From: Streptomyces sp. NBC_01235 | GTDB taxonomy: Bacteria > Actinomycetota > Actinomycetes > Streptomycetales > Streptomycetaceae | NCBI RefSeq assembly: GCF_035989285.1 | Contig: NZ_CP108513.1 | Coordinates: 9,796,001-9,860,000 of the forward strand | Length of the DNA: 64,000 bases | Reading direction: 5' to 3' | Shown: piece after piece, positions 1-64,000 of the stretch | Layout: the number at the start of each line of letters is the position of its first letter | Numbering within the stretch: the first letter of the stretch is position 1 | Program-made: the position numbers and the translations under genes | The notes under the pieces: model-generated | Databases searched by the model: none | What the model was told of the DNA's origin: nothing | The model's input: only the letters and a program-made list of their open reading frames with translations

Positions 1-1
1 G

Positions 2-1534
2 GGCGGAGTTGACGTCGACATCCACCTCGGATATCTGGACGACCCCTCCGGGCGGGAAGTGGTCCTGTCGGGCAGGGTCGACGCGATCAAGTCGACGACC
101 CGGTTCCCTCCGCTCGCCCTGCGCCTCACCGGGTTCGAGGAGGCCGCGTACCGGCTGCTCAACCACACCGACCCGGGCAGCCATCCGCCCAGGGCCGCCT
201 TCTCGAAGCCCGAGACGACGCCCTACGACGCGGCGGAGCACATCGCCGGGCTCGCCGGGGTCAAGGTGGTGGGGCCGGAGGAACCCTGCGCCTACCTCCG
301 CGAGATCAACAGGACCGGGAAGAACGCCTTCGCGCTGCTCAGAGGAATGGCCGACAAATGGGGGTACGAAATCCTCGTCCAGGACGGGGCGGTCCAGTGC
401 GGGAAGACCCTCAGCCATCCGCCCGAAGCGAGCAGGTTCCCCGACATTCCCAAGGACGAGGTGCTCGCGGCCATGATGCTCAGCGAGGAGTGCCTCGTCG
501 CGCACAAGACGATGACCGTCGCCCGGCTGGCCGAGTTCAAACCCGCACAGCTGGAAGCGGTCGGCAAACAGACCCTCACCACCGACCCGACCGACCCGGA
601 GAAGGTGGCGGTCTTCGACTTCACGGTGCTCGGCGTCCCCTCCCTACGGGCCGGGCAGATGGTGGCGGCCGGAGTGGAGGGCTACGAGAAGCCGCTCCGG
701 GGCTTCCGCGTCCTCCAGCTGACCCACACGTTCTCGCCGCGGAACGGATACACCTGCTCCGGCCGCGCCGTGGAGTTCAGCATCGAAGGCGGCAACCACC
801 GGCGCAGTGAGCTCGCCCGCAAGGCGACCGCCCACTCGATCGCCGACCTGATCGCAGGCAAGGCCCAGGAGCGTGCCGCCGCCACCCCCTCCGTCGACGT
901 CGGCCACGTCGACAAGGCCAAGCCGGCCCAGCGGGTGGCGAGCGTATTCGTCGGCCAGCGGCCCAACGAGGCCATGGCGTCGCCCAGCGTGGACGTGGCG
1001 GTCACCGGAGAGAACGGGGAACGGCACGACAAGCCTGTCGCGTCACCCTTCGCCTGGCACAACGTCGGTCTCTCGGTCCCGGTGTACAGCGGCATGCGCG
1101 CCCTCCTCAACCAGGTCAGGGACGACCCCGACGACGCCGTGGTGACGGGTTTCCTGTGGGCCAACGATCCCAAGGCGGACCGCCCGAAATCCAAGGAGGG
1201 CGACTGGTGGCTCTGCCTGCCCACCGAGCTCACCAGCGGCAACTCGCCCAAGCCCACGGGCAAGGGCGCCAACGACCTGATCGCCGCGGACGGCCGCCGG
1301 GTCGTGGAGGCGATCGGGCTGAAGATCGCGATCGGCGAGAAGGAATGCTCACCGGTCGGCGACCGGCCCACCGAAGGGGACGCCGAAGTCTTCCTGCTCA
1401 CCCACAAGTCGGGGACCACCGTCAAGATCGACGCCGACGGAAACGTCACCGTCGACGGTGGAACGCAGGACGTGGTGCTCAAGTCCGGGGGAGTGACCCT
1501 CACGATCGGCAAGGGAAAGGTGGCGATCAGCTGA
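2..1534 (+). CDS. eCIS VgrG/gpD-like spike protein, 5'-truncated by window edge
   Basis: The frame is open to the left edge, so the true start lies upstream; the first in-window start, a GTG at 59, is in mid-domain. The N-terminal part resembles phage late-control protein D/VgrG (a beta-rich opening with GREVVLSGRV, then a segment like the T4 gp27 fold). The C-terminal 60 residues (SGTTVKIDADGNVTVDGG and following) are the short alternating beta repeats of a gp5-type spike needle. In contractile injection systems this trimer sits at the centre of the baseplate and pierces the target. The stop overlaps the next ATG (TGATG). Gene order (spike, tip, gp25, J protein) supports an eCIS. A prophage tail is the alternative, but no phage structural, lysis or packaging genes follow. 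Confidence 0.8.
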   Translation, partial: GGVDVDIHLGYLDDPSGREVVLSGRVDAIKSTTRFPPLALRLTGFEEAAYRLLNHTDPGSHPPRAAFSKPETTPYDAAEHIAGLAGVKVVGPEEPCAYLREINRTGKNAFALLRGMADKWGYEILVQDGAVQCGKTLSHPPEASRFPDIPKDEVLAAMMLSEECLVAHKTMTVARLAEFKPAQLEAVGKQTLTTDPTDPEKVAVFDFTVLGVPSLRAGQMVAAGVEGYEKPLRGFRVLQLTHTFSPRNGYTCSGRAVEFSIEGGNHRRSELARKATAHSIADLIAGKAQERAAATPSVDVGHVDKAKPAQRVASVFVGQRPNEAMASPSVDVAVTGENGERHDKPVASPFAWHNVGLSVPVYSGMRALLNQVRDDPDDAVVTGFLWANDPKADRPKSKEGDWWLCLPTELTSGNSPKPTGKGANDLIAADGRRVVEAIGLKIAIGEKECSPVGDRPTEGDAEVFLLTHKSGTTVKIDADGNVTVDGGTQDVVLKSGGVTLTIGKGKVAIS

Positions 1535-1905
1535 TGTCTCTCGTAGTCGTCGAAGGCGCGATCATCCAGTGCACCCACCAGGGCAGGCTCACGCTCGCCG
1601 CGGGCGACCCCCGGGTCACCGTCAAGGGCAAAGGAGTCGTCCTCGCCGGGAAGGAGAGCGGCCTCGCGTTCGGCTCGGCTGCCACCCCCGTACCGGGCAT
1701 GATCACACCCTGCACCGCGACCACTCCCAGTGGGCCCCAGCCCTGCGTCATCACCCCGGCGACCCCCGACGGATGGTCGAAGAAGCTTGCCGTCGGCGGC
1801 ACCCCGGTCCTGCTGGCCACGGCCTCCGGGGTCACCGCGAGCGGGCAGGGCCCCGGACGGTGGACGGTGGCCAACCCCGGCCAGACCGTGCTGGAGACCC
1901 TCTGA
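1534..1905 (+). CDS. PAAR-like spike-tip protein
   Basis: A 123-aa protein starting at the ATG that overlaps the spike gene's stop. It opens with MSLVVVEGAIIQCTHQG and contains cysteine/proline-rich beta stretches (GMITPCTATTPSGPQPC) like the small PAAR-like/DUF4280-type proteins that cap the VgrG needle. Its likely role is to sharpen the spike and possibly hold a metal ion or an effector at the tip. The assignment rests mainly on size, composition and position directly after the spike; the classical PAAR motif is not obvious by eye. Its stop overlaps the next start (ATGA), so translation is probably coupled. Confidence 0.65.
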   Translation: MSLVVVEGAIIQCTHQGRLTLAAGDPRVTVKGKGVVLAGKESGLAFGSAATPVPGMITPCTATTPSGPQPCVITPATPDGWSKKLAVGGTPVLLATASGVTASGQGPGRWTVANPGQTVLETL

Positions 1906-2579
1906 TGATCGAGAACGAACCGCTGGAACCGCGCGACGACCGTCCTGCCGGCGCCGGCGCCGGCGAGGCCGGAGGCCGGCCCGGAGGACAGGCCTCAGAC
2001 TCCCTCAGGGCCGGCCCCTCGCCCCCCACCGCGTCCCTCGCGACCGCCTTCCGCGCCTCGGCGGCCGGCCCGGAACTGGCCGCCGCCATCCGCCCGTACC
2101 TGTCCGGCGACGTCCCGCGCGAAGGCGCACCGAGTCTCGGCCGCAGCCTCGCCCTTGACGACGGGGACCTCGTCCTCGACGGGCGCTCCCACGACCTCGC
2201 CCTCGTCGTCGACGCCGACGCCCTGAGCCAGGCGCTGGAGCTGGGCGTCGCCACCCAGACGGGCAGCGACCGGCTCAACACCCGGTTCGGCTTCGACCGC
2301 CTGGCCATCAGCGCCTACGCCCACGACCTGCCCACCCGCAAGGAGTTCCTCACGATGGAACTCGTCCGCTGCCTCAGCTCGGACCTTCGGGTCACCGACG
2401 TGCGCGAGGTGTTCTTCGACGACGACCCGCGTTATCTGGAGCTGCGGCCCGGACTCGACGAGGAGACCCACCGCCGGGAGGTGGCCGCCGCGCACGCGGC
2501 ACGCGTCTACGCGGTCTACGCCATCGTCGACACCATCGCGAACACCACTCTCACCCTCCGAGCAAGGGGAACCCCATGA
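1905..2579 (+). CDS. gp25-like baseplate wedge protein
   Basis: A 224-aa protein whose ATG overlaps the preceding stop. The first 65 residues are Pro/Gly/Ala-rich and look disordered. The C-terminal 140 residues carry the gp25/lysozyme-like wedge fold: an ALELGVATQTGSDRLNTRFGFD segment, then a helix with LVRCLSSDLRVTDVREVFF and strands ending the domain. In T4-like and eCIS baseplates this protein joins the inner wedge to the sheath. The N-terminal extension is longer than in typical 110-150 aa gp25 proteins. The stop overlaps the start of the J gene by four bases. Confidence 0.75.
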   Translation: MIENEPLEPRDDRPAGAGAGEAGGRPGGQASDSLRAGPSPPTASLATAFRASAAGPELAAAIRPYLSGDVPREGAPSLGRSLALDDGDLVLDGRSHDLALVVDADALSQALELGVATQTGSDRLNTRFGFDRLAISAYAHDLPTRKEFLTMELVRCLSSDLRVTDVREVFFDDDPRYLELRPGLDEETHRREVAAAHAARVYAVYAIVDTIANTTLTLRARGTP

Positions 2580-3901
2580 CCTCCGAGGAACGGTTCGGCG
2601 TCGGCGAGGACGGGTTCGTCGTCAAGGGCATCGACCGGATCATCGCCGACCAGCAGACCCGCGCCCGAGCCATGTTCGGCGACGATGTCGACCTCACTTC
2701 CGGCAGCGCCCTGCGCAAGGTCCTGGACGCCGCGGCCCTCGACACCCACGAGCTGTGGCGGGCCCTGGAATCCCAGTACTACGGCACCTTCATCACCACC
2801 GCCGAGGGCCCCAGCCTGGACCTGCTCGGCTGCGACCTCGGAGTGCCCCGCCGCGAGCTGCGCGCCCGCGGCCCCGTCTTCCTCACGATCGCGAAGCCGG
2901 AATCCGACCGCCGCTACGCCCTTCCGCAGGGCACGGTCATCGTGACCGTGCCCGTCGCCGACGAGCCCGTCCTGGCCTTCCGGAGCGCACGGGCCGTCAT
3001 CCTCACCACGGAGCAGTCGACCGCGACGGTCGAGGTCGAGGCCGTCGCGCGCGGTGACGACGGGAACATCCCCGCCGGCAGCAAGTTGCGACTCGACCCT
3101 GAATGGGCCCGGCACAACCTCAACCTGGGCACCGCCGAGGTCGAGGCCGTCGCGCAACAGACCTTCCACGACGGGGACCTCGGCGAGTCCGACGCCGTCT
3201 ACCGGGCCCGCCTGCTCGGCGTCCCCCGCACCGTGTGGACCCAGGAAGCGCTGCTCGCCCAGGTGCTCGATGTGAACGGCGTGCGAGACGCGGCGATCTT
3301 CGACCCCCTCGGCGGGGTGGAGGCCACCCGGCGCTCCTTCGGAACCTTCCGCTTCGGCAGCCGCGCCTTCTCCAGGGAGCGCCAGACCGGCTCCCCCTAC
3401 TTCTTCGACATCGTCGTGGCCGCCGAGCCCGGCTGGCCCTGGCACAGTGGCGAGGCGCTAGTCGCCGGAGTGTACGAAGAGGTCCTCGACGTCATACGGC
3501 AGTGGCGGCCGGTGTCGATCTTCCCCGACGTCCTGGCGGCCAACCAGGTCGACGTGGGGATACGCGCCACCCTGGTCGTCGAGGCGGGCCACGACGAGGA
3601 AGCCGTCAAGGGCGCGATCCTCGACGCCGTACGAGCCTCCGTCAACCGGCTCCGGCTCGGACACGGCGTGCTCTACTCCGACATCGTCCTCAGCGCCCGC
3701 ACCGCCGCGGGCGTGGTGGACGTGCAGAACCTGCGGCTGCGCCGCTTCGCCCCCGCCTTCGGGCAGACCTACTACGACGGAGGCATCTACGGCGGTTCCC
3801 AGGAACTGTCCGTGGGCGAGAACCTGGACCTCGCCCCCGACGAGATCGCCCGCTTCTCCGTGGACACCTCCATGGCCGACCTCCAGGTCGTGGTCACATG
3901 A
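2576..3901 (+). CDS. Baseplate J/gp6-like protein
   Basis: A 441-aa protein starting with ATG overlapping the gp25 stop. It has a helical N-terminus (GIDRIIADQQTRARAMFGDD), a central beta module (PQGTVIVTVPVADEPVLAF, then EVEAVARGDDGNIPAGS), and the J-family segment with YRARLLGVPRTVWTQEALL that leads into a loading domain. J/gp6 proteins form the wedge ring connecting spike hub and fibres. Length and domain order match eCIS Afp11-type proteins. It continues the translationally coupled operon into the next gene (ATGA overlap at 3898). Confidence 0.8.
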   Translation: MTSEERFGVGEDGFVVKGIDRIIADQQTRARAMFGDDVDLTSGSALRKVLDAAALDTHELWRALESQYYGTFITTAEGPSLDLLGCDLGVPRRELRARGPVFLTIAKPESDRRYALPQGTVIVTVPVADEPVLAFRSARAVILTTEQSTATVEVEAVARGDDGNIPAGSKLRLDPEWARHNLNLGTAEVEAVAQQTFHDGDLGESDAVYRARLLGVPRTVWTQEALLAQVLDVNGVRDAAIFDPLGGVEATRRSFGTFRFGSRAFSRERQTGSPYFFDIVVAAEPGWPWHSGEALVAGVYEEVLDVIRQWRPVSIFPDVLAANQVDVGIRATLVVEAGHDEEAVKGAILDAVRASVNRLRLGHGVLYSDIVLSARTAAGVVDVQNLRLRRFAPAFGQTYYDGGIYGGSQELSVGENLDLAPDEIARFSVDTSMADLQVVVT

Positions 3902-6900
3902 GCACGACGACACCCTGCGGCCGTCTCCGCTTCCGTGACCCGCTGCCGGGCGGCGCCCTCGCCGTCATGCGGGACGCCCTCCCCGCCACGTACGACCGGG
4001 GGATGGAGCGCATGACCGTTCCGCTCGACCCCGCGCGGGACGACGGGACGATCCCCGTCCGCAAGTACGACTTCGCCGGCTACGAGCGCTTCTACGGCAA
4101 GCCGCCCGCCTCCCCCCGCTATCTGCTCACCCCACGGCAGGACGTCACCGAACCCCTCACTGTCCGGGTCTCCTTCACCCGGGAAACCGGCGCGCGCAAG
4201 GAACACGTGGACGTACGGATCCCGGCGGGCCACCCGGCCGGACGCGCCGTGACGGTCCCGATCCCCGGCCGCGCGGCCGACGTCACCGACCGGCTGCAGC
4301 TCGTCGACCTCGCCCCCCTCACCCCCGCCCGCGGCTTCGGGACCGTCACCTGGGAGGTCACCGCACTGCTGGGGAACCTGGCCAAACTGCTCTGGGTCAT
4401 CGGCGCGGAACACGAGGTCATCGCCGAACACCTCCGGGACGTGACGGCACAGCGGAACACCGAAACCGCCCACGGCGCCAGCCTCGACCTCCTCGGCCTC
4501 GACCTGGGCGCACCCCGCTTCCCGCCCCGGCCACACACGGTGGACGACGCCACGATCGCGCTCTTCCACCTCGACGACGTCCCGCCGTCCGACGAGGACG
4601 AACCCCCGGACCCCGACGCCGAGGTGACCACCGTCGTCGACGCCGCCGCACCCGCCCGCCAGGGTCACAACACCGGCGCCCGCAGCGGTCGGACCGGGCG
4701 CTTCGCACACGCCTTCGGTTTCGGGCCGGGCGAGAGCTTCATCAGCGTCGACGACGCTCCGGTCTTCGCCCTCCCGGCCACCGCCGACTTCACCGTCGAG
4801 GCCGTCGTGCGACCCGACCGGGCCACCACGACCGGAGCCGTGGTCGCCAAACGCGAGAAGCCCAACACCCCCGAGGCCAAGGGCTGGGCCCTGACGGTGG
4901 GCACCTTCCGCGGCATCGACCACAACCTCCGCTTCTCCCTCTCCGACGGCAGCCACGAGGTCGACCTGTTCGCCGACCGCGACCTCGGCGACGGAGCCTT
5001 CCACCACATCGCCGGCGTGCTCGCCCGCGAGGGACCGACCGCCGCCGTCGTGCTCCATGTCGACGGACAGGAGGTGGCCCGCTACGCGACCGACGCACCC
5101 CTCGGCGCGCTGACCAGCACCGCCAAGCTCGTGATCGGCCGGGCCACGGAGACCCTGGAGGACGCGGCGACCACCGCGCAGTACACGGGCCTGATCGAGG
5201 AGGTGCGGGTCTCCGGCGCGGCCCGTGACACCTTCGACCCGGTCACCGGCGAAGCCGACGAGCAGTACCGCCGTCGGCTCCGGATCTTCCACCGCTGGCT
5301 CCTGCCCACCCCCGACCGACTCCAGGCCGCGGTGAACACGGCGGCCGGAGCGATCGCCGCCGACCCGGAAGACCCCGAGCCTTTCGTGGTGCGGGAACGG
5401 ACCGAGGCCGTGGCCACGGGCGGACACCCCCTGCGCGTCCTGCCGACGGAGCTGCCGGTGAGTCAATCCGTCACCGCCGCGGGCGAAGTCGGCACGCCCG
5501 AGGAGGCCGCCGTCGGCACCGCCGCCCGGGACGAACCCGACTTCGACCCCGCCTGGCTCATCAGTTACCCGGACCGGCCCGGACTGACCTTCGAGGACGA
5601 CAAGGACGGCCGCCGGATGCAACTCGTCGTCGTCCGCGCCCTGGACGCTCTCCTCGACCGCCTCGCAGGATTGGGCCGCCCGGCGGAAGGCGACCCCGCG
5701 AATCCAGGTGAGACGGCCCCCGGTGCACTGCACGTCCTCAAGGCGTACGACGCCACCGCCACCGGCCTGCACGGCGTCGGGCGCGCCCTCCTGCTCACCC
5801 ACGCGCCGACCATCGGCCCCGCACAACTCGGCGCGCTCGCCCACGCGGCCGGCTTCGGCTGGGTCCATCACACCAGGGAGGGCCACATCTACGCGGCCCA
5901 GCCGCGCGGCGATGTCTTCCATATCACCACGGGCACCACGGACGCGCCCCTCGGCCTGCCGGATGTCACGGAAGGCGGCGCTCTTGTCCTCGGCATCGAG
6001 CCCGATCCCTCCCACCTCGCCGACGCCGAGATCCGCTGGTCCGTCCTCCGCTCGGGAGCCGGTGACGCCGCCTTCCTGCCGCGCAAGCCGGGCACCGTGC
6101 ACGCCGTCGCCGCCGGCGACGTCTCGGTCCGGGTCGAGGTCGTGCGCCGCGGCCACGTCGGCAGCGGCACCCGCCGGATCCGGATCGGCCTGTCCGACAC
6201 CTCCCTCACGGCCGGACAGAGCGTCAGCGGCACCGGTCGCCGCGACGCCACCGAGGTGGCCGCGGCGGGCCCGCCCACCAACGACTTCGACCCGCACATG
6301 CTGCGCGTACGCACCGACGACCTGACCCGACCCCCACGCCCCGTCGACTACCGCACCGAGCCCGGGAACCGGATGATGCAGCGCGTCACCGCCGACGCCC
6401 TCGACCGGCTGCTCGACCTGCTCTCGGAAACAGCCGGCGACCTCATGGTGCTCATGTCGTACGTCCCGAAGGCAGAGGGCGAACCGGCCCCGGGCGAGCC
6501 CACGGAATCCGACCCCGACACCGCCCTCCATGCCCAGGGCCGGGCGCTGCGGCTCCGTCACTCCAGGCTGACCGCCTCGGCCCTCGCGGCACGGACCTTC
6601 GCGGCGGGCTTCGACCACATCCGGATCGACGCACCCGCCGAGCCGGGCGGACCGGAGACCGTGCGCGTCGCCGTCGCTCCCGGCGAGCAACTCACGGTGT
6701 CCGGCCCGAGCGAGGTCGACGCCGGGGAGTCCGTCCCGGTCGAGGTCACTCCCGCCGCCGAACCCACCGAGGCCTGCTTCGCCGCAGACGGCTCACAGGT
6801 CTTCCTCACCGAGCCGGGCTCGCACCGGATCACCTCCTTCGCCCTCAAGGCGGATTCCCGGCGCCCCGCTCCCCGGATCCGCCTGGACACCTCACGCAGG

Positions 6901-8154
6901 GTCGACCCCTTCCCCGGTGCTGTCGCCTTCGGCGGCGGACGCCTCTTCGTGGCGCACGAACGGCTCGGCCGCATCTCGGCCCTGACTCCCGCGAACCTGG
7001 AGCCGGCCACCACCCTGTCGGACCTCACCTGCCCCGGCCCCGCAGCCCTGGCGACCGACACCGACCGGCTCTACGCCGGCTGCGGCGACAAGACCCTGCG
7101 TGCCTTCGCCCTGACGACCGGAGAGCAGGCGACCCCGCTGCAACTGCCCGCCGTGCCGAAGTCCCTCGTGGTTGCCGCCGACAGCCCCTTCCTGTACGCG
7201 GTTCTGGACGACGGCCGATGGTGCCGAGTGGAACGCGCGACACTGACCCTGCGCGAGACCGTCGACACGGGCGACCCGAAGGCCCACTCCGGCGCCGTCA
7301 CGGCGAACGGGAAGAAGCTGTACGTGATCTGCCCCGGAGCGGGTCCGGACGGCGGCGGAAGCATCCGGGTCTACCGCCCGCCGGGCCGCAATCCGACGGC
7401 CTTCATCGACGGATTCCCCGCAGGCGCCGAGCCGGTGGCGCTGAGCCTCAGCGGCGACGGGAAGCTGCTGTACGTGGCGACGGAAGGTTCGCCCTCGACG
7501 GTCGGCCGGGTGCACCTCGTCGACGTCGCCACCGACGTCCGCCTGCCGCAGGTGTTCAGCCCCGGCCGAGGCGGTCCCGCCCTCGCCGCGAGCCCCTCCG
7601 GCACCCCGTACCCGCCCTGCCTCGTCATGGCTCCGCGCCACGGCGGCACCGTGCTCCTCGCCGATCCCTCGCCTCTCGCCGACGACCCTCCCGCCCCGCC
7701 GCGGCTCGACGCCGAACTTCCGCTGGGCACCGGCGTGGGCGAGGTGCTCGCGTGGTCGTCCACTCCGGACGGCCACGGCACCGCCGAACCGGCGACGCCC
7801 GACGCCCCGGTGTGCACGGTCGTCGGCGTCGCGCCCGGACGGGTGACGATCCGGGCCACGTATCTCCCCGCCGAGGGGCTGCGGCCCTACCAGTGCGAGG
7901 TCCGGCTCAAACCCACACTGGAGTCGATTCCTGATGCGGCCGTCACGAAGGAGCAGTACGACCTGATCCTCAACGTCCTCAACTGGTTCCACCCCCTCGG
8001 CGTGGAATGCCGCACCGACCGCCTGCGGGCCCTGGCCGGTCTCGATCACGAGGAGACGGAACGGCCCCGCCTGCACACCTTCCCGACCTACCACGTCGCG
8101 GACCTCTTCTCGTCTCCCTTCATCCACCTGCGCAGGGAGGACCGCCATGATTAA
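3898..8154 (+). CDS. Large multidomain eCIS baseplate/tail protein with LamG-like and propeller-like modules
   Basis: A 1418-aa protein; the ATG overlaps the J gene stop. Residues ~1-210 resemble the tail protein I/Afp12 type: a beta segment, then a helical part with NLAKLLWVIGAEHEVIAEH and a LDLLGLDLGAPRFPPRP turn. Residues ~215-435 read as a LamG/concanavalin jelly roll (FTVEAVVRPD, FHHIAGVL, VVLHVDGQEVARY, GLIEEVRVSGAARDTF). This is followed by repeated modules of similar build, each with an RMMQ/RRMQ...ALDRLLDL helix. Residues ~955-1280 contain short repeats typical of a YVTN/NHL-like propeller (GDGKLLYVATEG, VFLTEPGSHRITSF). The last ~100 residues are helical. It is far longer than ordinary Afp12 proteins, and the extra modules suggest glycan or surface binding. 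No frameshift is visible. Confidence 0.65.
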   Translation: MSTTTPCGRLRFRDPLPGGALAVMRDALPATYDRGMERMTVPLDPARDDGTIPVRKYDFAGYERFYGKPPASPRYLLTPRQDVTEPLTVRVSFTRETGARKEHVDVRIPAGHPAGRAVTVPIPGRAADVTDRLQLVDLAPLTPARGFGTVTWEVTALLGNLAKLLWVIGAEHEVIAEHLRDVTAQRNTETAHGASLDLLGLDLGAPRFPPRPHTVDDATIALFHLDDVPPSDEDEPPDPDAEVTTVVDAAAPARQGHNTGARSGRTGRFAHAFGFGPGESFISVDDAPVFALPATADFTVEAVVRPDRATTTGAVVAKREKPNTPEAKGWALTVGTFRGIDHNLRFSLSDGSHEVDLFADRDLGDGAFHHIAGVLAREGPTAAVVLHVDGQEVARYATDAPLGALTSTAKLVIGRATETLEDAATTAQYTGLIEEVRVSGAARDTFDPVTGEADEQYRRRLRIFHRWLLPTPDRLQAAVNTAAGAIAADPEDPEPFVVRERTEAVATGGHPLRVLPTELPVSQSVTAAGEVGTPEEAAVGTAARDEPDFDPAWLISYPDRPGLTFEDDKDGRRMQLVVVRALDALLDRLAGLGRPAEGDPANPGETAPGALHVLKAYDATATGLHGVGRALLLTHAPTIGPAQLGALAHAAGFGWVHHTREGHIYAAQPRGDVFHITTGTTDAPLGLPDVTEGGALVLGIEPDPSHLADAEIRWSVLRSGAGDAAFLPRKPGTVHAVAAGDVSVRVEVVRRGHVGSGTRRIRIGLSDTSLTAGQSVSGTGRRDATEVAAAGPPTNDFDPHMLRVRTDDLTRPPRPVDYRTEPGNRMMQRVTADALDRLLDLLSETAGDLMVLMSYVPKAEGEPAPGEPTESDPDTALHAQGRALRLRHSRLTASALAARTFAAGFDHIRIDAPAEPGGPETVRVAVAPGEQLTVSGPSEVDAGESVPVEVTPAAEPTEACFAADGSQVFLTEPGSHRITSFALKADSRRPAPRIRLDTSRRVDPFPGAVAFGGGRLFVAHERLGRISALTPANLEPATTLSDLTCPGPAALATDTDRLYAGCGDKTLRAFALTTGEQATPLQLPAVPKSLVVAADSPFLYAVLDDGRWCRVERATLTLRETVDTGDPKAHSGAVTANGKKLYVICPGAGPDGGGSIRVYRPPGRNPTAFIDGFPAGAEPVALSLSGDGKLLYVATEGSPSTVGRVHLVDVATDVRLPQVFSPGRGGPALAASPSGTPYPPCLVMAPRHGGTVLLADPSPLADDPPAPPRLDAELPLGTGVGEVLAWSSTPDGHGTAEPATPDAPVCTVVGVAPGRVTIRATYLPAEGLRPYQCEVRLKPTLESIPDAAVTKEQYDLILNVLNWFHPLGVECRTDRLRALAGLDHEETERPRLHTFPTYHVADLFSSPFIHLRREDRHD

Positions 8155-8737
8155 GCCCTACAAGCCCCAGTTCAGCCACAAGGACTGGATCGACAACCAG
8201 GACCGCGTCAAAGCGGGCGGCGAGGACGGACTCAACTACCGTTTCCACCTGCTGGAGGCCGAGTTCGCCGCACTGGCGGACAACCAGATCAACCCGATCA
8301 TCGACTCGCTGGGCGCGCTGACGAGACATCTCACGCTCACCCCCGCCCTGATGCGCTACAGCGACGCCGGAGCCGAGGTGCCGCCCTGGTCACAGGGCAT
8401 CGACATGGTCGAGAAGCCGGCGGAGAAGACCCAGGCGCACGGCTTCATGAACATCGTGCTTCCGGACGGTGCTCTCGTGCAGTCGCTGCTCGCGACCGGG
8501 ACCAATCTGTCCAGCACCGGCACGCTGACGGTGTCCCTCGTGGCCCGCGACATCAAGGACGGCGGAGGCGGCACCGGCTTCCTCATCCAGTCCACAACGC
8601 TGGGCACTGCTGTCGTACCGGAGCGCGAGGTGAAGATCTCGAATGACTCGAACCGCTATTTCCTGACGGTTGACCTCGAGAACGCGGATCCGGCCAAAGC
8701 GGTGAAAGTCTTCTGCGTCCAGCTCGCCTATCAGTGA
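8147..8737 (+). CDS. eCIS-associated small protein (fibre-adjacent, unknown fold)
   Basis: A 196-aa protein overlapping the end of the 1418-aa gene by 8 bases. The N-terminus is polar and helical (NQDRVKAGGEDGLNYRFHLLEAEF); the C-terminal 110 residues look like a beta sandwich (LPDGALVQSLLATGTNLS, GTLTVSLVARD, NRYFLTVDLENADP). I do not recognise a named family. Its position between the large baseplate protein and the repeat fibre suggests a fibre adaptor or tail-surface protein. There is no signal peptide, consistent with assembly in the cytoplasm. Confidence 0.6.
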   Translation: MIKPYKPQFSHKDWIDNQDRVKAGGEDGLNYRFHLLEAEFAALADNQINPIIDSLGALTRHLTLTPALMRYSDAGAEVPPWSQGIDMVEKPAEKTQAHGFMNIVLPDGALVQSLLATGTNLSSTGTLTVSLVARDIKDGGGGTGFLIQSTTLGTAVVPEREVKISNDSNRYFLTVDLENADPAKAVKVFCVQLAYQ

Positions 8738-8777
8738 CCGTCCGGAACGCCCTTCGGCACACCGAGAGGAGACGGCC

Positions 8778-10874
8778 ATGTCAAAGGTCGAGGGACAGGA
8801 TGTCCCCAGCGCGTATCCACACCCGCAGCTGTTCGGCGTGTGGGGGGACAGCTCCGGGGGCAGCGGTGTCATCGGCAGCACCGGGAACACGGGCACGACG
8901 GAGGCGCCGGTCGGCGGCGTGTTCGGCGACACCAAACAGCACGGTGGCGTAGGAGTCGTGGGCCGGTCCCAGCACGTCCAGGGGGGCACGGGCGTCGTGG
9001 GTATCAGCGCCGGCGGGGTCGGCGTGTCGGGCATCGGCAACGGATCCGGTCCCGGGGTGCTGGGCACTGGCGGCCAAGGCCCGGGCGTGCAAGGCGAGAG
9101 CACCCAAGGGGCCGGGGTGACCGGCAAGGGAGCTCCCAGCAGCCCCGGCGTCATCGGCATCGGCAGCGGGGGTCCTGGAGTGGAGGGCACGAGCGTCCAG
9201 GGCGCGGGCGTGTCCGGCATTACCACCGGGTCCGGACCAGGACTGCTCGGGTCTTCGACCGTCGGCCCCGGGGTGGCGGGCACGAGCTCCGGCGGCCCCG
9301 GCGTCTCCGGCGAGGGCACCGGCTCCGGCCCGGGCGTCACGGGCACCGGTGTCACCGGCCCCGGGGTCCAGGGATCCAGCGCGCAGGGCGACGGTGTCAC
9401 GGGCACGGGCGGCAGTACGGGCGCGGGCGTCGTCGGCACCGCCCTCGCCGGTCCCGGGCTCTCCGGAACGAGCACGAAAGGCTCCGGAGTCCTCGGCCAG
9501 GGCGGCGGCACCTCGCCGGGCGTGGACGGGAAGGCCACGGGCGGGCCGGGAGTGTCCGGCACGAGCACCGACGGCCCCGGCCTCTCGGGCAGCAGCACGA
9601 AGGGCGACGGCGTCACCGGTCAGGGGGGAGGGCAGGGCGCGGGTATCACGGGCCGCGCGACCGAAGGCCCGGGCGTCTCGGGCACCAGCACCAGCGGTGT
9701 CGGTCTCCGCGGCACGGGGGGTGGGACCTCCGCCGGCGTCGAAGGCGTCGGCTCGTCCGGCGCGGGTGTGATCGGTACGAGCACGCAGGGCGCCGGGGTG
9801 TCCGGCACCAGTACGCAGAGCGTCGGCGTCACCGGAAAGGGCGGCGGTGCGAACGCCGGCGTGGAGGGAACCGGCACCTCGGGCCCGGGCGTGTCCGGCA
9901 CCAGTACGCAGGGCGTCGGCGTCACCGGTACCGGAGGCGGATCCAGCGCCGGAGTCGTCGGCACCGGCAGCGGCGGCGCCGGCCTCAAGGGCATCAGCAC
10001 CAGCGGTGCGGGCGTCCTCGCCGAGAGCACGAGTGGCGCGGGTGTCTCTGCGTCGAGCACACAGGGCACCGGTGTCTCGGGCACGAGTACGCAGGGCGTG
10101 GGAGTGTCCGGCAAGGGCGGCGGCACGAATCCCGGCGTACAGGGCACCGGAGGTGCCGGGCCCGGCCTGTCCGGCAGCAGTACGGGGAACGCCGGGGTGT
10201 TCGGCAAGGGCGGCGGCACGAATCCCGGCGTCGAGGGCACCTGCACCTTCGGTCCGGGCGTCAGCGGCACCAGCGCCCAGGGCTACGGAGTCAAAGCCGA
10301 CGGAGCCACCGGTCTGTACGCGACGGGGGCGTCGCGAGCCGCCTACCTGGAGGGCGACGTCGTGATCACCGGAACGGTGTCCGACGGCGCGAGCCGCATG
10401 AGGATCGACCACCCGATCCAGCCCGAAGACCGCTATCTGGTCCACGCGGCGGTCGTGTCCCCCGAGCTGAAGACCGCCTACGACGGCACGGCCGTCCTCG
10501 ACGAGGACGGCCGTGCAACGGTCGAACTGCCCGATTGGTTCGAGTCGTTGAACGAGTCCTTCCGCTATCAGCTCACCGCCGTCGGCGCCCCGGCCCCCGA
10601 TCTCCACGTCAGCCGCCCCCTCGCCGATCACACCTTCGCGATCGCGGGGGGCGGGGCAGGCCTTGAGGTCTGCTGGCAGATCACCGGAGTCCGCTGCGAC
10701 AACTGGGCCCGGGCCAACCCGCTGACCACCGACGAGATCAAGCCCGAGGAGGAGAAGGGGTTCTTCGTGCACCCCGAGCTGATCGGCCGGCCGGCGGACC
10801 GTTCCCTCTCCGCACTCGTCGCCCAGCCCGCCGCACGGGGCACCGCGCCCGAGGAGAGGCCGGGTCCGGGGTGA
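8778..10874 (+). CDS. Glycine-rich repeat fibre with conserved C-terminal tip domain
   Basis: A 698-aa protein with a strong ribosome site (GAGGAG) before the ATG. Residues ~20-515 consist of about fifty 10-11-residue units of the form GxGVxGTSTxG, often alternating with GKGGGTNPGVEG. This pattern is expected of a beta-solenoid or trimeric fibre shaft. The C-terminal ~170 residues form a non-repetitive domain (VVITGTVSDGASRMRIDHP, then VVSPELKTAYDGTAVLDEDG and PDWFESLNESFRYQLTAVG) of the type found at the ends of fibre/S74-like repeat proteins. The context suggests a receptor-binding fibre of the injection system. The matching DNA repetition makes copy-number change by slippage likely. Confidence 0.6.
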   Translation: MSKVEGQDVPSAYPHPQLFGVWGDSSGGSGVIGSTGNTGTTEAPVGGVFGDTKQHGGVGVVGRSQHVQGGTGVVGISAGGVGVSGIGNGSGPGVLGTGGQGPGVQGESTQGAGVTGKGAPSSPGVIGIGSGGPGVEGTSVQGAGVSGITTGSGPGLLGSSTVGPGVAGTSSGGPGVSGEGTGSGPGVTGTGVTGPGVQGSSAQGDGVTGTGGSTGAGVVGTALAGPGLSGTSTKGSGVLGQGGGTSPGVDGKATGGPGVSGTSTDGPGLSGSSTKGDGVTGQGGGQGAGITGRATEGPGVSGTSTSGVGLRGTGGGTSAGVEGVGSSGAGVIGTSTQGAGVSGTSTQSVGVTGKGGGANAGVEGTGTSGPGVSGTSTQGVGVTGTGGGSSAGVVGTGSGGAGLKGISTSGAGVLAESTSGAGVSASSTQGTGVSGTSTQGVGVSGKGGGTNPGVQGTGGAGPGLSGSSTGNAGVFGKGGGTNPGVEGTCTFGPGVSGTSAQGYGVKADGATGLYATGASRAAYLEGDVVITGTVSDGASRMRIDHPIQPEDRYLVHAAVVSPELKTAYDGTAVLDEDGRATVELPDWFESLNESFRYQLTAVGAPAPDLHVSRPLADHTFAIAGGGAGLEVCWQITGVRCDNWARANPLTTDEIKPEEEKGFFVHPELIGRPADRSLSALVAQPAARGTAPEERPGPG

Positions 10875-11052
10875 CCTGGGTGCGCCCGTCGACGAGCCTG
10901 CCGAAGCCGAGGTCCTCGCACCGGTTCTCCGGGGCCTCCACCCCGTGGAAGGGGTGCCGATGTCCTCGAACAGCGCCTCGCGCCTCGGTTTCATCGCCGT
11001 CGACGCGGCGAGCGCCTCCCTGGCCGGTACAGCCATCAACGCCGCCACCTGA

Positions 11053-11094
11053 GTACTACAGCCGTGGATCGTGATCTTGCTGGTCGGAGCCGGT
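11053..11094 (+). repeat. Left terminal inverted repeat of IS701-type element
   Basis: Begins GTACTACAGCCGTGGATCGT and continues through GATCTTGCTGG to GGAGCCGG. By eye it matches the reverse complement of 15074-15115 with about four mismatches in 42 bases. The transposase frame begins 8 bp inside. Confidence 0.75.
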
Positions 11095-11101
11095 TCCGGG
11101 T

Positions 11102-12499
11102 ATGCGTACGGCCACCAGTGATCATCGGTGTGTGAAGACAGACGAACAACCGATGGCCGCGGTGCACGGCCCAGATCCCGCTCGCCGGCGGGCGACGTTC
11201 GAGGTCCTGATGGGCCGGATAGCCTCCCGGTTCGCACGGGTCGAATTGCGGCGGCAAGCACGGGAGTTCGTCCTCGGCCTGCCGGCGGGCCTGCCACGGA
11301 AGAACTGCTGGACGCCGGCCGAGCACGCCGGCCATGCCAGCCCCGACCGGCTGCAGCACCTGCTCGCACGGGCGAAGTGGGACGCGGACGCCGTCCGTGA
11401 CGATCTGCGCGGCTTCGTCGTCGACCACCTCGGCACAGGAGACGTCGTCCTGGTGGTCGATGAGACCGGTGACCTGAAGAAGGGCACGCACACGGTCGGG
11501 GTCCAGCGCCAGTACACCGGCACCGCCGGACGCGTCGGAGAACAGCGAGGTCGCTGTCCTCCTCGCCTACTCCACCCCGCGAGGTCATGCCGCGATCGAC
11601 CGGGAACCCTACGTGCCCCGCTGCTGGACCGACGACCCCGACCGGTGCCGGGCCGCTGGCATTCCGGAGGACCACACCTTCGCGACGAAACCCCAGCTCG
11701 CCGCCCGCATGATCGACCGGGCCCTGACCGTCGGGATCACCGCGGCCTGGGTTGCCGTCGACGAGGCATACGGCGGCAACACGCCCCTGCGTAACACCCT
11801 CGAACAACGCGGCCAGGCATACGTCCTCGCCGTCGCCCGTGACCACCACATCACCACCCGGGCCGGAAAGAGCGCGCCGATGACCTGGTGAAGAAGATCC
11901 CGAAGCGGGCCTGGCAGAAACTCTCCGCCGGAGCCGGAGCCGGCGCCAAGGGCCACCGCCACTACGACTGGGCCCTGGCCGTGATCGCGGACGGGCGGCC
12001 CGGACACCGGCACCTACCACTCGCCACAACCGCCGCACCGGCGAACTCGCCTACTACCGCTGCTACTCGACCGCCGAGACCCCCTGACCACCTTCGTTAT
12101 GGTTGCCGGCGGCGGTGGACCATCGAGGAGACGTTCCAATCATCCAAGACCCTGGCCGGTCTCGACGAACACCAGGTCAGACGCTGGACCTCTTGGCACC
12201 GCTGGGTCACCCTCGCCATGCTCGCCCACGCCTTCCTCGCCGCCGTCACCGCCGCCGAGCAGACCCAGCACAAGCTGATCCCACTGACCCGTAACGAGAT
12301 CCAGCACCTGTTCACGACCCTCGTCACACAGCCCCGGCACACCACCGGGCACCGACTCCGCTGTTCACACTGGCGCCGACGCCACCAAGGAATGGCGGGG
12401 GCTCGCCACCCGCTACGCCAAGACCCCTATCAGCCACCTTGCCGGACTCCACCTGCGCGGCGTGGTCGTCTGGCTCCGCAGCCTCCAATGAAGATCTGA
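11102..12499 (+). pseudogene. IS701-family transposase, frameshifted
   Basis: The N-terminal half is intact in one frame (starts ~11102) and carries the family's first catalytic region, VLVVDETGDLKKGTHTVGVQ. At ~11535 the frame shifts; a second frame continues with AAWVAVDEAYGGN (second Asp region). A third frame from ~11888 carries KKIPKRAWQKLSAG, and the C-terminal part has WTIEETFQSSKTLAGLDEHQ, the usual glutamate region. At least three frame breaks leave no functional enzyme. The last codons (MKI stop) lie in a short sequence that is repeated at the end of the tetR gene. Confidence 0.8.
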
Positions 12500-12516
12500 A
12501 CAGCACACGCTCTAGG
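12488..12516 (+). repeat. Direct repeat, copy A, at cassette boundary
   Basis: Sequence ATGAAGATCTGAAC followed by a GCACACGCTCTAGG block. It is repeated at 13688-13718 with a 2-3 bp length difference in the middle. It holds the transposase stop on the + strand and the SnoaL gene stop on the - strand. Confidence 0.7.
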
Positions 12517-12967
12517 CCGAGGTGGCACTGCTCGCCTGCACGGCCGCGACAAGTACGTCGAGTCGCCCGCGGACTCGGGCGGCGGTGACATGGTCGAAAT
12601 AGTCGCGGGAGCTGATGATCTCACCGTCGCGCACCCGCAGCACGAAGATGCCGGGCAGCGCGAAGGGTTCGCCGGTCTCTGCGACTGTTCCCTGGTACTC
12701 GAACTCGGCGACGATGACCTCGGGGTCGGTCGTCTCATGGATCGTGATGTTGGTTGCCCGACGGTGCAGCCGGGGGCCGGCGTCGGTCGGCCTGAAGTGT
12801 TCGCGCAGTTCGTCGCGGGTACGGAGTGCGGCAGCACGAAGCGGGTCGAACGGGTGCACGACATGGGTCTGCTCCGCATACAGATCGGGCAGTTCGCTCC
12901 AGCGGCCCTCCGCAACACCGTTCACGAGCGCGAGGAAAACCTCCCGCGGACTGAGGGCTTGGGTCAT
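12512..12967 (-). CDS. SnoaL-like (NTF2-fold) protein
   Basis: A 151-aa protein with the NTF2-like layout: an N-terminal helix (SPREVFLALVNGVAEGRW), ELPDLYAEQTHVVHPFDP and then four strands including IVAEFEYQGTV, PFALPGIFVLRVRDGEI and the SRDYFDH ending typical of SnoaL-like proteins. Such proteins are small isomerases/cyclases or ligand-binding proteins; the substrate cannot be read from sequence. It is transcribed divergently from the tetR gene across a long palindrome, so it is the probable target of that regulator. It sits inside the IS-bounded segment. Confidence 0.75.
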   Translation of the reverse strand: MTQALSPREVFLALVNGVAEGRWSELPDLYAEQTHVVHPFDPLRAAALRTRDELREHFRPTDAGPRLHRRATNITIHETTDPEVIVAEFEYQGTVAETGEPFALPGIFVLRVRDGEIISSRDYFDHVTAARVRGRLDVLVAAVQASSATSA

Positions 12968-13012
12968 GACACTCTCCTGTCGTCTGCGCCGACGTGCAGT
13001 GGCATCGCACTA

Positions 13013-13060
13013 CTATCCGAAGTGCGGACTCCGATTATACGGAGTCGCGACTTCGGATAG
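13013..13060. promoter_or_regulatory. Long palindromic operator between snoaL-like and tetR genes
   Basis: Two 21-bp arms (CTATCCGAAGT...GACTCCG and CGGAGTC...ACTTCGGATAG) flank a 6-bp spacer. The arms pair perfectly except for a 3-bp block at gcg/gcg. The spacer on the - strand reads TATAAT, a consensus -10 pointing at the SnoaL-like gene, so TetR binding would occlude that promoter. The palindrome lies 22-69 bp upstream of the tetR start, so autoregulation is also likely. Confidence 0.75.
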
Positions 13061-13081
13061 CGGCATACGAGTGAAAGCGCG

Positions 13082-13699
13082 ATGAGCACCCCAGGTAACC
13101 GAGAGATGGGCGGCAGACGGCCGCAACGCGCTGACGCGCGAACCAACCGCGAGCGGATTCTGAACGTCGCCGAGGAGGTATTCGGCAAGGGCGGCCAGTC
13201 TGCGTCCACCGAAGAGGTGGCCCGCCTGGCCAACGTCGGCATCGCCACAGTCTTCCGTCACTTCCCCACCAAAGCGGCGCTGCTGGAGGCCGCTCTCGTG
13301 CAGCGGTTCGATCGCCTGCGCGAGCAGGCCGAAACGCTGTTTCACGCCACGGACCCGGGTGCAGCGTTCTTCGACTTCTTCAGCCACCTCGTCGCCGACG
13401 CGTCCGGCAAAATCGCCATAGCCGAGGCGCTGCTCGAGGCCGGTGGTGACAACGGCGGCGACGCCGCTCAGGCATCGGACGGACTACGTCGAGCCGTCGG
13501 TGCTCTGCTTCAGCATGCCCAACGCGCCGGCGCCGTCCGAGATGACGTCGAACTGCCCGAGGTGTACGCCTTGCTCGTGGCCACATCACGAGCCTCCGCA
13601 CACGCCCACCTCAAGGAGGAGGTACGAGACCGGATGCTCGCCATCGTCTTCGACGGCCTCGCGCCACTCCGGAACTCGCAGCCGCAGATGAAGATCTGA
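13082..13699 (+). CDS. TetR/AcrR family transcriptional regulator
   Basis: A 205-aa protein. Residues ~20-65 are a classic TetR helix-turn-helix: RERILNVAEEVFGKGGQS, then STEEVARLANVGIATVFRHF and PTKAALLEAAL. The C-terminal ligand-binding half is helical and ends MKI. The start at 13082 was chosen as first ATG downstream of the operator; a second ATG at 13106 (MGGRRPQ) is possible. It probably represses the divergent SnoaL-like gene and itself. The final codons coincide with a direct repeat also found at the transposase end, suggesting that the SnoaL-TetR pair entered the element as one cassette. Confidence 0.85.
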   Translation: MSTPGNREMGGRRPQRADARTNRERILNVAEEVFGKGGQSASTEEVARLANVGIATVFRHFPTKAALLEAALVQRFDRLREQAETLFHATDPGAAFFDFFSHLVADASGKIAIAEALLEAGGDNGGDAAQASDGLRRAVGALLQHAQRAGAVRDDVELPEVYALLVATSRASAHAHLKEEVRDRMLAIVFDGLAPLRNSQPQMKI

Positions 13700-13718
13700 A
13701 CTCGGCACACGCTCTAGG
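13688..13718 (+). repeat. Direct repeat, copy B, at cassette boundary
   Basis: Second copy of ATGAAGATCTGAAC...GCACACGCTCTAGG. It covers the end of the tetR gene and the stop of the beta-lactamase-like gene on the - strand. With copy A it brackets the SnoaL-TetR pair. Confidence 0.7.
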
Positions 13719-14865
13719 AGCGGGTCCGGCACAGTTCCTGGTCCACGAGTGTGATCATGGCCTGCTCGGTGTCCTGACCGCCGTCACTGCTGACGTACAC
13801 CACGGCGGTCCGGGTCCCGTCTCGGGTGGCGCCACCCCAGGTGATATAGCCGAGCAGTTCGCCCCGGTGACCGAAGTAGCTGCCACCACAGGACAACGGG
13901 ATCTCGGCAAGACCGAGTCCGTACCTCACGCCCAGCTCGGGCGCGTTCACGGTGGTCGTCATCTCGTCGAGTTGCGCCGTAGCCAGCAGACGGCCGCCGA
14001 GCAGCGCGGCGTAGAACCGGTTCAGGTCGTGCGCGGTGCTGATGACCGATCCGGAGCCGACGGCCATACTCGAATTGAGCACCGTAACGTCGGTGCCGGT
14101 GCCGGTGCCGGTGCCGAACGCGTAGCCCTGGGCGTGCGGGCCCAGGATGAACGGGAAGGTGCCGGGCGTACTGGTGTCCCTCAGACCCAGCGGGCGGATG
14201 ATCCGGTCGTTCACCTCCTGCGCCCAGCTCCAACCGGTGACCTTTTGGATGATCATCGCGGCGAGAATGTAGTTGGTGTTGGAATACGACCATTGTTCGT
14301 CGTCCGGGAAGAATTTGGGAGGGAGCTGCATCGCCAGCCCCACCAACTCCTCGGGGGTGTAGGTGCGGAATCGCTCGGCTCGATAGCCGTCCGCGCTTTT
14401 CAACGCGGGTATTTCCGGCCCGATGTCACGGATGCCGCTGGTGTGCTGCAGCAGCTGCCGCACGGTGATCTGGCTGCCGTCGTTGCCGTTGCCCCGGACC
14501 ACTCCCGGAAGCCACTGCTCGACGGTGTCCTCCAGGGACATTCGCCCCTCGCCGACGAGTTGCAGCACGACCGTGGCGGTGAAGGTCTTGGTGGCGCTGC
14601 CGATCCGAAATCTGCCGTTCAGTGGCATCTGCCTCCTGGTGCCCCTCTCGGCCGTCCCCGCGCGCGCGATGTCACGTGTGTCCGGTGACGTCACCTCGGC
14701 GGACACACCAACGGCCCCGGTGTCGTGGACCGCATCCACCTGCTGCTGGAGCGGATCGCCCTGCGGCGGCTTCGCCGCCGCCGTCCCGGTCGACGTGGCG
14801 AAGAGAACCGCGCCCAGGCTGCTCAGGACAAGCAGGTCCCGCCGACGCCTTCCTGGCACATGCAT
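13714..14865 (-). CDS. Secreted serine hydrolase, class C beta-lactamase/DD-carboxypeptidase family
   Basis: A 383-aa protein counted from the ATG at 14865, which gives a good export signal: an Arg-rich start (MHVPGRRRRDLLVL), a hydrophobic core and an AAA cleavage region near residue 31. An upstream in-frame ATG at 14958 would add 31 polar residues before it. Catalytic motifs are in order: Ser90-x-x-Lys93 (IGSATKTF), YSNTNY (YxN) and FGHRGELLGY in the KTG/HxG position. Family members act as DD-peptidases, esterases or beta-lactamases in the cell envelope. The twin-Arg-like start could mean Tat export. The gene lies inside the right end of the IS-bounded segment. Confidence 0.85.
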   Translation of the reverse strand: MHVPGRRRRDLLVLSSLGAVLFATSTGTAAAKPPQGDPLQQQVDAVHDTGAVGVSAEVTSPDTRDIARAGTAERGTRRQMPLNGRFRIGSATKTFTATVVLQLVGEGRMSLEDTVEQWLPGVVRGNGNDGSQITVRQLLQHTSGIRDIGPEIPALKSADGYRAERFRTYTPEELVGLAMQLPPKFFPDDEQWSYSNTNYILAAMIIQKVTGWSWAQEVNDRIIRPLGLRDTSTPGTFPFILGPHAQGYAFGTGTGTGTDVTVLNSSMAVGSGSVISTAHDLNRFYAALLGGRLLATAQLDEMTTTVNAPELGVRYGLGLAEIPLSCGGSYFGHRGELLGYITWGGATRDGTRTAVVYVSSDGGQDTEQAMITLVDQELCRTRS

Positions 14866-15073
14866 AATGATCCCCGTCCTGTTCGGGTTGCCTGCGTGTT
14901 CAGCGCTCAGGCTGTGGCCCCTGGTGTTCCGCTCCCGGAGCCGGTGGTCGACGACCATCCCACCAGCGATGAAGGGATCGGCCCATCCGGCTCTCCCCCC
15001 GACGTGCCGATGCGCTGTCCTCAGGGCAGTGCTGGGGGTTCCCCCCGTGGGGACACCGAGGCTTCTTCCCCCG

Positions 15074-15115
15074 GCCGGCTCCGGCCAGCAAGATCACGAT
15101 CTACGGCTGTAGTAC
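15074..15115 (-). repeat. Right terminal inverted repeat of IS701-type element
   Basis: Reads CCGGCCAGCAAGATCACGAT then CTACGGCTGTAGTAC, the inverted partner of 11053-11094. The reading frame of the neighbouring broken gene opens exactly at its outer edge. Confidence 0.75.
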
Positions 15116-15358
15116 CAGGCACTTCCGGCCGATGGCGGCACGATCGTTGTTCCCGCAGGCGTCGCCAGGGATTACGCCCTGCTCGACGAAATTCACCCCA
15201 ACAGGATCAGAAGTGCTGAGCAGTGGTTCAGGCGAGAAGAGCGGTTGGGAAGGGAACTCGGCAAGGGAAGTCTCTGGGAGAGGGTCCAGCCGGAGAACTG
15301 GAGCATGGACTCTGCGGTCCTCAAGAGCAGCGCGGATTTCAGAACGGGCGAGTTGTGA
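15116..15358 (+). pseudogene. C-terminal fragment of an unidentified gene cut by the IS element
   Basis: An open frame of about 80 codons begins at the outer edge of the right inverted repeat (TAG within the repeat, open from 15113) and ends at TGA 15356. It has a natural-looking composition (GGTIVVPAGVARDYALLDEI, then WFRREERLGRELGKGSLW) unlike the shadow frames around it. No start with a ribosome site is present. I do not recognise the family. It looks like the 3' end of a gene whose 5' part was lost when the element inserted. Confidence 0.45.
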
Positions 15359-15464
15359 ACGGGTGAGTGGCGCTTACCTGCGCCTCGGGCATGCGAGCCG
15401 TCGGCAGCAGTCGCCGAAGAGTTCGGCTTGGGGCTGATCAAATCTCCGTGTCCAGTCCGGTGAT

Positions 15465-15623
15465 CTAACCGGCAAGGATGCGGAGAATGAGAACCTGGTC
15501 TTCGTTACCGATCCCGACGCGGAACGAGCCGGTGCGGGGAAGGCCGTGTTCGACCCAGGCGGCCACGGTGACCAGCACGACCTCAAGTCGTGTGCCTGCC
15601 GGGGTGAGTTGGTACTCCAATGG
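15465..15623 (-). pseudogene. C-terminal fragment of a winged-helix (HxlR-like) regulator
   Basis: On the - strand an uninterrupted 52-codon stretch contains LEYQLTPAGTRLE, the wing-to-last-helix signature of HxlR-type regulators, and ends VLILRILAG with a TAG stop. The DNA-binding N-terminus is absent upstream. It lies just downstream of the membrane-protein gene at 15687. Confidence 0.4.
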
Positions 15624-15686
15624 GGCGGGATCTGCGGGTGGGCGGTGCGGGTGGGCGATGCGGTTGGCCGGCCCAGTGAGGTTTTC

Positions 15687-16862
15687 TCACTGCCCGGCGG
15701 TGAGGAACAGAGATCCGACCAGAACTGACAGGAGGATCTCGTAGCCGAGGACGATGCACGCCAGGGCCAACACTCCCTTCTGCCACAGACGCGGTCCGCG
15801 GTAGGGAAGGAGCGGTGGCTGGTCCGAGGGTTGGAGCGCCGCTTCGGTCGGGGTCGTGCCCATCTCCGCGTGGGTGCGCCACCAGTGACGTAGCGTTTGG
15901 ATCTTGGCTTCGAACTCCGAGTCCCAGAGCACGCGTCCGACACGCGGTACCGGCAATGGCGTTCGGCGACTGCTCGCTTCAAGGACGACAGGCCTGCGCC
16001 CGCCTCGGTGGCGCTCGACGGCGATCCCCTGAATCTCGTCCCAGGGAACGGTTCGGGGCCGCAGCCCTCGTATGACCAGGTGGTCGGCAGTGAGGATGAC
16101 GCCTCTACCGAAGCTCAGGAAGCCCGCGCCCAGCAGCAGCGAGATCGCGACGAGTGCGCCGAGCGTGCGGCCAAGGAGCGTCGGGTGATCAGCGCCGGGC
16201 CCCTCGGCGAACCCCGCCATCACCGCGTCAGCCGCAAGCCAGCCGAGCAGCAGGACCGTGGGCACCGACCGGCTTGCCGCAGGTCGCATGCCCAGTCGCT
16301 CGGGCAGCCGGCCGTAGGTATGCCCCCAGGCGCCGAGTTCACCAGCTGTGTCTTCGACTCGGGCCGCGCCGCCGTTGGCAAGCCACCAGCTTCGGATGGT
16401 CGCGACCTTGTCGTCGAACCGGCGGTCGCGGGACAGGAAACCGGAGCTGGGCATTCGTAGCGCGGTGCGGCGTCCATCCGTCTCGTAGAGGACCACCCGC
16501 CGTCCGCCGGTGAACGGCTCGACCGCGACCTCGGCCACGTTGGTCCACGGGATGGTCCGGCGGCGCAGGTTGTGGACGACGACCGCCTCAGGAGTCAGGG
16601 TTACCCCGACGTAGCGGCTCAGCACCCACAGTTCGAGCGTGACGAAGAACGGCAGCACCATGGCCAGGACCCGCGATTCGAGCGGCAGGCCGGGCAGCCC
16701 GGGCCGCTGGTGCGCCCACAGCAAGGAGTTCGACAACTGCATCAGCACGGCGGCGCCGAGGAACAGGCCCAGTGGCAGGGACTGCTGCCACGAAGCCCGA
16801 TAGCGGACTCGGCCGACCATTCCCGATGATTCCGCTCCGCCATTGCGGGCTTCCTGGTTCAC
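15687..16862 (-). CDS. Membrane protein with two PH-like modules
   Basis: A 391-aa protein from the GTG at 16862, preceded by GGGGAAG at 5-nt spacing; this start was chosen over upstream in-frame ATGs that lack a ribosome site. The protein has two similar halves. Each has a pair of transmembrane segments (LPLGLFLGAAVLMQLSNSLL; ALVAISLLLGAGFLSF) followed by a bacterial-PH-like strand set (VTLTPEAVVVHNLRRRTIPW; ILTADHLVIRGLRPRTVPWDE) and a short helix with RSWW/RHWW. Two more transmembrane helices end the protein. The duplication within one chain is clear. Function unknown; such proteins are usually membrane-anchored scaffold or sensor proteins. Confidence 0.7.
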   Translation of the reverse strand: MNQEARNGGAESSGMVGRVRYRASWQQSLPLGLFLGAAVLMQLSNSLLWAHQRPGLPGLPLESRVLAMVLPFFVTLELWVLSRYVGVTLTPEAVVVHNLRRRTIPWTNVAEVAVEPFTGGRRVVLYETDGRRTALRMPSSGFLSRDRRFDDKVATIRSWWLANGGAARVEDTAGELGAWGHTYGRLPERLGMRPAASRSVPTVLLLGWLAADAVMAGFAEGPGADHPTLLGRTLGALVAISLLLGAGFLSFGRGVILTADHLVIRGLRPRTVPWDEIQGIAVERHRGGRRPVVLEASSRRTPLPVPRVGRVLWDSEFEAKIQTLRHWWRTHAEMGTTPTEAALQPSDQPPLLPYRGPRLWQKGVLALACIVLGYEILLSVLVGSLFLTAGQ

Positions 16863-17171
16863 AGCTCTTCCCCCTGCCGCACGAGCAACGCGGGGCATCA
16901 TGCCTGGCCAGGGACTGCTCGCGCAATGGCTACCGGCGGCCCCAGCCCGACAGAGCAACTGGCAGGCAGGGCGAGAACGCGCCTTCTGCTCGTAGCGCCC
17001 ACGGCGCTACTCCTGCTCCGGCCCTCCGCTCGGGAGCGCATCTGCCCGGTGTTGCGATCTGGGTGCATGGCCGGGTCGCACTGGAGCCCCCGGCCGCGGG
17101 TGGCCGTGAAGCCCCTGGTAGGACGCTTCTCGCTGCATGGTCGTCTGGCGAACCAGAGGCTCACGTCGGTC

Positions 17172-17549
17172 ACCTATGCTGCCACGCTCGATGTCCCGCG
17201 CCACATCGTCGAGTTCCTCGCCCGCTACTCGCCGCAACGGCGTCGGATCGGCACCCCGCGCGGCTCCAGGGCGCTGGGGCCGTTCCGGCAGGCCGTGCTG
17301 GTGCTGCGCTGGTTCCGTGAGCGCGGCTGCGTGCACTGCCTGGCCCGCGACGCCGGTGTCTCCCGGGCCACCGGCTACCGCTACCTGCACGAAGGCATCG
17401 GTGTCCTCGCCGACCAGGCACCCGGCCTGCACGAGATATCGAAAGTGTGTCAGGAGTCGGGCATCACGCACGTGATCCTGGACGGCACCTTGATCGAGTG
17501 TGACCGGGTCGCCGGAGTCCGCGAGAACGGCCACGACCTGTGGTTCAGC
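17172..17549 (+). pseudogene. IS5/HARBI1-type transposase, N-terminal fragment
   Basis: About 125 codons read as the front of a streptomycete IS5-type transposase: GPFRQAVLVLRWFRERGCV, DAGVSRATGYRYLHEGI (helix-turn-helix) and THVILDGTLIECDRVAG with the first catalytic Asp. Similarity stops abruptly after NGHDLWFS; the rest of the DDE domain is missing. The following ~185 bp show no gene I can support. Confidence 0.75.
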
Positions 17550-17736
17550 CGGCTCCAGCTCCCGCATCCCCACGCCCTCCCACGGTCTCCCGGCGTACCG
17601 GTCCGGTGACGGATCGTAAGAGCGGCAGCAGGGTCGTCGCAGCCGAACCCGACAACGACCCCGGCCGACATGCCACGACCCACATGCCCAGCCCCGACCC
17701 TGATCCAACCACCCAGCAGGAGCGGTCAGAAACGAC

Positions 17737-18921
17737 CTAGCGGGCTGAGTCGGGAGTGCGCTGCGGAGCAGCCAGGACCCAGGCGGCGAAGGCTTCGACG
17801 CCGTCCACGACGGCCTCGAAGCGCGGGGAGTGGAACAGGTCGAACGAGTGCTGTCCGCCGGGCAGTTCGGCATAGACCACGGTGCTGTCCGAGACACGGC
17901 GCAGCCGGTCGACGAAGTTCCGGGCGCCCTCGACGGTCGCCAGCGCGTCCTTGGTGCCGTGGGCGATGAGGAACGGTGGCGCACCGGGGTTGAGGTACGC
18001 ATACGGTTGGTTGGGGGACGGCGTTGCGTCGGGCTCCTCGCCGAAGAAGTGGCCGTAGTAGCCATAGAGGCAGATCGCCGCGGTGACCGAGGTGTCGGCC
18101 AACTCGAATCCGGGCTGGAACACCGGGTCGTTCGGCGTGAGCGCGCACAGGGCCGCCAGGTTGGAGCCGGCTGAGCTGCCCGCCACGAACAGCCTCGACG
18201 GATCGGCGCCGTACTCGGGGGCGTGCTCGCGGACCCAGGCGATGACCTTCTTGGCGTCGATCTGATGGCCGGGGAAAGTGGTCTGGGGCCGCAGCCGGTA
18301 GTTGGCGCTGATGCACACCCACCCCTGGCCGGCGAGCCGGTAAAGCAGGGGCCGTGCCTCGCGGTTCTTCGCTCCGCTGGTGTACCCGCCGCCGTGGAAG
18401 TAGATCAGGACCGGCCCGTTGTGCGGTGTGTCGCGGCGGCGGTAGATGTCGAGCAGATTCCGGCGCCCGGCGTCCCCGTAGCGGATGTTGGGGATCCGCT
18501 CCACGTCATGCCGCCGCATCAGGCCCGGTAGCAGCAGGATGCGGGCCCAGGGCCGGTGGCGGCGCAGCGATACGTGCACACGATCTTGCCAGTCGGTGCC
18601 GAGGCCCTGCTCAAGGGCGAGCCCGACCACCTGGTCCGTCCGCAGGCCCCGCCAGGCGGACACGGCCATCCCGGGGATGGTGGCGAGGGCCACCGCGGCC
18701 GTCACCTTGCTGGCCGGTGACCCGAGATCGCCTTGGGCGGCGGCCAATGCCGTGGAGGCCACCACGGCGAACATGCCCAGGAACGGCGCCTCGTTGAGGA
18801 CCATGCCGAACCAGAAGCTCATGGTCGCCAGTGGTCGGGGCCGACGTGGCGCGACAACGGCGAAGAAGGTGCACCAGGTCAACAGCACGGTCGTCGCCAC
18901 GTATCCCATCGGCATGTCCAT
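17737..18921 (-). CDS. Membrane-anchored alpha/beta hydrolase (HSL-type esterase)
   Basis: A 394-aa protein from the ATG at 18921, where the hydrophobic N-terminus starts; a further in-frame extension to 19059 is unlikely because it is polar and has no ribosome site. Residues ~1-115 hold three to four transmembrane helices. The hydrolase domain has the oxyanion motif HGGGYTSG, the nucleophile motif VAGSSAGSN, an Asp in AHGTKDALA and a His in GGQHSFDLF, so the HSL-type triad is complete. It probably cleaves a short acyl ester at the membrane. It stands alone, with mobile-element debris upstream of its 3' end. Confidence 0.8.
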   Translation of the reverse strand: MDMPMGYVATTVLLTWCTFFAVVAPRRPRPLATMSFWFGMVLNEAPFLGMFAVVASTALAAAQGDLGSPASKVTAAVALATIPGMAVSAWRGLRTDQVVGLALEQGLGTDWQDRVHVSLRRHRPWARILLLPGLMRRHDVERIPNIRYGDAGRRNLLDIYRRRDTPHNGPVLIYFHGGGYTSGAKNREARPLLYRLAGQGWVCISANYRLRPQTTFPGHQIDAKKVIAWVREHAPEYGADPSRLFVAGSSAGSNLAALCALTPNDPVFQPGFELADTSVTAAICLYGYYGHFFGEEPDATPSPNQPYAYLNPGAPPFLIAHGTKDALATVEGARNFVDRLRRVSDSTVVYAELPGGQHSFDLFHSPRFEAVVDGVEAFAAWVLAAPQRTPDSAR

Positions 18922-19324
18922 GAACGTATCACCGTCAACTCGGGGAAATTTCCTGGGACTTCGCCGCCCAGCCCCGCCGGCGCAGGTCGCTCGTTCGTGA
19001 AGATCCAACGAACCCGGTTCAACATCAGCGCACACACGCGTTCTCGGCAAGGTCCGCACCGGCCCGAAGTGGGAGTACTGCTCTGGCGAGGGCCCTGCTG
19101 GTCCTGACGAGGCGCGAAGTCTCCCGGTGACCGACGATCTTCACCGAAGTCATCCGCCCACGACCAGCACGAGCACCATGAACCCCGCGCACACCAGACC
19201 CATGACCTGCAAATTCAGTGGCGGCGCAGGAGAGGAAACGCGGCTGCCCGGTGCGGAATTGGATCATAAGAGGGGACAATGTCCGTGCAGGGCAACGTCG
19301 TTGGGTCACAGGGAGAGGGACAAG
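18922..19324. other. Divergent intergenic region, no gene seen
   Basis: About 400 bp between the esterase start and the three-gene NTPase/helicase operon. No open frame here shows recognisable protein features. It should hold the promoters of both divergent units; the only marked site is GGGAGAGG just before 19325. An AT-richer patch (GAATTGGATCATAAG, ~19257-19271) is a candidate promoter but does not match consensus well. Confidence 0.4.
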
Positions 19325-19762
19325 ATGCTGGAGGAACTTGTTCTGGTCGGGGGAACCACGGTCGTCGCGGCCATGGCCACCGACTCGTGGACGGTCGCGC
19401 GCGGCGGAGTCGCACGGCTGTTCCGCCGCCGCGGAGAGGACCGACAGACCGCCATCGAGGCCCAGCTCGACAACAACGAGGCCCTCGTCGCGAGGGCCGA
19501 CGACGCCGAGCGGGTACGTCAGAGCCTGCTCCCCGTGTGGATGCTGGAGCTGGAATCGCTCCTGGACGAGTACCCGGACGCCGCGGACGAACTGCGTGAG
19601 CTGACCGAGGAGATCAAGAAGCGGTTGCCCGAGACGCGGCAGCCCCAGGTGCAGAACAACGTGGCCAAGGACAACGGACAGGTTTTCGCGGCTCTGGGCG
19701 GCAATGTCATCGTGCACCCGGCGCCTCCTGGACAGGCGGGAGGTACCGGAGCCGCCCGGTGA
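19325..19762 (+). CDS. Small membrane-anchored coiled protein of NTPase/helicase operon
   Basis: A 145-aa protein; GGGAGAGG lies 5 nt before the ATG. Residues 3-20 are hydrophobic (LEELVLVGGTTVVAAMA) and may anchor or dock the protein. Residues ~38-105 are charged and helical (a likely coiled coil). The tail reads VQNNVAKDNGQVFAALGGNVIVH, a beta-like tail resembling those of small proteins encoded next to actinobacterial STAND NTPases. Its stop overlaps the next GTG (GTGA), so the two products are probably made in fixed ratio. Its role is unknown; the likely guess is an adaptor or membrane-acting partner of the downstream NTPase. Confidence 0.65.
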   Translation: MLEELVLVGGTTVVAAMATDSWTVARGGVARLFRRRGEDRQTAIEAQLDNNEALVARADDAERVRQSLLPVWMLELESLLDEYPDAADELRELTEEIKKRLPETRQPQVQNNVAKDNGQVFAALGGNVIVHPAPPGQAGGTGAAR

Positions 19763-22626
19763 GTCGGCCCGGAGCCGGACCACGGCAGACGGTCCGCGTC
19801 GACGGCGGGTTCGGCTACGGCGTCATCGGCGCCGACCTGCACGTCTTCCCCGACCGGGGCCCGGTCTACCTGCTCTCCCGGTATCGACCTGCTCCGGGCC
19901 TGGCCCCCGCCCTCTCACTCGGGGAGAGGGACACGGTCGGACCCGCCTCCCAGCCCAGTCGGCTCCTCAACGCCCGCTTCCAGGTCGTGGATTTCACCGG
20001 TCGGGCCGAGGAGCGGGCGGAGCTGGCCGCATGGCGGGACGGTGACGGTCCCCGCGCCGCCCTCTGGCTGCACGGAGCCGGCGGCCAGGGCAAGACCCGG
20101 TTGGCTGCGCAGTTCGCGGCCGACAGCGCGTCAAGGGGCTGGAAGGTCGTCTCGGCCACTCACGGCGCCGGTACGATCCACCCGCACCCGGGAAGCCAGG
20201 ACCTGCGGCTCGATGGCGCCGCGGGGCTCCTCCTGGTCGTCGACTACGCCGACCGCTGGCCCCTCTCCCATCTGACGTGGCTGTTCAGTAACAAGCTGCT
20301 GGACGGGCCCCTGCCGACCCGACTGCTGTTGCTGGCCCGGTCCGTCGCCCCCTGGCCCGCCGTGCGCTCCGCGCTGGAGGACACCAGGACGGAGGCGGGC
20401 GACCTCGCACTGCGACCGCTCGATGAGCGCCGCGGTGGACTCGACGCCCGCCGAGCCATGTTCACCGTCGCCCGCAACTGCTTCGCCGCCCACTACGGTC
20501 TCGCCGACCCGAACGCCATCGCCGTACCCGGCTATCTGGACCGGTCGGACTTCGGCCTGGTCCTGGCGTTGCACATGGCCGCGCTGGTGGCCGTCGACGC
20601 CCACGTCCGCGGCGGCAGCCCGCCGAAGGACATGGCGGGCCTGTCCGCATATCTGCTCGACCGCGAACGCAGGCATTGGACCCGGCTCCACGAACTCCGC
20701 CTGGAGGGCCTGGAGTACGAGACCCCGCCCGGCGTCATGAGCCAGGTGGTCTTCACCGCCGCGCTCGCCGGCGCGACCACCCACCACGACGGCACGGCCC
20801 TGCTCGGTGGCCTGGGCATGGAGCGCCCCGCGCGGCTCCTGGCCGATCACGCCACTTGCTACCCGCCCGAGGAGCCCGGCGCGGTCCTCGAACCCCTCTA
20901 CCCCGACCGGCTCGCCGAGGACTTCCTCGCCCTCGCCCTCCCCGGCCACGACACGACCGGCTACCCCACGGCTCCCTGGGCGCCGGATTTCATCGGCACG
21001 CTCGTCGCCCGCGACCCGGACGGCTCGCCGCCTGCTCATCTGGCCCGTGCCCTGACCTTCCTGGCCTCCACGGCGGCACCGCACCGCTGGCCGCACGCCG
21101 CCCGGTACCTGGAAACCCTGCTGCGCACGGACCCAGCCCTGGCCGTCGCCGCCGGCGGCGCGGCCCTGACCGCGCTGGCCGCGGTCGACCTCGACACCGA
21201 GGTCCTGGAGGCGGTCGACGCGTACTTCCCCCACCGCGGACAGGCAGATCTCGATGCCGGTATCGCCGCCGTCACCGAGCGCCTCGCCGAACGCCACCTC
21301 TCCACCACCCAGGACTCCTCCGCGCACGCCCGGCTGTACCAGAACCTCGGGTTCCGGCTGGAGAGGGCGGGCCATCGGGAGGACGCCGTGGCCGCGGCCG
21401 AGAAAGCGGTCGCTCTCCTGCGGAAACTCGCCGCCGTCGACGCTGCCACGTACGAGCCTGCGCTCGCCATGGCCCTGGCCCAGCTGAGCGAGCGTGCTCA
21501 TTCGGCTGACCGCACGGAGGCCAGCCGCCACGCCGCCGAAGAGGCCGTCGGTCTCTTCCGAAGACTGGCGGACGTCGACCCCACAGCGCACGAACCCGGA
21601 CTCGCCCTGTCGCTCTCCCACCTCGGCGTGAACCTGTCCGAGGCCCGGGACCCCGAGGCGGCCCTCGCCGTGACCCAGCGGGCCATGGGAATCTTCCAGA
21701 GGCTGGCGGCCACCGACCCCGAGACCTACGGGCCCGGCCTGGCCGTGACCCTGGTCAACGAGGCCGTTCTGTGCCGGCAGCAGCGGCGGTGGTCGGACGC
21801 CCGGACGGCTGCCGAACGGGCGGTCGCGCTCATCCGGCGGCTGGTGGCCGGCGGACCCGCGGTCTCCACGTCCGAGTTCGACCGGTCCGTCGCGGTCGAC
21901 GAGTCCGACCTGGCGACGGCCCTGTCCGTTCTTGGGCTGCTGCTGTGGGGCGCACGCCGCCGCGACGACTCCCTGGCCGCCCTGCGGGAGGCGGCGGACA
22001 TCAGATGCCGACTGGCGACGGCCAACCCCACCGCCCATGAACACGCTCTGGCCGATGACCTCTCCTCCCTCGGCACCTACCTCGCGCAGAGCGGCCGTGC
22101 CGAGGAGGCGCTGGCCGTGACCGCGCAGAGCGTGGAGATCTACCAGCGCCTCGCGTCGCAGAACCCCGGGGCGTTCGAGAAGCCACTGCGCACGGCGCAC
22201 GAGGCATACCGGACCCTGCGCGAGCGGCTGAGCGGAACTGCCCCCGAAACCGACAGGACCTGGACTCTGGAGGAGCACTATGTGGCGCTCCTCAACCAGG
22301 ACGAGGTCTGGCAGGACGCCCAGGACCGCCGCCATCGCCTGGACGACATGGACCCCCGCTACAGCGGCAACGTGCTGCGGTTCCTGCTCCGGCAGGCCGA
22401 TGTCCTCTTCGAGGGGTTGTTGCACGGGCTCGGCGCCTCCCCCGAGTCGCTCGGCCGATGGGCCGGTGAGACTGCCGAGACCTGGCTCGCCCGGCAACCG
22501 CTCGCCGTCGCCCTGCGCCGCCGCTCGGAGGGGAAGCCGGCCCGACCGGAACTCTGCTATTGCGGGTACGCCATTCAGCCCGAGTGGAATCATGATCATT
22601 GCTATCCCGGCATCATCGTCGACTGA
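19759..22626 (+). CDS. STAND-type NTPase with TPR repeats
   Basis: A 955-aa protein from GTG. Residues ~10-45 form a short beta module (GYGVIGADLHVFPDRGPVYLL). A P-loop GAGGQGKT follows near residue 107 (LWLHGAGGQGKTRLA), then a Walker B-like LLLVVDYADRW near 160. The central helical part leads into TPR units from ~520 to ~830 (repeats built on AVAAAEKAVALLRKLAAVD and relatives). STAND NTPases of this build act as switches that oligomerise on sensing a trigger. The C-terminal ~60 residues carry a Cys/His-containing tail (ELCYCGYAIQPEWNHDH) that could be a small zinc site. It lies between the small anchor protein and the helicase; overlap and spacing suggest one transcript. Confidence 0.75.
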   Translation: MSRPGAGPRQTVRVDGGFGYGVIGADLHVFPDRGPVYLLSRYRPAPGLAPALSLGERDTVGPASQPSRLLNARFQVVDFTGRAEERAELAAWRDGDGPRAALWLHGAGGQGKTRLAAQFAADSASRGWKVVSATHGAGTIHPHPGSQDLRLDGAAGLLLVVDYADRWPLSHLTWLFSNKLLDGPLPTRLLLLARSVAPWPAVRSALEDTRTEAGDLALRPLDERRGGLDARRAMFTVARNCFAAHYGLADPNAIAVPGYLDRSDFGLVLALHMAALVAVDAHVRGGSPPKDMAGLSAYLLDRERRHWTRLHELRLEGLEYETPPGVMSQVVFTAALAGATTHHDGTALLGGLGMERPARLLADHATCYPPEEPGAVLEPLYPDRLAEDFLALALPGHDTTGYPTAPWAPDFIGTLVARDPDGSPPAHLARALTFLASTAAPHRWPHAARYLETLLRTDPALAVAAGGAALTALAAVDLDTEVLEAVDAYFPHRGQADLDAGIAAVTERLAERHLSTTQDSSAHARLYQNLGFRLERAGHREDAVAAAEKAVALLRKLAAVDAATYEPALAMALAQLSERAHSADRTEASRHAAEEAVGLFRRLADVDPTAHEPGLALSLSHLGVNLSEARDPEAALAVTQRAMGIFQRLAATDPETYGPGLAVTLVNEAVLCRQQRRWSDARTAAERAVALIRRLVAGGPAVSTSEFDRSVAVDESDLATALSVLGLLLWGARRRDDSLAALREAADIRCRLATANPTAHEHALADDLSSLGTYLAQSGRAEEALAVTAQSVEIYQRLASQNPGAFEKPLRTAHEAYRTLRERLSGTAPETDRTWTLEEHYVALLNQDEVWQDAQDRRHRLDDMDPRYSGNVLRFLLRQADVLFEGLLHGLGASPESLGRWAGETAETWLARQPLAVALRRRSEGKPARPELCYCGYAIQPEWNHDHCYPGIIVD

Positions 22627-22661
22627 ACAGCGCTGCCGACCGGGTGGACGAGGGGAGACGC

Positions 22662-25600
22662 GTGGGGGACATGGCCGAACTCGGTCTGCCGGTCGTGGAG
22701 GTCGTACGGGAGCGCTGGGGCGTCGTCCTGCCCGCCGACGGTCTCATCGCCCGTTTCGCCGAACCCGGTTGGACCTACGAGGAGGAGGTGGCACGCCCCT
22801 GCCCCGAGTGCGACGGCCGGATGCACTCGCTGCGCAGACCGTACGAGTCGGCGGGGAAGGTCTACCGCTACGTGGCCGTCGTCTGCCCGGTCTGCCCGGC
22901 GGCGTACACCCTCGCGGACCTGGGCGTGAAGACCTACGAAAAGCTGTGCGCGCGGCCCGGTGCGGCGAAGTCGGACGCGGTGGAGCCCGGCGAGGCGAAC
23001 GAGTCCGGTGCCGTGCCCCCGGCGCGGGCGTCTCGCCGGACGGGCGCGGTGGGGCCGACAGGGACGCGGGTCGGGGTGACAGCACGGACGAACTTGCCGT
23101 GGGTGTCCGAAGGGGCACGAAGTTGGGAACGGTTCCTCGGCCCTTGCCCCACCGGGCCGGGCGTCACCATCACCGCTGTCGCGGCATCTCCCGCCCCTGC
23201 CTGGCCGACGGATCTGCCGATGCCGGCCGAGCCGGAGAAGCGCCGCCTGTTCTGGCGCAAGGTCACCGACCCTGCCTGGCGGCCGCCCGAGGGGGCGGTG
23301 ACGGCGGCCGACGACATCCGGATCATCCTGCCCGAGGGCCCCGCCTTCGACGACCTGCGCGCCCACCTGGCCGAGCGGGGCATTGCGTTCCGCAGCGTCC
23401 GGCACTGGGTGGAGGACGAACAGGTCGGCACGGTGGGCGAGTTCGGCAGTCCCACGGATCTGGTGGCCCACCCCGCCCGCGCATTCGCGGGCCTGGGTTC
23501 CCCCATGCCGCCCACGCCCGTCGCGGGACCCGGGGCGCACGCCGCCCGGGACGCGTTCGAGGCCCAGTGGGACGCCCTGGCGGACCTGCCGGACGCCGAC
23601 GAGGCCCCGTACGTACCGGTCACCGATCTGGTTCCCGAGGACTGGACCCGGCTGTTGCCGCACCCCACCTTCAACCCGGCACAGGCCGAAGCCGTTCCCG
23701 CCCTCCTGGAGGACGACGGCCATGTGATGGTCGTCGCCCCGACCGGCGCGGGCAAGACACCCATCGGCATGGTGGCCGCGCTGCGCGCCCACGCGCAGGG
23801 CCGCAAGGCGGCCTGGCTCGTCCCCCAGCGGTCGCTCACCGACGAACTCGACCGTGAACTGGAGAACTGGCGGCGGCACGGCATCGGGATCGTCCGGCTC
23901 ACGGGCGAGTACGCCACCGACACCGAACTCGTCCGCGAGGCCGACATCTGGGTCGCCACCACCGAGAAGTTCGAGGCGATCTGCCGAAACGGGTCGCTGG
24001 GCGGTGTCCTTGCCGAGGTCGGCGCTCTGGTCGTCGACGAGATCCACCTGCTCGGTGATCCGGTGCGGGGCGCCGTGCTCGAAGCGGTGCTCACGCGGGT
24101 ACGCGAGGACAGTGCCCAGACCCGCATCGTCGGACTGTCGGCGACAGTGGCCAACGCCGACGAGGTCGCCGACTGGCTGGGGGCCCGGCTGATCCGTACG
24201 TCATGGCGGCCGACCCGGCTGACCTGGCAGATCCCCCTGCTGCCCGCCGCACGCGACGGCGAACGCTCCATGCGGTCCACCGCTGCTCGGACCTCCGCCG
24301 CCGTGCGGCTGGTCCGGACCGTGACCGACGAGGATGGCAGCGTGCTCGTCTTCTGCAGCAGCAAGCGCGGAGTGCGTGCGACGGCACTGGCCATCGCCGC
24401 GGACCGCGGGGCCCCGACACGCGGCGTCGACGCGGACGACACAGAAATCGTCGAGCGGCTGTGCGGCAGCGTCGGCGTCGGACTGCACTACCGCGACTGG
24501 CCGTACAAGCGCGAGGCCGAGAAGGCGTTCCGGGCCCGGGAGAGCGACGTCCTGGTCGCGACCTCCACCGTGGCAGCCGGGGTGAACCTCCCCGCCCGCG
24601 CCGTCGTCGTGCGCGACGGCCGCCTCGGCCAGAATCGGATCGAGGTGTCCATGGTGCAGCAGATGTTCGGCCGCGCCGGACGGGTCGGCGCGGGAGAGCG
24701 GGAGGGCTGGGCCTATCTGCTGGCGGACGAGACGGAGCGCCCCGCATGGCAGGCGCGGCTGACCCTCGGCTACACCGTGCGTTCGCGTATCGGTGACCGG
24801 CTGCCCGACCACCTGCTGGCCGAACTGGTGCAGGGACGCGTGACCTCGCTGGAGGAGGCCGAGGACTGGTGGACCGACACATTCGCCTTCCATCAGGGGC
24901 ACGACAGTGTCGAGCCGCTCCATGACGCCGTGGACTGTCTGGAGGAGGCCGGCTTCCTGCGCCGGCATGCCGGACCTGGGGGCGACACGTTCCTGGAACC
25001 GACCGAACCGGGCACGCTGACCAGCCGCTTCATGGTGGACGCCGTCCTGGCGCACGAGTTGTCCGAAGCGGTACGCAACCTGCCCGTACCGGAGGACCCC
25101 GACCACGCCGAACGGGCACTGACGAGGGTGCTGGCCACCCGGCTGCCGGAACTGGCGGAGGCCGCGTTCAGCGACCGCGCCCGCGCCACCCTGCGCAGGG
25201 TGCTGCGCCACCAGGGCCGGACGGAGCAGCTGGAGACCGATCAGGAACCACCGGACAAGGACGAGGGACTGCTGCCGGGAGACCTGGCCCACGCGGTGCT
25301 GCTGCTGGTCGCCACCAGCCCCCAGGCGTTCGCCGCGCGCGCCGGGTACGTGCTCGGCATCCCGGCCGAGAGCCTGACGGCCGTCCTCGACGAGGCCCAG
25401 CGCTATCTGGCCTGGCTGGGTGCCCAGGGAGAGCTGGGTACCGTCCACCCCTGGGCGGCCGTCGTGGCCGCCGACCTCGCCGAACGCATCCGCTGGCGCG
25501 CCCTCGGCCCCGAGCGGGGCGCCGGCCGGCTGCTGTGGATGTGCGGCCGGATGGCCACACCGCGGCTGGCACCGCGTCTCGTACCGCGCATGTGGCGCGC

Positions 25601-25949
25601 GGCGCGCGATCGCGGTATCGGTGCCCCCGACTGGACGGGCACCACCCCGCCGCGCGACAGCGCGATCACACCGGCGCGATACCAGGCGCTGCTCAAGCAG
25701 CGCGCCACCGGAACCGCCCTCACCCGGCACTCCGGCTCACTGCGCGTGGAAGCCCCGCACGGCGCGGTGATCTGCCTCTGGGACGGCGCGACGACGATCC
25801 GGTACGTCTCCGACGGCACCCCCGCCATACTCGACCACCCGCCGGGCAATCCCGGTGACTCTTCGAGAGGCCGACGAGGAGGCGCCGTCTTCACACGCGG
25901 CGACCGCCACGCCGCAGGGTGGCTCGCGCCCTACAACGGGCACTCCTGA
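22662..25949 (+). CDS. Ski2-like DEAD/DEAH helicase with N-terminal zinc finger
   Basis: A 1095-aa protein from the GTG at 22662, preceded by AGGGGAG; an ATG at 22671 is the alternative. Near residues 46-80 two CPxC pairs (CPECDGR and CPVCPA) form a probable zinc ribbon. The helicase core has motif I APTGAGKTPIGM (~360), motif II VVDEIHLLGD (~458), motif III GLSATVANADE, motif IV VLVFCSSKRG, motif V STVAAGVNLPAR and motif VI MFGRAGRVG, the Ski2/Hel308 pattern. A winged-helix and helical C-terminal region follows (DLAHAVLLLVATSPQ). It should unwind or translocate on nucleic acid. Ski2-like helicases occur in known antiphage systems such as Hachiman (HamB), but no HamA-like gene is present here. 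Confidence 0.8.
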   Translation: MGDMAELGLPVVEVVRERWGVVLPADGLIARFAEPGWTYEEEVARPCPECDGRMHSLRRPYESAGKVYRYVAVVCPVCPAAYTLADLGVKTYEKLCARPGAAKSDAVEPGEANESGAVPPARASRRTGAVGPTGTRVGVTARTNLPWVSEGARSWERFLGPCPTGPGVTITAVAASPAPAWPTDLPMPAEPEKRRLFWRKVTDPAWRPPEGAVTAADDIRIILPEGPAFDDLRAHLAERGIAFRSVRHWVEDEQVGTVGEFGSPTDLVAHPARAFAGLGSPMPPTPVAGPGAHAARDAFEAQWDALADLPDADEAPYVPVTDLVPEDWTRLLPHPTFNPAQAEAVPALLEDDGHVMVVAPTGAGKTPIGMVAALRAHAQGRKAAWLVPQRSLTDELDRELENWRRHGIGIVRLTGEYATDTELVREADIWVATTEKFEAICRNGSLGGVLAEVGALVVDEIHLLGDPVRGAVLEAVLTRVREDSAQTRIVGLSATVANADEVADWLGARLIRTSWRPTRLTWQIPLLPAARDGERSMRSTAARTSAAVRLVRTVTDEDGSVLVFCSSKRGVRATALAIAADRGAPTRGVDADDTEIVERLCGSVGVGLHYRDWPYKREAEKAFRARESDVLVATSTVAAGVNLPARAVVVRDGRLGQNRIEVSMVQQMFGRAGRVGAGEREGWAYLLADETERPAWQARLTLGYTVRSRIGDRLPDHLLAELVQGRVTSLEEAEDWWTDTFAFHQGHDSVEPLHDAVDCLEEAGFLRRHAGPGGDTFLEPTEPGTLTSRFMVDAVLAHELSEAVRNLPVPEDPDHAERALTRVLATRLPELAEAAFSDRARATLRRVLRHQGRTEQLETDQEPPDKDEGLLPGDLAHAVLLLVATSPQAFAARAGYVLGIPAESLTAVLDEAQRYLAWLGAQGELGTVHPWAAVVAADLAERIRWRALGPERGAGRLLWMCGRMATPRLAPRLVPRMWRAARDRGIGAPDWTGTTPPRDSAITPARYQALLKQRATGTALTRHSGSLRVEAPHGAVICLWDGATTIRYVSDGTPAILDHPPGNPGDSSRGRRGGAVFTRGDRHAAGWLAPYNGHS

Positions 25950-26110
25950 CAACGGGTTTCACAAAGCGACTCCTGAGCACCGGCAACGGACGCTCCGACC
26001 GCCGGCGACGCGACGGAGATCCCTGTGGTTCCCGCATGCGCCCACCGGGCGCGGGTAGAGGCGCAGGGCGCCGTTTCGTCGCACCGGGTCGGCACGGGAG
26101 CAGGCCGGGA

Positions 26111-26494
26111 ATGGCTCCTCCCGTGCCGGTGCCGCCGCGACCGCCGCCATCGGTGTTCTCCCGCGTGCCCCTCAGGCGGTGCATCCCGATCGCCCTTCTC
26201 GTCGGCACGGTGTTGTCCCTGGCCAACCAGGGTTCTGCCGTCGCGTCCGGGGACGCCGGCGCGGCCACGGCCGTGCGCGTGGCGATGAACTTCGTGGTGC
26301 CGTTCTGCTTGTCGAGCGGCGGATACTTCAGCCGCCGGAGGGCCACCTGGCGCGATGATCGACAGCCAGTCAGAGCGCCGCACCCAGCATCTGGTCCATC
26401 GACGGACCCGACATCTGCAAACCCGGCAGCAGCCAGTCCTGGAAGGGGGCGAGCACGGCCAGTACGAGGAGGGCGACGCCCACCGCCCAACTGA
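26111..26494 (+). CDS. NrtS-like small membrane protein
   Basis: A 127-aa frame whose residues ~15-80 match the small NrtS nitrate/nitrite transporter build: an LRRCIPIALLVGTVLSLANQ helix, a GDAGAATAVRVAMNFVVP segment and FCLSSGGYFSRRR. Two hydrophobic helices are separated by the NQGxxxxSGD turn. The last ~45 residues are Pro/Arg-rich and run antisense to the 3' end of the DUF2182 gene, so the frame may be extended beyond the ancestral stop. The ribosome site before 26111 is weak; an in-frame ATG at 26036 is possible. Confidence 0.5.
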   Translation: MAPPVPVPPRPPPSVFSRVPLRRCIPIALLVGTVLSLANQGSAVASGDAGAATAVRVAMNFVVPFCLSSGGYFSRRRATWRDDRQPVRAPHPASGPSTDPTSANPAAASPGRGRARPVRGGRRPPPN

Positions 26495-27200
26495 GCCAGG
26501 GGCCGCCCCGCCACAGCTTCTCCAGGAAGATCACCGCCGCCAGGCCCGCCATCGCCGCCACGTTCATCACGCCGAGGGGGATCAGGACGATCATCAGCCC
26601 CCAGCAGCAGCCGACGCAGTAGAGCCCGTGGTGCGCGCCCACCCGCAGATCCTTCGCCCACGGCCGGAACCGCGCGTACCGCAACAGCTGGAACATCGGG
26701 CTGCGGCAGTGCCGCAGACAGACCCGCTTCAGCGGCCCGAACTGCTGGACTCCCGCCAGCAGGAACGCGCCCGCGCCGATCCAGCGCCCCGACTCGGGGT
26801 GGGCGTCGACCAGGTGCCCCGTCGCCGCCAGGGCCCCGTACACCAGCAGTCCGAAGCCGGCCCAGGCCAGCAGATAGCCGCCGACGAATTCGGTGAGGCG
26901 CAGCGCACGGACGCGGCCCGCGGTGCTGCGGTTGATCGCCTGTACCCAGGTGAGAGCCAAGGGTGCCAGCGACGGCAGCATCATCGCCGCCATCATGACC
27001 ACCCACAGGAGCAGGAAGAGCGGGAGCGCCAGACCCATGGTGCCCGGCTCCATCCCCATGTCGCGGGACTGCGCGGCCGTGAGCACCCACGCCAGAGCGG
27101 CGATCAGGGTCAGGAGAAGCCAGCCGAGGGCCAGATCACGCCTCGGCAGCAGGACCCCAAGCCGGGTGGGCTCCGGCGGGGCGAGCCGGAGATGCGGCAC
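26370..27200 (-). CDS. DUF2182 polytopic membrane protein
   Basis: A 276-aa protein from the GTG at 27200, placed 6 nt after GGGAGG. Seven or so transmembrane helices are visible. Family marks are WVVMMAAMMLPSLAPL in the second helix, RVCLRHCRSPM and GLYCVGCCWGLMIVL. The Cys/His/Met-rich motifs suggest metal handling (copper or similar) in the membrane. It is divergent from a DUF1326 gene, a frequent pairing in bacteria, so the two probably act together. Its 3' end overlaps the tail of the NrtS-like frame in antisense. Confidence 0.8.
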   Translation of the reverse strand: MPHLRLAPPEPTRLGVLLPRRDLALGWLLLTLIAALAWVLTAAQSRDMGMEPGTMGLALPLFLLLWVVMMAAMMLPSLAPLALTWVQAINRSTAGRVRALRLTEFVGGYLLAWAGFGLLVYGALAATGHLVDAHPESGRWIGAGAFLLAGVQQFGPLKRVCLRHCRSPMFQLLRYARFRPWAKDLRVGAHHGLYCVGCCWGLMIVLIPLGVMNVAAMAGLAAVIFLEKLWRGGPWLSWAVGVALLVLAVLAPFQDWLLPGLQMSGPSMDQMLGAAL

Positions 27201-27510
27201 GGCATGCCTCCCAAGGACGCCCGCTTCGGTGGCCGCGATGAGCACTCCGAAGACATCTCCAGCAGATCACGGAATCGCCGGCCTCAAAAGCGGAGGACCG
27301 GGACCCGGGCGGCAGCCCTCATGACAGTGACCGGGCCCACCCGGTGCGTCGACGACCGCGACGGATGTCGCCCCAGGGCGACGTATGCGTGCCGGCGTCC
27401 CCGTCAGCGCCTCCCGGCTCCCCTTGCCTCCGAAGGCCGCTTCGCTTTCGTGTCGGCGAGGAGCACCCTGGAAGTGACGCCGCTCCGTATACCGGGAGAG
27501 GAGGAGCGAG

Positions 27511-28167
27511 ATGGCTGAGCAGACCACCAGCAGCCCGCCCTGGCGCGTGGTCGGCGACTGGTTCGACACCTGCAACTGCGCCATACCCTGCCCGTGCACA
27601 TTCGCCCAGCCCCCGTCCGAGGGCGATTGCGAGGGCGTGCTTGCCTGGCACATACGCGAGGGACAGTTCGGGGATGTCCGGCTCGACGATCTGAATGTCC
27701 TGATGCTCGGGTCCTTCACCGGCAACGTGTGGACCGGCGAGCACACGGACCCGTATGCCGCCGTCTTCGTCGACGAGCGCGCCGACGACCAGCAGCGCGC
27801 CGCACTCGGCGCGATCTTCGGCGGGGAGGCCGGTGGCTGGCCACAGCAGTTCGTCGAGGTCCTCGGACCCGAGATGCGCGGCATGGACGTCGCTCCGATC
27901 ACCGTCGAGGTCGACGAGGACCTGGGGGCGTGGCGCGCTGAGATTCCCGGCCGGGTGACCGCCCGTGCCGAGGCCCTCACCGGTCCCACCACAGCCGAGG
28001 GGGCACGGGTCCAGGTCCACAACGCCCCCGGTGCCGAGGTCGGCCCGGGACAGATTGCCACCTGGGGCCGGTCCACCACCGATCAGGCCGACGCCTTCGG
28101 CTTCAGCTGGAGCCGCAGCGGCAGGTCCAGCAAGTACTTCCCCTTCGATTGGAGCGGCCCCGACTGA
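27511..28167 (+). CDS. DUF1326 protein
   Basis: A 218-aa soluble protein with a strong ribosome site (GAGAGGAGGAG). Near residue 20 it has the family's cysteine cluster DTCNCAIPCPC, followed by AWHIREGQFGDVRLDDLNV and the GNVWTGEHTDPYAAVFVDE segment. Members are found next to DUF2182 membrane proteins, as here; the cysteines suggest metal binding, and the pair may form a metal-delivery unit. The 310-bp gap between the two divergent genes holds their promoters but shows no clear operator. Confidence 0.8.
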   Translation: MAEQTTSSPPWRVVGDWFDTCNCAIPCPCTFAQPPSEGDCEGVLAWHIREGQFGDVRLDDLNVLMLGSFTGNVWTGEHTDPYAAVFVDERADDQQRAALGAIFGGEAGGWPQQFVEVLGPEMRGMDVAPITVEVDEDLGAWRAEIPGRVTARAEALTGPTTAEGARVQVHNAPGAEVGPGQIATWGRSTTDQADAFGFSWSRSGRSSKYFPFDWSGPD

Positions 28168-28207
28168 CGCGCGATCGGTCGGCGCTCCGGGCGGTCGGTC
28201 ATCAGCT

Positions 28208-28359
28208 CATGGTCACGCCGGACGAAGACTTCACTGGCCCACGGCTCTGCGAGGCCTTCGTGAACCGGCTCACCTTCGGCGGCGACATCATCGGGACCGG
28301 CACCGACTCCTGGCGCCTTGCGCATACCAAGGCCCGGAAGGCAGTGGCTGACCGGGGAG
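28208..28359 (+). pseudogene. IstB-like (IS21) helper ATPase, C-terminal fragment
   Basis: About 50 codons contain LCEAFVNRLTFGGDIIGTGT followed by DSWRLAHTKARK, which resembles the last beta-hairpin and basic tail of IS21-family IstB proteins (RL...G..I..GTDSYRL..). The P-loop part of the protein is absent upstream. Too short and isolated to be functional. Confidence 0.4.
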
Positions 28360-28598
28360 TTCACCGCTCACGGGCGGTCTGCGCCGACACGTCGTACCCG
28401 ACGAACGTGAACATGCGAGCCCCACCGCCAGAGGGGCAGGCTTGCCCGCGAAACGTGCCGCTCGGCGGCGTGGGCGATGAATGCGTGACCAGGGCGACGA
28501 GCCACCTGATCGAGGAAGCACGGCCTGGTCGGGTCGTCAGGCACTCCGTGTACGTCCATCCCGACGCCCCCAGCCCGTGCCGGGCCCGGCACCGCCGG

Positions 28599-28815
28599 TC
28601 ACCAGCCGGTCAGCAGCAAGTGATTGAGAAGGAGGGCGATCACGGCCTGCGCGGCGAGCCAGGCGCGGGGTCGGGTCAGGAATGCACACGAGGCCAGTAG
28701 CCATATGGCGAACGGCAACCAGATGCGCTCGGTCTCCGCTTTGCTCATCCCGGACGGGTCGGCGATGAGCAGAGCGGCGAGCGCGGCGGCGGCGAGCAGG
28801 GCGAGGCGGAGGTCA
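28599..28815 (-). pseudogene. C-terminal fragment of an integral membrane protein
   Basis: About 70 codons encode two to three hydrophobic helices around DPSGMSKAETERIWLPF, a pattern seen at the end of polytopic actinobacterial membrane glycosyltransferase-like proteins, and finish LLLNHLLLTGW. Upstream the frame continues as basic low-complexity sequence without a credible start, so the gene's 5' part is missing. Confidence 0.45.
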
Positions 28816-29060
28816 GGGGAGGCGCCGGACCCACCCCCTCTTCGGTGGGACTGTATGAACAAGGAAGATTCTTGGTCTGCTGGTGGTACAAGCGTCATGC
28901 GTCGCTGACCTGTGTAAGCGTGGCTACGTGTGGCTCGTTGGAGCCGTCGGCCCGGGACTGGTCCGGATCTTCTCCCCAGCGAGACGAGCCTGGTCATCTG
29001 TCGACGTCGGACCCCTCAGCTGGTGGACTGCTCCAAGCGGATGTGTCGGCCCGCGCACTG

Positions 29061-30281
29061 CTACGGCGAGGTGGGCGGGTGCGGGGAGCGGAGTACGAGC
29101 AGGGTGATCTCGCTGGGGGCGAAGACGCGGAACGGCGGGCCCCAGAAGCCGGTGCCGCGGCTGGTGTAGAGGAGGGTGCGGGGGCCGTGGTGGCTGAGGC
29201 CGGCGAGGGCGGGCTGGTCGATGCGGACGAGGTGGTGGAAGGGCCAGATCTGGCCGCCGTGGGTGTGGCCGGAGAGTTGGAGGTCGATGCCGGCGGCTGC
29301 TGCCCGGTCGATGAACTTGGGCTGGTGTGCCAGGAGCAGGACGGGTAGGTCGGGGTCGGCGCCGTTCAAGGCTCCGGCGAGGTGGGCGCGGTGGCCTGCC
29401 AGGCCGGAGGACTCGGCGGTGACGTCGTCCACGCCGGCGACCACGAGGGTGTCGCCTCCGCGTTCGAGCAGCAGATGGCGGTTGCGCAGCGGCTCCCAGC
29501 CCAGCTCGTCCATCAGGTCGACCCAGCCCTGGGCCTCGCTGTAGTACTCGTGGTTGCCGGTGACGTAGACCCGGGCCCGGGTGGCCCGCACGGTTCCGAG
29601 GGGGGCGGCCTGGGCGCGGCGGCGTTCGGCCGTGCCGTCCGCGATGTCGCCGGTGTGGCAGACCAGGTCGGCTTCCAGGGTGTTCACCGTCTCGCACACC
29701 CGTGCCGACCAGCGTGCGCGATCGAGGGGACCGTAGTGGGTGTCGGTGATGAGGACGACGCGGGTGCCGTCCAACCCGGCACCCAGCCGCGGGAGTCGCA
29801 CGTCGAGTCGGCGCACGCGTGGCACGCGGCGGGCCTCGGCGTACCCCCAGGCGAGCAGTACGGCGGTGACGCCGAGGACGGCCCACGTGACGATTCGGGC
29901 CCGGTCCTGACTCTCCTCGACGCCGGCCACGGTCAGGGCGAGCCGCAAGAGGACGCCGAGCAGAACGGACCAGGTGAACAGGACCCAGCTGGTGCCCAGC
30001 AGGGTGTCACCGAGGATCGCTGCCCGGTCCTGCTGGCGCCGGCCGTGGCCGCGCACCATCGCGAGCGGCATACCGATGAGGCCGAGGGCGAACAGGACGG
30101 TGCCGGCGAGCGTGACGGGCAGCGGCCAGTGCTGGCCGGTGTACAGGAGCACCCCGCAGGGCACGGCCCACAGCAGGACGGGGGCGATCAGGGGGATGTA
30201 GCGCATCAGGCGGATCAGTCGGCTCTGCTGCGGCGCTTGCGCTTCGCTGTCGACGGGTCGGGTGTCGCTGGTGTCGGTCAC
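29061..30281 (-). CDS. Membrane-bound metallophosphoesterase (YkuE/YaeI-like)
   Basis: A 406-aa protein from the GTG at 30281, right after GGGAGGGGAAGC. The N-terminal ~165 residues contain four transmembrane helices. The calcineurin-type phosphoesterase domain has all metal motifs in order: LITDTHYG, CHTGDIADG, VTGNHEY, LLAHQP and LSGHTHGGQIW. Such enzymes hydrolyse phosphoesters of lipids or nucleotides at the membrane face. It is a monocistronic gene downstream of the large conflict-gene run, 199 bp from it, and is probably unrelated. Confidence 0.85.
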   Translation of the reverse strand: MTDTSDTRPVDSEAQAPQQSRLIRLMRYIPLIAPVLLWAVPCGVLLYTGQHWPLPVTLAGTVLFALGLIGMPLAMVRGHGRRQQDRAAILGDTLLGTSWVLFTWSVLLGVLLRLALTVAGVEESQDRARIVTWAVLGVTAVLLAWGYAEARRVPRVRRLDVRLPRLGAGLDGTRVVLITDTHYGPLDRARWSARVCETVNTLEADLVCHTGDIADGTAERRRAQAAPLGTVRATRARVYVTGNHEYYSEAQGWVDLMDELGWEPLRNRHLLLERGGDTLVVAGVDDVTAESSGLAGHRAHLAGALNGADPDLPVLLLAHQPKFIDRAAAAGIDLQLSGHTHGGQIWPFHHLVRIDQPALAGLSHHGPRTLLYTSRGTGFWGPPFRVFAPSEITLLVLRSPHPPTSP

Positions 30282-30479
30282 GCTTCCCCTCCCTGACCAG
30301 GCTGCCGTCTCGCGCACTGTATCCGGTCGCCCTCGGGCCGGCCGCACCGGCGTTCATGAGCGCGGCCCCCTTGGGGCGAAGGGCTCTGCGGGATGGCGAG
30401 GCTCCACCGCCGGTCCTAGCCCAACCGGCCGTGGCGGCATCGCGCCACTCGCATCGCACCCGCCCGGGGAAGTGCTGCG

Positions 30480-33400
30480 TCACAGGGGCACGCACGCCAC
30501 ATCGCACTCGACGCGCCGCAGCTGACGTGCCGCCAGCAGCCACGGATGGTCCGACCGCAAGACGGCGGCGAACCCCGCCACGGCGACGCGCTGTCGAACC
30601 TCGGCCTCGGCGCCGTGCCCCAGTCCTCGGTGATCGAGGGCCAGGTTGGCGGCGCACACCAGCGTCAACGGGTGCCGTTCCCCCATCGTCTCGGTCAGCA
30701 GCGTCATGGTGGCCTCGTCGATGTCCCGTGCTCGCTCGAAGTCCAGACGGGCGTGAGCCGTGGTGGCCCTGGCGACCGCGACACCGAGCGTCATCGGATG
30801 ACGGCAACCCACCGACGCGTCCATCCGACGAGCGACGTATTCCTCGAGCTCCCACGCCTCGTCGAGCATGCCGAGCCCGCGTAGCGCGGCGGCCAGGTCG
30901 GCCTGGGCGGTCAGGGTGTACGGATGGTCCTCGCCGAGGCGAGCGGCAAGACGCGGTGCCGTGGTCGCCGCAAGCTGATGGGAGGCAGCGGCCCGACCGG
31001 CCAGACGCCTGTCGGCCGACGCGTGGACCGCGACCGCCAGAGTGCGGGGGTGCTCGGGGCCGTAGAGGGCCTCGAAGCGCCACAGCGCTTCGGCTGACAG
31101 TTCGGCGGCCGCCTCGAGCGCCCCGTCGCGACGTCGGCAGACGGCAAGGTTGTCGGCGATGTGCCATGTGAGCGGGTGTTCCTCGCCGAACACGGAGAGG
31201 GTGCGGCGATGGAGGTCTTCCTGGGCGTGGCGGGCGGCCGCGTAGTCGCCGCGTTCCCGCACATCGAGGTTGACGGAATCGAGACTTGCGAGGGTGGCTG
31301 GATCGGTGGCGCCCAGGGTCTGTTGGCGGTGTCCGGCGTTTTCCTCGTCGACGGACAGCGCTTCGTCGAATCGGCCGCACCAGCGCAGATCGACGCCAAG
31401 TTGGTGGGCGGCATCCAGCGTGACCCGGTGGTCGGCACCGAACTGGTACCGGGCCAGCCTCACGGCTTCTTCGCTGAGCTCCCGTGCCTGCTGGAGCCGG
31501 CCTCCGTGGCGGCGCGCCACGGCCAGTTCGGACAAGGAGGCGACCACGCTCCCGGAATCGGACGCTACTCGCCGGGCCATGCGTAGGGCCTGCTCGGAGA
31601 GGGGCACCGACTCCGCGACGCGACCGCTGCGCCGCAGCAGGGACGCACAGGTCCTCGTCATGCGGACGACGTCGCTGTCCTCCTCGTCCGACGTCGCGAG
31701 CCAGGCTGCCCTGGCCTCCTCAGCGAGGACCAGGGCACCCTCCACCTCGCCGCAGCCGCCGAGGAACAGCACGGTCCGATGGATGAGCGACCGAACCGTC
31801 GCATCGCTGCTGTCCACCGCCTGCGAGGCCGACAGGTGCGGCAGCAGTGAGGGGAGGACCTGCCAAGCCGCCGGGGAGTCGGCGGGGTCGCCCCCGGCCG
31901 CCGCGAGCCGCATGTGGGCTTCCTCGCGCGTACGTTGATGTTCCTCGGCCGACAGACCGGCCAGCAGCAACTGCTGGAACCCCCGGTCGAGGCGCACGGT
32001 GTCGTTGTCCTCATCGGCGTTCAACAGGGAGAGCCGGACCAGCGTTGCGAGGGAATGCCGCAGCTCCGCCGACTCGCACAGGGGTTCGCCCACTGGCGCC
32101 CTTCCTGGGGCGCGAAACACGGCGAGCGGGATGGGCTCGGCAGCAAGGTGGGCGCACACGTCCAGCAACCGGGGGGCGCCTGGCGCCAGCTCCTCGAGCA
32201 TTGTCAGGGCGATGTCCCAGACCGCAGTTAGAGGGACGGGCAGGCCGGGTGCCGCGTCCAGAAGGTGGTCGGCCGAGTGATGACGGTGGATCAGGTTCAC
32301 GTACGCGTCGACGGGCATCCCGGTGCTCAGGTGCCAGGTGCCCGCCTGCTCGACGGCCAGGGGCATGTCCCCGAGGGCTTCGGCGAGCCGTCCGGCTTCC
32401 CGCTCCGGGAGGGCTGGCATGTGCCCGCGCAGGAGTGCCACCGTCTCTTCGCGCTCGAAGCCCTCCAGCGTCACCGGGAGCGCCACCTGCGCCCACGCCA
32501 GGTTGCGGGACGTGACCAGGACTTTGCCCGGACCGTGGACGGGGAGGTGTCGCATGGCCTCGTCGACGTCATCCGCGCCGTCGAGGATTAGCAGCCACCT
32601 GTCGTACGGCGAACCGCTGCGCAGCGCCTCCAGAAGGACCGGTACGGCCGACTGGACGGTGAGCTGTGTGCCGCCCGTCGGAGTGAGGTCCAGTCGGGCC
32701 GCCAGGTGGGCGAGCGACGGCAGGAGAAGGCCCTTGCCTGCTGCCCGGACCCAACAGACGAGGTCGTACTCGTGCGCGTGCCGATGGACGTACTCCCGCG
32801 CCAGTTCCGATTTGCCGACACCGCCTGCACCCTGCCCGGGATGCGGGAGCACACAGACGAGGCTGTGGTCGGTGAGATGGTCGGCCAGCATCCGCAGCTG
32901 GGCCGTCCGGCCCACGAACCGCTCGTTGCGCGCGGGGACGTTCACCATGAGGGCGGGTGAACGGGATGGTGTCCCGGCAGCCTCTGGGCCGTCCTGGTTC
33001 ACACCGACGTGCGGGGTGCCCGCCGCGGCCTCACCGGGTACCTCGGCCAGGGGCGACTCGTCGTCCGGGACAGGCGACCGATCGACGACGGTCTCGCGAG
33101 GAGTGATCCCGTCCGCCGGCGGCAGCACCGCAGCGCCGCGGTGGTGTGGCACGCCGTCCGACTCGATCCGCCGAGCGCGCTGCGCGTAGGGCCCCGACAG
33201 CGCCCGCATCACCGCCAGCTCGGCCCGCAGCCACTGCCCGGCACTGGGGTCGGGCAGCGCGGCCGCCACCGGATCGCGCAGCGCGGCACGCAGGGCGACA
33301 CCGTGCTCCCCCGCCGCGGAAAGCCCACCGAGGATGTCGACGACCATGGCCAGCTGCTGACGCGTCGTGGCGGCCAGAAGCGCCTCGCGGACCCCGGCGG

Positions 33401-34799
33401 CGAACTCCGGTGCCTGCCCGCCGTCGTGGTCCCAGTCGATGAGCCCGCCCATCAGGATCTCGGCGAGGTGCTCCGTGTCGGCTCTCACGCTGGGGTGGTG
33501 GCGCAGCTGCTGGATGAGGTCGAACTCGAACGGTGTGGCGGCGAGCCGAGTGGCGAGGCGACGGGCGGTCGGCGTGGCCTGGCCGAAGAAGCGGCGTACG
33601 GCCGCGGCCGCGTCGGGGGGACGCCGCGGCGGGACGAGACCGGGAGCGGGCCGACCGGCGTGCAGCGACCCGGCCAGCACCACGGGAAGCTCACGGACGC
33701 CCGGCTCCCCGACGACGAGATCGGCCCAGGCCGCGAGGGATCCGTGCTTCAGCGTGAGCACGGGGACGACCGGTGACTTGCCGTCCGTCCAGGGCAGCGG
33801 TCGGATCGGGTCCGTTTCGTCGCCCCACTGCACAAGGCGCAGTTCCGAGCCGGGGGCTCCGAATCCGCCGGCCTTCAGTGTGGCGACCTGGGGCGTGAGG
33901 GAAGCGCGGTGCCGCAGATGAGGCGGCAGCAGTTGGACCACGGCGGTGGGCCCCGCGGCGCCGAGCCGGCGGAGCAACGCGTCGGCGGCCGCCGTGGCCC
34001 AGCCGCGGCCCATGCCGTCGGTGACGACGAGGAAGACACGACCGCCCCCGCCGCCGACGATCTCCCCCAGGTCCCCGGAGCCGGGCGCCGAGCCCCGGCG
34101 CAAGGCCGGCGGTCCCGTGTCCGGCACGTCCACCTGGACAGTGAGGACGTTCCCGAAAGCGCCGCTGTGCACGGTGGCGTCCTGGAGCGCCTGCGTCTCC
34201 TCCCGCCAGACGGTCATGGTGGGGCCGGTGTCGACGAGCAGGACCAGATCGAAGGCCCGGTCCAGGACCGGCCTGAACGACGGCATCCAGAGCCCGTCGA
34301 CGACCATCTGCTCGGCCGTGAGTTCCTCGTCCAGCAGCACCGTGCCACGGGATGGCACACGCCGCTGGAGCCGGTGCAGGGCACGCGCCAACGGCGCCGA
34401 ACGTGCTCCCCGGCCGGGTGCCCGAGGTCGCACCGAGGGCAGTAGGGGCGAGCCGAGGTGGAGACGGCTGAGGCCCTCGGGGTCGGGAGTCGGCAGGGCC
34501 CGCGCGTGGGAGACCGGCAGCTCCTCGCTCGACGGCTCCGGCACCGGCGCGGAGGACTCCGGCGACGGAATCGGCGGCTCCTCAGACGGCCAGTGCTCAC
34601 CCTGCTGCGGCACGTGCTCCCTGCGGACGGTACGCCCGGTCCGTTCCCAGTGCGCTGCCAGCCAGACAGCGTCGGCCACTTCCTGCCAGTCCGGTCCATG
34701 CTCTTCGGAAGAGGACGGTTCGGGCGGTGGGGAGGCGGACGGCCCCGACCCCGCGGGCTCCTCGTGTCCCGGTGCGCGCTCGCGCGGGGTTCCGGTCAT
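30480..34799 (-). CDS. SAV_2336/vWA-like NB-ARC-TPR protein (VMAP set 2)
   Basis: A 1439-aa protein whose ATG directly follows the MoxR stop (TGAATG). Residues ~40-60 resemble the SAV_2336 N-terminal domain (DAVWLAAHWERTG). At ~185 a vWA-like Rossmann unit starts (FDLVLLVDTGPTMTVW, a degenerate MIDAS motif, then VFLVVTDGMGRGW). The NTPase module has P-loop GQGAGGVGKSELA near 655 and Walker B WLLILDGADDVDE near 740, an NB-ARC-like STAND switch. From ~1000 to the end are TPRs of the Kin/Clu type (repeats around AARHAQEDLHRRTLSVFGEEH). It is the vWA member of a vWA-MoxR-VMAP ternary set, with a sensor-like TPR tail. FxsT-like proteins share part of this layout, but no FxsA gene is nearby. Confidence 0.75.
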   Translation of the reverse strand: MTGTPRERAPGHEEPAGSGPSASPPPEPSSSEEHGPDWQEVADAVWLAAHWERTGRTVRREHVPQQGEHWPSEEPPIPSPESSAPVPEPSSEELPVSHARALPTPDPEGLSRLHLGSPLLPSVRPRAPGRGARSAPLARALHRLQRRVPSRGTVLLDEELTAEQMVVDGLWMPSFRPVLDRAFDLVLLVDTGPTMTVWREETQALQDATVHSGAFGNVLTVQVDVPDTGPPALRRGSAPGSGDLGEIVGGGGGRVFLVVTDGMGRGWATAAADALLRRLGAAGPTAVVQLLPPHLRHRASLTPQVATLKAGGFGAPGSELRLVQWGDETDPIRPLPWTDGKSPVVPVLTLKHGSLAAWADLVVGEPGVRELPVVLAGSLHAGRPAPGLVPPRRPPDAAAAVRRFFGQATPTARRLATRLAATPFEFDLIQQLRHHPSVRADTEHLAEILMGGLIDWDHDGGQAPEFAAGVREALLAATTRQQLAMVVDILGGLSAAGEHGVALRAALRDPVAAALPDPSAGQWLRAELAVMRALSGPYAQRARRIESDGVPHHRGAAVLPPADGITPRETVVDRSPVPDDESPLAEVPGEAAAGTPHVGVNQDGPEAAGTPSRSPALMVNVPARNERFVGRTAQLRMLADHLTDHSLVCVLPHPGQGAGGVGKSELAREYVHRHAHEYDLVCWVRAAGKGLLLPSLAHLAARLDLTPTGGTQLTVQSAVPVLLEALRSGSPYDRWLLILDGADDVDEAMRHLPVHGPGKVLVTSRNLAWAQVALPVTLEGFEREETVALLRGHMPALPEREAGRLAEALGDMPLAVEQAGTWHLSTGMPVDAYVNLIHRHHSADHLLDAAPGLPVPLTAVWDIALTMLEELAPGAPRLLDVCAHLAAEPIPLAVFRAPGRAPVGEPLCESAELRHSLATLVRLSLLNADEDNDTVRLDRGFQQLLLAGLSAEEHQRTREEAHMRLAAAGGDPADSPAAWQVLPSLLPHLSASQAVDSSDATVRSLIHRTVLFLGGCGEVEGALVLAEEARAAWLATSDEEDSDVVRMTRTCASLLRRSGRVAESVPLSEQALRMARRVASDSGSVVASLSELAVARRHGGRLQQARELSEEAVRLARYQFGADHRVTLDAAHQLGVDLRWCGRFDEALSVDEENAGHRQQTLGATDPATLASLDSVNLDVRERGDYAAARHAQEDLHRRTLSVFGEEHPLTWHIADNLAVCRRRDGALEAAAELSAEALWRFEALYGPEHPRTLAVAVHASADRRLAGRAAASHQLAATTAPRLAARLGEDHPYTLTAQADLAAALRGLGMLDEAWELEEYVARRMDASVGCRHPMTLGVAVARATTAHARLDFERARDIDEATMTLLTETMGERHPLTLVCAANLALDHRGLGHGAEAEVRQRVAVAGFAAVLRSDHPWLLAARQLRRVECDVACVPL

Positions 34800-35858
34800 T
34801 CAGCGGCCCATCGAAAGGTCGCGCAGCAGCATCTTGAGGAGGCGGTCGCCCGACCCGTCGTCCCCCAGGCCGCCGGCCGTGGTGAGCTGAACCGCGTTGA
34901 ACAACTGGTCGAGCGAGTGGGTGCCACCCGAGCTGACCCGGTCGAGGAAGAGGTCGACCAGGTTCTCGGCGTCGGCGGGAAGTGCCCTGAAGTGATTTCT
35001 CACGATGGCGAGGAGCTGTTCCCGGCTGGGGGTGGTCATCTCCACGGGCAGACAGCGTCTGCGGAAAGCGGCGGGGAACTCACGCTCGCCATTGCTGGTG
35101 ATCACGACCACGGGGAACTCCCGGCACTCCACGTGGCCGTTGCGCACCATTGCTCGTTCGCCCGGATCACTGATGTGCACGACCATGCTGTCGTGCGAGT
35201 CCCGCACCAGTTCCGGCACTTCGTAGCTTCCGTTCTCCAGCACATGCAGCAGATCATTGGGCAGGTCCAGGTCGCTCTTGTCCAGTTCATCGATGAGTAG
35301 GACCCGGGGTCGGTCGTAGGGCAGGAGCGCGGTGCCCAGGGGCCCCAGGGTGATGAAGTCGCCCAGCGATGGCAGGGATTGGCCGCCGGTTCCGCGTTCG
35401 ACGCCGTCCGCCCCCGGGAAGTCGGGACCACCGGCCCGCCAGGCGGCGATGGCCTGCGCACGGCCCAGCGCATCGTACGCGTACAGTCCGTCCCGCAGGT
35501 TGGTACGGCTGACGATGCTCCACACCAGGACACGCCCGAGGCCCAGTTCGCGCGCGACCAGATAGGCGAGAGTCGACTTGCCGACGCCGGGCGGCCCGGT
35601 GAGGAGCAACGGGCGGCGCAGCAGCAGGGCCGCGTTGACCGTCTCGATGCTCGCCTCGTCGAGCTGGGGCACGGGCTCCACCTGCCCGAGGCGGCGGCGC
35701 GTGGCCTCCTCGTCGTCCGGGGGCGGCGGAAGGCCCGGCCCCCCGCGGAACCTACGCCAGGGCGGCGCCTCCGGCAGGTCCACGGGCACCCCGTCCGGGA
35801 CCCCCGTGCCGTGAAACACATGCCAGCCCGGTCGGTTCTCCGGGGGCGTCCCGCTCAT
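34800..35858 (-). CDS. MoxR-type AAA+ ATPase (VMAP set 2)
   Basis: A 352-aa protein with GAGGAGAG before the ATG; the start overlaps the previous stop (ATGA). Walker A is at residues 88-95 (GPPGVGKS), Walker B is VLLIDELDKSDLDLPNDLL near 173, and a sensor segment VVVITSNGEREFP follows. The C-terminal lid is helical. MoxR ATPases remodel vWA-containing partners; here vWA-like proteins are encoded on both sides of the set. The sequence closely parallels the second MoxR at 40933, including the PLGTAL and NGEREFP blocks, so the two came from a duplication. Confidence 0.85.
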   Translation of the reverse strand: MSGTPPENRPGWHVFHGTGVPDGVPVDLPEAPPWRRFRGGPGLPPPPDDEEATRRRLGQVEPVPQLDEASIETVNAALLLRRPLLLTGPPGVGKSTLAYLVARELGLGRVLVWSIVSRTNLRDGLYAYDALGRAQAIAAWRAGGPDFPGADGVERGTGGQSLPSLGDFITLGPLGTALLPYDRPRVLLIDELDKSDLDLPNDLLHVLENGSYEVPELVRDSHDSMVVHISDPGERAMVRNGHVECREFPVVVITSNGEREFPAAFRRRCLPVEMTTPSREQLLAIVRNHFRALPADAENLVDLFLDRVSSGGTHSLDQLFNAVQLTTAGGLGDDGSGDRLLKMLLRDLSMGR

Positions 35859-37387
35859 GTCCAGCTCTCCTCGCTGCCGAAGGTGTCGTTGTCCGGGCCG
35901 TTCTCCCAGGGCTCGGTCTGGTCGACGAGCCGGGTGGGATCGTCCCAGAGAAACGCGATGTGCCGACCGAGCAACAAGGGCCCCCCCTCGCGGAGTTCGG
36001 CGGAGCGCCGCAGCCTCTGGATCGCGTGGGGCAGTTGCTCCGCCGAGGTCACGGAGGCGAACACGGCCGACATGACGCTTCTGCGCTCGGCGTGGAACAC
36101 CCCCCGGCGATCCCAGACCGCGAGCCCGATTCCCGCGGCGATGACCGCCTTGAGGGCGGACGACGAGTCCCCGCCGTCCGGCGCGTCGAGGACGGCCGCC
36201 GTGTAGCCTGGCTCGGCCGCCAGAGCCACGTGCCACCGATCCGCCCCGCCCACACTCGACTGCCGCCCCTCCCACGCCAGCACCCCATTGCGGTGCAGGG
36301 CCCGCCAGCGCTCCTGCCACTGTCTTCTCAGCAGCGGGTCGCTGCTGCGCATTCGCTCCAGGCTGCGCAGATGCACCCCGTACCTGAGCGCCAGGGGCAG
36401 TGACCGACCTTCTCCGACCTGGTAGGCCAGTCCGGCCACGTCATGGTTGAGCAGGTCGTGGGGAAGGACGAACTCGATGAAGGGCGGGGGGTGGACGGCG
36501 CCGGACGTGTCCCCGACCGAAGCCGACAGCAGCCGCGCCAACTGTCGCAGGGACTGTTCGACGGCGGCTCCGAGGCCGTCGAGCGTGGTCGTCCGCGGTT
36601 CCGCGGGAAGGGGGTGCCAGCGGCCGGGGACCGTGTTGAGCCAAGGTCGCACGACGATCTCCCCGGTACCGTCGCGCGCGGGTTCGACCATCACGACCAG
36701 ACAGGGGGGGATGGACGGGTCAGGGCGGTTGCGAAGGCGGTCGGCCCGGCGTCGTTCCAGCTCGGACAGCAGTCCGGCCCGCCTCGCCCATTCCTCCGCC
36801 CACGCGGACAGGGCCCTGCGCCGGCTCGGGACCTGGACAGAGGCGGCGGCGTGCTCCATGACCAGCACAGCGGGCGGCAGCCCGTCCGGCTGAGTATTGA
36901 ACTCCAAGACGTGGGAGAAGAGCTGCGCAGGAGTGAGGCCGACGGGGAGGTGCATGCCAAGCTCGTCCGCGACGCCGTCGCGCACGGCGGGCCCCGGCAG
37001 GGCGTCCGCCGCCTGGTGGAGGAGCATGCGCGCCGTGTTCACATCCTGCTGGGACAGCGGGCCGGGCAGGGACTGCGCCAGGCCGCTGGCACCGCCGGAC
37101 GCGAGCAGCCGTTCGATCTCGGCCGCGGCCGGCATCCCCTCCAGGATCCGCACCACCGCGACGAGGACCGACTCGCCCCCGCGGACCTGCAGCACGGCTC
37201 GGGTCAGCGTGACGGCATCCTCCCGCAACCGCACGGCCCGCAGGTCCACGGGGGCGCCCAATTGCTCACCCAGCACATCGGCGAACATCAACCGCCCTTG
37301 CGGGTCCTGCATGCAGGACAGTTCGCACAACGCCTCGGTCAGACCCAGCAGCAGGTCCGGGTCCGACGTTCGCTTCAACTCGCCCAT
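35855..37387 (-). CDS. VMAP protein with N-terminal EAD2-like adaptor (VMAP set 2)
   Basis: A 510-aa protein. Residues ~10-95 form a helical adaptor (LLLGLTEALCELSCMQDPQG, then RLMFADVLGEQLG) of the effector-associated-domain type, homologous to two repeats in the product of 37485-40961. Residues ~100-210 match that protein's C-terminal tail (LEFNTQPDGLPPAVLVME against LNFNAQPDALPPAVLLME). The rest resembles the VMAP-C region: FIEFVLPHDLLNHDVAGLAY, then RWRALHRNGVLAWEG, AAGIGLAVWDRRG and the closing IAFLWDDPTRLVDQ. VMAP proteins are the third partner of vWA-MoxR systems and relay to effectors by adaptor pairing. No catalytic effector domain is visible in this one. Confidence 0.75.
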   Translation of the reverse strand: MGELKRTSDPDLLLGLTEALCELSCMQDPQGRLMFADVLGEQLGAPVDLRAVRLREDAVTLTRAVLQVRGGESVLVAVVRILEGMPAAAEIERLLASGGASGLAQSLPGPLSQQDVNTARMLLHQAADALPGPAVRDGVADELGMHLPVGLTPAQLFSHVLEFNTQPDGLPPAVLVMEHAAASVQVPSRRRALSAWAEEWARRAGLLSELERRRADRLRNRPDPSIPPCLVVMVEPARDGTGEIVVRPWLNTVPGRWHPLPAEPRTTTLDGLGAAVEQSLRQLARLLSASVGDTSGAVHPPPFIEFVLPHDLLNHDVAGLAYQVGEGRSLPLALRYGVHLRSLERMRSSDPLLRRQWQERWRALHRNGVLAWEGRQSSVGGADRWHVALAAEPGYTAAVLDAPDGGDSSSALKAVIAAGIGLAVWDRRGVFHAERRSVMSAVFASVTSAEQLPHAIQRLRRSAELREGGPLLLGRHIAFLWDDPTRLVDQTEPWENGPDNDTFGSEESWT

Positions 37388-37415
37388 GTCGCCGACGGCT
37401 TCACCGACCTCCCCC

Positions 37416-37441
37416 CGCGGGGCCGATGCACCGACCCCGCG
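37416..37441. other. Hairpin in the gap between the two VMAP sets
   Basis: A 7-bp perfect stem (CGCGGGG/CCCCGCG) with a 12-nt loop lies in the only untranslated gap (97 bp) of the seven-gene run. There is no T-run, so it may be an attenuator or RNA-processing site rather than a terminator. It is the one place where expression of the two sets could be separated. Confidence 0.35.
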
Positions 37442-37484
37442 AGTGAAGCTAGCACGTCCGGCGAGGCGTGAGCCGCTGTCTGCC

Positions 37485-40400
37485 TCACATCTTCCTCCTG
37501 GTGGCGGCGCGGCGTCGCCGCAGAGCCTCGGTGAGCCCGGCGCTCTCGGTCCAGGCGTCGACCCAGGCGGTCAGGGCGGTCCGGTGGGCCTGTGAGCGGA
37601 CCAGCCGCGCCGCACACTCCATGAGCAGCACGGCCGGCGGCAGGGCGTCGGGTTGTGCGTTGAAGTTCAGCGCCCATGAGAGAAGTTGTTCGGACCGCAG
37701 CCCGGTGGGCGGACGCACGACGGTCAGTTCGGCGGAGAGCGCCTCGTGCAGATCGGTGGCGGAGAGTTCGTCGTCGGCGGCTCGCAGCAGGGCGCGCGCG
37801 CCTGTCTCGTCCGCGGCGGGCAGGACCCCGCTGACTTCGGGCATCGGGGCGGCGGCGGTCAGCCACGCCAGATCGTCGGCCGCCGCGGGCCCTTCCAGGA
37901 TGCGGACCACGTCGAGCAGCGTCCGGGCCCAGCCGTGGACCTGCATCGCCGTGCGCAGCGCGACGACGACGTCCTCGCGCGGCGATGCGCCGCGCACGTC
38001 GATCGGTCGCTCCAGCAGGTCCCCGAGAAGGTCGGCGAACTGCGCACGACCTGGCGGGTCCTCCATGCACTCCATGGTGCTCAGCGCGTCGGTGAGACGG
38101 CCCAGAAGGGCCAGGCGGCCGCGGTCCGGCTCCGTGCTGTCGCGCTGTCGCGGTGGGACGGACGGATCATCGGCCAGGGCAAGCCGCCCCGCGAACGTCA
38201 CGCCCGCCGAAGCTCCTTCGAACACCGTGACGACATCGATGAGGGCTTGCCGCCCGTTCTGTGCGGCCAGTGCAGCACGCACCAGGGTGGCGACGTCCTC
38301 CCGCTGCAGAGCGCCCCGCAAGGTGATGGGTTGGCCCAGTGTTTCCCCGAGCAGTTCGGCGAACAGAAGGCGTCCCGGTTCGTCGTCCAGAGACTCCAGC
38401 TCACACAGCGCGTCCGTGAGATGCCCCTGGAGCTCGGATGCCCTGGGGCGGACATCGTCCTGACGCTCCGACGGGATGATTTCGTCGGGATCCGTGCCGC
38501 ACTGGCCCCACCGGATCTCAAAGCGGGCGCCGACCCGAAAGCCCCTGCCGTCCACCTTGATCGGCGTGAGGATGTCGGAGCGCAGCCTTTCGGCCACGTC
38601 CCGCGCTGCCACCGGATCGAGGCCGCCGACGAGAATCGCGAACGAGTCGGTGCCCAGCCGGGCCACCGTGTCGTCGTCCCGCACACCGGCCACCAGCCGG
38701 CGGGCCGCTTCGACCAGGACGGCGTCACTCACCGCGGCGCCGAACCGGTCGTGGACGCTGTGCCATCCGTCCAGTGTGCACAGGAGCACCGCCAGACCCT
38801 GCTGCCCCGCTTCGGGATCCTCAGGAGGAAGGCGCACATGGCGGTGGTCGGGGTCGTCCGTGGCGTCGGGGTCGGAGCACAGCAGGTGGGCGAGCTGTCT
38901 GTACAGGGTGCGGGAGTGGCGCAGGCCGGTGAGGGAGTCGCTGCGAGCCCGGTAGGCACCGGTCAGGTCGAGGATCGTCGCCGTCGCCGACGCGACGTCG
39001 AGGCGGGTCGTCGCCAGGACATGGCCCGGTGCGGTGGCGACCTGCTCCAGGAACGCGGTGACCTCGTGGTCGTCCGTGACGTGATCGAGGACGAGGAGCC
39101 AGCGCGTGTGGGAGCCGAGCCACCTCCGTGCCTGCTCGACGGATGTCTCCTGGGGGGCCTGTGACGTCGGTGCCACCGCTGCCATGAAGTGCCCGAGGCC
39201 CGTCCTCAGCGTTGCGGCGTTGCGAGCGTCCACCCACCACGCCACCGTGTAGGTGTTCCGTGTCCGGTGGGCGTATTCCAGGGCGATGGTGGTCTTGTCC
39301 GAGCCGGCCGGCCCGCGCACCACGACGGGCGGGTCCTGGCCGAGCACCAGGCTTCCGACGATCTCCTCCACGACCTCGGCGAGGGCGGGCAGCCAGCGCG
39401 TGGTACGACGCCGGGGCAGGTTGTGCGTGCGCCACTCCCACGGCGAGGGCTCCGCATCCCCACGCCCGTGGTCCGCCCCGGATCCGTCCACCGGCGCCAG
39501 TTCCGCGAGCGGGTGCCCGTCACGCGGCAGGGTCAGCGTGCCGGTCCGCTCCGCGATCACCGCCGGGAATTCCGGTGTGCGGCCGAGGCGTGGTGCGATG
39601 TAGTCGCTCACGAGGTCGACCGTGCGCTGTGCCGAGCCGCTGTTGATCACCGCGCGGAGCACATCCCGTGTCTCCGGCGCGAAGGCGAACACGTCCTGAC
39701 CCGCGAGCGGGTCGTCCACCCGCATCAGGCCGCTCAGCAGGACCTCGGCCAGGCAGGCCGAGCTGGTCTCGGGCAGAGCCGCGGCCTGGACGAGCCGCAT
39801 CACGGGAAGCGTCAGCGGATCGACGGCCGCCAGGTGGGCGGCCAGCTGGTAGGCGTGCGGCGAGACGTTCGCCCGGAAGCGGCGGACGCGGTCGGCGACA
39901 CTGCCCCACCCGGGCTGTTCCGTGCCGTCGAGGGACGCGGCCTCGACCGGGGCGGCCGCGTCCGTCACCCGCAGGGCGGCGACTCCTCCCTGTGATGCGA
40001 TGAGGTCCGCCCAGGGCCGGAGGCTCGCCTCGTCGAGTTCCATCACAGGCACGGGAAGAACGGGGGGCGGGCTCAAGCCAGGGGGCAGCCAGGGATCACG
40101 GGTCCTCAGCAGGCTGTTGGACGGTGCCGGCGCGGTCGTACGGACGAGCATGGGCTCGGCCGCCACCCCGGTTCTGCTCCACAGCCCGGTGGGGAACAGA
40201 TGGATCACGGCGGTCGGTGCCCTGCGGGCCAGGGCGGCCAGGCTGCGCTGTGCGGTGCCGGTGTACCAGTGGTCGGCGACCGCGTCGGTGACGGTGAGTA
40301 CGACGGTCGGGCCGCCGGTCAGCAGAGACGAGGCGTCGAGCGGGCTGACTCGCACGGAACGGAAGATGCCCGAGCCCGACAGGGCGTCGGTCAGTTCGGC

Positions 40401-40961
40401 CACGGTGTCGCGCCACACCCGCATGGACGGGCCGTCGTCGACGGCGAGGACGAGATGCAGCCATCGGTCCTTGGCCGGCCGCAGCACGGCGTCGACGACT
40501 CCGCTGTCGGCGATGGACTCGGCGGTGGCGCTCTCGTCGAGCTCGTAGCGGTGCGCGGACGGCACTCGTCGTTTGAGCGAGCGCAGGGCCCGGACGACGT
40601 TCAAGGGGTGACGCAGGCCCCGAATGCCAGGGAGGCGGATCGGCGCGCCGGGCCCTCCACCGGCGCCCGTGGCGGCGAGGGCGTGGACCGATCGCCGGGC
40701 GTCGCCCGGCGCGGTCGGCGCGGCGGGCTCCGGTTGCGGCTCCAACGGGGCCGGGGCTGCGGCATCGGTTCCGGCGGTGGGCAGGGTGTCGGCTTGCGTG
40801 ACGGCGCCGGCTTCCCGCTTCCCGGGCGTGTGCAGGGCCAGCCACAGGACGTCGCTCAGTTCTCTCGGGGACAGTTCCGCTCCGGCGTCGCGCAGGACGG
40901 CGTGGAGCCGGGCGACGAGGAGTCCGTCGGGCTCAGCGGGCGCCGCCGCTCCTGAGCTCAC
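37485..40961 (-). CDS. vWA-STAND protein with degenerate GGDEF domain and two EAD2-like adaptors (VMAP set 1)
   Basis: A 1158-aa protein from GTG, overlapping the MoxR gene by 29 bp. Domain order by residue: SAV_2336-type N-terminus (~15-50, LSPRELSDVLWLALHTP); vWA-like unit (~170-290, LHLVLAVDDGPSMRVW); STAND P-loop GPAGSDKTT (~550) with WLLVLDHVTDD; a GGDEF fold (~675-820) opening with SDSLTGLRHSRTLYRQL and with VARLGTDSFAILVGG at the signature loop; two EAD2-like repeats (~840-925, ~955-1040); a tail shared with the VMAP gene downstream. The signature reads GTDSF instead of GGDEF, so cyclase activity is doubtful and the domain may bind a nucleotide as sensor. This combination in one chain is unusual. 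Confidence 0.75.
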   Translation of the reverse strand: MSSGAAAPAEPDGLLVARLHAVLRDAGAELSPRELSDVLWLALHTPGKREAGAVTQADTLPTAGTDAAAPAPLEPQPEPAAPTAPGDARRSVHALAATGAGGGPGAPIRLPGIRGLRHPLNVVRALRSLKRRVPSAHRYELDESATAESIADSGVVDAVLRPAKDRWLHLVLAVDDGPSMRVWRDTVAELTDALSGSGIFRSVRVSPLDASSLLTGGPTVVLTVTDAVADHWYTGTAQRSLAALARRAPTAVIHLFPTGLWSRTGVAAEPMLVRTTAPAPSNSLLRTRDPWLPPGLSPPPVLPVPVMELDEASLRPWADLIASQGGVAALRVTDAAAPVEAASLDGTEQPGWGSVADRVRRFRANVSPHAYQLAAHLAAVDPLTLPVMRLVQAAALPETSSACLAEVLLSGLMRVDDPLAGQDVFAFAPETRDVLRAVINSGSAQRTVDLVSDYIAPRLGRTPEFPAVIAERTGTLTLPRDGHPLAELAPVDGSGADHGRGDAEPSPWEWRTHNLPRRRTTRWLPALAEVVEEIVGSLVLGQDPPVVVRGPAGSDKTTIALEYAHRTRNTYTVAWWVDARNAATLRTGLGHFMAAVAPTSQAPQETSVEQARRWLGSHTRWLLVLDHVTDDHEVTAFLEQVATAPGHVLATTRLDVASATATILDLTGAYRARSDSLTGLRHSRTLYRQLAHLLCSDPDATDDPDHRHVRLPPEDPEAGQQGLAVLLCTLDGWHSVHDRFGAAVSDAVLVEAARRLVAGVRDDDTVARLGTDSFAILVGGLDPVAARDVAERLRSDILTPIKVDGRGFRVGARFEIRWGQCGTDPDEIIPSERQDDVRPRASELQGHLTDALCELESLDDEPGRLLFAELLGETLGQPITLRGALQREDVATLVRAALAAQNGRQALIDVVTVFEGASAGVTFAGRLALADDPSVPPRQRDSTEPDRGRLALLGRLTDALSTMECMEDPPGRAQFADLLGDLLERPIDVRGASPREDVVVALRTAMQVHGWARTLLDVVRILEGPAAADDLAWLTAAAPMPEVSGVLPAADETGARALLRAADDELSATDLHEALSAELTVVRPPTGLRSEQLLSWALNFNAQPDALPPAVLLMECAARLVRSQAHRTALTAWVDAWTESAGLTEALRRRRAATRRKM

Positions 40962-41895
40962 GCAGCACCGCCTTCCGAAGGTGAGCGGCCTCGGGGTGGA
41001 CGCCCTGGTGAAGGAGGTGGACGGCGTGCAGCAACTGGTCGGTGGCGAGGCCGCGGGCGTCGCGGTCCGTGATGAAGGAGCTGACCAGCCTCTCCACCCG
41101 GGGCCACTGAGCGTCCAGGTCCGGGAGATCCTGCGAAAAATGCGCCCGGACGATGCGTTCCAGCTGCTGCTGGTCCGGCTCCGGCAGTTCCAGGCGGACG
41201 CAGCGCCGCAGGAAGGCCGGCGGGAACTCCCGTTCGCCGTTGCTGGTGATCACCACGAAGGGGAAGTCCTGGCAGCGGACGGTCCCCTGCCGCACGCGTA
41301 CCTTCTCCTGCGAGCCCTGGACGTGGACGTCGATCTGGGCCTGCTGCGCGGGGAGGCGGGCCAGTTCGGGGATGGTGAACTCGCCTTCCTCCAGCACGAA
41401 CAGCAGATCGTTGGGCAGATCGAGATCGCTCTTGTCGAGCTCGTCGATGAGGAGGAGCCGCGGCCGTCCCTCGTGGCGGGTGGCCAGCGCGGTGCCCAGC
41501 GGCCCGAGGCGTACGAAGCTGCCGATGTCGTCGGTGCCCTCCTGCCGCTCCCGCAGCCGGCCGATGGCGTCGTAGCGGTACAGGGCGTCGGTCAGTGTGG
41601 CGCGGGTGTTGACAGGCCAGACCAGTACCGGTCCGAGCCCGAGTTCGGCCGCGATGGCGTGGGCGAGCGACGACTTACCGGTACCGGGCGCGCCGGTCAC
41701 CAGCAGAGGCCGACGCAGCCGCAGGGCGGCGTTGACCACCTCCACCTGCTCCTCGCCGATCAGGTACGGGCGCCGTTGGGCGTCGTCGTCCGGCCGCGGC
41801 CGTCGCCAGGGCGGGGCCACGGGGAGCGGCACGGCGTCGTCGTAGGTCCCCCCGTCACCGCGGAAGAGCCGTTCCTGTGGGCGATCGCTGCTCAC
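40933..41895 (-). CDS. MoxR-type AAA+ ATPase (VMAP set 1)
   Basis: A 320-aa protein from the GTG at 41895, with GGAAGGAGG upstream and a GTGA overlap with the trypsin-VMAP stop. An in-frame extension to 42150 would run through the neighbouring gene and is rejected. Walker A GAPGTGKSSLAH, Walker B LLLIDELDKSDLDLPNDLL and FVVITSNGEREFP are all intact. It lacks the ~35-residue N-terminal extension of the set-2 paralog. It should remodel the vWA protein encoded directly downstream. Confidence 0.85.
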   Translation of the reverse strand: MSSDRPQERLFRGDGGTYDDAVPLPVAPPWRRPRPDDDAQRRPYLIGEEQVEVVNAALRLRRPLLVTGAPGTGKSSLAHAIAAELGLGPVLVWPVNTRATLTDALYRYDAIGRLRERQEGTDDIGSFVRLGPLGTALATRHEGRPRLLLIDELDKSDLDLPNDLLFVLEEGEFTIPELARLPAQQAQIDVHVQGSQEKVRVRQGTVRCQDFPFVVITSNGEREFPPAFLRRCVRLELPEPDQQQLERIVRAHFSQDLPDLDAQWPRVERLVSSFITDRDARGLATDQLLHAVHLLHQGVHPEAAHLRKAVLRELRSGGAR

Positions 41896-43907
41896 GCGAC
41901 GCCTCCTTCCCCTGTCGGCGGGTGGGTTAGCCGCTGCCGCGGCGGCGCCCAACTCGGGTCCTCCCACAACAGAGCGAGATGGGCTCCCATGTGGGTGGTG
42001 TCCTCCGGTGCCTCTGCGCGCCGCAGTCTGACCTCTTCGCGCAGGCGGCGCGGCCAGTCCTCGGGTACCACGGTGCGTAGTGCCTCCGCCGCGTCCGTGC
42101 CGTGGGCGCCGCGATGCCACAGGACGACCGGCACGCCAAGGTAGCGGCACAGGGCCAGCGCGGCGTTGCGCTGTTCGGGCGGACAGCAGGCGATGACCAG
42201 CGCGATCTCATCCTGGCGGGTGAGGACGCTGTCCGCGGTTCGGTGGTCGAGCATCACGTAGGGACCAGTCGTGGATGTGCGCCCCTGCTCCCAGCGGGCC
42301 TTCCATACGCCGGGGCGGCGTATGCTCTGGCCACGCAGCACCACCACCCGGTCCCGTCCGAGGTGCCGGGGCTCCTGCAGGCCGGCATCGGTCGGCAGCC
42401 GGTCGACGGCCAGGCCGAAGAAGCCCTCCTCCAGAAGAAACTCCACGCCCGCCGTGTCGTCGTAGTGGTCGAGTTCCCGGACGGCCTCGGAGAGCCGGGC
42501 GCACAGCTCGGCACGGCTGCCCGGGCTCTGGCCGCTGCTCCACACCGGGCCCTCGTTGCCGCGGTCGTCGTAGAGCCGCATCTCGTAGCGGAAGGACTCC
42601 GCCGAGGGTTCCGGCGCCCAGAGCCACACACGCAGCACCGGCTGCACGGTGCGTGCGGAGGCCCGGGAGTTGGCGGACCAGCGGCACTGCCCGGCCGCCG
42701 CACGGCTGACACCCAGGCGGTCGGTCATCCGCTCTGACCAGTCCCGCAGGGCGTCTCCGTCCTCGTGCCGGGCCGCGGCCGCCTCCTCCACGACCTGCAT
42801 CAGGGGCGGCACCACGCCCGGTTCGACGGCGCGGTCCTCCAGATCCTCGATCAGGGTGTCGATGTCCGACGTGCCGGGGTCGGGCAGCAGGAAGTGCGGT
42901 ACGGCGTGGCGGGCCGCCGCGCGGAGCTCCGGATGTGCGCCGGGGCCGAGCAGTGCGATCAGTTCGTCGTGCTCGGCCTGCGTGAGAAGGCGCACCGGTC
43001 GCAGCCCGGCCGCCGCGTCCCTCACGCGCTGCACCAGGTCCCCGGGTTGCTTGAGTGCGCTCAGCAGGATCGGCACGCCGCGTGGGTGCAGCAGGGCGGC
43101 GTCCACGATGCTTGTGCTGGTGCGCGGAGTGTCGCGCAGGCCGAGGGCGTGGCCGACACGTTCCGCGCAGCGGCGCAGCTTCTTCCCGGGCAAGTCGTCG
43201 AGGGCGTCGATCAGGTCGTCACGGCAGGCGCTGGTCCGGGCGTCGTAGGCCGCCGGGGTCATCGCGGGGACCACGCCGGCGGAGGTGAGGAACCTGATCA
43301 CCTCGGAGGCCCTGATGGCGTACGAGCGCGGGTTGTCGGGCTCGGTCGACACGATCAGGCCGGTCACACAGCCGTGTTCGCGGTCCCACAGCGGGGCTCC
43401 GCTGTGACCGGGGAGGATCCGCAGTGGGGCGCGGCCAGGGTCGAGGATGTACCAGGGGCCCATCTCGGTCTGGACATGGACGTCGACGAGGGAGCGGGGG
43501 GCTCCGTGGTGGTACCAGGTCCACAGGCGTCTGCCGCGGGTCTCTCCGACGGGCACGGGCACGATGCCTTCGGGTATCGACCTGGTCTTCAGCAGGGCGA
43601 GATCTCCGTCCCACCATTGATTGGCGTGCGGCAGGGGAGGCAGCCAGCCCGCCAGCTCGACGGCGTGCCGCTGCGGGCCGGCCCACGGCAGGGAGACGGT
43701 GACGCGCTCCATCTCCCGCACACTCGGCCGGGCGGTGGCCAGTTGGGGCCGGTCCAGCACCACGTTGATCACATGGGCGCAGGTGAGCAGGTATCCCTCG
43801 GCGACGACCACGCCCGCGCCCAGGCCCTGTTCCGACGCACCGGCGTGCACGGTGACCCAGGCTCGGCGGACACCGGCATCCGGGTCACCGTCGTACGTCG
43901 GATGCAC
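41892..43907 (-). CDS. Trypsin-like protease fused to VMAP modules (VMAP set 1)
   Basis: A 671-aa protein counted from the GTG at 43907, 2 nt after the TAG of the upstream gene, with GGAG 5 nt before it; an ATG at 43964 would overlap the upstream gene by 55 bp. Residues ~1-210 are a trypsin-like domain with a complete triad: His45 (LLTCAHVIN), Asp102 (WDGDLALLK) and Ser169 (LPGHSGAPL). A helical middle part (~210-400, with LLTQAEHDELIALLGPG, EAD-like) and a VMAP-C region follow, the latter ending with VVLWHRGAHG and LALLWEDPSW. No signal peptide is present, so the protease is cytoplasmic, as expected of an intracellular effector released by activation. Confidence 0.8.
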   Translation of the reverse strand: MHPTYDGDPDAGVRRAWVTVHAGASEQGLGAGVVVAEGYLLTCAHVINVVLDRPQLATARPSVREMERVTVSLPWAGPQRHAVELAGWLPPLPHANQWWDGDLALLKTRSIPEGIVPVPVGETRGRRLWTWYHHGAPRSLVDVHVQTEMGPWYILDPGRAPLRILPGHSGAPLWDREHGCVTGLIVSTEPDNPRSYAIRASEVIRFLTSAGVVPAMTPAAYDARTSACRDDLIDALDDLPGKKLRRCAERVGHALGLRDTPRTSTSIVDAALLHPRGVPILLSALKQPGDLVQRVRDAAAGLRPVRLLTQAEHDELIALLGPGAHPELRAAARHAVPHFLLPDPGTSDIDTLIEDLEDRAVEPGVVPPLMQVVEEAAAARHEDGDALRDWSERMTDRLGVSRAAAGQCRWSANSRASARTVQPVLRVWLWAPEPSAESFRYEMRLYDDRGNEGPVWSSGQSPGSRAELCARLSEAVRELDHYDDTAGVEFLLEEGFFGLAVDRLPTDAGLQEPRHLGRDRVVVLRGQSIRRPGVWKARWEQGRTSTTGPYVMLDHRTADSVLTRQDEIALVIACCPPEQRNAALALCRYLGVPVVLWHRGAHGTDAAEALRTVVPEDWPRRLREEVRLRRAEAPEDTTHMGAHLALLWEDPSWAPPRQRLTHPPTGEGGVA

Positions 43908-43909
43908 GG

Positions 43910-44311
43910 CTACTCCGGTGGCACAGGAGCCGTCGCCGAAGTGGAAGGATCCTCCAGATCCCATGTCGCCGACACCGTGAGGCTCGCCTCGCCCTTGTTG
44001 GCCACGATGCCCAGGGTGAGGTCGTTGCCGACCTTGACGCCGAGGGAGACCGTGAGCTGCTGGGGCCGCCGGTCCATGGTGGATACCGTGTCGTGCACCG
44101 ACTGAAGGACGGGAACCAGCGGTTTGAGTACCTGGCGCAACGCGCCGCGGGTCGCCCGGGCGACCCGTCCCTGCCCGCCGCCCGCGACGGGCACGAGAGG
44201 AGCGGAACCGGGCGTCCCCCCTGCGGCCGTGGAGTCGGCCAGCGGACTGGGGAACACCTCCAGCAGCACAGCCTGGCCGTCGTCGAAGGTGAACTCCACA
44301 AATTCCCCCAT
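43910..44311 (-). CDS. Trypsin-co-occurring (CU044_2847-like) protein
   Basis: A 133-aa protein from the ATG at 44311. It begins GEFVEFTFDDGQAVLLEVF, passes through a helical part (LRQVLKPLVPVLQSVHDTV) and ends with a beta hairpin set LTVSLGVKVGNDLTLGIVAN and EASLTVSATWDLE. This is the layout of the small trypsin-co-occurring domain encoded beside trypsin-like effectors in actinobacteria. It is probably the regulator, inhibitor or substrate of the protease encoded immediately downstream. It is the first gene of the seven-gene run, so the operon promoter should lie upstream of 44311. Confidence 0.75.
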   Translation of the reverse strand: MGEFVEFTFDDGQAVLLEVFPSPLADSTAAGGTPGSAPLVPVAGGGQGRVARATRGALRQVLKPLVPVLQSVHDTVSTMDRRPQQLTVSLGVKVGNDLTLGIVANKGEASLTVSATWDLEDPSTSATAPVPPE

Positions 44312-44499
44312 GGCCCCAAGTATGGCAGCCGCAGGACCACTTGGCCCCAGGAACGGTCGACTGTTCCGCACTTCCCGACCGGACGCGGTCGATCCGGAGA
44401 CTCGTGAGCGCTAGCAGGACGTCATCATGCCCTGGGCGCCGTCCGAGGCCGACAAGCAGCGCTGATCCAGGCCCCCGGCTCCCCGTTCCTCACCACACC

Positions 44500-44790
44500 G
44501 CATTTCGGCGCCACAGCCTGTGCGAGACGGAGGAACGGCTGACGCGCCTGGCGGAGGCGACCGGTGGCTGGCCGTATCTGCTGGACAAGGCGTTGCAGCT
44601 ACGTGATCGCCGACCGGACCAGGACGGGGGTGCTGGCGGACCTGACATCGTGGCTGGAGCAGAGCAGCGGCGCCGAACAATTCGTCGACGCCGTGGGGCT
44701 GCTGGAGAAACGACACCCTCAAGGCCGCCTACGACGGAGTCGTCGAGCAGCTCCTAAGAAGGCTGTCCGAACAGGCACCTGGTCGGTGGA
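44500..44790 (+). pseudogene. C-terminal remnant of an AAA/STAND NTPase
   Basis: Three consecutive frames piece together a coherent protein: LTRLAEATGGWPYLLDKALQ, then VLADLTSWLEQSSGAEQFVD with AVGLL, then NDTLKAAYDGVVEQLLRRL. Two frameshifts (near 44605 and 44713) separate them. The order GWPYLLDKAL...SWL...AVGLL is the end of an AAA-ATPase sensor protein. It ends where the panD-type repeat begins. The gene is decayed. Confidence 0.45.
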
Positions 44791-44792
44791 GT

Positions 44793-44982
44793 TGCAACAG
44801 CCTGGTTGGCGCGGAAGGCCGGGCATGGAGCCTTGTCTCCAGAGTGAAGCGATGTTCCTCACAATCATCGACTCCGACGGGCGCCCATGTAGAGTGAAGA
44901 CCGCCCTTGACCTGCACAGAGCAGGCAGGGAGCCGTCTTTCAGGAGTCCAACATGCTGCGCACCATGTTCAAGTCCAAGATC
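44793..44982 (+). repeat. panD 5' region, left copy (putative attL)
   Basis: About 190 bp matches 62613-62802 at a constant offset of 17820 bp, apart from a small indel near 44810. Shared blocks include GATGTTCCTCACAATC, GTAGAGTGAAGA, CGCCCTTGACCTGCAC, CAGGGAGCCGTCTT, CAGGAGTCCAA and the final 16 bp GTTCAAGTCCAAGATC. The last 100 bp show about a dozen mismatches, so the copies are related but not identical. After AAGATC the two sites diverge completely. Confidence 0.85.
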
Positions 44983-44985
44983 TAG
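44953..44985 (+). pseudogene. panD: panD stub (first 10 codons)
   Basis: ATG opens MLRTMFKSKI and then hits TAG at 44983. It matches residues 1-10 of the intact panD product ([10 protein letters not shown]), with the CAGGAGTCC ribosome site kept. The gene is cut exactly where homology to the intact copy ends, as expected of a recombination site inside the coding sequence. Confidence 0.8.
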
Positions 44986-45029
44986 CGTTTGGGTGTTTCC
45001 GCAGGTCAGAGCCCTGATTGTCGCCTCCT

Positions 45030-45051
45030 GGTCAGCAAAAGGTCAGCAAAA
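45030..45051 (+). repeat. Tandem GGTCAGCAAAA boxes (putative integrase arm sites, left)
   Basis: Two adjacent copies of GGTCAGCAAAA, 11 bp apart (one DNA turn), lie 47 bp inside the left panD repeat and 85 bp before the integrase remnant. Position and periodicity fit arm-type binding sites. Confidence 0.5.
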
Positions 45052-45136
45052 GGCCGGCACGGTGTCCGGCTCGCTGACCTGCGGCCCGCGACAGGCCCTG
45101 CTGTGCCGCCCGGCGCCCGTTCGGAAGGCTTGATGC

Positions 45137-45400
45137 GTGGCTCGACAACTCGCCCGTGAGATGGGGTCGTTCTTCAAGGAGTGCGGTTGTTCCAGGCCGG
45201 CTCGTTGCCCGCACCCGTACACGATTCGGTTCCGGGAAGCTCTCGGCAAGCAGCGTGAAGAGGCCGGCTACGACACGCAGGACGAACTCGGTCAGCGGAC
45301 GATCGTGGAGGAACGGGGAAGCCCGGGCGGTGAACATCAACAATGCCGTGGCCGACGACGTCTACCGGGTGCACGAGCAGATCCACTCCAACACACATAG
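45137..45400 (+). pseudogene. Tyrosine recombinase (integrase), N-terminal fragment
   Basis: From a GTG at 45137 the frame reads GSFFKECGCSRPARCPHPYT, then IRFREALGKQREEAGYDTQD. This closely resembles the N-terminal arm-binding domain of actinobacterial phage/ICE integrases (GxFFKxCxHPxxxxxCPHxYxIRYRxxxGKQxEE). The similarity stops after ~53 residues, the rest of the frame is unrelated, and the catalytic domain (R..HxxR..Y) is absent. It sits next to the left panD repeat, the usual place for an integrase gene. Confidence 0.65.
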
Positions 45401-45444
45401 GCCGGCGAAGCTGAAGCATCGCAAGGCGGGGAGTTCCGGGAGAC

Positions 45445-46153
45445 ATGGAACGGGTGGCCGATCCCGGGCAGGCGTTCAGGCTCGGCAACATGGCGCTGCG
45501 GGCGGCGTGGGCGGCCGGTCACAGCGGACTTCAGCGCGAGGCGCTCCAGCGGCTGGAGCGGCGGCTCCCGCAAGGGAACTTCCCGAACGCCGATCTGCTG
45601 CCGTTGCTGCGCGCATGCTGGACGGAGGAACGGGAAGGCGGCACCGATGACCGCGACCAGGTCGTGGCCCCCGGCGCCGAGGTCCTCACCCGGCTCAGCG
45701 GCAGTTCCTGGCTCCTCATGCCACCGGCACCGCTTGCGGTGGCCTGGGGCATCGAGTCCGCTCTGCAGGAGGCGCTCCGCCGCGAGACCGACATGCTGCG
45801 GCACACGGAAGTGGTCACCGCCCTGACCCAGGCGCTGGCCCAGACCGTGGCGCTGGACATCGCGCAAGGCTCCTGGACCTCGGCCGCGGCGAACGCCCTT
45901 GAGGGGCTCCAAGTGGCCGAGGGGACCGGCGGCGACCTCTTGGCGGCGCAGTGCCGCGCCAGTCTCGGATGGCTGGCAGCCGCGCGAGGCGATGAGCAGA
46001 CCGTCGCGGACTTCGCCGCCCGTTTCATCGAGGTATGGGTGCCGCGTGGGGCGCGCGCCTTCAGCGCCGGCGCGGAGTGGAACCTCGGCATGTCGGCGCT
46101 CTTCGCCGGCCGGGCCGAGGAAGCGCTGGACCAAGCGCTGAGTTCGGTCGGCT
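45445..46153 (+). pseudogene. LuxR-family (LAL/ATPase-TPR) regulator, internal fragment
   Basis: About 235 in-frame codons form the helical TPR-like part of a large LuxR regulator: AFRLGNMALRAAWAAGHSGL, then LPLLRACWTEEREGGTDD and GDLLAAQCRASLGWLAAARG. The P-loop ATPase end and the C-terminal LuxR helix-turn-helix are missing, and after ~46153 the frame becomes low-complexity. Neither a proper start nor a ribosome site is present. Confidence 0.55.
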
Positions 46154-46236
46154 CGAGTAGGCCGCTTGGGCGGCGAAGCAGTCGCCGTCCGCTAGGTCGG
46201 ACGCCTGCCATTGGCTCTTTGCCCTGGGAAAGCCCC

Positions 46237-46782
46237 TCAGGTCCGATGCCGGACGTCGAAGTGCGCGGAGTGCGCGGTCAGCTTGCCGAGCAACTCGATG
46301 AGGGTCTGCTGCTCGGCCTCACTGAGTGCGCCCGCCCACTCCTGTTCACGTGCGTTGTGTGCCTGGAAGGCAGTGGTGATCGCGTGCAGGCCGGCCTCGG
46401 TGAGGCCGAGCTGAACCGCGCGCCCGTCGTAGGAGGCGCGCTCCTTGCTCACCAGGCCGTCCCGTTCCAGCGTGTTCACCAGCGCCGACACGGCGGCTCG
46501 GCTCATACCGGACAGCTCCGCGACCTTCTTCGCCTCGACCGGACCCGACAACCAGACGGCGAACAGCACTCGAAAGCCGGGCCATGACCAGCCGCGAGGC
46601 CGGTGTACGGCGGATTCGAGGTCGTAGACGAGCATGTTGGCCGCGCGGTGGAGGGTGAGCACCAGCCGCATGGCGAGCGGGTCGATGCCGGGGAGTTCCC
46701 GCGAGGCCCGGTCGACGGCGTGGTCAATGAACGACCAGAAGTGCAGGTGGTCGGCATCCAGCGGTTCTGGTTCCTGGGTCAC
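46237..46782 (-). CDS. MarR family regulator (probable regulator of the hpa operon)
   Basis: A 181-aa protein from GTG. The winged-helix domain occupies ~70-140: WPGFRVLFAVWLSGPVEAKK, then VAELSGMSRAAVSALVNTLE (recognition helix) and RDGLVSKERASYDGRAVQLG (wing). It is divergent from the flavin-reductase gene of the 4-hydroxyphenylacetate operon, and the gap contains an AT-rich perfect palindrome. This is the arrangement of HpaR-type repressors, which release DNA when the aromatic acid binds. The ligand cannot be deduced from sequence alone. Confidence 0.8.
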   Translation of the reverse strand: MTQEPEPLDADHLHFWSFIDHAVDRASRELPGIDPLAMRLVLTLHRAANMLVYDLESAVHRPRGWSWPGFRVLFAVWLSGPVEAKKVAELSGMSRAAVSALVNTLERDGLVSKERASYDGRAVQLGLTEAGLHAITTAFQAHNAREQEWAGALSEAEQQTLIELLGKLTAHSAHFDVRHRT

Positions 46783-46923
46783 AGGTCGGAGTCTAGGTCG
46801 GGCGGCATCACGGACCGCACTCGGGAAGCGGGCACGCGTCGGCCCCCGTCCAGGTTTCCGGACCGTAAAAAACCTTCACCCGAGGGCTTCCCTCCAGATG
46901 CCGACGGGGGTACGGTCCCCAAT

Positions 46924-46941
46924 TAATCAAAGCATTGATTA
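46924..46941. promoter_or_regulatory. Palindromic MarR-type operator upstream of the hpa operon
   Basis: TAATCA-AAGCAT-TGATTA is a perfect 6-bp inverted repeat with 6-bp spacing in an unusually AT-rich patch of the 321-bp divergent gap. Size and symmetry fit a MarR dimer. No consensus -35/-10 pair could be set with confidence, but the site lies where both divergent promoters should be. Confidence 0.6.
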
Positions 46942-47103
46942 CATGCTCTGAGTATTAGTCGCCCCGTTTTGTCCTCTGGCTCTGTCAGGGGGCAGGTCTC
47001 CTCCCGGCCGTGCGTCCCGATGTGCGGCCGGGTAGCCCCGGCCGTTCCTCCTCCTCCGTCAAGGGGGACGGTGTGGCGGGCGATCGATCCCAAGGAACCT
47101 CGT

Positions 47104-47607
47104 ATGCCCGAAGCATTCGCTCCCCCCAGTCCCGGCGCGCTGCGCGCCTGCATGTCCCGCTTCGCCACCGGCGTCACGGTGGTGTCGTACGCGACCGACA
47201 GCGGTCCGCGGGGCGCCACCATGAACTCCTTCACGTCCGTGTCCGCCGAACCGCCGCTGGTCCTGGTCAGCGTCGCCCGCCGGGCCCGCTGCCACGACCA
47301 GCTGACCGACGGGCCCTTCTGCGTGAACATCCTCGGTGCCGAACAGGAGCAGTTGGCCCGGCTGTTCGCCGGGGCCCCGAGCACCGCGGAGCCCCGCTGG
47401 GCGGAGGACGCGCGCGTCCCGCGGCTGGCCGACCCGCTCGCCTGGGTGGAGTGCGAGCCCTGGCGCGCGTACGACGGCGGCGACCACACCCTGGTCCTCG
47501 GCCGCGTCACCGACCTCGGCCACCGCGACGGCGACGCCCTGACCTACGCCTGGAGCCGCTTCGCGTCCACGACCGAGTCGACCGACGGCATCGAGCACCT
47601 CTTCTGA
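47104..47607 (+). CDS. hpaC: Flavin reductase, HpaC-like
   Basis: A 167-aa protein; AAGGA precedes the ATG. Flavin-reductase features are FATGVTVVSYATDSGPRGAT near the start, NSFTSVSAEPPLVLVSVARR, FCVNILGAEQEQLARLFAG and DHTLVLGRVTDLGHRDGDAL. It supplies reduced FAD to the hydroxylase encoded immediately downstream, forming a two-component monooxygenase. It is the first gene of the catabolic operon, behind the MarR operator. Confidence 0.85.
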   Translation: MPEAFAPPSPGALRACMSRFATGVTVVSYATDSGPRGATMNSFTSVSAEPPLVLVSVARRARCHDQLTDGPFCVNILGAEQEQLARLFAGAPSTAEPRWAEDARVPRLADPLAWVECEPWRAYDGGDHTLVLGRVTDLGHRDGDALTYAWSRFASTTESTDGIEHLF

Positions 47608-47668
47608 AGCTCTCCCACCCGCCCCACCCCCCTTCTCAAGCCCCACCCCACTCCCCAGGAGAACCACC

Positions 47669-49120
47669 ATGGCCGCACGCACCGGCAAGGAATTCCTCGA
47701 TCGCCTCTCCCAGTCCCGCCCCACCGTGCACATCCAGGGCGAGACGCTCACCGGGGGAATCCAGGAACACCCCGCTTTCCGCAACGTCGTGCAGACCTAC
47801 GCCGAGCTGTACGACCTCCAGCACAGCGAGGAACACAAGGACGTCCTCACGTACGCCTCCCCCACCTCCGGTGAGCCGGTCGGCACGTCCTTCCTCACTC
47901 CCCGCACACCCGACGATCTCGTCAAGCGCCGTAAGGCATTCAAGGTGTGGGCCGACCACAGCAACGGCATGCTCGGCCGCACCGGCGACTACATGAACAG
48001 CTCCCTGATGGCGCTCGCCTCGGCCGCCGACTGGTTCGCCCAGGCCAACCCCGCCTTCGGCGAGAACATCCGCCGCTACTACGAGAAGGCCCGCGAAGAG
48101 GATCTGCTGTGCACACACACGCTGATCCCGCCGCAGGTCAACCGGGCGGTGGCCGGTACCCAGCAGGCGGGCGGCAAGCTCGCGGCGCGCATCGTGAAGG
48201 AGGACGACAACGGCGTGGTGATCCGCGGGGCGCGCATGCTCGCCACCATCGCCCCCTTCGCCGACGAGATGCTCGTCTTCCCCTCGACCGTGCTCCGCGG
48301 CACCCCCGAGGACAAGCCGTACTCGTACGCCTTCGCCATCCCCAACGACACCCCCGGCCTGCGCTACATCGCCCGCGAACCCCTCGACTACGACCGTCCC
48401 CGCCACGACCACCCCCTCGCCTCCCGCTTCGAGGAATCGGACTGTGTGGTCGTCTTCGACGACGTGCACGTGCCCTTCGAGCGCTGCTTCGCCCTCGGTG
48501 ACGCCGAGCTGTGCAACGGCTTCTACTCCCAGACGTCCTCCGTGGTGCACATGACCCACCAGGTCGTCACCCGCACCACCGCCAAGACCGAGTACGTCCT
48601 CGGACTGGTGACACTGCTCACGGAGGCCATCGGCATCGAGCAGTTCCAGCACGTCCAGGAGGACATCGCCGAGATCATCACCACCCTGGAGACGCTGCGC
48701 GCCTTCCTGCGCGCGGCGGAAGCCGACGCCGAGGTCAACGAGTACGGGGTGCTGACCCCGGCCTGGGCCCCCCTCAACGCCGCCCGCAACCTCTACCCCA
48801 AGCTCTACCAGCGCTTCCCGCAGATCCTGCGCAAGCTCGGCGCCTCCGGCCTGATGGCCACCCCGACCGAACTCGACATCACCGGCCCGGCGGCCGCCGA
48901 CATCGACGCCTACCTCCAGTCGGCCACCCTCACCGGCGCCGAGCGCGTGAAGCTCTTCCGTCTCGTCTGGGACACCTGCATCTCCGCCTTCTCCAGCCGC
49001 CAGGCCCTGTACGAGTACTACTTCTTCGGCGACCCCGTCCGCATGGCCGGCGCGTACGTGAAGTCGTACGACCGCGAGCCTCACAGGGCGAAGGTCCAGG
49101 CGTTCCTGGAGCGCTCCTGA
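47669..49120 (+). CDS. hpaB: 4-hydroxyphenylacetate 3-monooxygenase, oxygenase component
   Basis: A 483-aa protein with CAGGAGAACC before the ATG. It has the HpaB/acyl-CoA-dehydrogenase-like fold marks: EFLDRLSQSRPTVHIQGETL at the start, RTGDYMNSSLMALASAADWF and LCTHTLIPPQVNRA. With FADH2 from the reductase it hydroxylates 4-hydroxyphenylacetate to 3,4-dihydroxyphenylacetate (homoprotocatechuate). Length is typical for the family. The stop overlaps the next ATG. Confidence 0.85.
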   Translation: MAARTGKEFLDRLSQSRPTVHIQGETLTGGIQEHPAFRNVVQTYAELYDLQHSEEHKDVLTYASPTSGEPVGTSFLTPRTPDDLVKRRKAFKVWADHSNGMLGRTGDYMNSSLMALASAADWFAQANPAFGENIRRYYEKAREEDLLCTHTLIPPQVNRAVAGTQQAGGKLAARIVKEDDNGVVIRGARMLATIAPFADEMLVFPSTVLRGTPEDKPYSYAFAIPNDTPGLRYIAREPLDYDRPRHDHPLASRFEESDCVVVFDDVHVPFERCFALGDAELCNGFYSQTSSVVHMTHQVVTRTTAKTEYVLGLVTLLTEAIGIEQFQHVQEDIAEIITTLETLRAFLRAAEADAEVNEYGVLTPAWAPLNAARNLYPKLYQRFPQILRKLGASGLMATPTELDITGPAAADIDAYLQSATLTGAERVKLFRLVWDTCISAFSSRQALYEYYFFGDPVRMAGAYVKSYDREPHRAKVQAFLERS

Positions 49121-50565
49121 TGACGCACCCCCTGGGGAATCCCCCATCGAAGATCATCGCTGTCCATCTCAACTACCCCAGCCGGGCCAAGGAGCGCGGC
49201 CGGACCCCGGCCCAGCCCTCCTACTTCCTCAAGCCCCCCTCGTCGCTGGCAGGCACCAAGGAGGCCATCGTCCGCCCGGAGGGGTGTGAACTTCTCGGGT
49301 TCGAGGGCGAGATAGCCCTGGTCGTCGGCAGCCGGGCCCAGCGGGTGCGGCCGGAGGACGGCTGGTCCCACGTGCGGTGGGTGACCGCCGCGAACGACGC
49401 CGGGGTCTACGACCTGCGGTATGCCGACCGCGGCTCCAACCTCCGCTCCAAGGGCGCCGACGGCTTCACCCCGATCGGGCCGCGGCTGCTGGATGCCCGC
49501 CGACTCGACCCGGGCGCACTCCAGTTGCGTACCTGGGTCAACGGTGAACTCGTGCAGGACGACACCACCGACACGCTCCTCTTCCCCTTCGGACAGCTCG
49601 TCGCCGATCTGTCGAGACTGGTCACGCTGGAGCCCGGGGACGTGATCCTGACGGGCACTCCCGCCGGCGCGTCCGTCGTCTCCCCCGGCGACACGGTCGA
49701 GGTCGAGGTCACCTGCGGCGGGCAGTCCACCGGGCGGCTGCGCAACCCCATCGCCTCCGGGCCCGCCCTGGAGACCTACGGAGCGATGCCGAGGACGGAC
49801 GCGGCCGAACGCGAGGCCGCCCACGGAGCCGCGTACACACCCGAGGCACTGCTCGACGAACGCATCGAGGACGGACTGCGTTCGGTCGCGGTCGCCACAC
49901 TCAGCGCACAGTTGCGGGGGCGCGGACTGCCGCACATGTCCATCGACGGGGTACGTCCCACACGGCCGGACACGAAGATGGTCGGCGTCGCCCACACGCT
50001 GCGCTACCTGCCGCTGCGCGAGGACCTGTTCAAGCGGTACGGCAACGGCATGAACGCCCAGAAGCGGGCCATCGAGCAGCTGCGACCCGGCCATGTGCTG
50101 GTCATGGACGCCCGCCGGGACACATCCGCCGGCACGCTCGGCGACATCCTCGCCCTGCGGGCCCAACAGCGCGGCGCGGCCGGGGTGGTCACCGACGGAG
50201 GCCTGCGCGACAGCGTCGCCGTCACCGAACTGGGGCTGCCCGTCTACCACGGCGGAGCCCACCCCTCTGTCCTCGGCCGCCGCCATGTGCCGTGGGACAC
50301 GGGAGTGCCGATCGCCTGCGGCGGAGCCCTAGTGCAGCCCGGCGACCTGCTGGTGGGAGACGCGGACGGCGTGGTCGTCGTACCGCCCGAGCTGGCCGAG
50401 GACCTGATCACCGACTGCCGGGAGCAGGAACAGCGGGAGCGCTTCATCACCGAGCAGGTGCGCGCCGGACACGACATCGACGGCCTGTATCCCCTCGGTC
50501 CCGACTGGCACGAGATGTACGAGCGGTGGCGCAAGCAGCACAGCACGCAAGGAGAGCCCACATGA
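49120..50565 (+). CDS. hpaG: FAH-family (HpaG-like) enzyme fused to an RraA-like domain
   Basis: A 481-aa fusion whose ATG overlaps the hpaB stop. Residues ~1-230 are a fumarylacetoacetate-hydrolase-family domain (LLGFEGEIALVVGSRAQRV, ANDAGVYDLRYADRG and DVILTGTPAGASVVSPGD), the OPET decarboxylase/isomerase type of homoprotocatechuate pathways. Residues ~270-470 are an RraA/HMG-aldolase-like domain with GAAGVVTDGGLRDS, the catalytic Arg/Asp loop. Classical HpaG has two FAH domains; here the second is replaced. RraA-like enzymes include oxaloacetate decarboxylases and class II aldolases, so the fused part may decarboxylate or cleave a later intermediate. Confidence 0.75.
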   Translation: MTHPLGNPPSKIIAVHLNYPSRAKERGRTPAQPSYFLKPPSSLAGTKEAIVRPEGCELLGFEGEIALVVGSRAQRVRPEDGWSHVRWVTAANDAGVYDLRYADRGSNLRSKGADGFTPIGPRLLDARRLDPGALQLRTWVNGELVQDDTTDTLLFPFGQLVADLSRLVTLEPGDVILTGTPAGASVVSPGDTVEVEVTCGGQSTGRLRNPIASGPALETYGAMPRTDAAEREAAHGAAYTPEALLDERIEDGLRSVAVATLSAQLRGRGLPHMSIDGVRPTRPDTKMVGVAHTLRYLPLREDLFKRYGNGMNAQKRAIEQLRPGHVLVMDARRDTSAGTLGDILALRAQQRGAAGVVTDGGLRDSVAVTELGLPVYHGGAHPSVLGRRHVPWDTGVPIACGGALVQPGDLLVGDADGVVVVPPELAEDLITDCREQEQRERFITEQVRAGHDIDGLYPLGPDWHEMYERWRKQHSTQGEPT

Positions 50566-51494
50566 AATTCCGCAGCGACCCGTCCGCCATCCGCGGCTCC
50601 ATCGCTCCCGCCATCACCCCCTTCACCTCGGACGGAGCCGTCGACCACGACAGCCTGCGCGCGCTGATCCGCTTCCAGCTGGAGTCCGGTTCGCACGGCA
50701 TCTCGCTGGGCGGCTCCACCGGCGAGCCCAGCGCGCAGAGCGTCAGCGAGCGGATCGCGGGCATGCGGACGGCGGTCGAGGAGATCGGTGACCGTGTCCC
50801 GTTCCTGCCCGGCACCGGATCCCACAAGCTCGACGAGACCCTCGAACTCACTGCCGCCGCAGCGGAGTTGGGAGCCGACGCCGCGCTCGTCATCACGCCG
50901 TACTACGCGCGCCCCACGCAGGAGGCGCTGTACCAGTGGTACGCGACCGTCGCACGGGAGTTCCCGGACCTGCCGATCGTCGCCTACAACGTGCCCTCGC
51001 GCACGGCCGTCGACATCGCGCCCGAGACGGTGAAGCGGCTGTTCACCGACTTCGAGAACTTCGTGGGCGTCAAGGAGACCACCAAGGACTTCGAGCACTT
51101 CTCGCGCGTGCTGCACGCCTGTGGGCGCTCACTGCTGGTGTGGTCCGGCATCGAGCTGCTGTGTCTGCCGCTGCTCGCACTCGGCGGTGCGGGTTTCGTC
51201 TCGGCCGTCGCCAATCTCGCGCCCGGCGCGGTGGCTCGGATGTACGAGCTGTGGGAGGCGGGCGATTTCGACGGTGCCCGCGATCTCCACTACCGCCTGC
51301 ACCCGCTCGTCGACCTCTTGTTCGTCGAGACGAACCCGGCGCCGGCCAAGTGGGTGCTGCACCAGCAGGGACGTATCGCGTCACCTCATGTCCGCCCGCC
51401 GCTCACCTCTCCCACCGACGCGGGCCTGTCCAAGATCCGCGCGCTGCTCCGCGAGGGCGCAGACCTCACCCAGCAGATCGGAGCCACGCAGTGA
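50562..51494 (+). CDS. DapA-family aldolase/lyase of the hpa operon
   Basis: A 310-aa TIM-barrel protein of the dihydrodipicolinate synthase/N-acetylneuraminate lyase family: IAPAITPFTSDGAVDHDSLR, LGGSTGEPSAQSVSER, IVAYNVPSRT (catalytic Tyr) and VGVKETTKDF with the Schiff-base Lys171. The ATG overlaps the preceding stop. Because no HpaI-type aldolase is encoded, it may do the last step, cleaving the dioate to pyruvate and succinate semialdehyde, or a related retro-aldol step. A true lysine-pathway DapA is unlikely in this setting. Confidence 0.8.
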   Translation: MKFRSDPSAIRGSIAPAITPFTSDGAVDHDSLRALIRFQLESGSHGISLGGSTGEPSAQSVSERIAGMRTAVEEIGDRVPFLPGTGSHKLDETLELTAAAAELGADAALVITPYYARPTQEALYQWYATVAREFPDLPIVAYNVPSRTAVDIAPETVKRLFTDFENFVGVKETTKDFEHFSRVLHACGRSLLVWSGIELLCLPLLALGGAGFVSAVANLAPGAVARMYELWEAGDFDGARDLHYRLHPLVDLLFVETNPAPAKWVLHQQGRIASPHVRPPLTSPTDAGLSKIRALLREGADLTQQIGATQ

Positions 51495-52978
51495 GCACCA
51501 CCCCTGAGCACCTTCCCCCCGTGATCCCGCACTGGATCGGCGGTTCCCTCGTCGACGCCGCGGACGGACGCACCTTCGACGTCGCCGACCCGGTCTCCAA
51601 CACGGCCTACGCACAGGCCGCGCGTGGCTCCGCGGCCGACGTGGACCGGGCGGTGACGGCTGCCCGGGTCGCGTTCCCGGAGTGGGCCGGGCTGTCCAAC
51701 CGGGCACGCGCGGGTGTCCTGAACCGGATCGCCGACGCCGTCGAGGCCCGTCATGACAGGCTCGCCGCCTTCGAGTCGTACGACTCCGGGCTGCCGATCG
51801 CGCAGGCGCGCGGCCAGGCGCGGCGCGCCGCCGAGAACTTCCGCTACTTCGCGGATGTCATCGTGGCCCTCGGCGAGGAGGCGTTCCGGCAGGGCGACGA
51901 CCAGTTCAGCTATGTGGTGCGCACACCGGTGGGGGTCGCCGGGCTGATCACTCCCTGGAACACTCCGTTCATGCTGGAGAGCTGGAAGCTGGCACCCGCG
52001 CTGGCGTCCGGCTGCACGCTGATCCTGAAGCCGGCCGAGTGGACCCCGCTGTCCGCGTCGCTGTGGCCGGAGATCTTCGAAGAGGCAGGTGTGCCCGCCG
52101 GGGTGGTGAACATCGTCCACGGCATCGGTGAGGAGGCCGGCCAGGCCCTCGTCGACCACCCGGAAGTACCGCTGATCTCCTTCACCGGCTCCACCGACAC
52201 GGGTCGGCACATCATCCGGTCGTCCGCCGAGCACCTGAAGACGGTGTCGATGGAGCTGGGCGGCAAGTCCCCGGTCGTCGTCTTCGCCGACGCCGACCTC
52301 GAGGCCGCGCTGGACTCGGTCGTGTTCGGCGTGTTCTCCCTCAACGGGGAGCGCTGCACGGCAGGTTCACGCGTACTCGTCGAGCGCCCGCTGTACGAGG
52401 AGTTCACGCGGCGACTGGCGGAGCGGGCCGCCAACGTACGCGTCGGGCTCCCTTCCGACCCGGCCACCGAGGTCGGCGCACTGGTACACCCCGAACACTA
52501 CGAGCGTGTCCTGAACTACGTGGAGATCGGCAGGAAGGAGGGCCGTCTGGTCGCCGGTGGCAGCCGCCCCGACCACCTCGCCGACGGCAACTACCTCCAG
52601 CCCACCGTCTTCGCCGACGTCGAACGCGACGCCCGTATCTTCCAGGAGGAGATCTTCGGCCCGGTCGTGGCGGTCGCTCCCTTCGACGACGAGACCGAGG
52701 CCGTGGAACTCGCGAACGCCACGCAGTTCGGTCTGGCCGCCTACGTCTGGACCTCGGACCTCAAGCGCGGCCACCGCATCGCGCACGCCGTCGAGTCCGG
52801 CATGGTCTGGATCAACTCCCACAACGTCCGCGACCTGCGCACTCCGTTCGGCGGGGTCAAGGCCTCCGGCGTCGGCCGCGAGGGCGGCGCCCACAGCATC
52901 GACTTCTACACCGAATCGAAGATCGTCCACGTCGCCCTCGCCGAGGTGCACACCCCCCGCTTCGGAGCCGCATCATGA
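51491..52978 (+). CDS. hpaE: 5-carboxymethyl-2-hydroxymuconate semialdehyde dehydrogenase-like
   Basis: A 495-aa aldehyde dehydrogenase from a GTG overlapping the previous stop. Motifs are TPWNTPFMLESWKLAPAL (NAD-binding), FTGSTDTGRHI, SMELGGKSPVVVF (catalytic Glu) and LNGERCTAGSR with nucleophile Cys289. It should oxidise the ring-cleavage product semialdehyde to the dicarboxylate. The next start (ATG at 52975) overlaps its stop, so ring-cleavage dioxygenase and dehydrogenase are translationally coupled. Confidence 0.85.
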   Translation: MSTTPEHLPPVIPHWIGGSLVDAADGRTFDVADPVSNTAYAQAARGSAADVDRAVTAARVAFPEWAGLSNRARAGVLNRIADAVEARHDRLAAFESYDSGLPIAQARGQARRAAENFRYFADVIVALGEEAFRQGDDQFSYVVRTPVGVAGLITPWNTPFMLESWKLAPALASGCTLILKPAEWTPLSASLWPEIFEEAGVPAGVVNIVHGIGEEAGQALVDHPEVPLISFTGSTDTGRHIIRSSAEHLKTVSMELGGKSPVVVFADADLEAALDSVVFGVFSLNGERCTAGSRVLVERPLYEEFTRRLAERAANVRVGLPSDPATEVGALVHPEHYERVLNYVEIGRKEGRLVAGGSRPDHLADGNYLQPTVFADVERDARIFQEEIFGPVVAVAPFDDETEAVELANATQFGLAAYVWTSDLKRGHRIAHAVESGMVWINSHNVRDLRTPFGGVKASGVGREGGAHSIDFYTESKIVHVALAEVHTPRFGAAS

Positions 52979-53979
52979 CCGCCTCGAACGCCCCCGACGT
53001 CGTCCGGTCCGCCTACGCCCAGCTCACCGTCACCGACCTCGGTGCCGCCCGCTGGTTCTGGGTCGACATGCTCGGTTTCTACGTGCAGTACGAGGACGCC
53101 GAGTCCCTGTACCTGCGCGGCACGGACGAACTCACCCACCACTCGCTCGTGCTGCGCAAGGGCGACCTGGCGGCCCTCGACCACATCTCCTATCGCGTCC
53201 GCACCCCCGAGGACGTCGACAAGGCGGAGAAGTTCTTCGCCGGACTCGGCTGCCCGGTCAAGCGGTTGAAGAAGGGCGAGGGAACGCACGGTATCGGCGA
53301 CGCGGTCCGCGTCATCGATCCGCTCGGCTTCCCCGTGGAGTTCTTCCACGAGATCGCCCGCGCCGAGCGCCTCATCCAGCGCTACGACATCCGCCACGGC
53401 GCCGAGATCGCCCGCCTGGACCACTTCAACATCTGCACCCCCGACATCCCGGCCGCCTACGCCCACTACCAGTCCCTCGGCTTCGGCTGCTCGGAAACGA
53501 TCGAGGGTGACGAGCACGAGCTGTACGCGGCCTGGATGTACCGCAAACAGACCGTCCATGACGTCGCCTTCACCGGGGGTGCCGGGCCGCGACTGCACCA
53601 CCTCGGGGTGGCCACCCACGAGTCCCACCAGGTACTGCGCGCGGCCGACCTCTTCGGCTCGCTGCACAAAGAGCACCACATCGAACGAGGCCCCGGCCGG
53701 CACGGCGTGTCCAACGCCTTCTACCTCTACCTGAGGGACCCCGACGGCCACCGCGTGGAGATCTACACCTCGGACTACTACACCGGTGACCCGGACCACG
53801 AGACGTACCGCTGGAACGTGCGCGACGACCGCCGCCGCGACTTCTGGGGCAACGCCGTCATCGAGTCCTGGTACAAGGAGGCCGCCCCCGTCCTCGACCT
53901 CTCCGGGCACCCGCAGCCCGTGACCGACACCGTCCTCGACGAGTCCGCGGTTCAGGTGGGTGCGGACGGTCTCGGCTGA
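52975..53979 (+). CDS. hpaD: 3,4-dihydroxyphenylacetate 2,3-dioxygenase
   Basis: A 334-aa type I extradiol dioxygenase of two vicinal-oxygen-chelate modules. The metal ligands are visible: His150 (RLDHFNICTPD), His208/209 (RLHHLGVATHES) and Glu262 (GHRVEIYTSDYY). It resembles the Mn/Fe homoprotocatechuate dioxygenases and opens the ring next to the hydroxyls. It is the last gene of the operon; no isomerase (HpaF) or hydratase (HpaH) gene follows. Confidence 0.85.
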   Translation: MTASNAPDVVRSAYAQLTVTDLGAARWFWVDMLGFYVQYEDAESLYLRGTDELTHHSLVLRKGDLAALDHISYRVRTPEDVDKAEKFFAGLGCPVKRLKKGEGTHGIGDAVRVIDPLGFPVEFFHEIARAERLIQRYDIRHGAEIARLDHFNICTPDIPAAYAHYQSLGFGCSETIEGDEHELYAAWMYRKQTVHDVAFTGGAGPRLHHLGVATHESHQVLRAADLFGSLHKEHHIERGPGRHGVSNAFYLYLRDPDGHRVEIYTSDYYTGDPDHETYRWNVRDDRRRDFWGNAVIESWYKEAAPVLDLSGHPQPVTDTVLDESAVQVGADGLG

Positions 53980-54093
53980 TGCTCCCGGCGGTGGGGGACC
54001 CGTAGGTGCTTCGCGCCCTTCGGGGACCCTCTCGCCGCGCCTCGACAGATTCGGGATCTTCTCATACACCTCATTCATCACACTTTGTAAAAA

Positions 54094-54117
54094 CCGGATA
54101 CGACAGTTAGTATCCGG
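54094..54117. promoter_or_regulatory. Inverted repeat upstream of the araC-type gene
   Basis: CCGGATAC-N8-GTATCCGG is a perfect 8-bp inverted repeat ending 47 bp before the AraC-type start at 54165. An AT-rich run (ACTTTGTAAAAACCGG) precedes it. It may be the site of the neighbouring regulator or of another dimeric regulator controlling it. Confidence 0.5.
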
Positions 54118-54164
54118 CGGCACGCCTACCTGCCGGCTTGCCGAAGGGCCCGCAGAGGAGACCC

Positions 54165-55130
54165 ATGCCCTCGATGACGACTCCGTCGGACGACACCTCC
54201 GCAGGACGCTTCGAGTTCTGGCGGGAAGTGGTCGGCCAGAGTTTCGTGCCGCTGGAAGCGCTGCCGCGCGAGGTTCCCGACTTCCGGGCCTCCCTGCACA
54301 CCGCCCAGCTCGGCGCGGTGCAGGTGTCCGTGGTGGCCGCGGAACCGCACGGCGTCGCCCACACCCGTAGGCACATCGCCTCCGACCCGGCCGATTTCGT
54401 CAAGGTGGGTCTTCAGCTGGCCGGGCAGTGCATGCTGACCCAGGCGGACCGCCAGGCCCTGCTCAAGCCGGGCGAGCTGGCCATCTACGACACCCGGCAC
54501 CCGTACACACTCGACTTCGACCAGCCGTACCGCACACTCGTGCTCATGTTCCCGCGGGTCCTGCTCCGGCTGCCCGAGCGCGACCTGACCCGCATGATCG
54601 CCACCACCGTGTCGTGCAGCGACGGACTGGGGCCCGTGGTGCACCCGTTCCTGCGCGGACTGGCCGGGCAGGTGCGGCAGCTGGACGCTGTCGGCACGCC
54701 GCGGCTCGCGGACAGCGTGGTCGACCTGGTCGGCGCGATGCTCTCGGACCGGTGCGCCGTGCACGTGACGCAGCAGGACGACGGGCGGGAGCTGCTGGCC
54801 CGGCGGATCCTGACGTACATGGAGCAGCGGCTCTCCGACCCGGGGCTCGGCCCCGACCGGATCGCGGCCGCCCACCACATCTCGCGGCGCTTCCTCTACA
54901 AGCTGCTGGCCGAGCGGGGATACACGGTCTCGGGCTGGCTCCGGGAGCGTCGTCTCGCCGAGTGCCTGCGCGACCTCGCGGACCCCGCGCTCGCCCATAT
55001 GCCCGTCGCCACCGTCGGAAGCCGCTGGGGCTTTCCCGACCCCGCCCACTTCAGCCACGCCTTCAAGAGCGCCTACGGCATGAGCCCGTCGGAGGCACGC
55101 GGGGCCGGGCGCACGGCGCTGGGCGCCTAG
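54165..55130 (+). CDS. AraC-family regulator
   Basis: A 321-aa protein from the ATG behind AGAGGAGA. The N-terminal 190 residues are an AraC-binding-like domain (REVPDFRASLHTAQLGAVQV, GELAIYDTRHPYTLDFDQPY and RTLVLMFPR). The C-terminal ~110 residues are the two helix-turn-helix units: DRIAAAHHISRRFLYKLLAE and VATVGSRWGFPDPAHFSHAF. This layout is that of FeaR/NphR-type activators of aromatic amine, alcohol or phenol catabolism. It lies between the hpa operon and the MFS/GMC/ALDH genes, so it probably controls one or both. Confidence 0.8.
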   Translation: MPSMTTPSDDTSAGRFEFWREVVGQSFVPLEALPREVPDFRASLHTAQLGAVQVSVVAAEPHGVAHTRRHIASDPADFVKVGLQLAGQCMLTQADRQALLKPGELAIYDTRHPYTLDFDQPYRTLVLMFPRVLLRLPERDLTRMIATTVSCSDGLGPVVHPFLRGLAGQVRQLDAVGTPRLADSVVDLVGAMLSDRCAVHVTQQDDGRELLARRILTYMEQRLSDPGLGPDRIAAAHHISRRFLYKLLAERGYTVSGWLRERRLAECLRDLADPALAHMPVATVGSRWGFPDPAHFSHAFKSAYGMSPSEARGAGRTALGA

Positions 55131-55515
55131 CGAGCGCTCAGCGGCGGTCACGGGGTTTCGCCGGCCTTTCGCTGGCCTTTCGCTGCGTGTCGCAGTACGT
55201 CCCGAACACGGCGAATCTGCCGATCGTGCCCGCCCCGGCAAGGGCCGGTGCACCATCACGCAAGCCGGAGTGGGCCGCCGAGGTGCACCCTCCCGTCGTG
55301 AGAGAGAGCCGCACACTCCTCACGGGCCCGCCTCGCGGGCGACAGTGAGCGGCTTACGCAGGAACATCCACCGACACAAGAACGGGCTGACGTCCCGACC
55401 TCCCCAGGGCCGAAGCGCATCACTGCGCTGATCGACAGCCCCGTGCTGTCTCTTCTCCCCACGGCTCTCCCTTCCTGCCTCTCCGGCTCCCGCTCATCCG
55501 ACGAATGAGGCATTC
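55131..55515. other. Intergenic region before the MFS gene, no gene seen
   Basis: 385 bp without a credible frame. It contains a short tandem repeat (GGCCTTTCGCT twice, ~55160-55181). It probably carries the promoter of the MFS-led unit; no operator-like palindrome stood out. Confidence 0.4.
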
Positions 55516-56847
55516 ATGCTGAGAAAGCGATCCGCCACGCCCCCTCCGCTCGGTGGCGCCGGCTCCGACGCCCGCCGCTACGAGAACAAGCTGCTCGTCA
55601 TCCTTTTCCTGGGCTTCGGCCTCGTCTTCTTCGACCGGCAGGCACTGTTCTTCCTCGTCCCCTTCATCAGTAAGGACATCCCCCTCTCGAACACCGCGCT
55701 GGGCACGCTCGCCGGAGTCCTCGCGCTGACCTGGGCCCTGTCCGGAATGATCTCCGGACGCCTGTCCGACCGGCTCGGCCGTCGTAAGCCCGTGATCATC
55801 ATCGCGGTGGTGCTCTTCTCCTGCCTCTCGGCGTCGAGCGGGCTGGTCACCGGATTCGTCGCTCTGTTGGGAGCCAGGGCGCTGATGGGGCTGGCGGAAG
55901 GCGCCGTACTGCCGGCGTCGCAGTCCCTGATGGTGGAGGCGTCCCAGGAGCACCGGCGCGGGCTGAACATGGGTCTGCTTCAGGGGTCCTCGGCCGGACT
56001 GCTGGGCGGCATCCTCTGCCCGCTCGCGGTGGTCTGGATCGCCACGCAGTACAGCTGGCGACTGGCGTTCGTCATCACCATCGTCCCCGGCCTGCTGCTC
56101 GCCCTGTGGATCTGGCGGTCGGTACGGGAGGAGCCGCCGGGTGGCGGTGTGATGACGGCGCCCGTGGCGGAATCCGCGGATGCCGCGGCCAAGCCGAGCA
56201 TCGGCAGCATCCTTCGGCAGCGCAACATCATCCTCTGCGTGCTGATCGCCTGTGCGTACATGACCTGGTTCTTCGTCATCATCACGTTCGCGCCTGTCTA
56301 CATGATCTCGGTCAAGGGCTTCTCACCTGCGACGATGAGCGGCGTCGTGACCTGCCTCGGGGTGGCGTGGGTCTTGTGGGGCTTCGTCACACCGGGGGTC
56401 TCGGACCGGTTCGGCCGCAAGAACACACTGATCGTCTTCACGGTGATGGCCGCGCTCTGCCCCCTGGCCGTGGTGTATGTGAGCAGTCCTCTGGTGCTCG
56501 GCGCAGTGGTCGTGCTCACGTATACGGGTCTCGGTTGCTTCACCCTGTTCATGGCGACCATCCCCGCGGAGACCGTCCCCCGTGGCGCGCTGGCGACCGC
56601 CCTGGGCCTGGTCATGGGCATCGGTGAGCTCGCCGGCGGTTTCCTCGCTCCGGTGATCGCCGGGTGGGCCTCCGACAACTGGGGGCTTCAAACGGCCATG
56701 TACATCTCAGCGGCGGGTGCCGGGCTGGTCGTCCTGCTCGCGCTCGGGCTGAAGGAGACGGCTCCCGCCGTCCTGCGCAGGAAGGCGGCGGCGGCGGTCG
56801 GCGACGGCGCTGCGGAGCGAACCACGAGCGCATCCGCCGTGTCCTGA
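55516..56847 (+). CDS. MFS transporter (aromatic acid/anion symporter type)
   Basis: A 443-aa protein; GAGG lies 5 nt before the ATG. About twelve transmembrane helices are visible, with the loop 2-3 motif GRLSDRLGRRKPVIIIAV and its counterpart VSDRFGRKNTLIVF in the second half. Early charged residues GLVFFDRQALFFLVPF match aromatic acid:H+ symporter-like MFS proteins. It probably imports the aromatic substrate degraded by the neighbouring enzymes. It ends in front of a strong terminator, so it may be transcribed separately from the GMC-ALDH pair. Confidence 0.8.
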   Translation: MLRKRSATPPPLGGAGSDARRYENKLLVILFLGFGLVFFDRQALFFLVPFISKDIPLSNTALGTLAGVLALTWALSGMISGRLSDRLGRRKPVIIIAVVLFSCLSASSGLVTGFVALLGARALMGLAEGAVLPASQSLMVEASQEHRRGLNMGLLQGSSAGLLGGILCPLAVVWIATQYSWRLAFVITIVPGLLLALWIWRSVREEPPGGGVMTAPVAESADAAAKPSIGSILRQRNIILCVLIACAYMTWFFVIITFAPVYMISVKGFSPATMSGVVTCLGVAWVLWGFVTPGVSDRFGRKNTLIVFTVMAALCPLAVVYVSSPLVLGAVVVLTYTGLGCFTLFMATIPAETVPRGALATALGLVMGIGELAGGFLAPVIAGWASDNWGLQTAMYISAAGAGLVVLLALGLKETAPAVLRRKAAAAVGDGAAERTTSASAVS

Positions 56848-56870
56848 CCGACCCCCCTTTCTGCGACTCC

Positions 56871-56912
56871 CGCGACGGGCCAGGACCACTTCGGTGGTCC
56901 TGGCCCGTCGCG
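56871..56912 (+). terminator. Strong hairpin terminator after the MFS gene
   Basis: A perfect 19-bp stem (CGCGACGGGCCAGGACCAC and its complement) is closed by a TTCG tetraloop, 24 bp after the MFS stop. There is no T-run, common for actinobacterial terminators. The symmetry would also stop transcription from the other strand. Confidence 0.8.
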
Positions 56913-57118
56913 TGCTGCCTCGGACCAGCCGTTCGCCCACGCGGTCCGGCCCGGTCACCCGCCGCAGCTGCCAGGTCGCCCACAGGCCGGCAGGGGCAAT
57001 GTGCGCCCGGCCGCAGGGCCGGTCCGTCCGCCCGTGCACAGCCGTTCGTGCCCGCCTCCGCAACAGCCCGTGCACAACGGCACAAGCGCACAGCCCGTCC
57101 GCCTGTGACCCTCCCGTC

Positions 57119-58651
57119 ATGCGAGCAACACACACCGTTTACGACCACATCGTGGTGGGCGCCGGCTCCGCCGGCTGTGCCCTCACCCGCAGACTCGTGG
57201 ACGCCGGCCGGGCCGTCCTGCTGATCGAGGTGGGCGACCGGGACGACAACCCGGCCATCCATGACCCGGGGCGGCTGTGGGAACTGTGGAACTCCCCGCA
57301 GGACCACGCGTACACCACAGAACCCCAGCGGCACGCCTCCGGCACCCAGGTGTTCTGGCCGCGCGGCAAGGTCCTCGGCGGCTCCAGCGCCCTCAACGGC
57401 ATGATCTACGTCCGCGGCCACCGGGCCGACTACGACAGCTGGGCCTACCAGGGAGCGGCGGGCTGGTCGTACGACGAGGTGCTGCCGTACTTCAAACGCT
57501 CGGAGGACTTCGAGGACGGCGCGTCGTACTACCACGGGGCCGGCGGTCCGCTGCCCGTCAGCCGGAACCACTCTCCCAACCCGGTCACCACCGCCTTCAT
57601 CGAGGCGTGCCAGGACTACGGGATCGCGTACAACGACGACTGCAACGGCCAGGACCAGCTCGGCGTGAACCTGCTGCACCGCAACATCCGCGACGGCAAG
57701 CGCGTCAGCGCGTGGACCGCCTTCATGCAGCCAGTGCTCGACAGTGCGCTGCTGACAGTGATGACCGGCGCTGCGGTCACGCGCGTCCTGGTGGACGGTG
57801 GCCGTGCGCGGGGCGTCGAGCTGCTGCGCGAGGGCCGTACGACGGAGATCCGCTGCGAAGGGGACGTGATCCTGTCCGGCGGCACCATCGGGTCGGCCCA
57901 GCTGCTCCTGCTCAGCGGTGTCGGGCCGGCGGACGAGCTGCGGGCCCTCGGGATCGGGACGACCGCGGACCTGCCGGGCGTGGGCGCGAACCTGCACGAC
58001 CACACCCTCGCTCCGGTGGTGTGGGAGTCGGCACGGCCGGTGCCGCAGGGTACGGCCAACAAACTGGAGGCCCACTACTTCGCCAAGTCCGACCCGGCGC
58101 TGGCCGTGCCGGACCTGCAGCCGCTGATGTCCCACCTGCCACTGCCGGTGCCCGACATGAACGTTCCGGAACAGGGCCACGGCTTCTCGGTCCTCGCCGG
58201 GACGATCCGTCCGCTCAGCCGGGGCCGCCTGTGGCTGCGCTCGGCCGACCCCACCCAGGCTCCTGCCCTGGACCCTGGCTACTTCTCCGAGCCGTCGGAC
58301 CTCGCGGCCATGGTGCGGGCCGTGCAGCAGGTGCGGGAGATCGGCGAGGAGAAGTCGCTGGGCGACTGGCGGGCCCGCGAGGTCGCACCCGGACCGTACG
58401 TGCGTACGGACGCGGAGGTCGCCGCGTACATCAAGCGGACCCTCCTCAGCTATCACCACCAGGTGGGCACCTGCCGTATGGGCATCGACCGTATGGCGGT
58501 CGTCGATCCGCAGCTGCGCGTACACGGCGTGGCCGGGCTGCGCGTCGCGGACGCCTCCGTCATGCCCTCCGTCACCTCCGGCAACACCCATGCACCTGCC
58601 GTCATGATCGGCGAGCGCTGCGCCGACCTCATCCTGGGAGCACAGCTGTGA
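57119..58651 (+). CDS. GMC-family FAD oxidoreductase (alcohol/choline dehydrogenase-like)
   Basis: A 510-aa protein from the ATG at 57119 (an upstream in-frame GTG would add a disordered basic stretch). It has the FAD Rossmann motif IVVGAGSAGCALTRRLVDAG, GMC signature 1 GKVLGGSSALNGMIYVRGH, signature 2 GGTIGSAQLLLLSGVGP and the C-terminal active-site His region YHHQVGTCRMG with SGNTHAPAVMIGERC. It oxidises a primary alcohol to an aldehyde. The stop overlaps the aldehyde dehydrogenase start, which indicates that the aldehyde is passed on. Confidence 0.85.
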   Translation: MRATHTVYDHIVVGAGSAGCALTRRLVDAGRAVLLIEVGDRDDNPAIHDPGRLWELWNSPQDHAYTTEPQRHASGTQVFWPRGKVLGGSSALNGMIYVRGHRADYDSWAYQGAAGWSYDEVLPYFKRSEDFEDGASYYHGAGGPLPVSRNHSPNPVTTAFIEACQDYGIAYNDDCNGQDQLGVNLLHRNIRDGKRVSAWTAFMQPVLDSALLTVMTGAAVTRVLVDGGRARGVELLREGRTTEIRCEGDVILSGGTIGSAQLLLLSGVGPADELRALGIGTTADLPGVGANLHDHTLAPVVWESARPVPQGTANKLEAHYFAKSDPALAVPDLQPLMSHLPLPVPDMNVPEQGHGFSVLAGTIRPLSRGRLWLRSADPTQAPALDPGYFSEPSDLAAMVRAVQQVREIGEEKSLGDWRAREVAPGPYVRTDAEVAAYIKRTLLSYHHQVGTCRMGIDRMAVVDPQLRVHGVAGLRVADASVMPSVTSGNTHAPAVMIGERCADLILGAQL

Positions 58652-60084
58652 CCAATACCCTTTTCATCGGTGGCGAGTGGCAAGCCGCGGCCTCCGGAGC
58701 GGAGTTCGAGACCCTGGACCCGGCGACGGGGCAGCCCCACGCCCAGGTTTCCCTGGCGGGGACCGCGGACGCCGACACGGCCGTACGGGCCGCCCGCGCC
58801 GCCCTCGAGAACCCGGAGTGGGCGGGACTCACCCCGGCCCGGCGCGCCCGGATCCTGTGGCGCATCGGCGACCTCATCGAGGAACACGCCGAGGAACTGG
58901 CCGAGTTGGAGACCCGCGACCAGGGCCAGCCGCTCGGCATCTCCATGGCGGTCAGCGTCGCCGCGGCTGCCGAGCACTTCCGCTACTACGCCGGCTGGGT
59001 CACCAAGATCTACGGCGAGACGGCACCGCTGTCCTTCCCCGGCGTGCTGCAGTACACCAAGCGTGAGCCGGTGGGAGTGTGCGCGCTGATCACCCCGTGG
59101 AACTTCCCGCTCATGATCGCGAGTTGGAAGATCGCACCGGCCCTCGCCTGCGGGAACACCGTGATCGTCAAACCCGCGGAACAGACCCCGATGACCACGG
59201 TGCGGCTCGTCGAGTTGTGCCGGGCGGCCGGTGTGCCGTCCGGCGTCATCAACCTGCTGACCGGTGGTCCCGAGGCCGGCCGGGCCCTCGTCGAGCACCC
59301 CGGCGTGGACAAGGTCTCCTTCACCGGTTCGACCGAGACCGGCAGGGAGATCGTCCGGGCCTCCGCGGGTAACCTCAAGCGGGTCACGCTCGAACTCGGC
59401 GGGAAGGCACCGAGCCTCGTACTGCCCGGCGCCGACCTGGACGCGGCCGTGACGGGCTGTCTTCAGGGCGCGCTCCTCAACAGCGGCCAGGTGTGCGCCG
59501 CCTACACCCGGTTCCTCGTCCACCGCTCCCTCGCCGACGAGTTCGCCGAGCGCTGTGCCAAGGCCGTCAGCGGGATGCGACTCGGCGCGGGCAGCGCACC
59601 TGACACCGAGCTCGGCCCCCTGGTCACCGGCGAACACCGTGACCACGTCCACGCACTGGTGCGCAGCGGGGTCCAGGAAGGCGCCCAGTTGCTCGCCGGC
59701 GGGGCCCCCGTCGACGACCTGCCGGGCTTCTTCTACCAGCCGACCGTGTTCACGGGTGTACGGGACGACATGCGCATCGCCCGCGAGGAGATCTTCGGCC
59801 CGGTACTGTCCGTCCTGCCGTACGACGACGAGGACGAGGCCGTCGCCCGCGCCAACGACACCGAGTACGGCCTGGCGGCGGCCGTATGGACCCGCGACGT
59901 GGGCGCGGCGCACCGCGTGGCGGGCTCCATTCGGGCGGGCACGGTGTTCATCAACATGCCCAACCCCGTGGACGCCTCCGCCCCCTGGGGCGGGTTCAAG
60001 GCCAGCGGCTGGGGCCGGGAGATGGGCAGCGCAGCCATCGACGCGTACACGGAGGTCAAGAGCGTGTGGACCTCGCTCGCGTGA
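58648..60084 (+). CDS. Aldehyde dehydrogenase paired with the GMC enzyme
   Basis: A 478-aa protein from a GTG overlapping the GMC stop. Motifs are ITPWNFPLMIASWKIAPALA, FTGSTETGREI, TLELGGKAPSLVL (catalytic Glu) and NSGQVCAAYTRF with Cys283. It resembles broad-range aldehyde/betaine-aldehyde dehydrogenases. Together with the GMC protein it would convert an alcohol to a carboxylic acid; if the alcohol were tyrosol the product is the substrate of HpaBC encoded 11 kb upstream. Confidence 0.85.
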   Translation: MTNTLFIGGEWQAAASGAEFETLDPATGQPHAQVSLAGTADADTAVRAARAALENPEWAGLTPARRARILWRIGDLIEEHAEELAELETRDQGQPLGISMAVSVAAAAEHFRYYAGWVTKIYGETAPLSFPGVLQYTKREPVGVCALITPWNFPLMIASWKIAPALACGNTVIVKPAEQTPMTTVRLVELCRAAGVPSGVINLLTGGPEAGRALVEHPGVDKVSFTGSTETGREIVRASAGNLKRVTLELGGKAPSLVLPGADLDAAVTGCLQGALLNSGQVCAAYTRFLVHRSLADEFAERCAKAVSGMRLGAGSAPDTELGPLVTGEHRDHVHALVRSGVQEGAQLLAGGAPVDDLPGFFYQPTVFTGVRDDMRIAREEIFGPVLSVLPYDDEDEAVARANDTEYGLAAAVWTRDVGAAHRVAGSIRAGTVFINMPNPVDASAPWGGFKASGWGREMGSAAIDAYTEVKSVWTSLA

Positions 60085-60333
60085 GGTGCCCGCCCGTCGC
60101 GGACAGGCGGCTTCCGCGGGTTCGGACCGCACGATCCTGAAAGTGATGCGCGGCCTTTCCGCCTGTCCGCCCGCCCGTCCGCCCGTCCGCCCGCCCGGGC
60201 GAGGATCTCGTCGTCGCCCCGGCTCCACGATCAAACCTGCGCGGCCGTCCGGGACCCTGAAGAACCATGCAGCCGACGCCTGGTTTTCGTACAGCGACCG
60301 CGTGGCGGTCGGTAGAGCTCAATGAGGAGTGTC

Positions 60334-61848
60334 GTGGCCACAGAACCGATTCCCGACATCGCCACCGTGGGGGGCGTCGTGCGCGGCCGGCACGAGGACG
60401 GTCTCGCGGTCTTCCGGGGCATCCCCTTCGCCGAACCCCCGGTGGGGAGCTTGCGTTTCGCCGCGCCCCGGCCGGTGCGGCGATGGGAGGGCACGCGCGA
60501 GTCGTTCGTGTTCGGTCCCCCGCCACCGCAGGAGCCGTTGAGCCCTGCCATACCCGCTCCCACGCCCGGAGGAGAGGACTGGCTCACCGTCAATGTCTGG
60601 ACACCGGATCCGGACCCGGCGACGAAGCGCCCGGTGATGGCGTGGATCTACGGCGGGGCCTACAAGTTCGGCTCCGTCGACGACCCCGCCTACGATCCCA
60701 GTCGGCTGGCCCGTGACGGGAATCTCGTCGTGGTGACCTTCAACCACCGAGTCGGCATCGAGGGGTTCGCCCGCATCGAGGGGGCGCCGGCGAATCGCGG
60801 ACTGCTCGACCAGGTCGCGGCCTTGACGTGGGTGCGGGAGAACATCACCGCCTTCGGTGGCGACCCCGGCCAGGTCACCGTGTTCGGCGAATCAGCCGGC
60901 GCCGGGTCCGTCGCCGCGCTGCTGGCGATGCCGAGCGCGCGAGGCCTGTTCCGGCGGGCCATCGCACAGAGCGTGCCCGGCACCTTCTTCTCCGACGAGC
61001 TGGCCACCGACATCGCCGCCGCCCTCGCGGGCGAGCTCGGGCTGCGGCCCACGGTGAGCGACCTCTCGGCGGTGGATCCGCACAAACTCCCAGGGGTGGG
61101 GGCTGCCCTCGGCGCCCGGATGAATCAGTACGCGGACCGCTGGGGACCGGTCGCGCACACGCTGACGGCCTACTCCCCTGTGGTCGACGGAGAGATCCTG
61201 CCTGCCGCACCGTGGCAGGCGGTCGCCGACGGCGCCGCACGCGAGGTGGACCTGATCATCGGGCACACCCGCGACGAGTACCGGCTGTTCATGGCACTGG
61301 GCGGGCTCCTCGGCCAGGTCGGCGAGGAACTGGCGGCCGTAGCGCTGCATACGTTCGGGCCGGGCGCGGACCCCGGGCACGCCTACCGCACCGCCTTCCC
61401 CGATGCTCCGGCGGAACGCCTCTTCGAGCTCGTCCAGTCCGACTGGCTCTTCCGCATGCCCTCACTGCACCTCGCGGAAGCCCAGGTGGCGGGAGGCGGC
61501 CGGGTCCACCTCTACGAACTCACCTGGGCCGCTCCGGCGAACGGCGGTGCCCTGGGCGCCTGCCACGCGCTGGACATCCCGCTCGTGTTCGGTACGTTCG
61601 GCGGCCTCGGCGGAGAACTGATCGGCCCCGCGCACCTCGACGAGGCCGATGCCCTTTCGGGTCTGGTCCGCGCCGCCTGGACCTCCTTCGCGGCGACCGG
61701 CGATCCGGGCTGGCCCACCTACGACACCGAGCACCGCCCGACGCGCATCCTCGACACGGAGCCGATGACCGACACCTACCCGGAGGATGCCTCGCGCCGC
61801 CTCTGGCAAGACCACGTGTTCAACGCGCTTCCACTGATCGCCTCGTAA
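60334..61848 (+). CDS. Type B carboxylesterase
   Basis: A 504-aa protein from the GTG at 60334, 4 nt after GAGGAG; an ATG at 60322 overlaps that ribosome site. It has type B carboxylesterase marks: FRGIPFAEPPVGSLRF, GGAYKFGS (oxyanion hole), FGGDPGQVTVFGESAGAGS with nucleophile Ser187, the acidic residue in GHTRDEYRLF and the His in GACHALDIPL. There is no signal peptide, so it acts in the cytoplasm on imported esters. It is probably the entry enzyme of the alcohol-oxidation pair before it. Confidence 0.8.
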   Translation: MATEPIPDIATVGGVVRGRHEDGLAVFRGIPFAEPPVGSLRFAAPRPVRRWEGTRESFVFGPPPPQEPLSPAIPAPTPGGEDWLTVNVWTPDPDPATKRPVMAWIYGGAYKFGSVDDPAYDPSRLARDGNLVVVTFNHRVGIEGFARIEGAPANRGLLDQVAALTWVRENITAFGGDPGQVTVFGESAGAGSVAALLAMPSARGLFRRAIAQSVPGTFFSDELATDIAAALAGELGLRPTVSDLSAVDPHKLPGVGAALGARMNQYADRWGPVAHTLTAYSPVVDGEILPAAPWQAVADGAAREVDLIIGHTRDEYRLFMALGGLLGQVGEELAAVALHTFGPGADPGHAYRTAFPDAPAERLFELVQSDWLFRMPSLHLAEAQVAGGGRVHLYELTWAAPANGGALGACHALDIPLVFGTFGGLGGELIGPAHLDEADALSGLVRAAWTSFAATGDPGWPTYDTEHRPTRILDTEPMTDTYPEDASRRLWQDHVFNALPLIAS

Positions 61849-62316
61849 CACTGACTGACTCTTCCCTGCGGTCGGGCGAGGGTGGCGGCGACCGTGGATG
61901 GCCGGGAACCCGCGTGTCTCCGGATCCAGGTGTGTCCCCGACCGACCGTGGCCGAGTGCCTGGACGGGGGCGCGCCGGGACCCGGGCGGCACCCGAGTGT
62001 CGTGTCGTTCCACGAGGCGAGTTAGCACGAGCCGGCTTGCCGGACGACGGGTTCAGCTACGGCCGGGAGCGGGCCGCACCACAGACGTTGTAGAGCTGAG
62101 CCACGGCACGTGGACCCTCCGCCTGCCTCGCGGTCACCGGTGCCTGGCGACCCGGCAGCAGCATGGGGAGTCGTCGACCATGACCAGCTGGGCCGTGACC
62201 GCGTTAAGCGGCGAAGGCCCTGCTGGGCGCTGAGCAGCACACCTGAGGCGCCGCCGTCTCGTCAGGCGGTGACTCGTGGATTGCCTGCCTCCGTCCTGGC
62301 GCCGTGGCGTGATCCA
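61849..62316. other. Degenerate region after the esterase, no gene supported
   Basis: About 470 bp of scrambled sequence. Short open frames exist on both strands, but none has recognisable motifs or a ribosome site. It leads into an IS5-type fragment and is probably mobile-element debris at the right end of the island. Confidence 0.4.
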
Positions 62317-62538
62317 GTCGAAATCTGCGAGCGGCAGGGCGTACCCGTACTGGCCGACCGCGCTTACCAGGGCACCGGCCCCTGGGTCACCACCGGGCTC
62401 TGACGCCCACCCGGCGGCGAACTCACCCCCGCACAGCACACCGTCAACCGCGCACTGGCCCAGGCCAGAGCTCCCGTCGAACGCGGCATGGCACGGCTGA
62501 AGTCCCGGCAGATCTTCCGCAGAGCCCGCATCAGGTAA
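62317..62538 (+). pseudogene. IS5-type transposase, C-terminal fragment
   Basis: The frame reads GVPVLADRAYQGTGPW, then after an in-frame TGA RPPGGELTPAQHTVNRALAQ, then ARAPVERGMARLKSRQIFRR. This is the last third of a DDE transposase (second Asp in VLADRAYQG, Glu in APVERGMARLK). The 5' part is absent, and the frame ends at TAA 62536 directly before the GTCAGCA boxes. Confidence 0.65.
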
Positions 62539-62556
62539 GTCAGCATCTGGTCAGCA
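62539..62556 (+). repeat. Tandem GTCAGCA boxes (putative integrase arm sites, right)
   Basis: GTCAGCA at 62539 and GGTCAGCA at 62549, about one helical turn apart, ~57 bp before the right panD repeat. They share the GTCAGCA core and spacing with the boxes inside the left end. Confidence 0.45.
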
Positions 62557-62612
62557 TGAGTCCTCGCACACTCCGAGACAGGTGCTCGAGCGGGGGGCTT
62601 GGCCGGCGATGG

Positions 62613-62802
62613 TGCAACAGCCTGGTTTAGCGGAAGCGCAGGCGAGGAGCCTTCTTGACCGAGTGAAATCGATGTTCCTCACAATCTTCGAGTCCGACGC
62701 CTGCCCGTGTAGAGTGAAGAACGCCCTTGACCTGCACAAAGTAGGCAGGGAGCCGTCTTCCAGGAGTCCAAAGTGCTGCGTACTCTGTTCAAGTCCAAGA
62801 TC
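62613..62802 (+). repeat. panD 5' region, right copy (putative attR)
   Basis: Counterpart of 44793-44982. It includes the panD upstream region, ribosome site and first ten codons, and joins the rest of the intact gene at codon 11. Under the insertion model this part came with the element and replaced the original promoter. Confidence 0.85.
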
Positions 62803-63192
62803 CACCGTGCCACCGTCACCCAGGCCGACCTGCACTACGTGGGATCGGTGACCATCGACGCCGATCTGCTGGACGCGGCCGATCTGCTGCCGGGTGAGCT
62901 CGTCCACATCGTGGACATCACCAACGGGGCGCGGCTGGAGACGTACGTCATCGAGGGGGAGCGCGGCTCGGGCGTCGTCGGGATCAACGGTGCCGCCGCC
63001 CATCTCGTACATCCCGGGGATCTGGTGATCATCATCAGTTACGCTCAGGTGACCGACGCCGAGGCACGGGCTCTGGAGCCACGGGTCGTGCACGTGGACC
63101 GCGACAACCTGATCGTGGCCCTGGGCGCCGACCCCTCCGAGCCGGTACCGGGTTCCGACCAGGAGCGCAGCCCGCAGGCCGTATCGGTCTGA
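62773..63192 (+). CDS. panD: Aspartate 1-decarboxylase
   Basis: A 139-aa proenzyme from GTG behind CAGGAGTCC. The self-processing site is at Gly24-Ser25 ([14 protein letters not shown]), where Ser25 becomes the pyruvoyl cofactor. Further marks are [39 protein letters not shown] and [11 protein letters not shown]. It makes beta-alanine for pantothenate synthesis in the cytoplasm. The first ten codons and upstream region are duplicated at 44793, so its present promoter probably derives from an inserted element. Confidence 0.95.
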
Positions 63193-63239
63193 CCGAACTG
63201 GCCGAAGCAGGCTTCGCACCCATCGCACCGGGAGTGCCC

Positions 63240-63587
63240 ATGAAGGACATCGAGATCCGCGACGACCGGGCGGCGGGCCGCCTCGAGGCCCTGGGCGACG
63301 ACGGCGAAGTCGTGGGCCGCATCGAGTACTTCGTCCTGGAGTCGCCCGCACCCGCCCTGGTCCCGGTGCACACCATCGTCGAACCGGCCCACGAGGGCAA
63401 GGGCATCGCGGGATCGCTGGCGCGCGAGCTGTACGCCCTCTCCGGGCGCGAGGGCATCCCCGTCGCCCCGCTCTGCCCGTACGTCGTGAAGTGGGCCGCC
63501 CGCCACCCCGAGGAGGCTCCGGCGGCCGACCCGGAGCTGCTGGGCGCCGCCAAGGACTGGCTGCGCGCGCACCCCGGGAAGTTCTGA
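63240..63587 (+). CDS. Small GNAT-like N-acetyltransferase
   Basis: A 115-aa protein; GGGAG lies 5 nt before the ATG. It has the compact Gcn5-related acetyltransferase fold (YjdJ/PF14542 type): DDGEVVGRIEYFVLESPAPA, VHTIVEPAHEGKGIAGSLAR (acetyl-CoA loop, a variant of RxxGxG/A) and GIPVAPLCPYVVKWAARHPE. The substrate is unknown. It is 47 bp downstream of panD and probably co-transcribed. Confidence 0.8.
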   Translation: MKDIEIRDDRAAGRLEALGDDGEVVGRIEYFVLESPAPALVPVHTIVEPAHEGKGIAGSLARELYALSGREGIPVAPLCPYVVKWAARHPEEAPAADPELLGAAKDWLRAHPGKF

Positions 63588-63590
63588 CCG

Positions 63591-64000
63591 ATGACGCTGG
63601 CACTGCTGCACACCTCACACCTCCACGTACCGGTCTTCGAGGCGCTGCGCGACGAGGACCACCCAAGCCTTGAGCTGCGGCACATGGTCGACGAGTCGCT
63701 GCTGTCGCGGGCGCGTGAGCTGGGTCCCGAGGCGGTCGCGGACGACGTACGGACCGCCGTGGCCCGTGCTGTCGCGGACGGCGCGGCGGCCGTGCTGTGC
63801 ACCTGCTCGACCATAGGCGCGGTCGCCGAGGAGGCCGCCTTGGTGACCGGCGTCCCCGTCGTGCGCGGCGACCGCCCGATGGCCGCCGCCGCGGTGGCCG
63901 CCGGAGAACGCGTCGTCGTCCTGGCGACCGTGGAGAGCACCTTCGCCCCGACCGTCGAGCTGATCGAGGAGGAGGCCCGGCGCGCCGGCCGTCCCGTCAC
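63591..64000 (+). CDS. Asp/Glu racemase-family protein, truncated by window edge
   Basis: Starts at ATG 63591, 3 nt after the GNAT stop, and runs off the window. The visible 136 residues have the racemase half-domain: LALLHTSHLHVPVFEALRDE, AAVLCTCSTIGAVAEEAAL with the catalytic-type Cys in LCTCSTIG, and ERVVVLATVESTFAPTVEL. The family includes aspartate/glutamate and hydantoin racemases; the exact substrate is not readable. It probably belongs to the panD transcription unit. Confidence 0.75.
   Translation, partial: MTLALLHTSHLHVPVFEALRDEDHPSLELRHMVDESLLSRARELGPEAVADDVRTAVARAVADGAAAVLCTCSTIGAVAEEAALVTGVPVVRGDRPMAAAAVAAGERVVVLATVESTFAPTVELIEEEARRAGRPV

Follow-up and report, generated by a model that had tools for sequence, protein, structure and literature searches.

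A portable three-gene cassette of Streptomyces in which a Ski2-like helicase accompanies a Bell/STAND gene pair with matching prion-like tags

We analysed a window of 64,000 nucleotides (G000:C1:9796001-9860000) from an 11.09-Mb single-contig genome. The nearest named proteins are those of Streptomyces, the third gene product described below matching S. caniscabiei at 94%. Three genes follow one another on the plus strand: gene 1 (19325..19762; 145 aa), gene 2 (19759..22626; 955 aa, with a GTG start) and gene 3 (22662..25949). Genes 1 and 2 overlap by the 4 nt GTGA (19759-19762), an overlap found in six of the eight co-directional loci measured, the window included, while L010 and L134 have a 5-nt gap. 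The frame of gene 3 is open from TTG 22599, and its likeliest start is GTG 22662, 35 nt past the stop of gene 2; a simple gene caller picks the counterpart of this codon in three other copies (L008, L011 and L064), and 22644 in the window itself. The initial annotation had described three coupled genes at these coordinates, the first two sharing GTGA and the third starting 36 bp after the second, and this arrangement proved real, with purifying selection on each gene. The dN/dS values of genes 1, 2 and 3 against the diverged copies L008, L010, L011 and L134 lie between 0.21 and 0.34; they are noisy among near-identical copies, as for gene 1 against L133 (2.83, on almost no differences).

Gene 1 encodes a small, predicted helical protein of the Bell type. 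It matches no Pfam family above cut-off, and neither it nor gene 2 matches a PADLOC model at E <= 0.1. An AlphaFold2 model (78 sequences; mean pLDDT 83) contains five helices within residues 2-100, with block means of pLDDT of 94-98, followed by a low-confidence linker; the fold is the small alpha-helical bundle expected of the first member of a Bell/NLR pair, and no PDB entry matches the model at E <= 0.001. This N-terminal helical region is common to 77 gene 1 homologues among the matches listed, which carry at their C-termini, with variation, a sequence of the form VQxNxARDxGxVFAxxGGNVIVH. In gene 1 this putative prion-like tag occupies residues 109-131 (19649..19717, plus strand), and the model places two short, low-confidence strands over it (120-124 and 127-131). 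The protein had been annotated as a small membrane adaptor with a hydrophobic N-terminus. Its size stands, and residues 1-19 show no more than moderate hydrophobicity (Kyte-Doolittle 1.45). We favour a membrane-acting effector of the Bell type over an adaptor, because a tag at its C-terminus and another at the N-terminus of gene 2 form the layout described for Bell-NLR pairs. By analogy with that class, gene 1 encodes a probable membrane-killing effector.

Gene 2 encodes a P-loop NTPase of the STAND type with TPR repeats, and its features all lie on the plus strand. Matches to Pfam STAND/AAA models fall below cut-off, and the assignment follows from a Walker A motif, GAGGQGKT (residues 106-113; 20074..20097), a Walker B-like motif, LLLVVDYAD (residues 157-165; 20227..20253), and a TPR region (residues 524-752; 21328..22014) with matches to TPR_2, TPR_12 and TPR_10 above the Pfam cut-off, which bear out the earlier P-loop/TPR reading and give the NTPase-plus-repeats architecture of STAND/NLR proteins. 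The strict Walker A pattern was present in 29 of the 29 closest proteins and in 77 of 121 overall, and the six misses first inspected comprised five HAPGGQGKT variants and one protein without its N-terminal part; a VDYAD/E pattern was found in 99 of the 121. At the N-terminus, residues 10-30 (19786..19848) form a second putative prion-like tag, VxxxxGFxYGVIGADLHVF, whose pattern matched the protein start in 98 of the 121. At the opposite end, residues 933-955 (22555..22623) form a Cys/His-rich tail, CxCG...HxHC...GIIVD, with the sequence CYCGYAIQPEWNHDHCYPGIIVD. The strict tail pattern occurs in 34 of the 121 proteins, mostly the closest relatives of gene 2, and most other listed family members end without a tail; its cysteines and histidines would be expected to bind zinc.

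Profile-to-profile comparison with hhalign aligned the two tags in register over 25 ungapped columns (probability 86%, E 5e-6). None of 200 column permutations reached the real score (maximum 18.2 versus 22.3), and sliding windows wholly outside the tags scored at most 6.7 (Bell) and 10.9 (STAND). On these comparisons the tags are shared by genes 1 and 2, and because this match reproduces the published Bell/NLR amyloid-signalling arrangement, we assign the two genes to that known kind. Near-copied tags were also identified in other pairs. At L007, in the same genome near 3.66 Mb (1468-3251 of that locus), a small Bell-like protein and its neighbour carry GNTFHGPTAVQTGDHN and GNTFHGPTAFQAGDHN, which share the near-identical pattern GNTFHGPTA.Q.GDHN; those of L105 read NAVQGGNQYN and NAVQGGDQYN, and those of L106 are similar.

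For the specificity of tags between partners, we extracted 34 pairs and retained 24, dropping L008_2, L093, L100 and L111, in which the STAND start was uncovered, and six near-duplicates. The 24 true pairs had a mean score of 24.9 against 22.0 when permuted, with 530 of 20000 permutations as high. Without L007, L105 and L106, the remaining 21 pairs averaged 20.2 against 22.5, and 19923 of 20000 permutations were as high. Partner-specific co-evolution of tags within the main tag class was thus rejected, true partners being no more alike than shuffled ones, and this lack of specificity counts against the death switch proposed below.

Two further loci carry Bell-like parts in other settings. In the same genome near 4.16 Mb (L006, 46-1911), a longer protein that appears cyclase-like by eye is followed by a Bell protein, the two bearing similar end tags (VNKASRKGVVYAAQNGDQHI and TNTARDSGTVFAVQYGTQHA), and this appears to be a Bell paired with a non-STAND partner. 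At L008 (11885-13600), a Bell-like part with its tag ends a longer protein, phosphorylase-like by eye, which precedes an apparently cut-short STAND gene.

Gene 3 encodes a Ski2-like helicase of the Hel308/Brr2 class, as assigned by Pfam, fold and sequence comparison. It is complete, with DEAD and Helicase_C domains, and bears the CPxC-CPxC finger first reported for it, here CPEC...CPVC: the cysteines C68, C71, C96 and C99 of this N-terminal zinc module (22800..22895, plus strand), which falls in a beta-rich segment of the model, do not vary across an alignment of 84 sequences, which were drawn from the query and 120 listed homologues and include few of the shorter ones (890-976 aa). The helicase core and following domains have the Hel308 fold, and Hel308 is the top VIA match over about residues 339-1030 (23613..25688, plus strand). 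The Hel308 equivalog cut-offs of NCBIfam were missed, at 252, 200 and 179 bits against 887, 891 and 1200 for the PRK02362, PRK01172 and Hel308 models. Among solved sequences the best matches are SLH1 and ASCC3, with E values of 3e-75 to 1e-59 for SLH1, ASCC3, Hel308 and Brr2 versus 1e-23 for HamB, and Foldseek ranked Brr2 ahead of Hel308. The PADLOC models of HamB reach at best 112 bits, their best stretches lying mainly over the helicase core, and no Jet model appears among the best 25 of 46 PADLOC rows. Our best guess from these comparisons is a 3'-5' DNA helicase; an RNA substrate may also be considered, because SLH1 and ASCC3 are the best sequences and Foldseek places Brr2 before Hel308. 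The tag pattern is absent from gene 3, a further point counted against the death switch.

We compared window positions 10001-36000 by blastn with ten loci that have the co-directional gene order or part of it. In nine of them (L133, L064, L063, L135, L008, L010, L011, L066 and L134), homology starts at 19218-19317 and ends at 25937-26042, so that the outermost limits of the cassette are 19218..26042 (plus strand), a block of about 6.8 kb. The homology is interrupted in L010, L011, L066 and L134, where some 170-240 bp within the first part of gene 3 separate its two halves, and in the tenth locus, L065, it stops partway through the helicase gene, at 22795. No other match longer than 150 bp to window 10001-36000 was reported in the ten loci, save a second STAND piece in L008, indicating that the flanks of the other copies are unlike those of the window. 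Some flanks are alike among the other copies, on the right side for L063 and L064 and over short stretches at both edges for L066 and L134, and side-by-side comparison found no clear terminal repeats at the cassette edges. That nine loci share this block while their flanks differ from the window's argues more strongly than any other observation that the three genes belong together and are not neighbours by chance. The cassette is portable, inherited in common as one block.

Upstream of gene 1, at 19274-19284, we observed a near-palindrome, GGACAATGTCC, identical in the window, L133, L064, L063 and L135 and off by one base in L065, L008, L010, L066 and L134; it is possibly a promoter or operator.

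We examined the flanks of 44 helicase loci: 29 from a genome scan (L008-L036), the window, L063, L064, L066, L133, L134, L135, L138, L141-L145, L147 and L152. The count omits L037-L039 and L052 as short or partial, L040-L051 and L053 as remote (archaeal and other), L065 as a stump, and nine duplicates of contigs already included; the sample is biased, the scan having been seeded with the gene 3 helicase. A Bell-STAND pair lies beside the helicase in 14 of the 44, ten co-directional and four divergent (L013, L014, L017 and L035); the helicase is interrupted in the assemblies of L066, L135 and, among the divergent loci, L035. In eight others (L015, L016, L019, L020, L028, L032, L138 and L152), JetA2/JetB2 of Wadjet type II lie downstream of the helicase, at a distance of more than 1 kb in L152. 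These were identified by profile in L016 (E 2e-170 and 8e-184) and by similarity in the other seven, whose JetA is 96-100% identical to that of L016. Of the rest, L009 retains a remnant of the STAND tail, and 21 loci have neither module adjacent. At one of these 21, L026 (12850-15599), a more distant Bell relative (38%) and a TPR protein are encoded on the opposite strand, beginning some 0.7 kb beyond the helicase.

Across genomes, the tailed STAND and the helicase are found together much more often than expected by chance. Among 392 genus genomes we found the tailed STAND in 7, the helicase in 15 and both in 4 (Fisher p = 4.6e-5), and among 375 family genomes in 7, 25 and 6, respectively (p = 3.2e-7), in tests that ignore shared ancestry and on draws that overlap. 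The neighbourhood survey on which the initial annotation made its triad depend thus supports co-occurrence, through the block in nine loci and this association, but shows that the three genes need not occur together, the pair being absent beside 30 of the 44 helicases. Bell relatives were far more widespread (213 of the 392 genus genomes at E <= 1e-6), and a STAND gene or piece follows the Bell, as read by eye, in 23 of the 24 loci L089-L112, the exception being L104; with 213 genomes against 15, the Bell-STAND pair is common and the helicase-bearing subtype rare. Of 41 relatives drawn, 2 carry the helicase, one of them being the genome of the window itself.

The 11 distinct tailed-STAND genomes include eight in which the helicase is adjacent, one (G278) with an intact pair and a helicase stump, and two (G047 and G170) with a tailed STAND and Bell and no helicase match. 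Since three of the 11 have a stump or no helicase, the helicase is dispensable for the existence of the Bell-STAND pair. We additionally observed deletion remnants, either a lone STAND tail or helicase stumps or ends, in L009, L038, L039, L052 and L065, which suggests repeated decay of the cassette; L009 keeps its helicase beside a remnant of the STAND tail only. In the helicase tree, the co-directional triads make up a single seven-row set (99/100), the divergent triads lie on one side of a branch supported at 85/96, and the Wadjet-adjacent helicases group at 100/100. In the tree of STAND proteins, those with the tail form a cluster that also takes in the tailless Actinomadura-type rows P0160 and P0162, and the helicase-adjacent proteins fall into two clades whose branching order is unresolved. 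One old association with subsequent losses, or two associations, would each fit these trees.

Two earlier statements on the surroundings were imprecise. The operon had been placed beside mobile-element debris, but the sole transposase remnant among the flanking ORFs scanned is a DDE_5 element at 11613-11891, 7.4 kb upstream. A VMAP run placed 5 kb away does begin 4.5 kb downstream, with a TPR/AAA_16 gene, but its first VMAP-C gene lies at 35855-37387. This VMAP-type conflict locus (30480-44299, minus strand) encodes TPR/AAA_16, AAA, EAD2-VMAP-M0-VMAP-C, large EAD2/GGDEF/VMAP-M0, trypsin-VMAP-C and Trypco1 proteins. At the start of the window, a gene run (1-10874) encodes Baseplate_J (2576-3901) and laminin-G-bearing (3898-8154) proteins and is perhaps a contractile injection or phage-tail cluster; Pfam gave no match for the five others scanned there.

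We propose that the locus is an abortive-infection switch, triggered by the STAND and relayed by prion-like templating, whose helicase partner would act either upstream or as a parallel arm. We hold this reading to be fairly probable as a whole and, for its Bell-STAND part alone, likely. Gene 2 would be the sensor, kept shut until a trigger, presumably a phage or mobile-element product, reaches its TPR part, and would then oligomerise. Once clustered, its N-terminal tags would fold into a prion-like beta-arch that serves as template for the tag at the C-terminus of gene 1; the tag match is observed, the templating predicted. As in the described Bell/HeLo class, the helical Bell domain would then assemble at the membrane and permeabilise it, killing the infected hyphal compartment. 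Gene 3 may act with the tailed STAND on abnormal or replicating invader DNA, either feeding a signal to the STAND through its tail or imposing a parallel, direct block on nucleic acid. Besides the lack of tag specificity and the tagless helicase, several observations weigh against this proposal: the Bell model without a PDB match and its moderately hydrophobic N-terminus, the pairs with a helicase stump or no helicase in G278, G047 and G170, the helicase of L009 with its STAND-tail remnant, the 30 helicase loci without the pair, the interrupted helicases of L035, L066 and L135, and the SLH1, ASCC3 and Brr2 matches, which leave room for an RNA substrate. We infer a role for the triad in phage defence.

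The best-surviving alternative, which we consider possible rather than probable, is that the mobile cassette carries two modules, a Bell-STAND amyloid switch of the ordinary sort and an independent helicase gene, that do not interact functionally. The 30 helicase loci without the pair, eight of them with JetA/JetB instead, favour this, as does the survival of each part after loss of the other (L009, L065) and the occurrence of helicase-less tailed STANDs in L067 and L068. Six helicase genomes (G014, G076, G078, G143, G257 and G303) also carry a Bell relative, on a different contig in all five for which a place is listed. Against independence, the 22 genomes of L089-L091, L093 and L095-L112, which have a Bell and no tailed STAND, include none of the 15 helicase genomes, whereas eight of the 11 tailed-STAND genomes have an adjacent helicase, and the trio is kept together in two different gene orders.

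Gene 3 might alternatively be the true sensor, scanning nucleic acid and signalling through the tailed STAND to the Bell, in the manner of HamB, which is described in part of PMC12278908 as the sensor helicase of Hachiman. The kinship of gene 3 with Hel308 and, more weakly, HamB, and the statistical association of the STAND tail with the helicase, are consistent with this; against it, the STAND has a TPR region of its own, and L065, L067 and L068 have either no helicase or a mere stump of one. We judge this reading unlikely. A more specific version, in which the Hel308-like helicase docks on the zinc tail of the STAND so that phage DNA intermediates license prion-templated membrane death, we regard as doubtful; if true, it would be a bacterial pathway coupling DNA sensing to amyloid signalling. 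Antitoxins are often small, first in their operon and overlapping the next gene, as is gene 1. That gene 1 is an antitoxin-like inhibitor or adaptor restraining the STAND, with the STAND or the helicase as the toxic part, is nevertheless improbable, as a tag shared between the C-terminus of a small protein and the N-terminus of an NTPase is the described Bell/NLR arrangement (in the relevant parts of PMC7889193), and a Bell-like end with such a tag follows the longer, phosphorylase-like part in L008.

If the locus is an abortive-infection switch as proposed, the helicase as cassette partner suggests a nucleic-acid-linked trigger. The locus is small and portable, with natural helicase-less variants (G278, G047 and G170) for comparison. 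It also shows a helicase family resembling Hel308 and Brr2 to be present in bacteria, where its neighbours are two distinct probable defence modules.

Several known systems resemble parts of this cassette. The ternary conflict systems with VMAP share an NTPase/TPR logic and are represented by the neighbouring VMAP locus, but at E <= 0.1 none of the three genes has a detected VMAP or EAD domain, and where PMC7159879 treats helicases, the partners it names are of the SWI2/SNF2, restriction and superfamily-I types. Wadjet type II is linked to the cassette by the gene 3 helicase family, members of which are encoded upstream of JetA2/JetB2 elsewhere in Streptomyces; the window operon is not Wadjet, because PADLOC has no match for gene 1 or gene 2. 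Archaeal and metazoan Hel308 resembles the core of gene 3, which differs in its additional N-terminal four-cysteine module and C-terminal beta module, in scoring nearly as well against Brr2, and in its bacterial host, Hel308 being given as absent in bacteria in part of PMC12278908. Hachiman (HamAB) shares a Ski2-like helicase in a probable defence context, but gene 3 is nearer to SLH1, ASCC3, Hel308 and Brr2 than to HamB, and its partner is a Bell-STAND pair in which PADLOC detects no HamA effector at E <= 0.1.

The closest known kind is bacterial amyloid signalling (BASS), in which, in filamentous bacteria, a Bell with a C-terminal motif lies beside an NLR with an N-terminal motif, and of which ten families are attributed to Dyrka 2020 as relayed in sections of PMC7889193, PMC8086366 and PMC9815663. 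The cassette resembles these pairs, as there portrayed, in its adjacent or overlapping genes, its small helical protein with a C-terminal tag, its NTPase-repeat protein with a matching N-terminal tag and its filamentous actinobacterial host, and differs in the Cys/His-rich C-terminal tail of gene 2 and the added Ski2-like helicase gene. In the literature searched, largely outside subscription journals, we found no description of a helicase-bearing Bell-STAND cassette. The triad had been presented as one without a name, which holds in so far as PADLOC has no match for either of the first two genes and its HamB matches to gene 3 lie mainly over the helicase core, but not for genes 1 and 2 themselves, which belong to the Bell/NLR kind as set out in part of PMC7889193. 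Thus, genes 1 and 2 are of an already described kind, and what is new here is the gene 3 helicase as their cassette partner.
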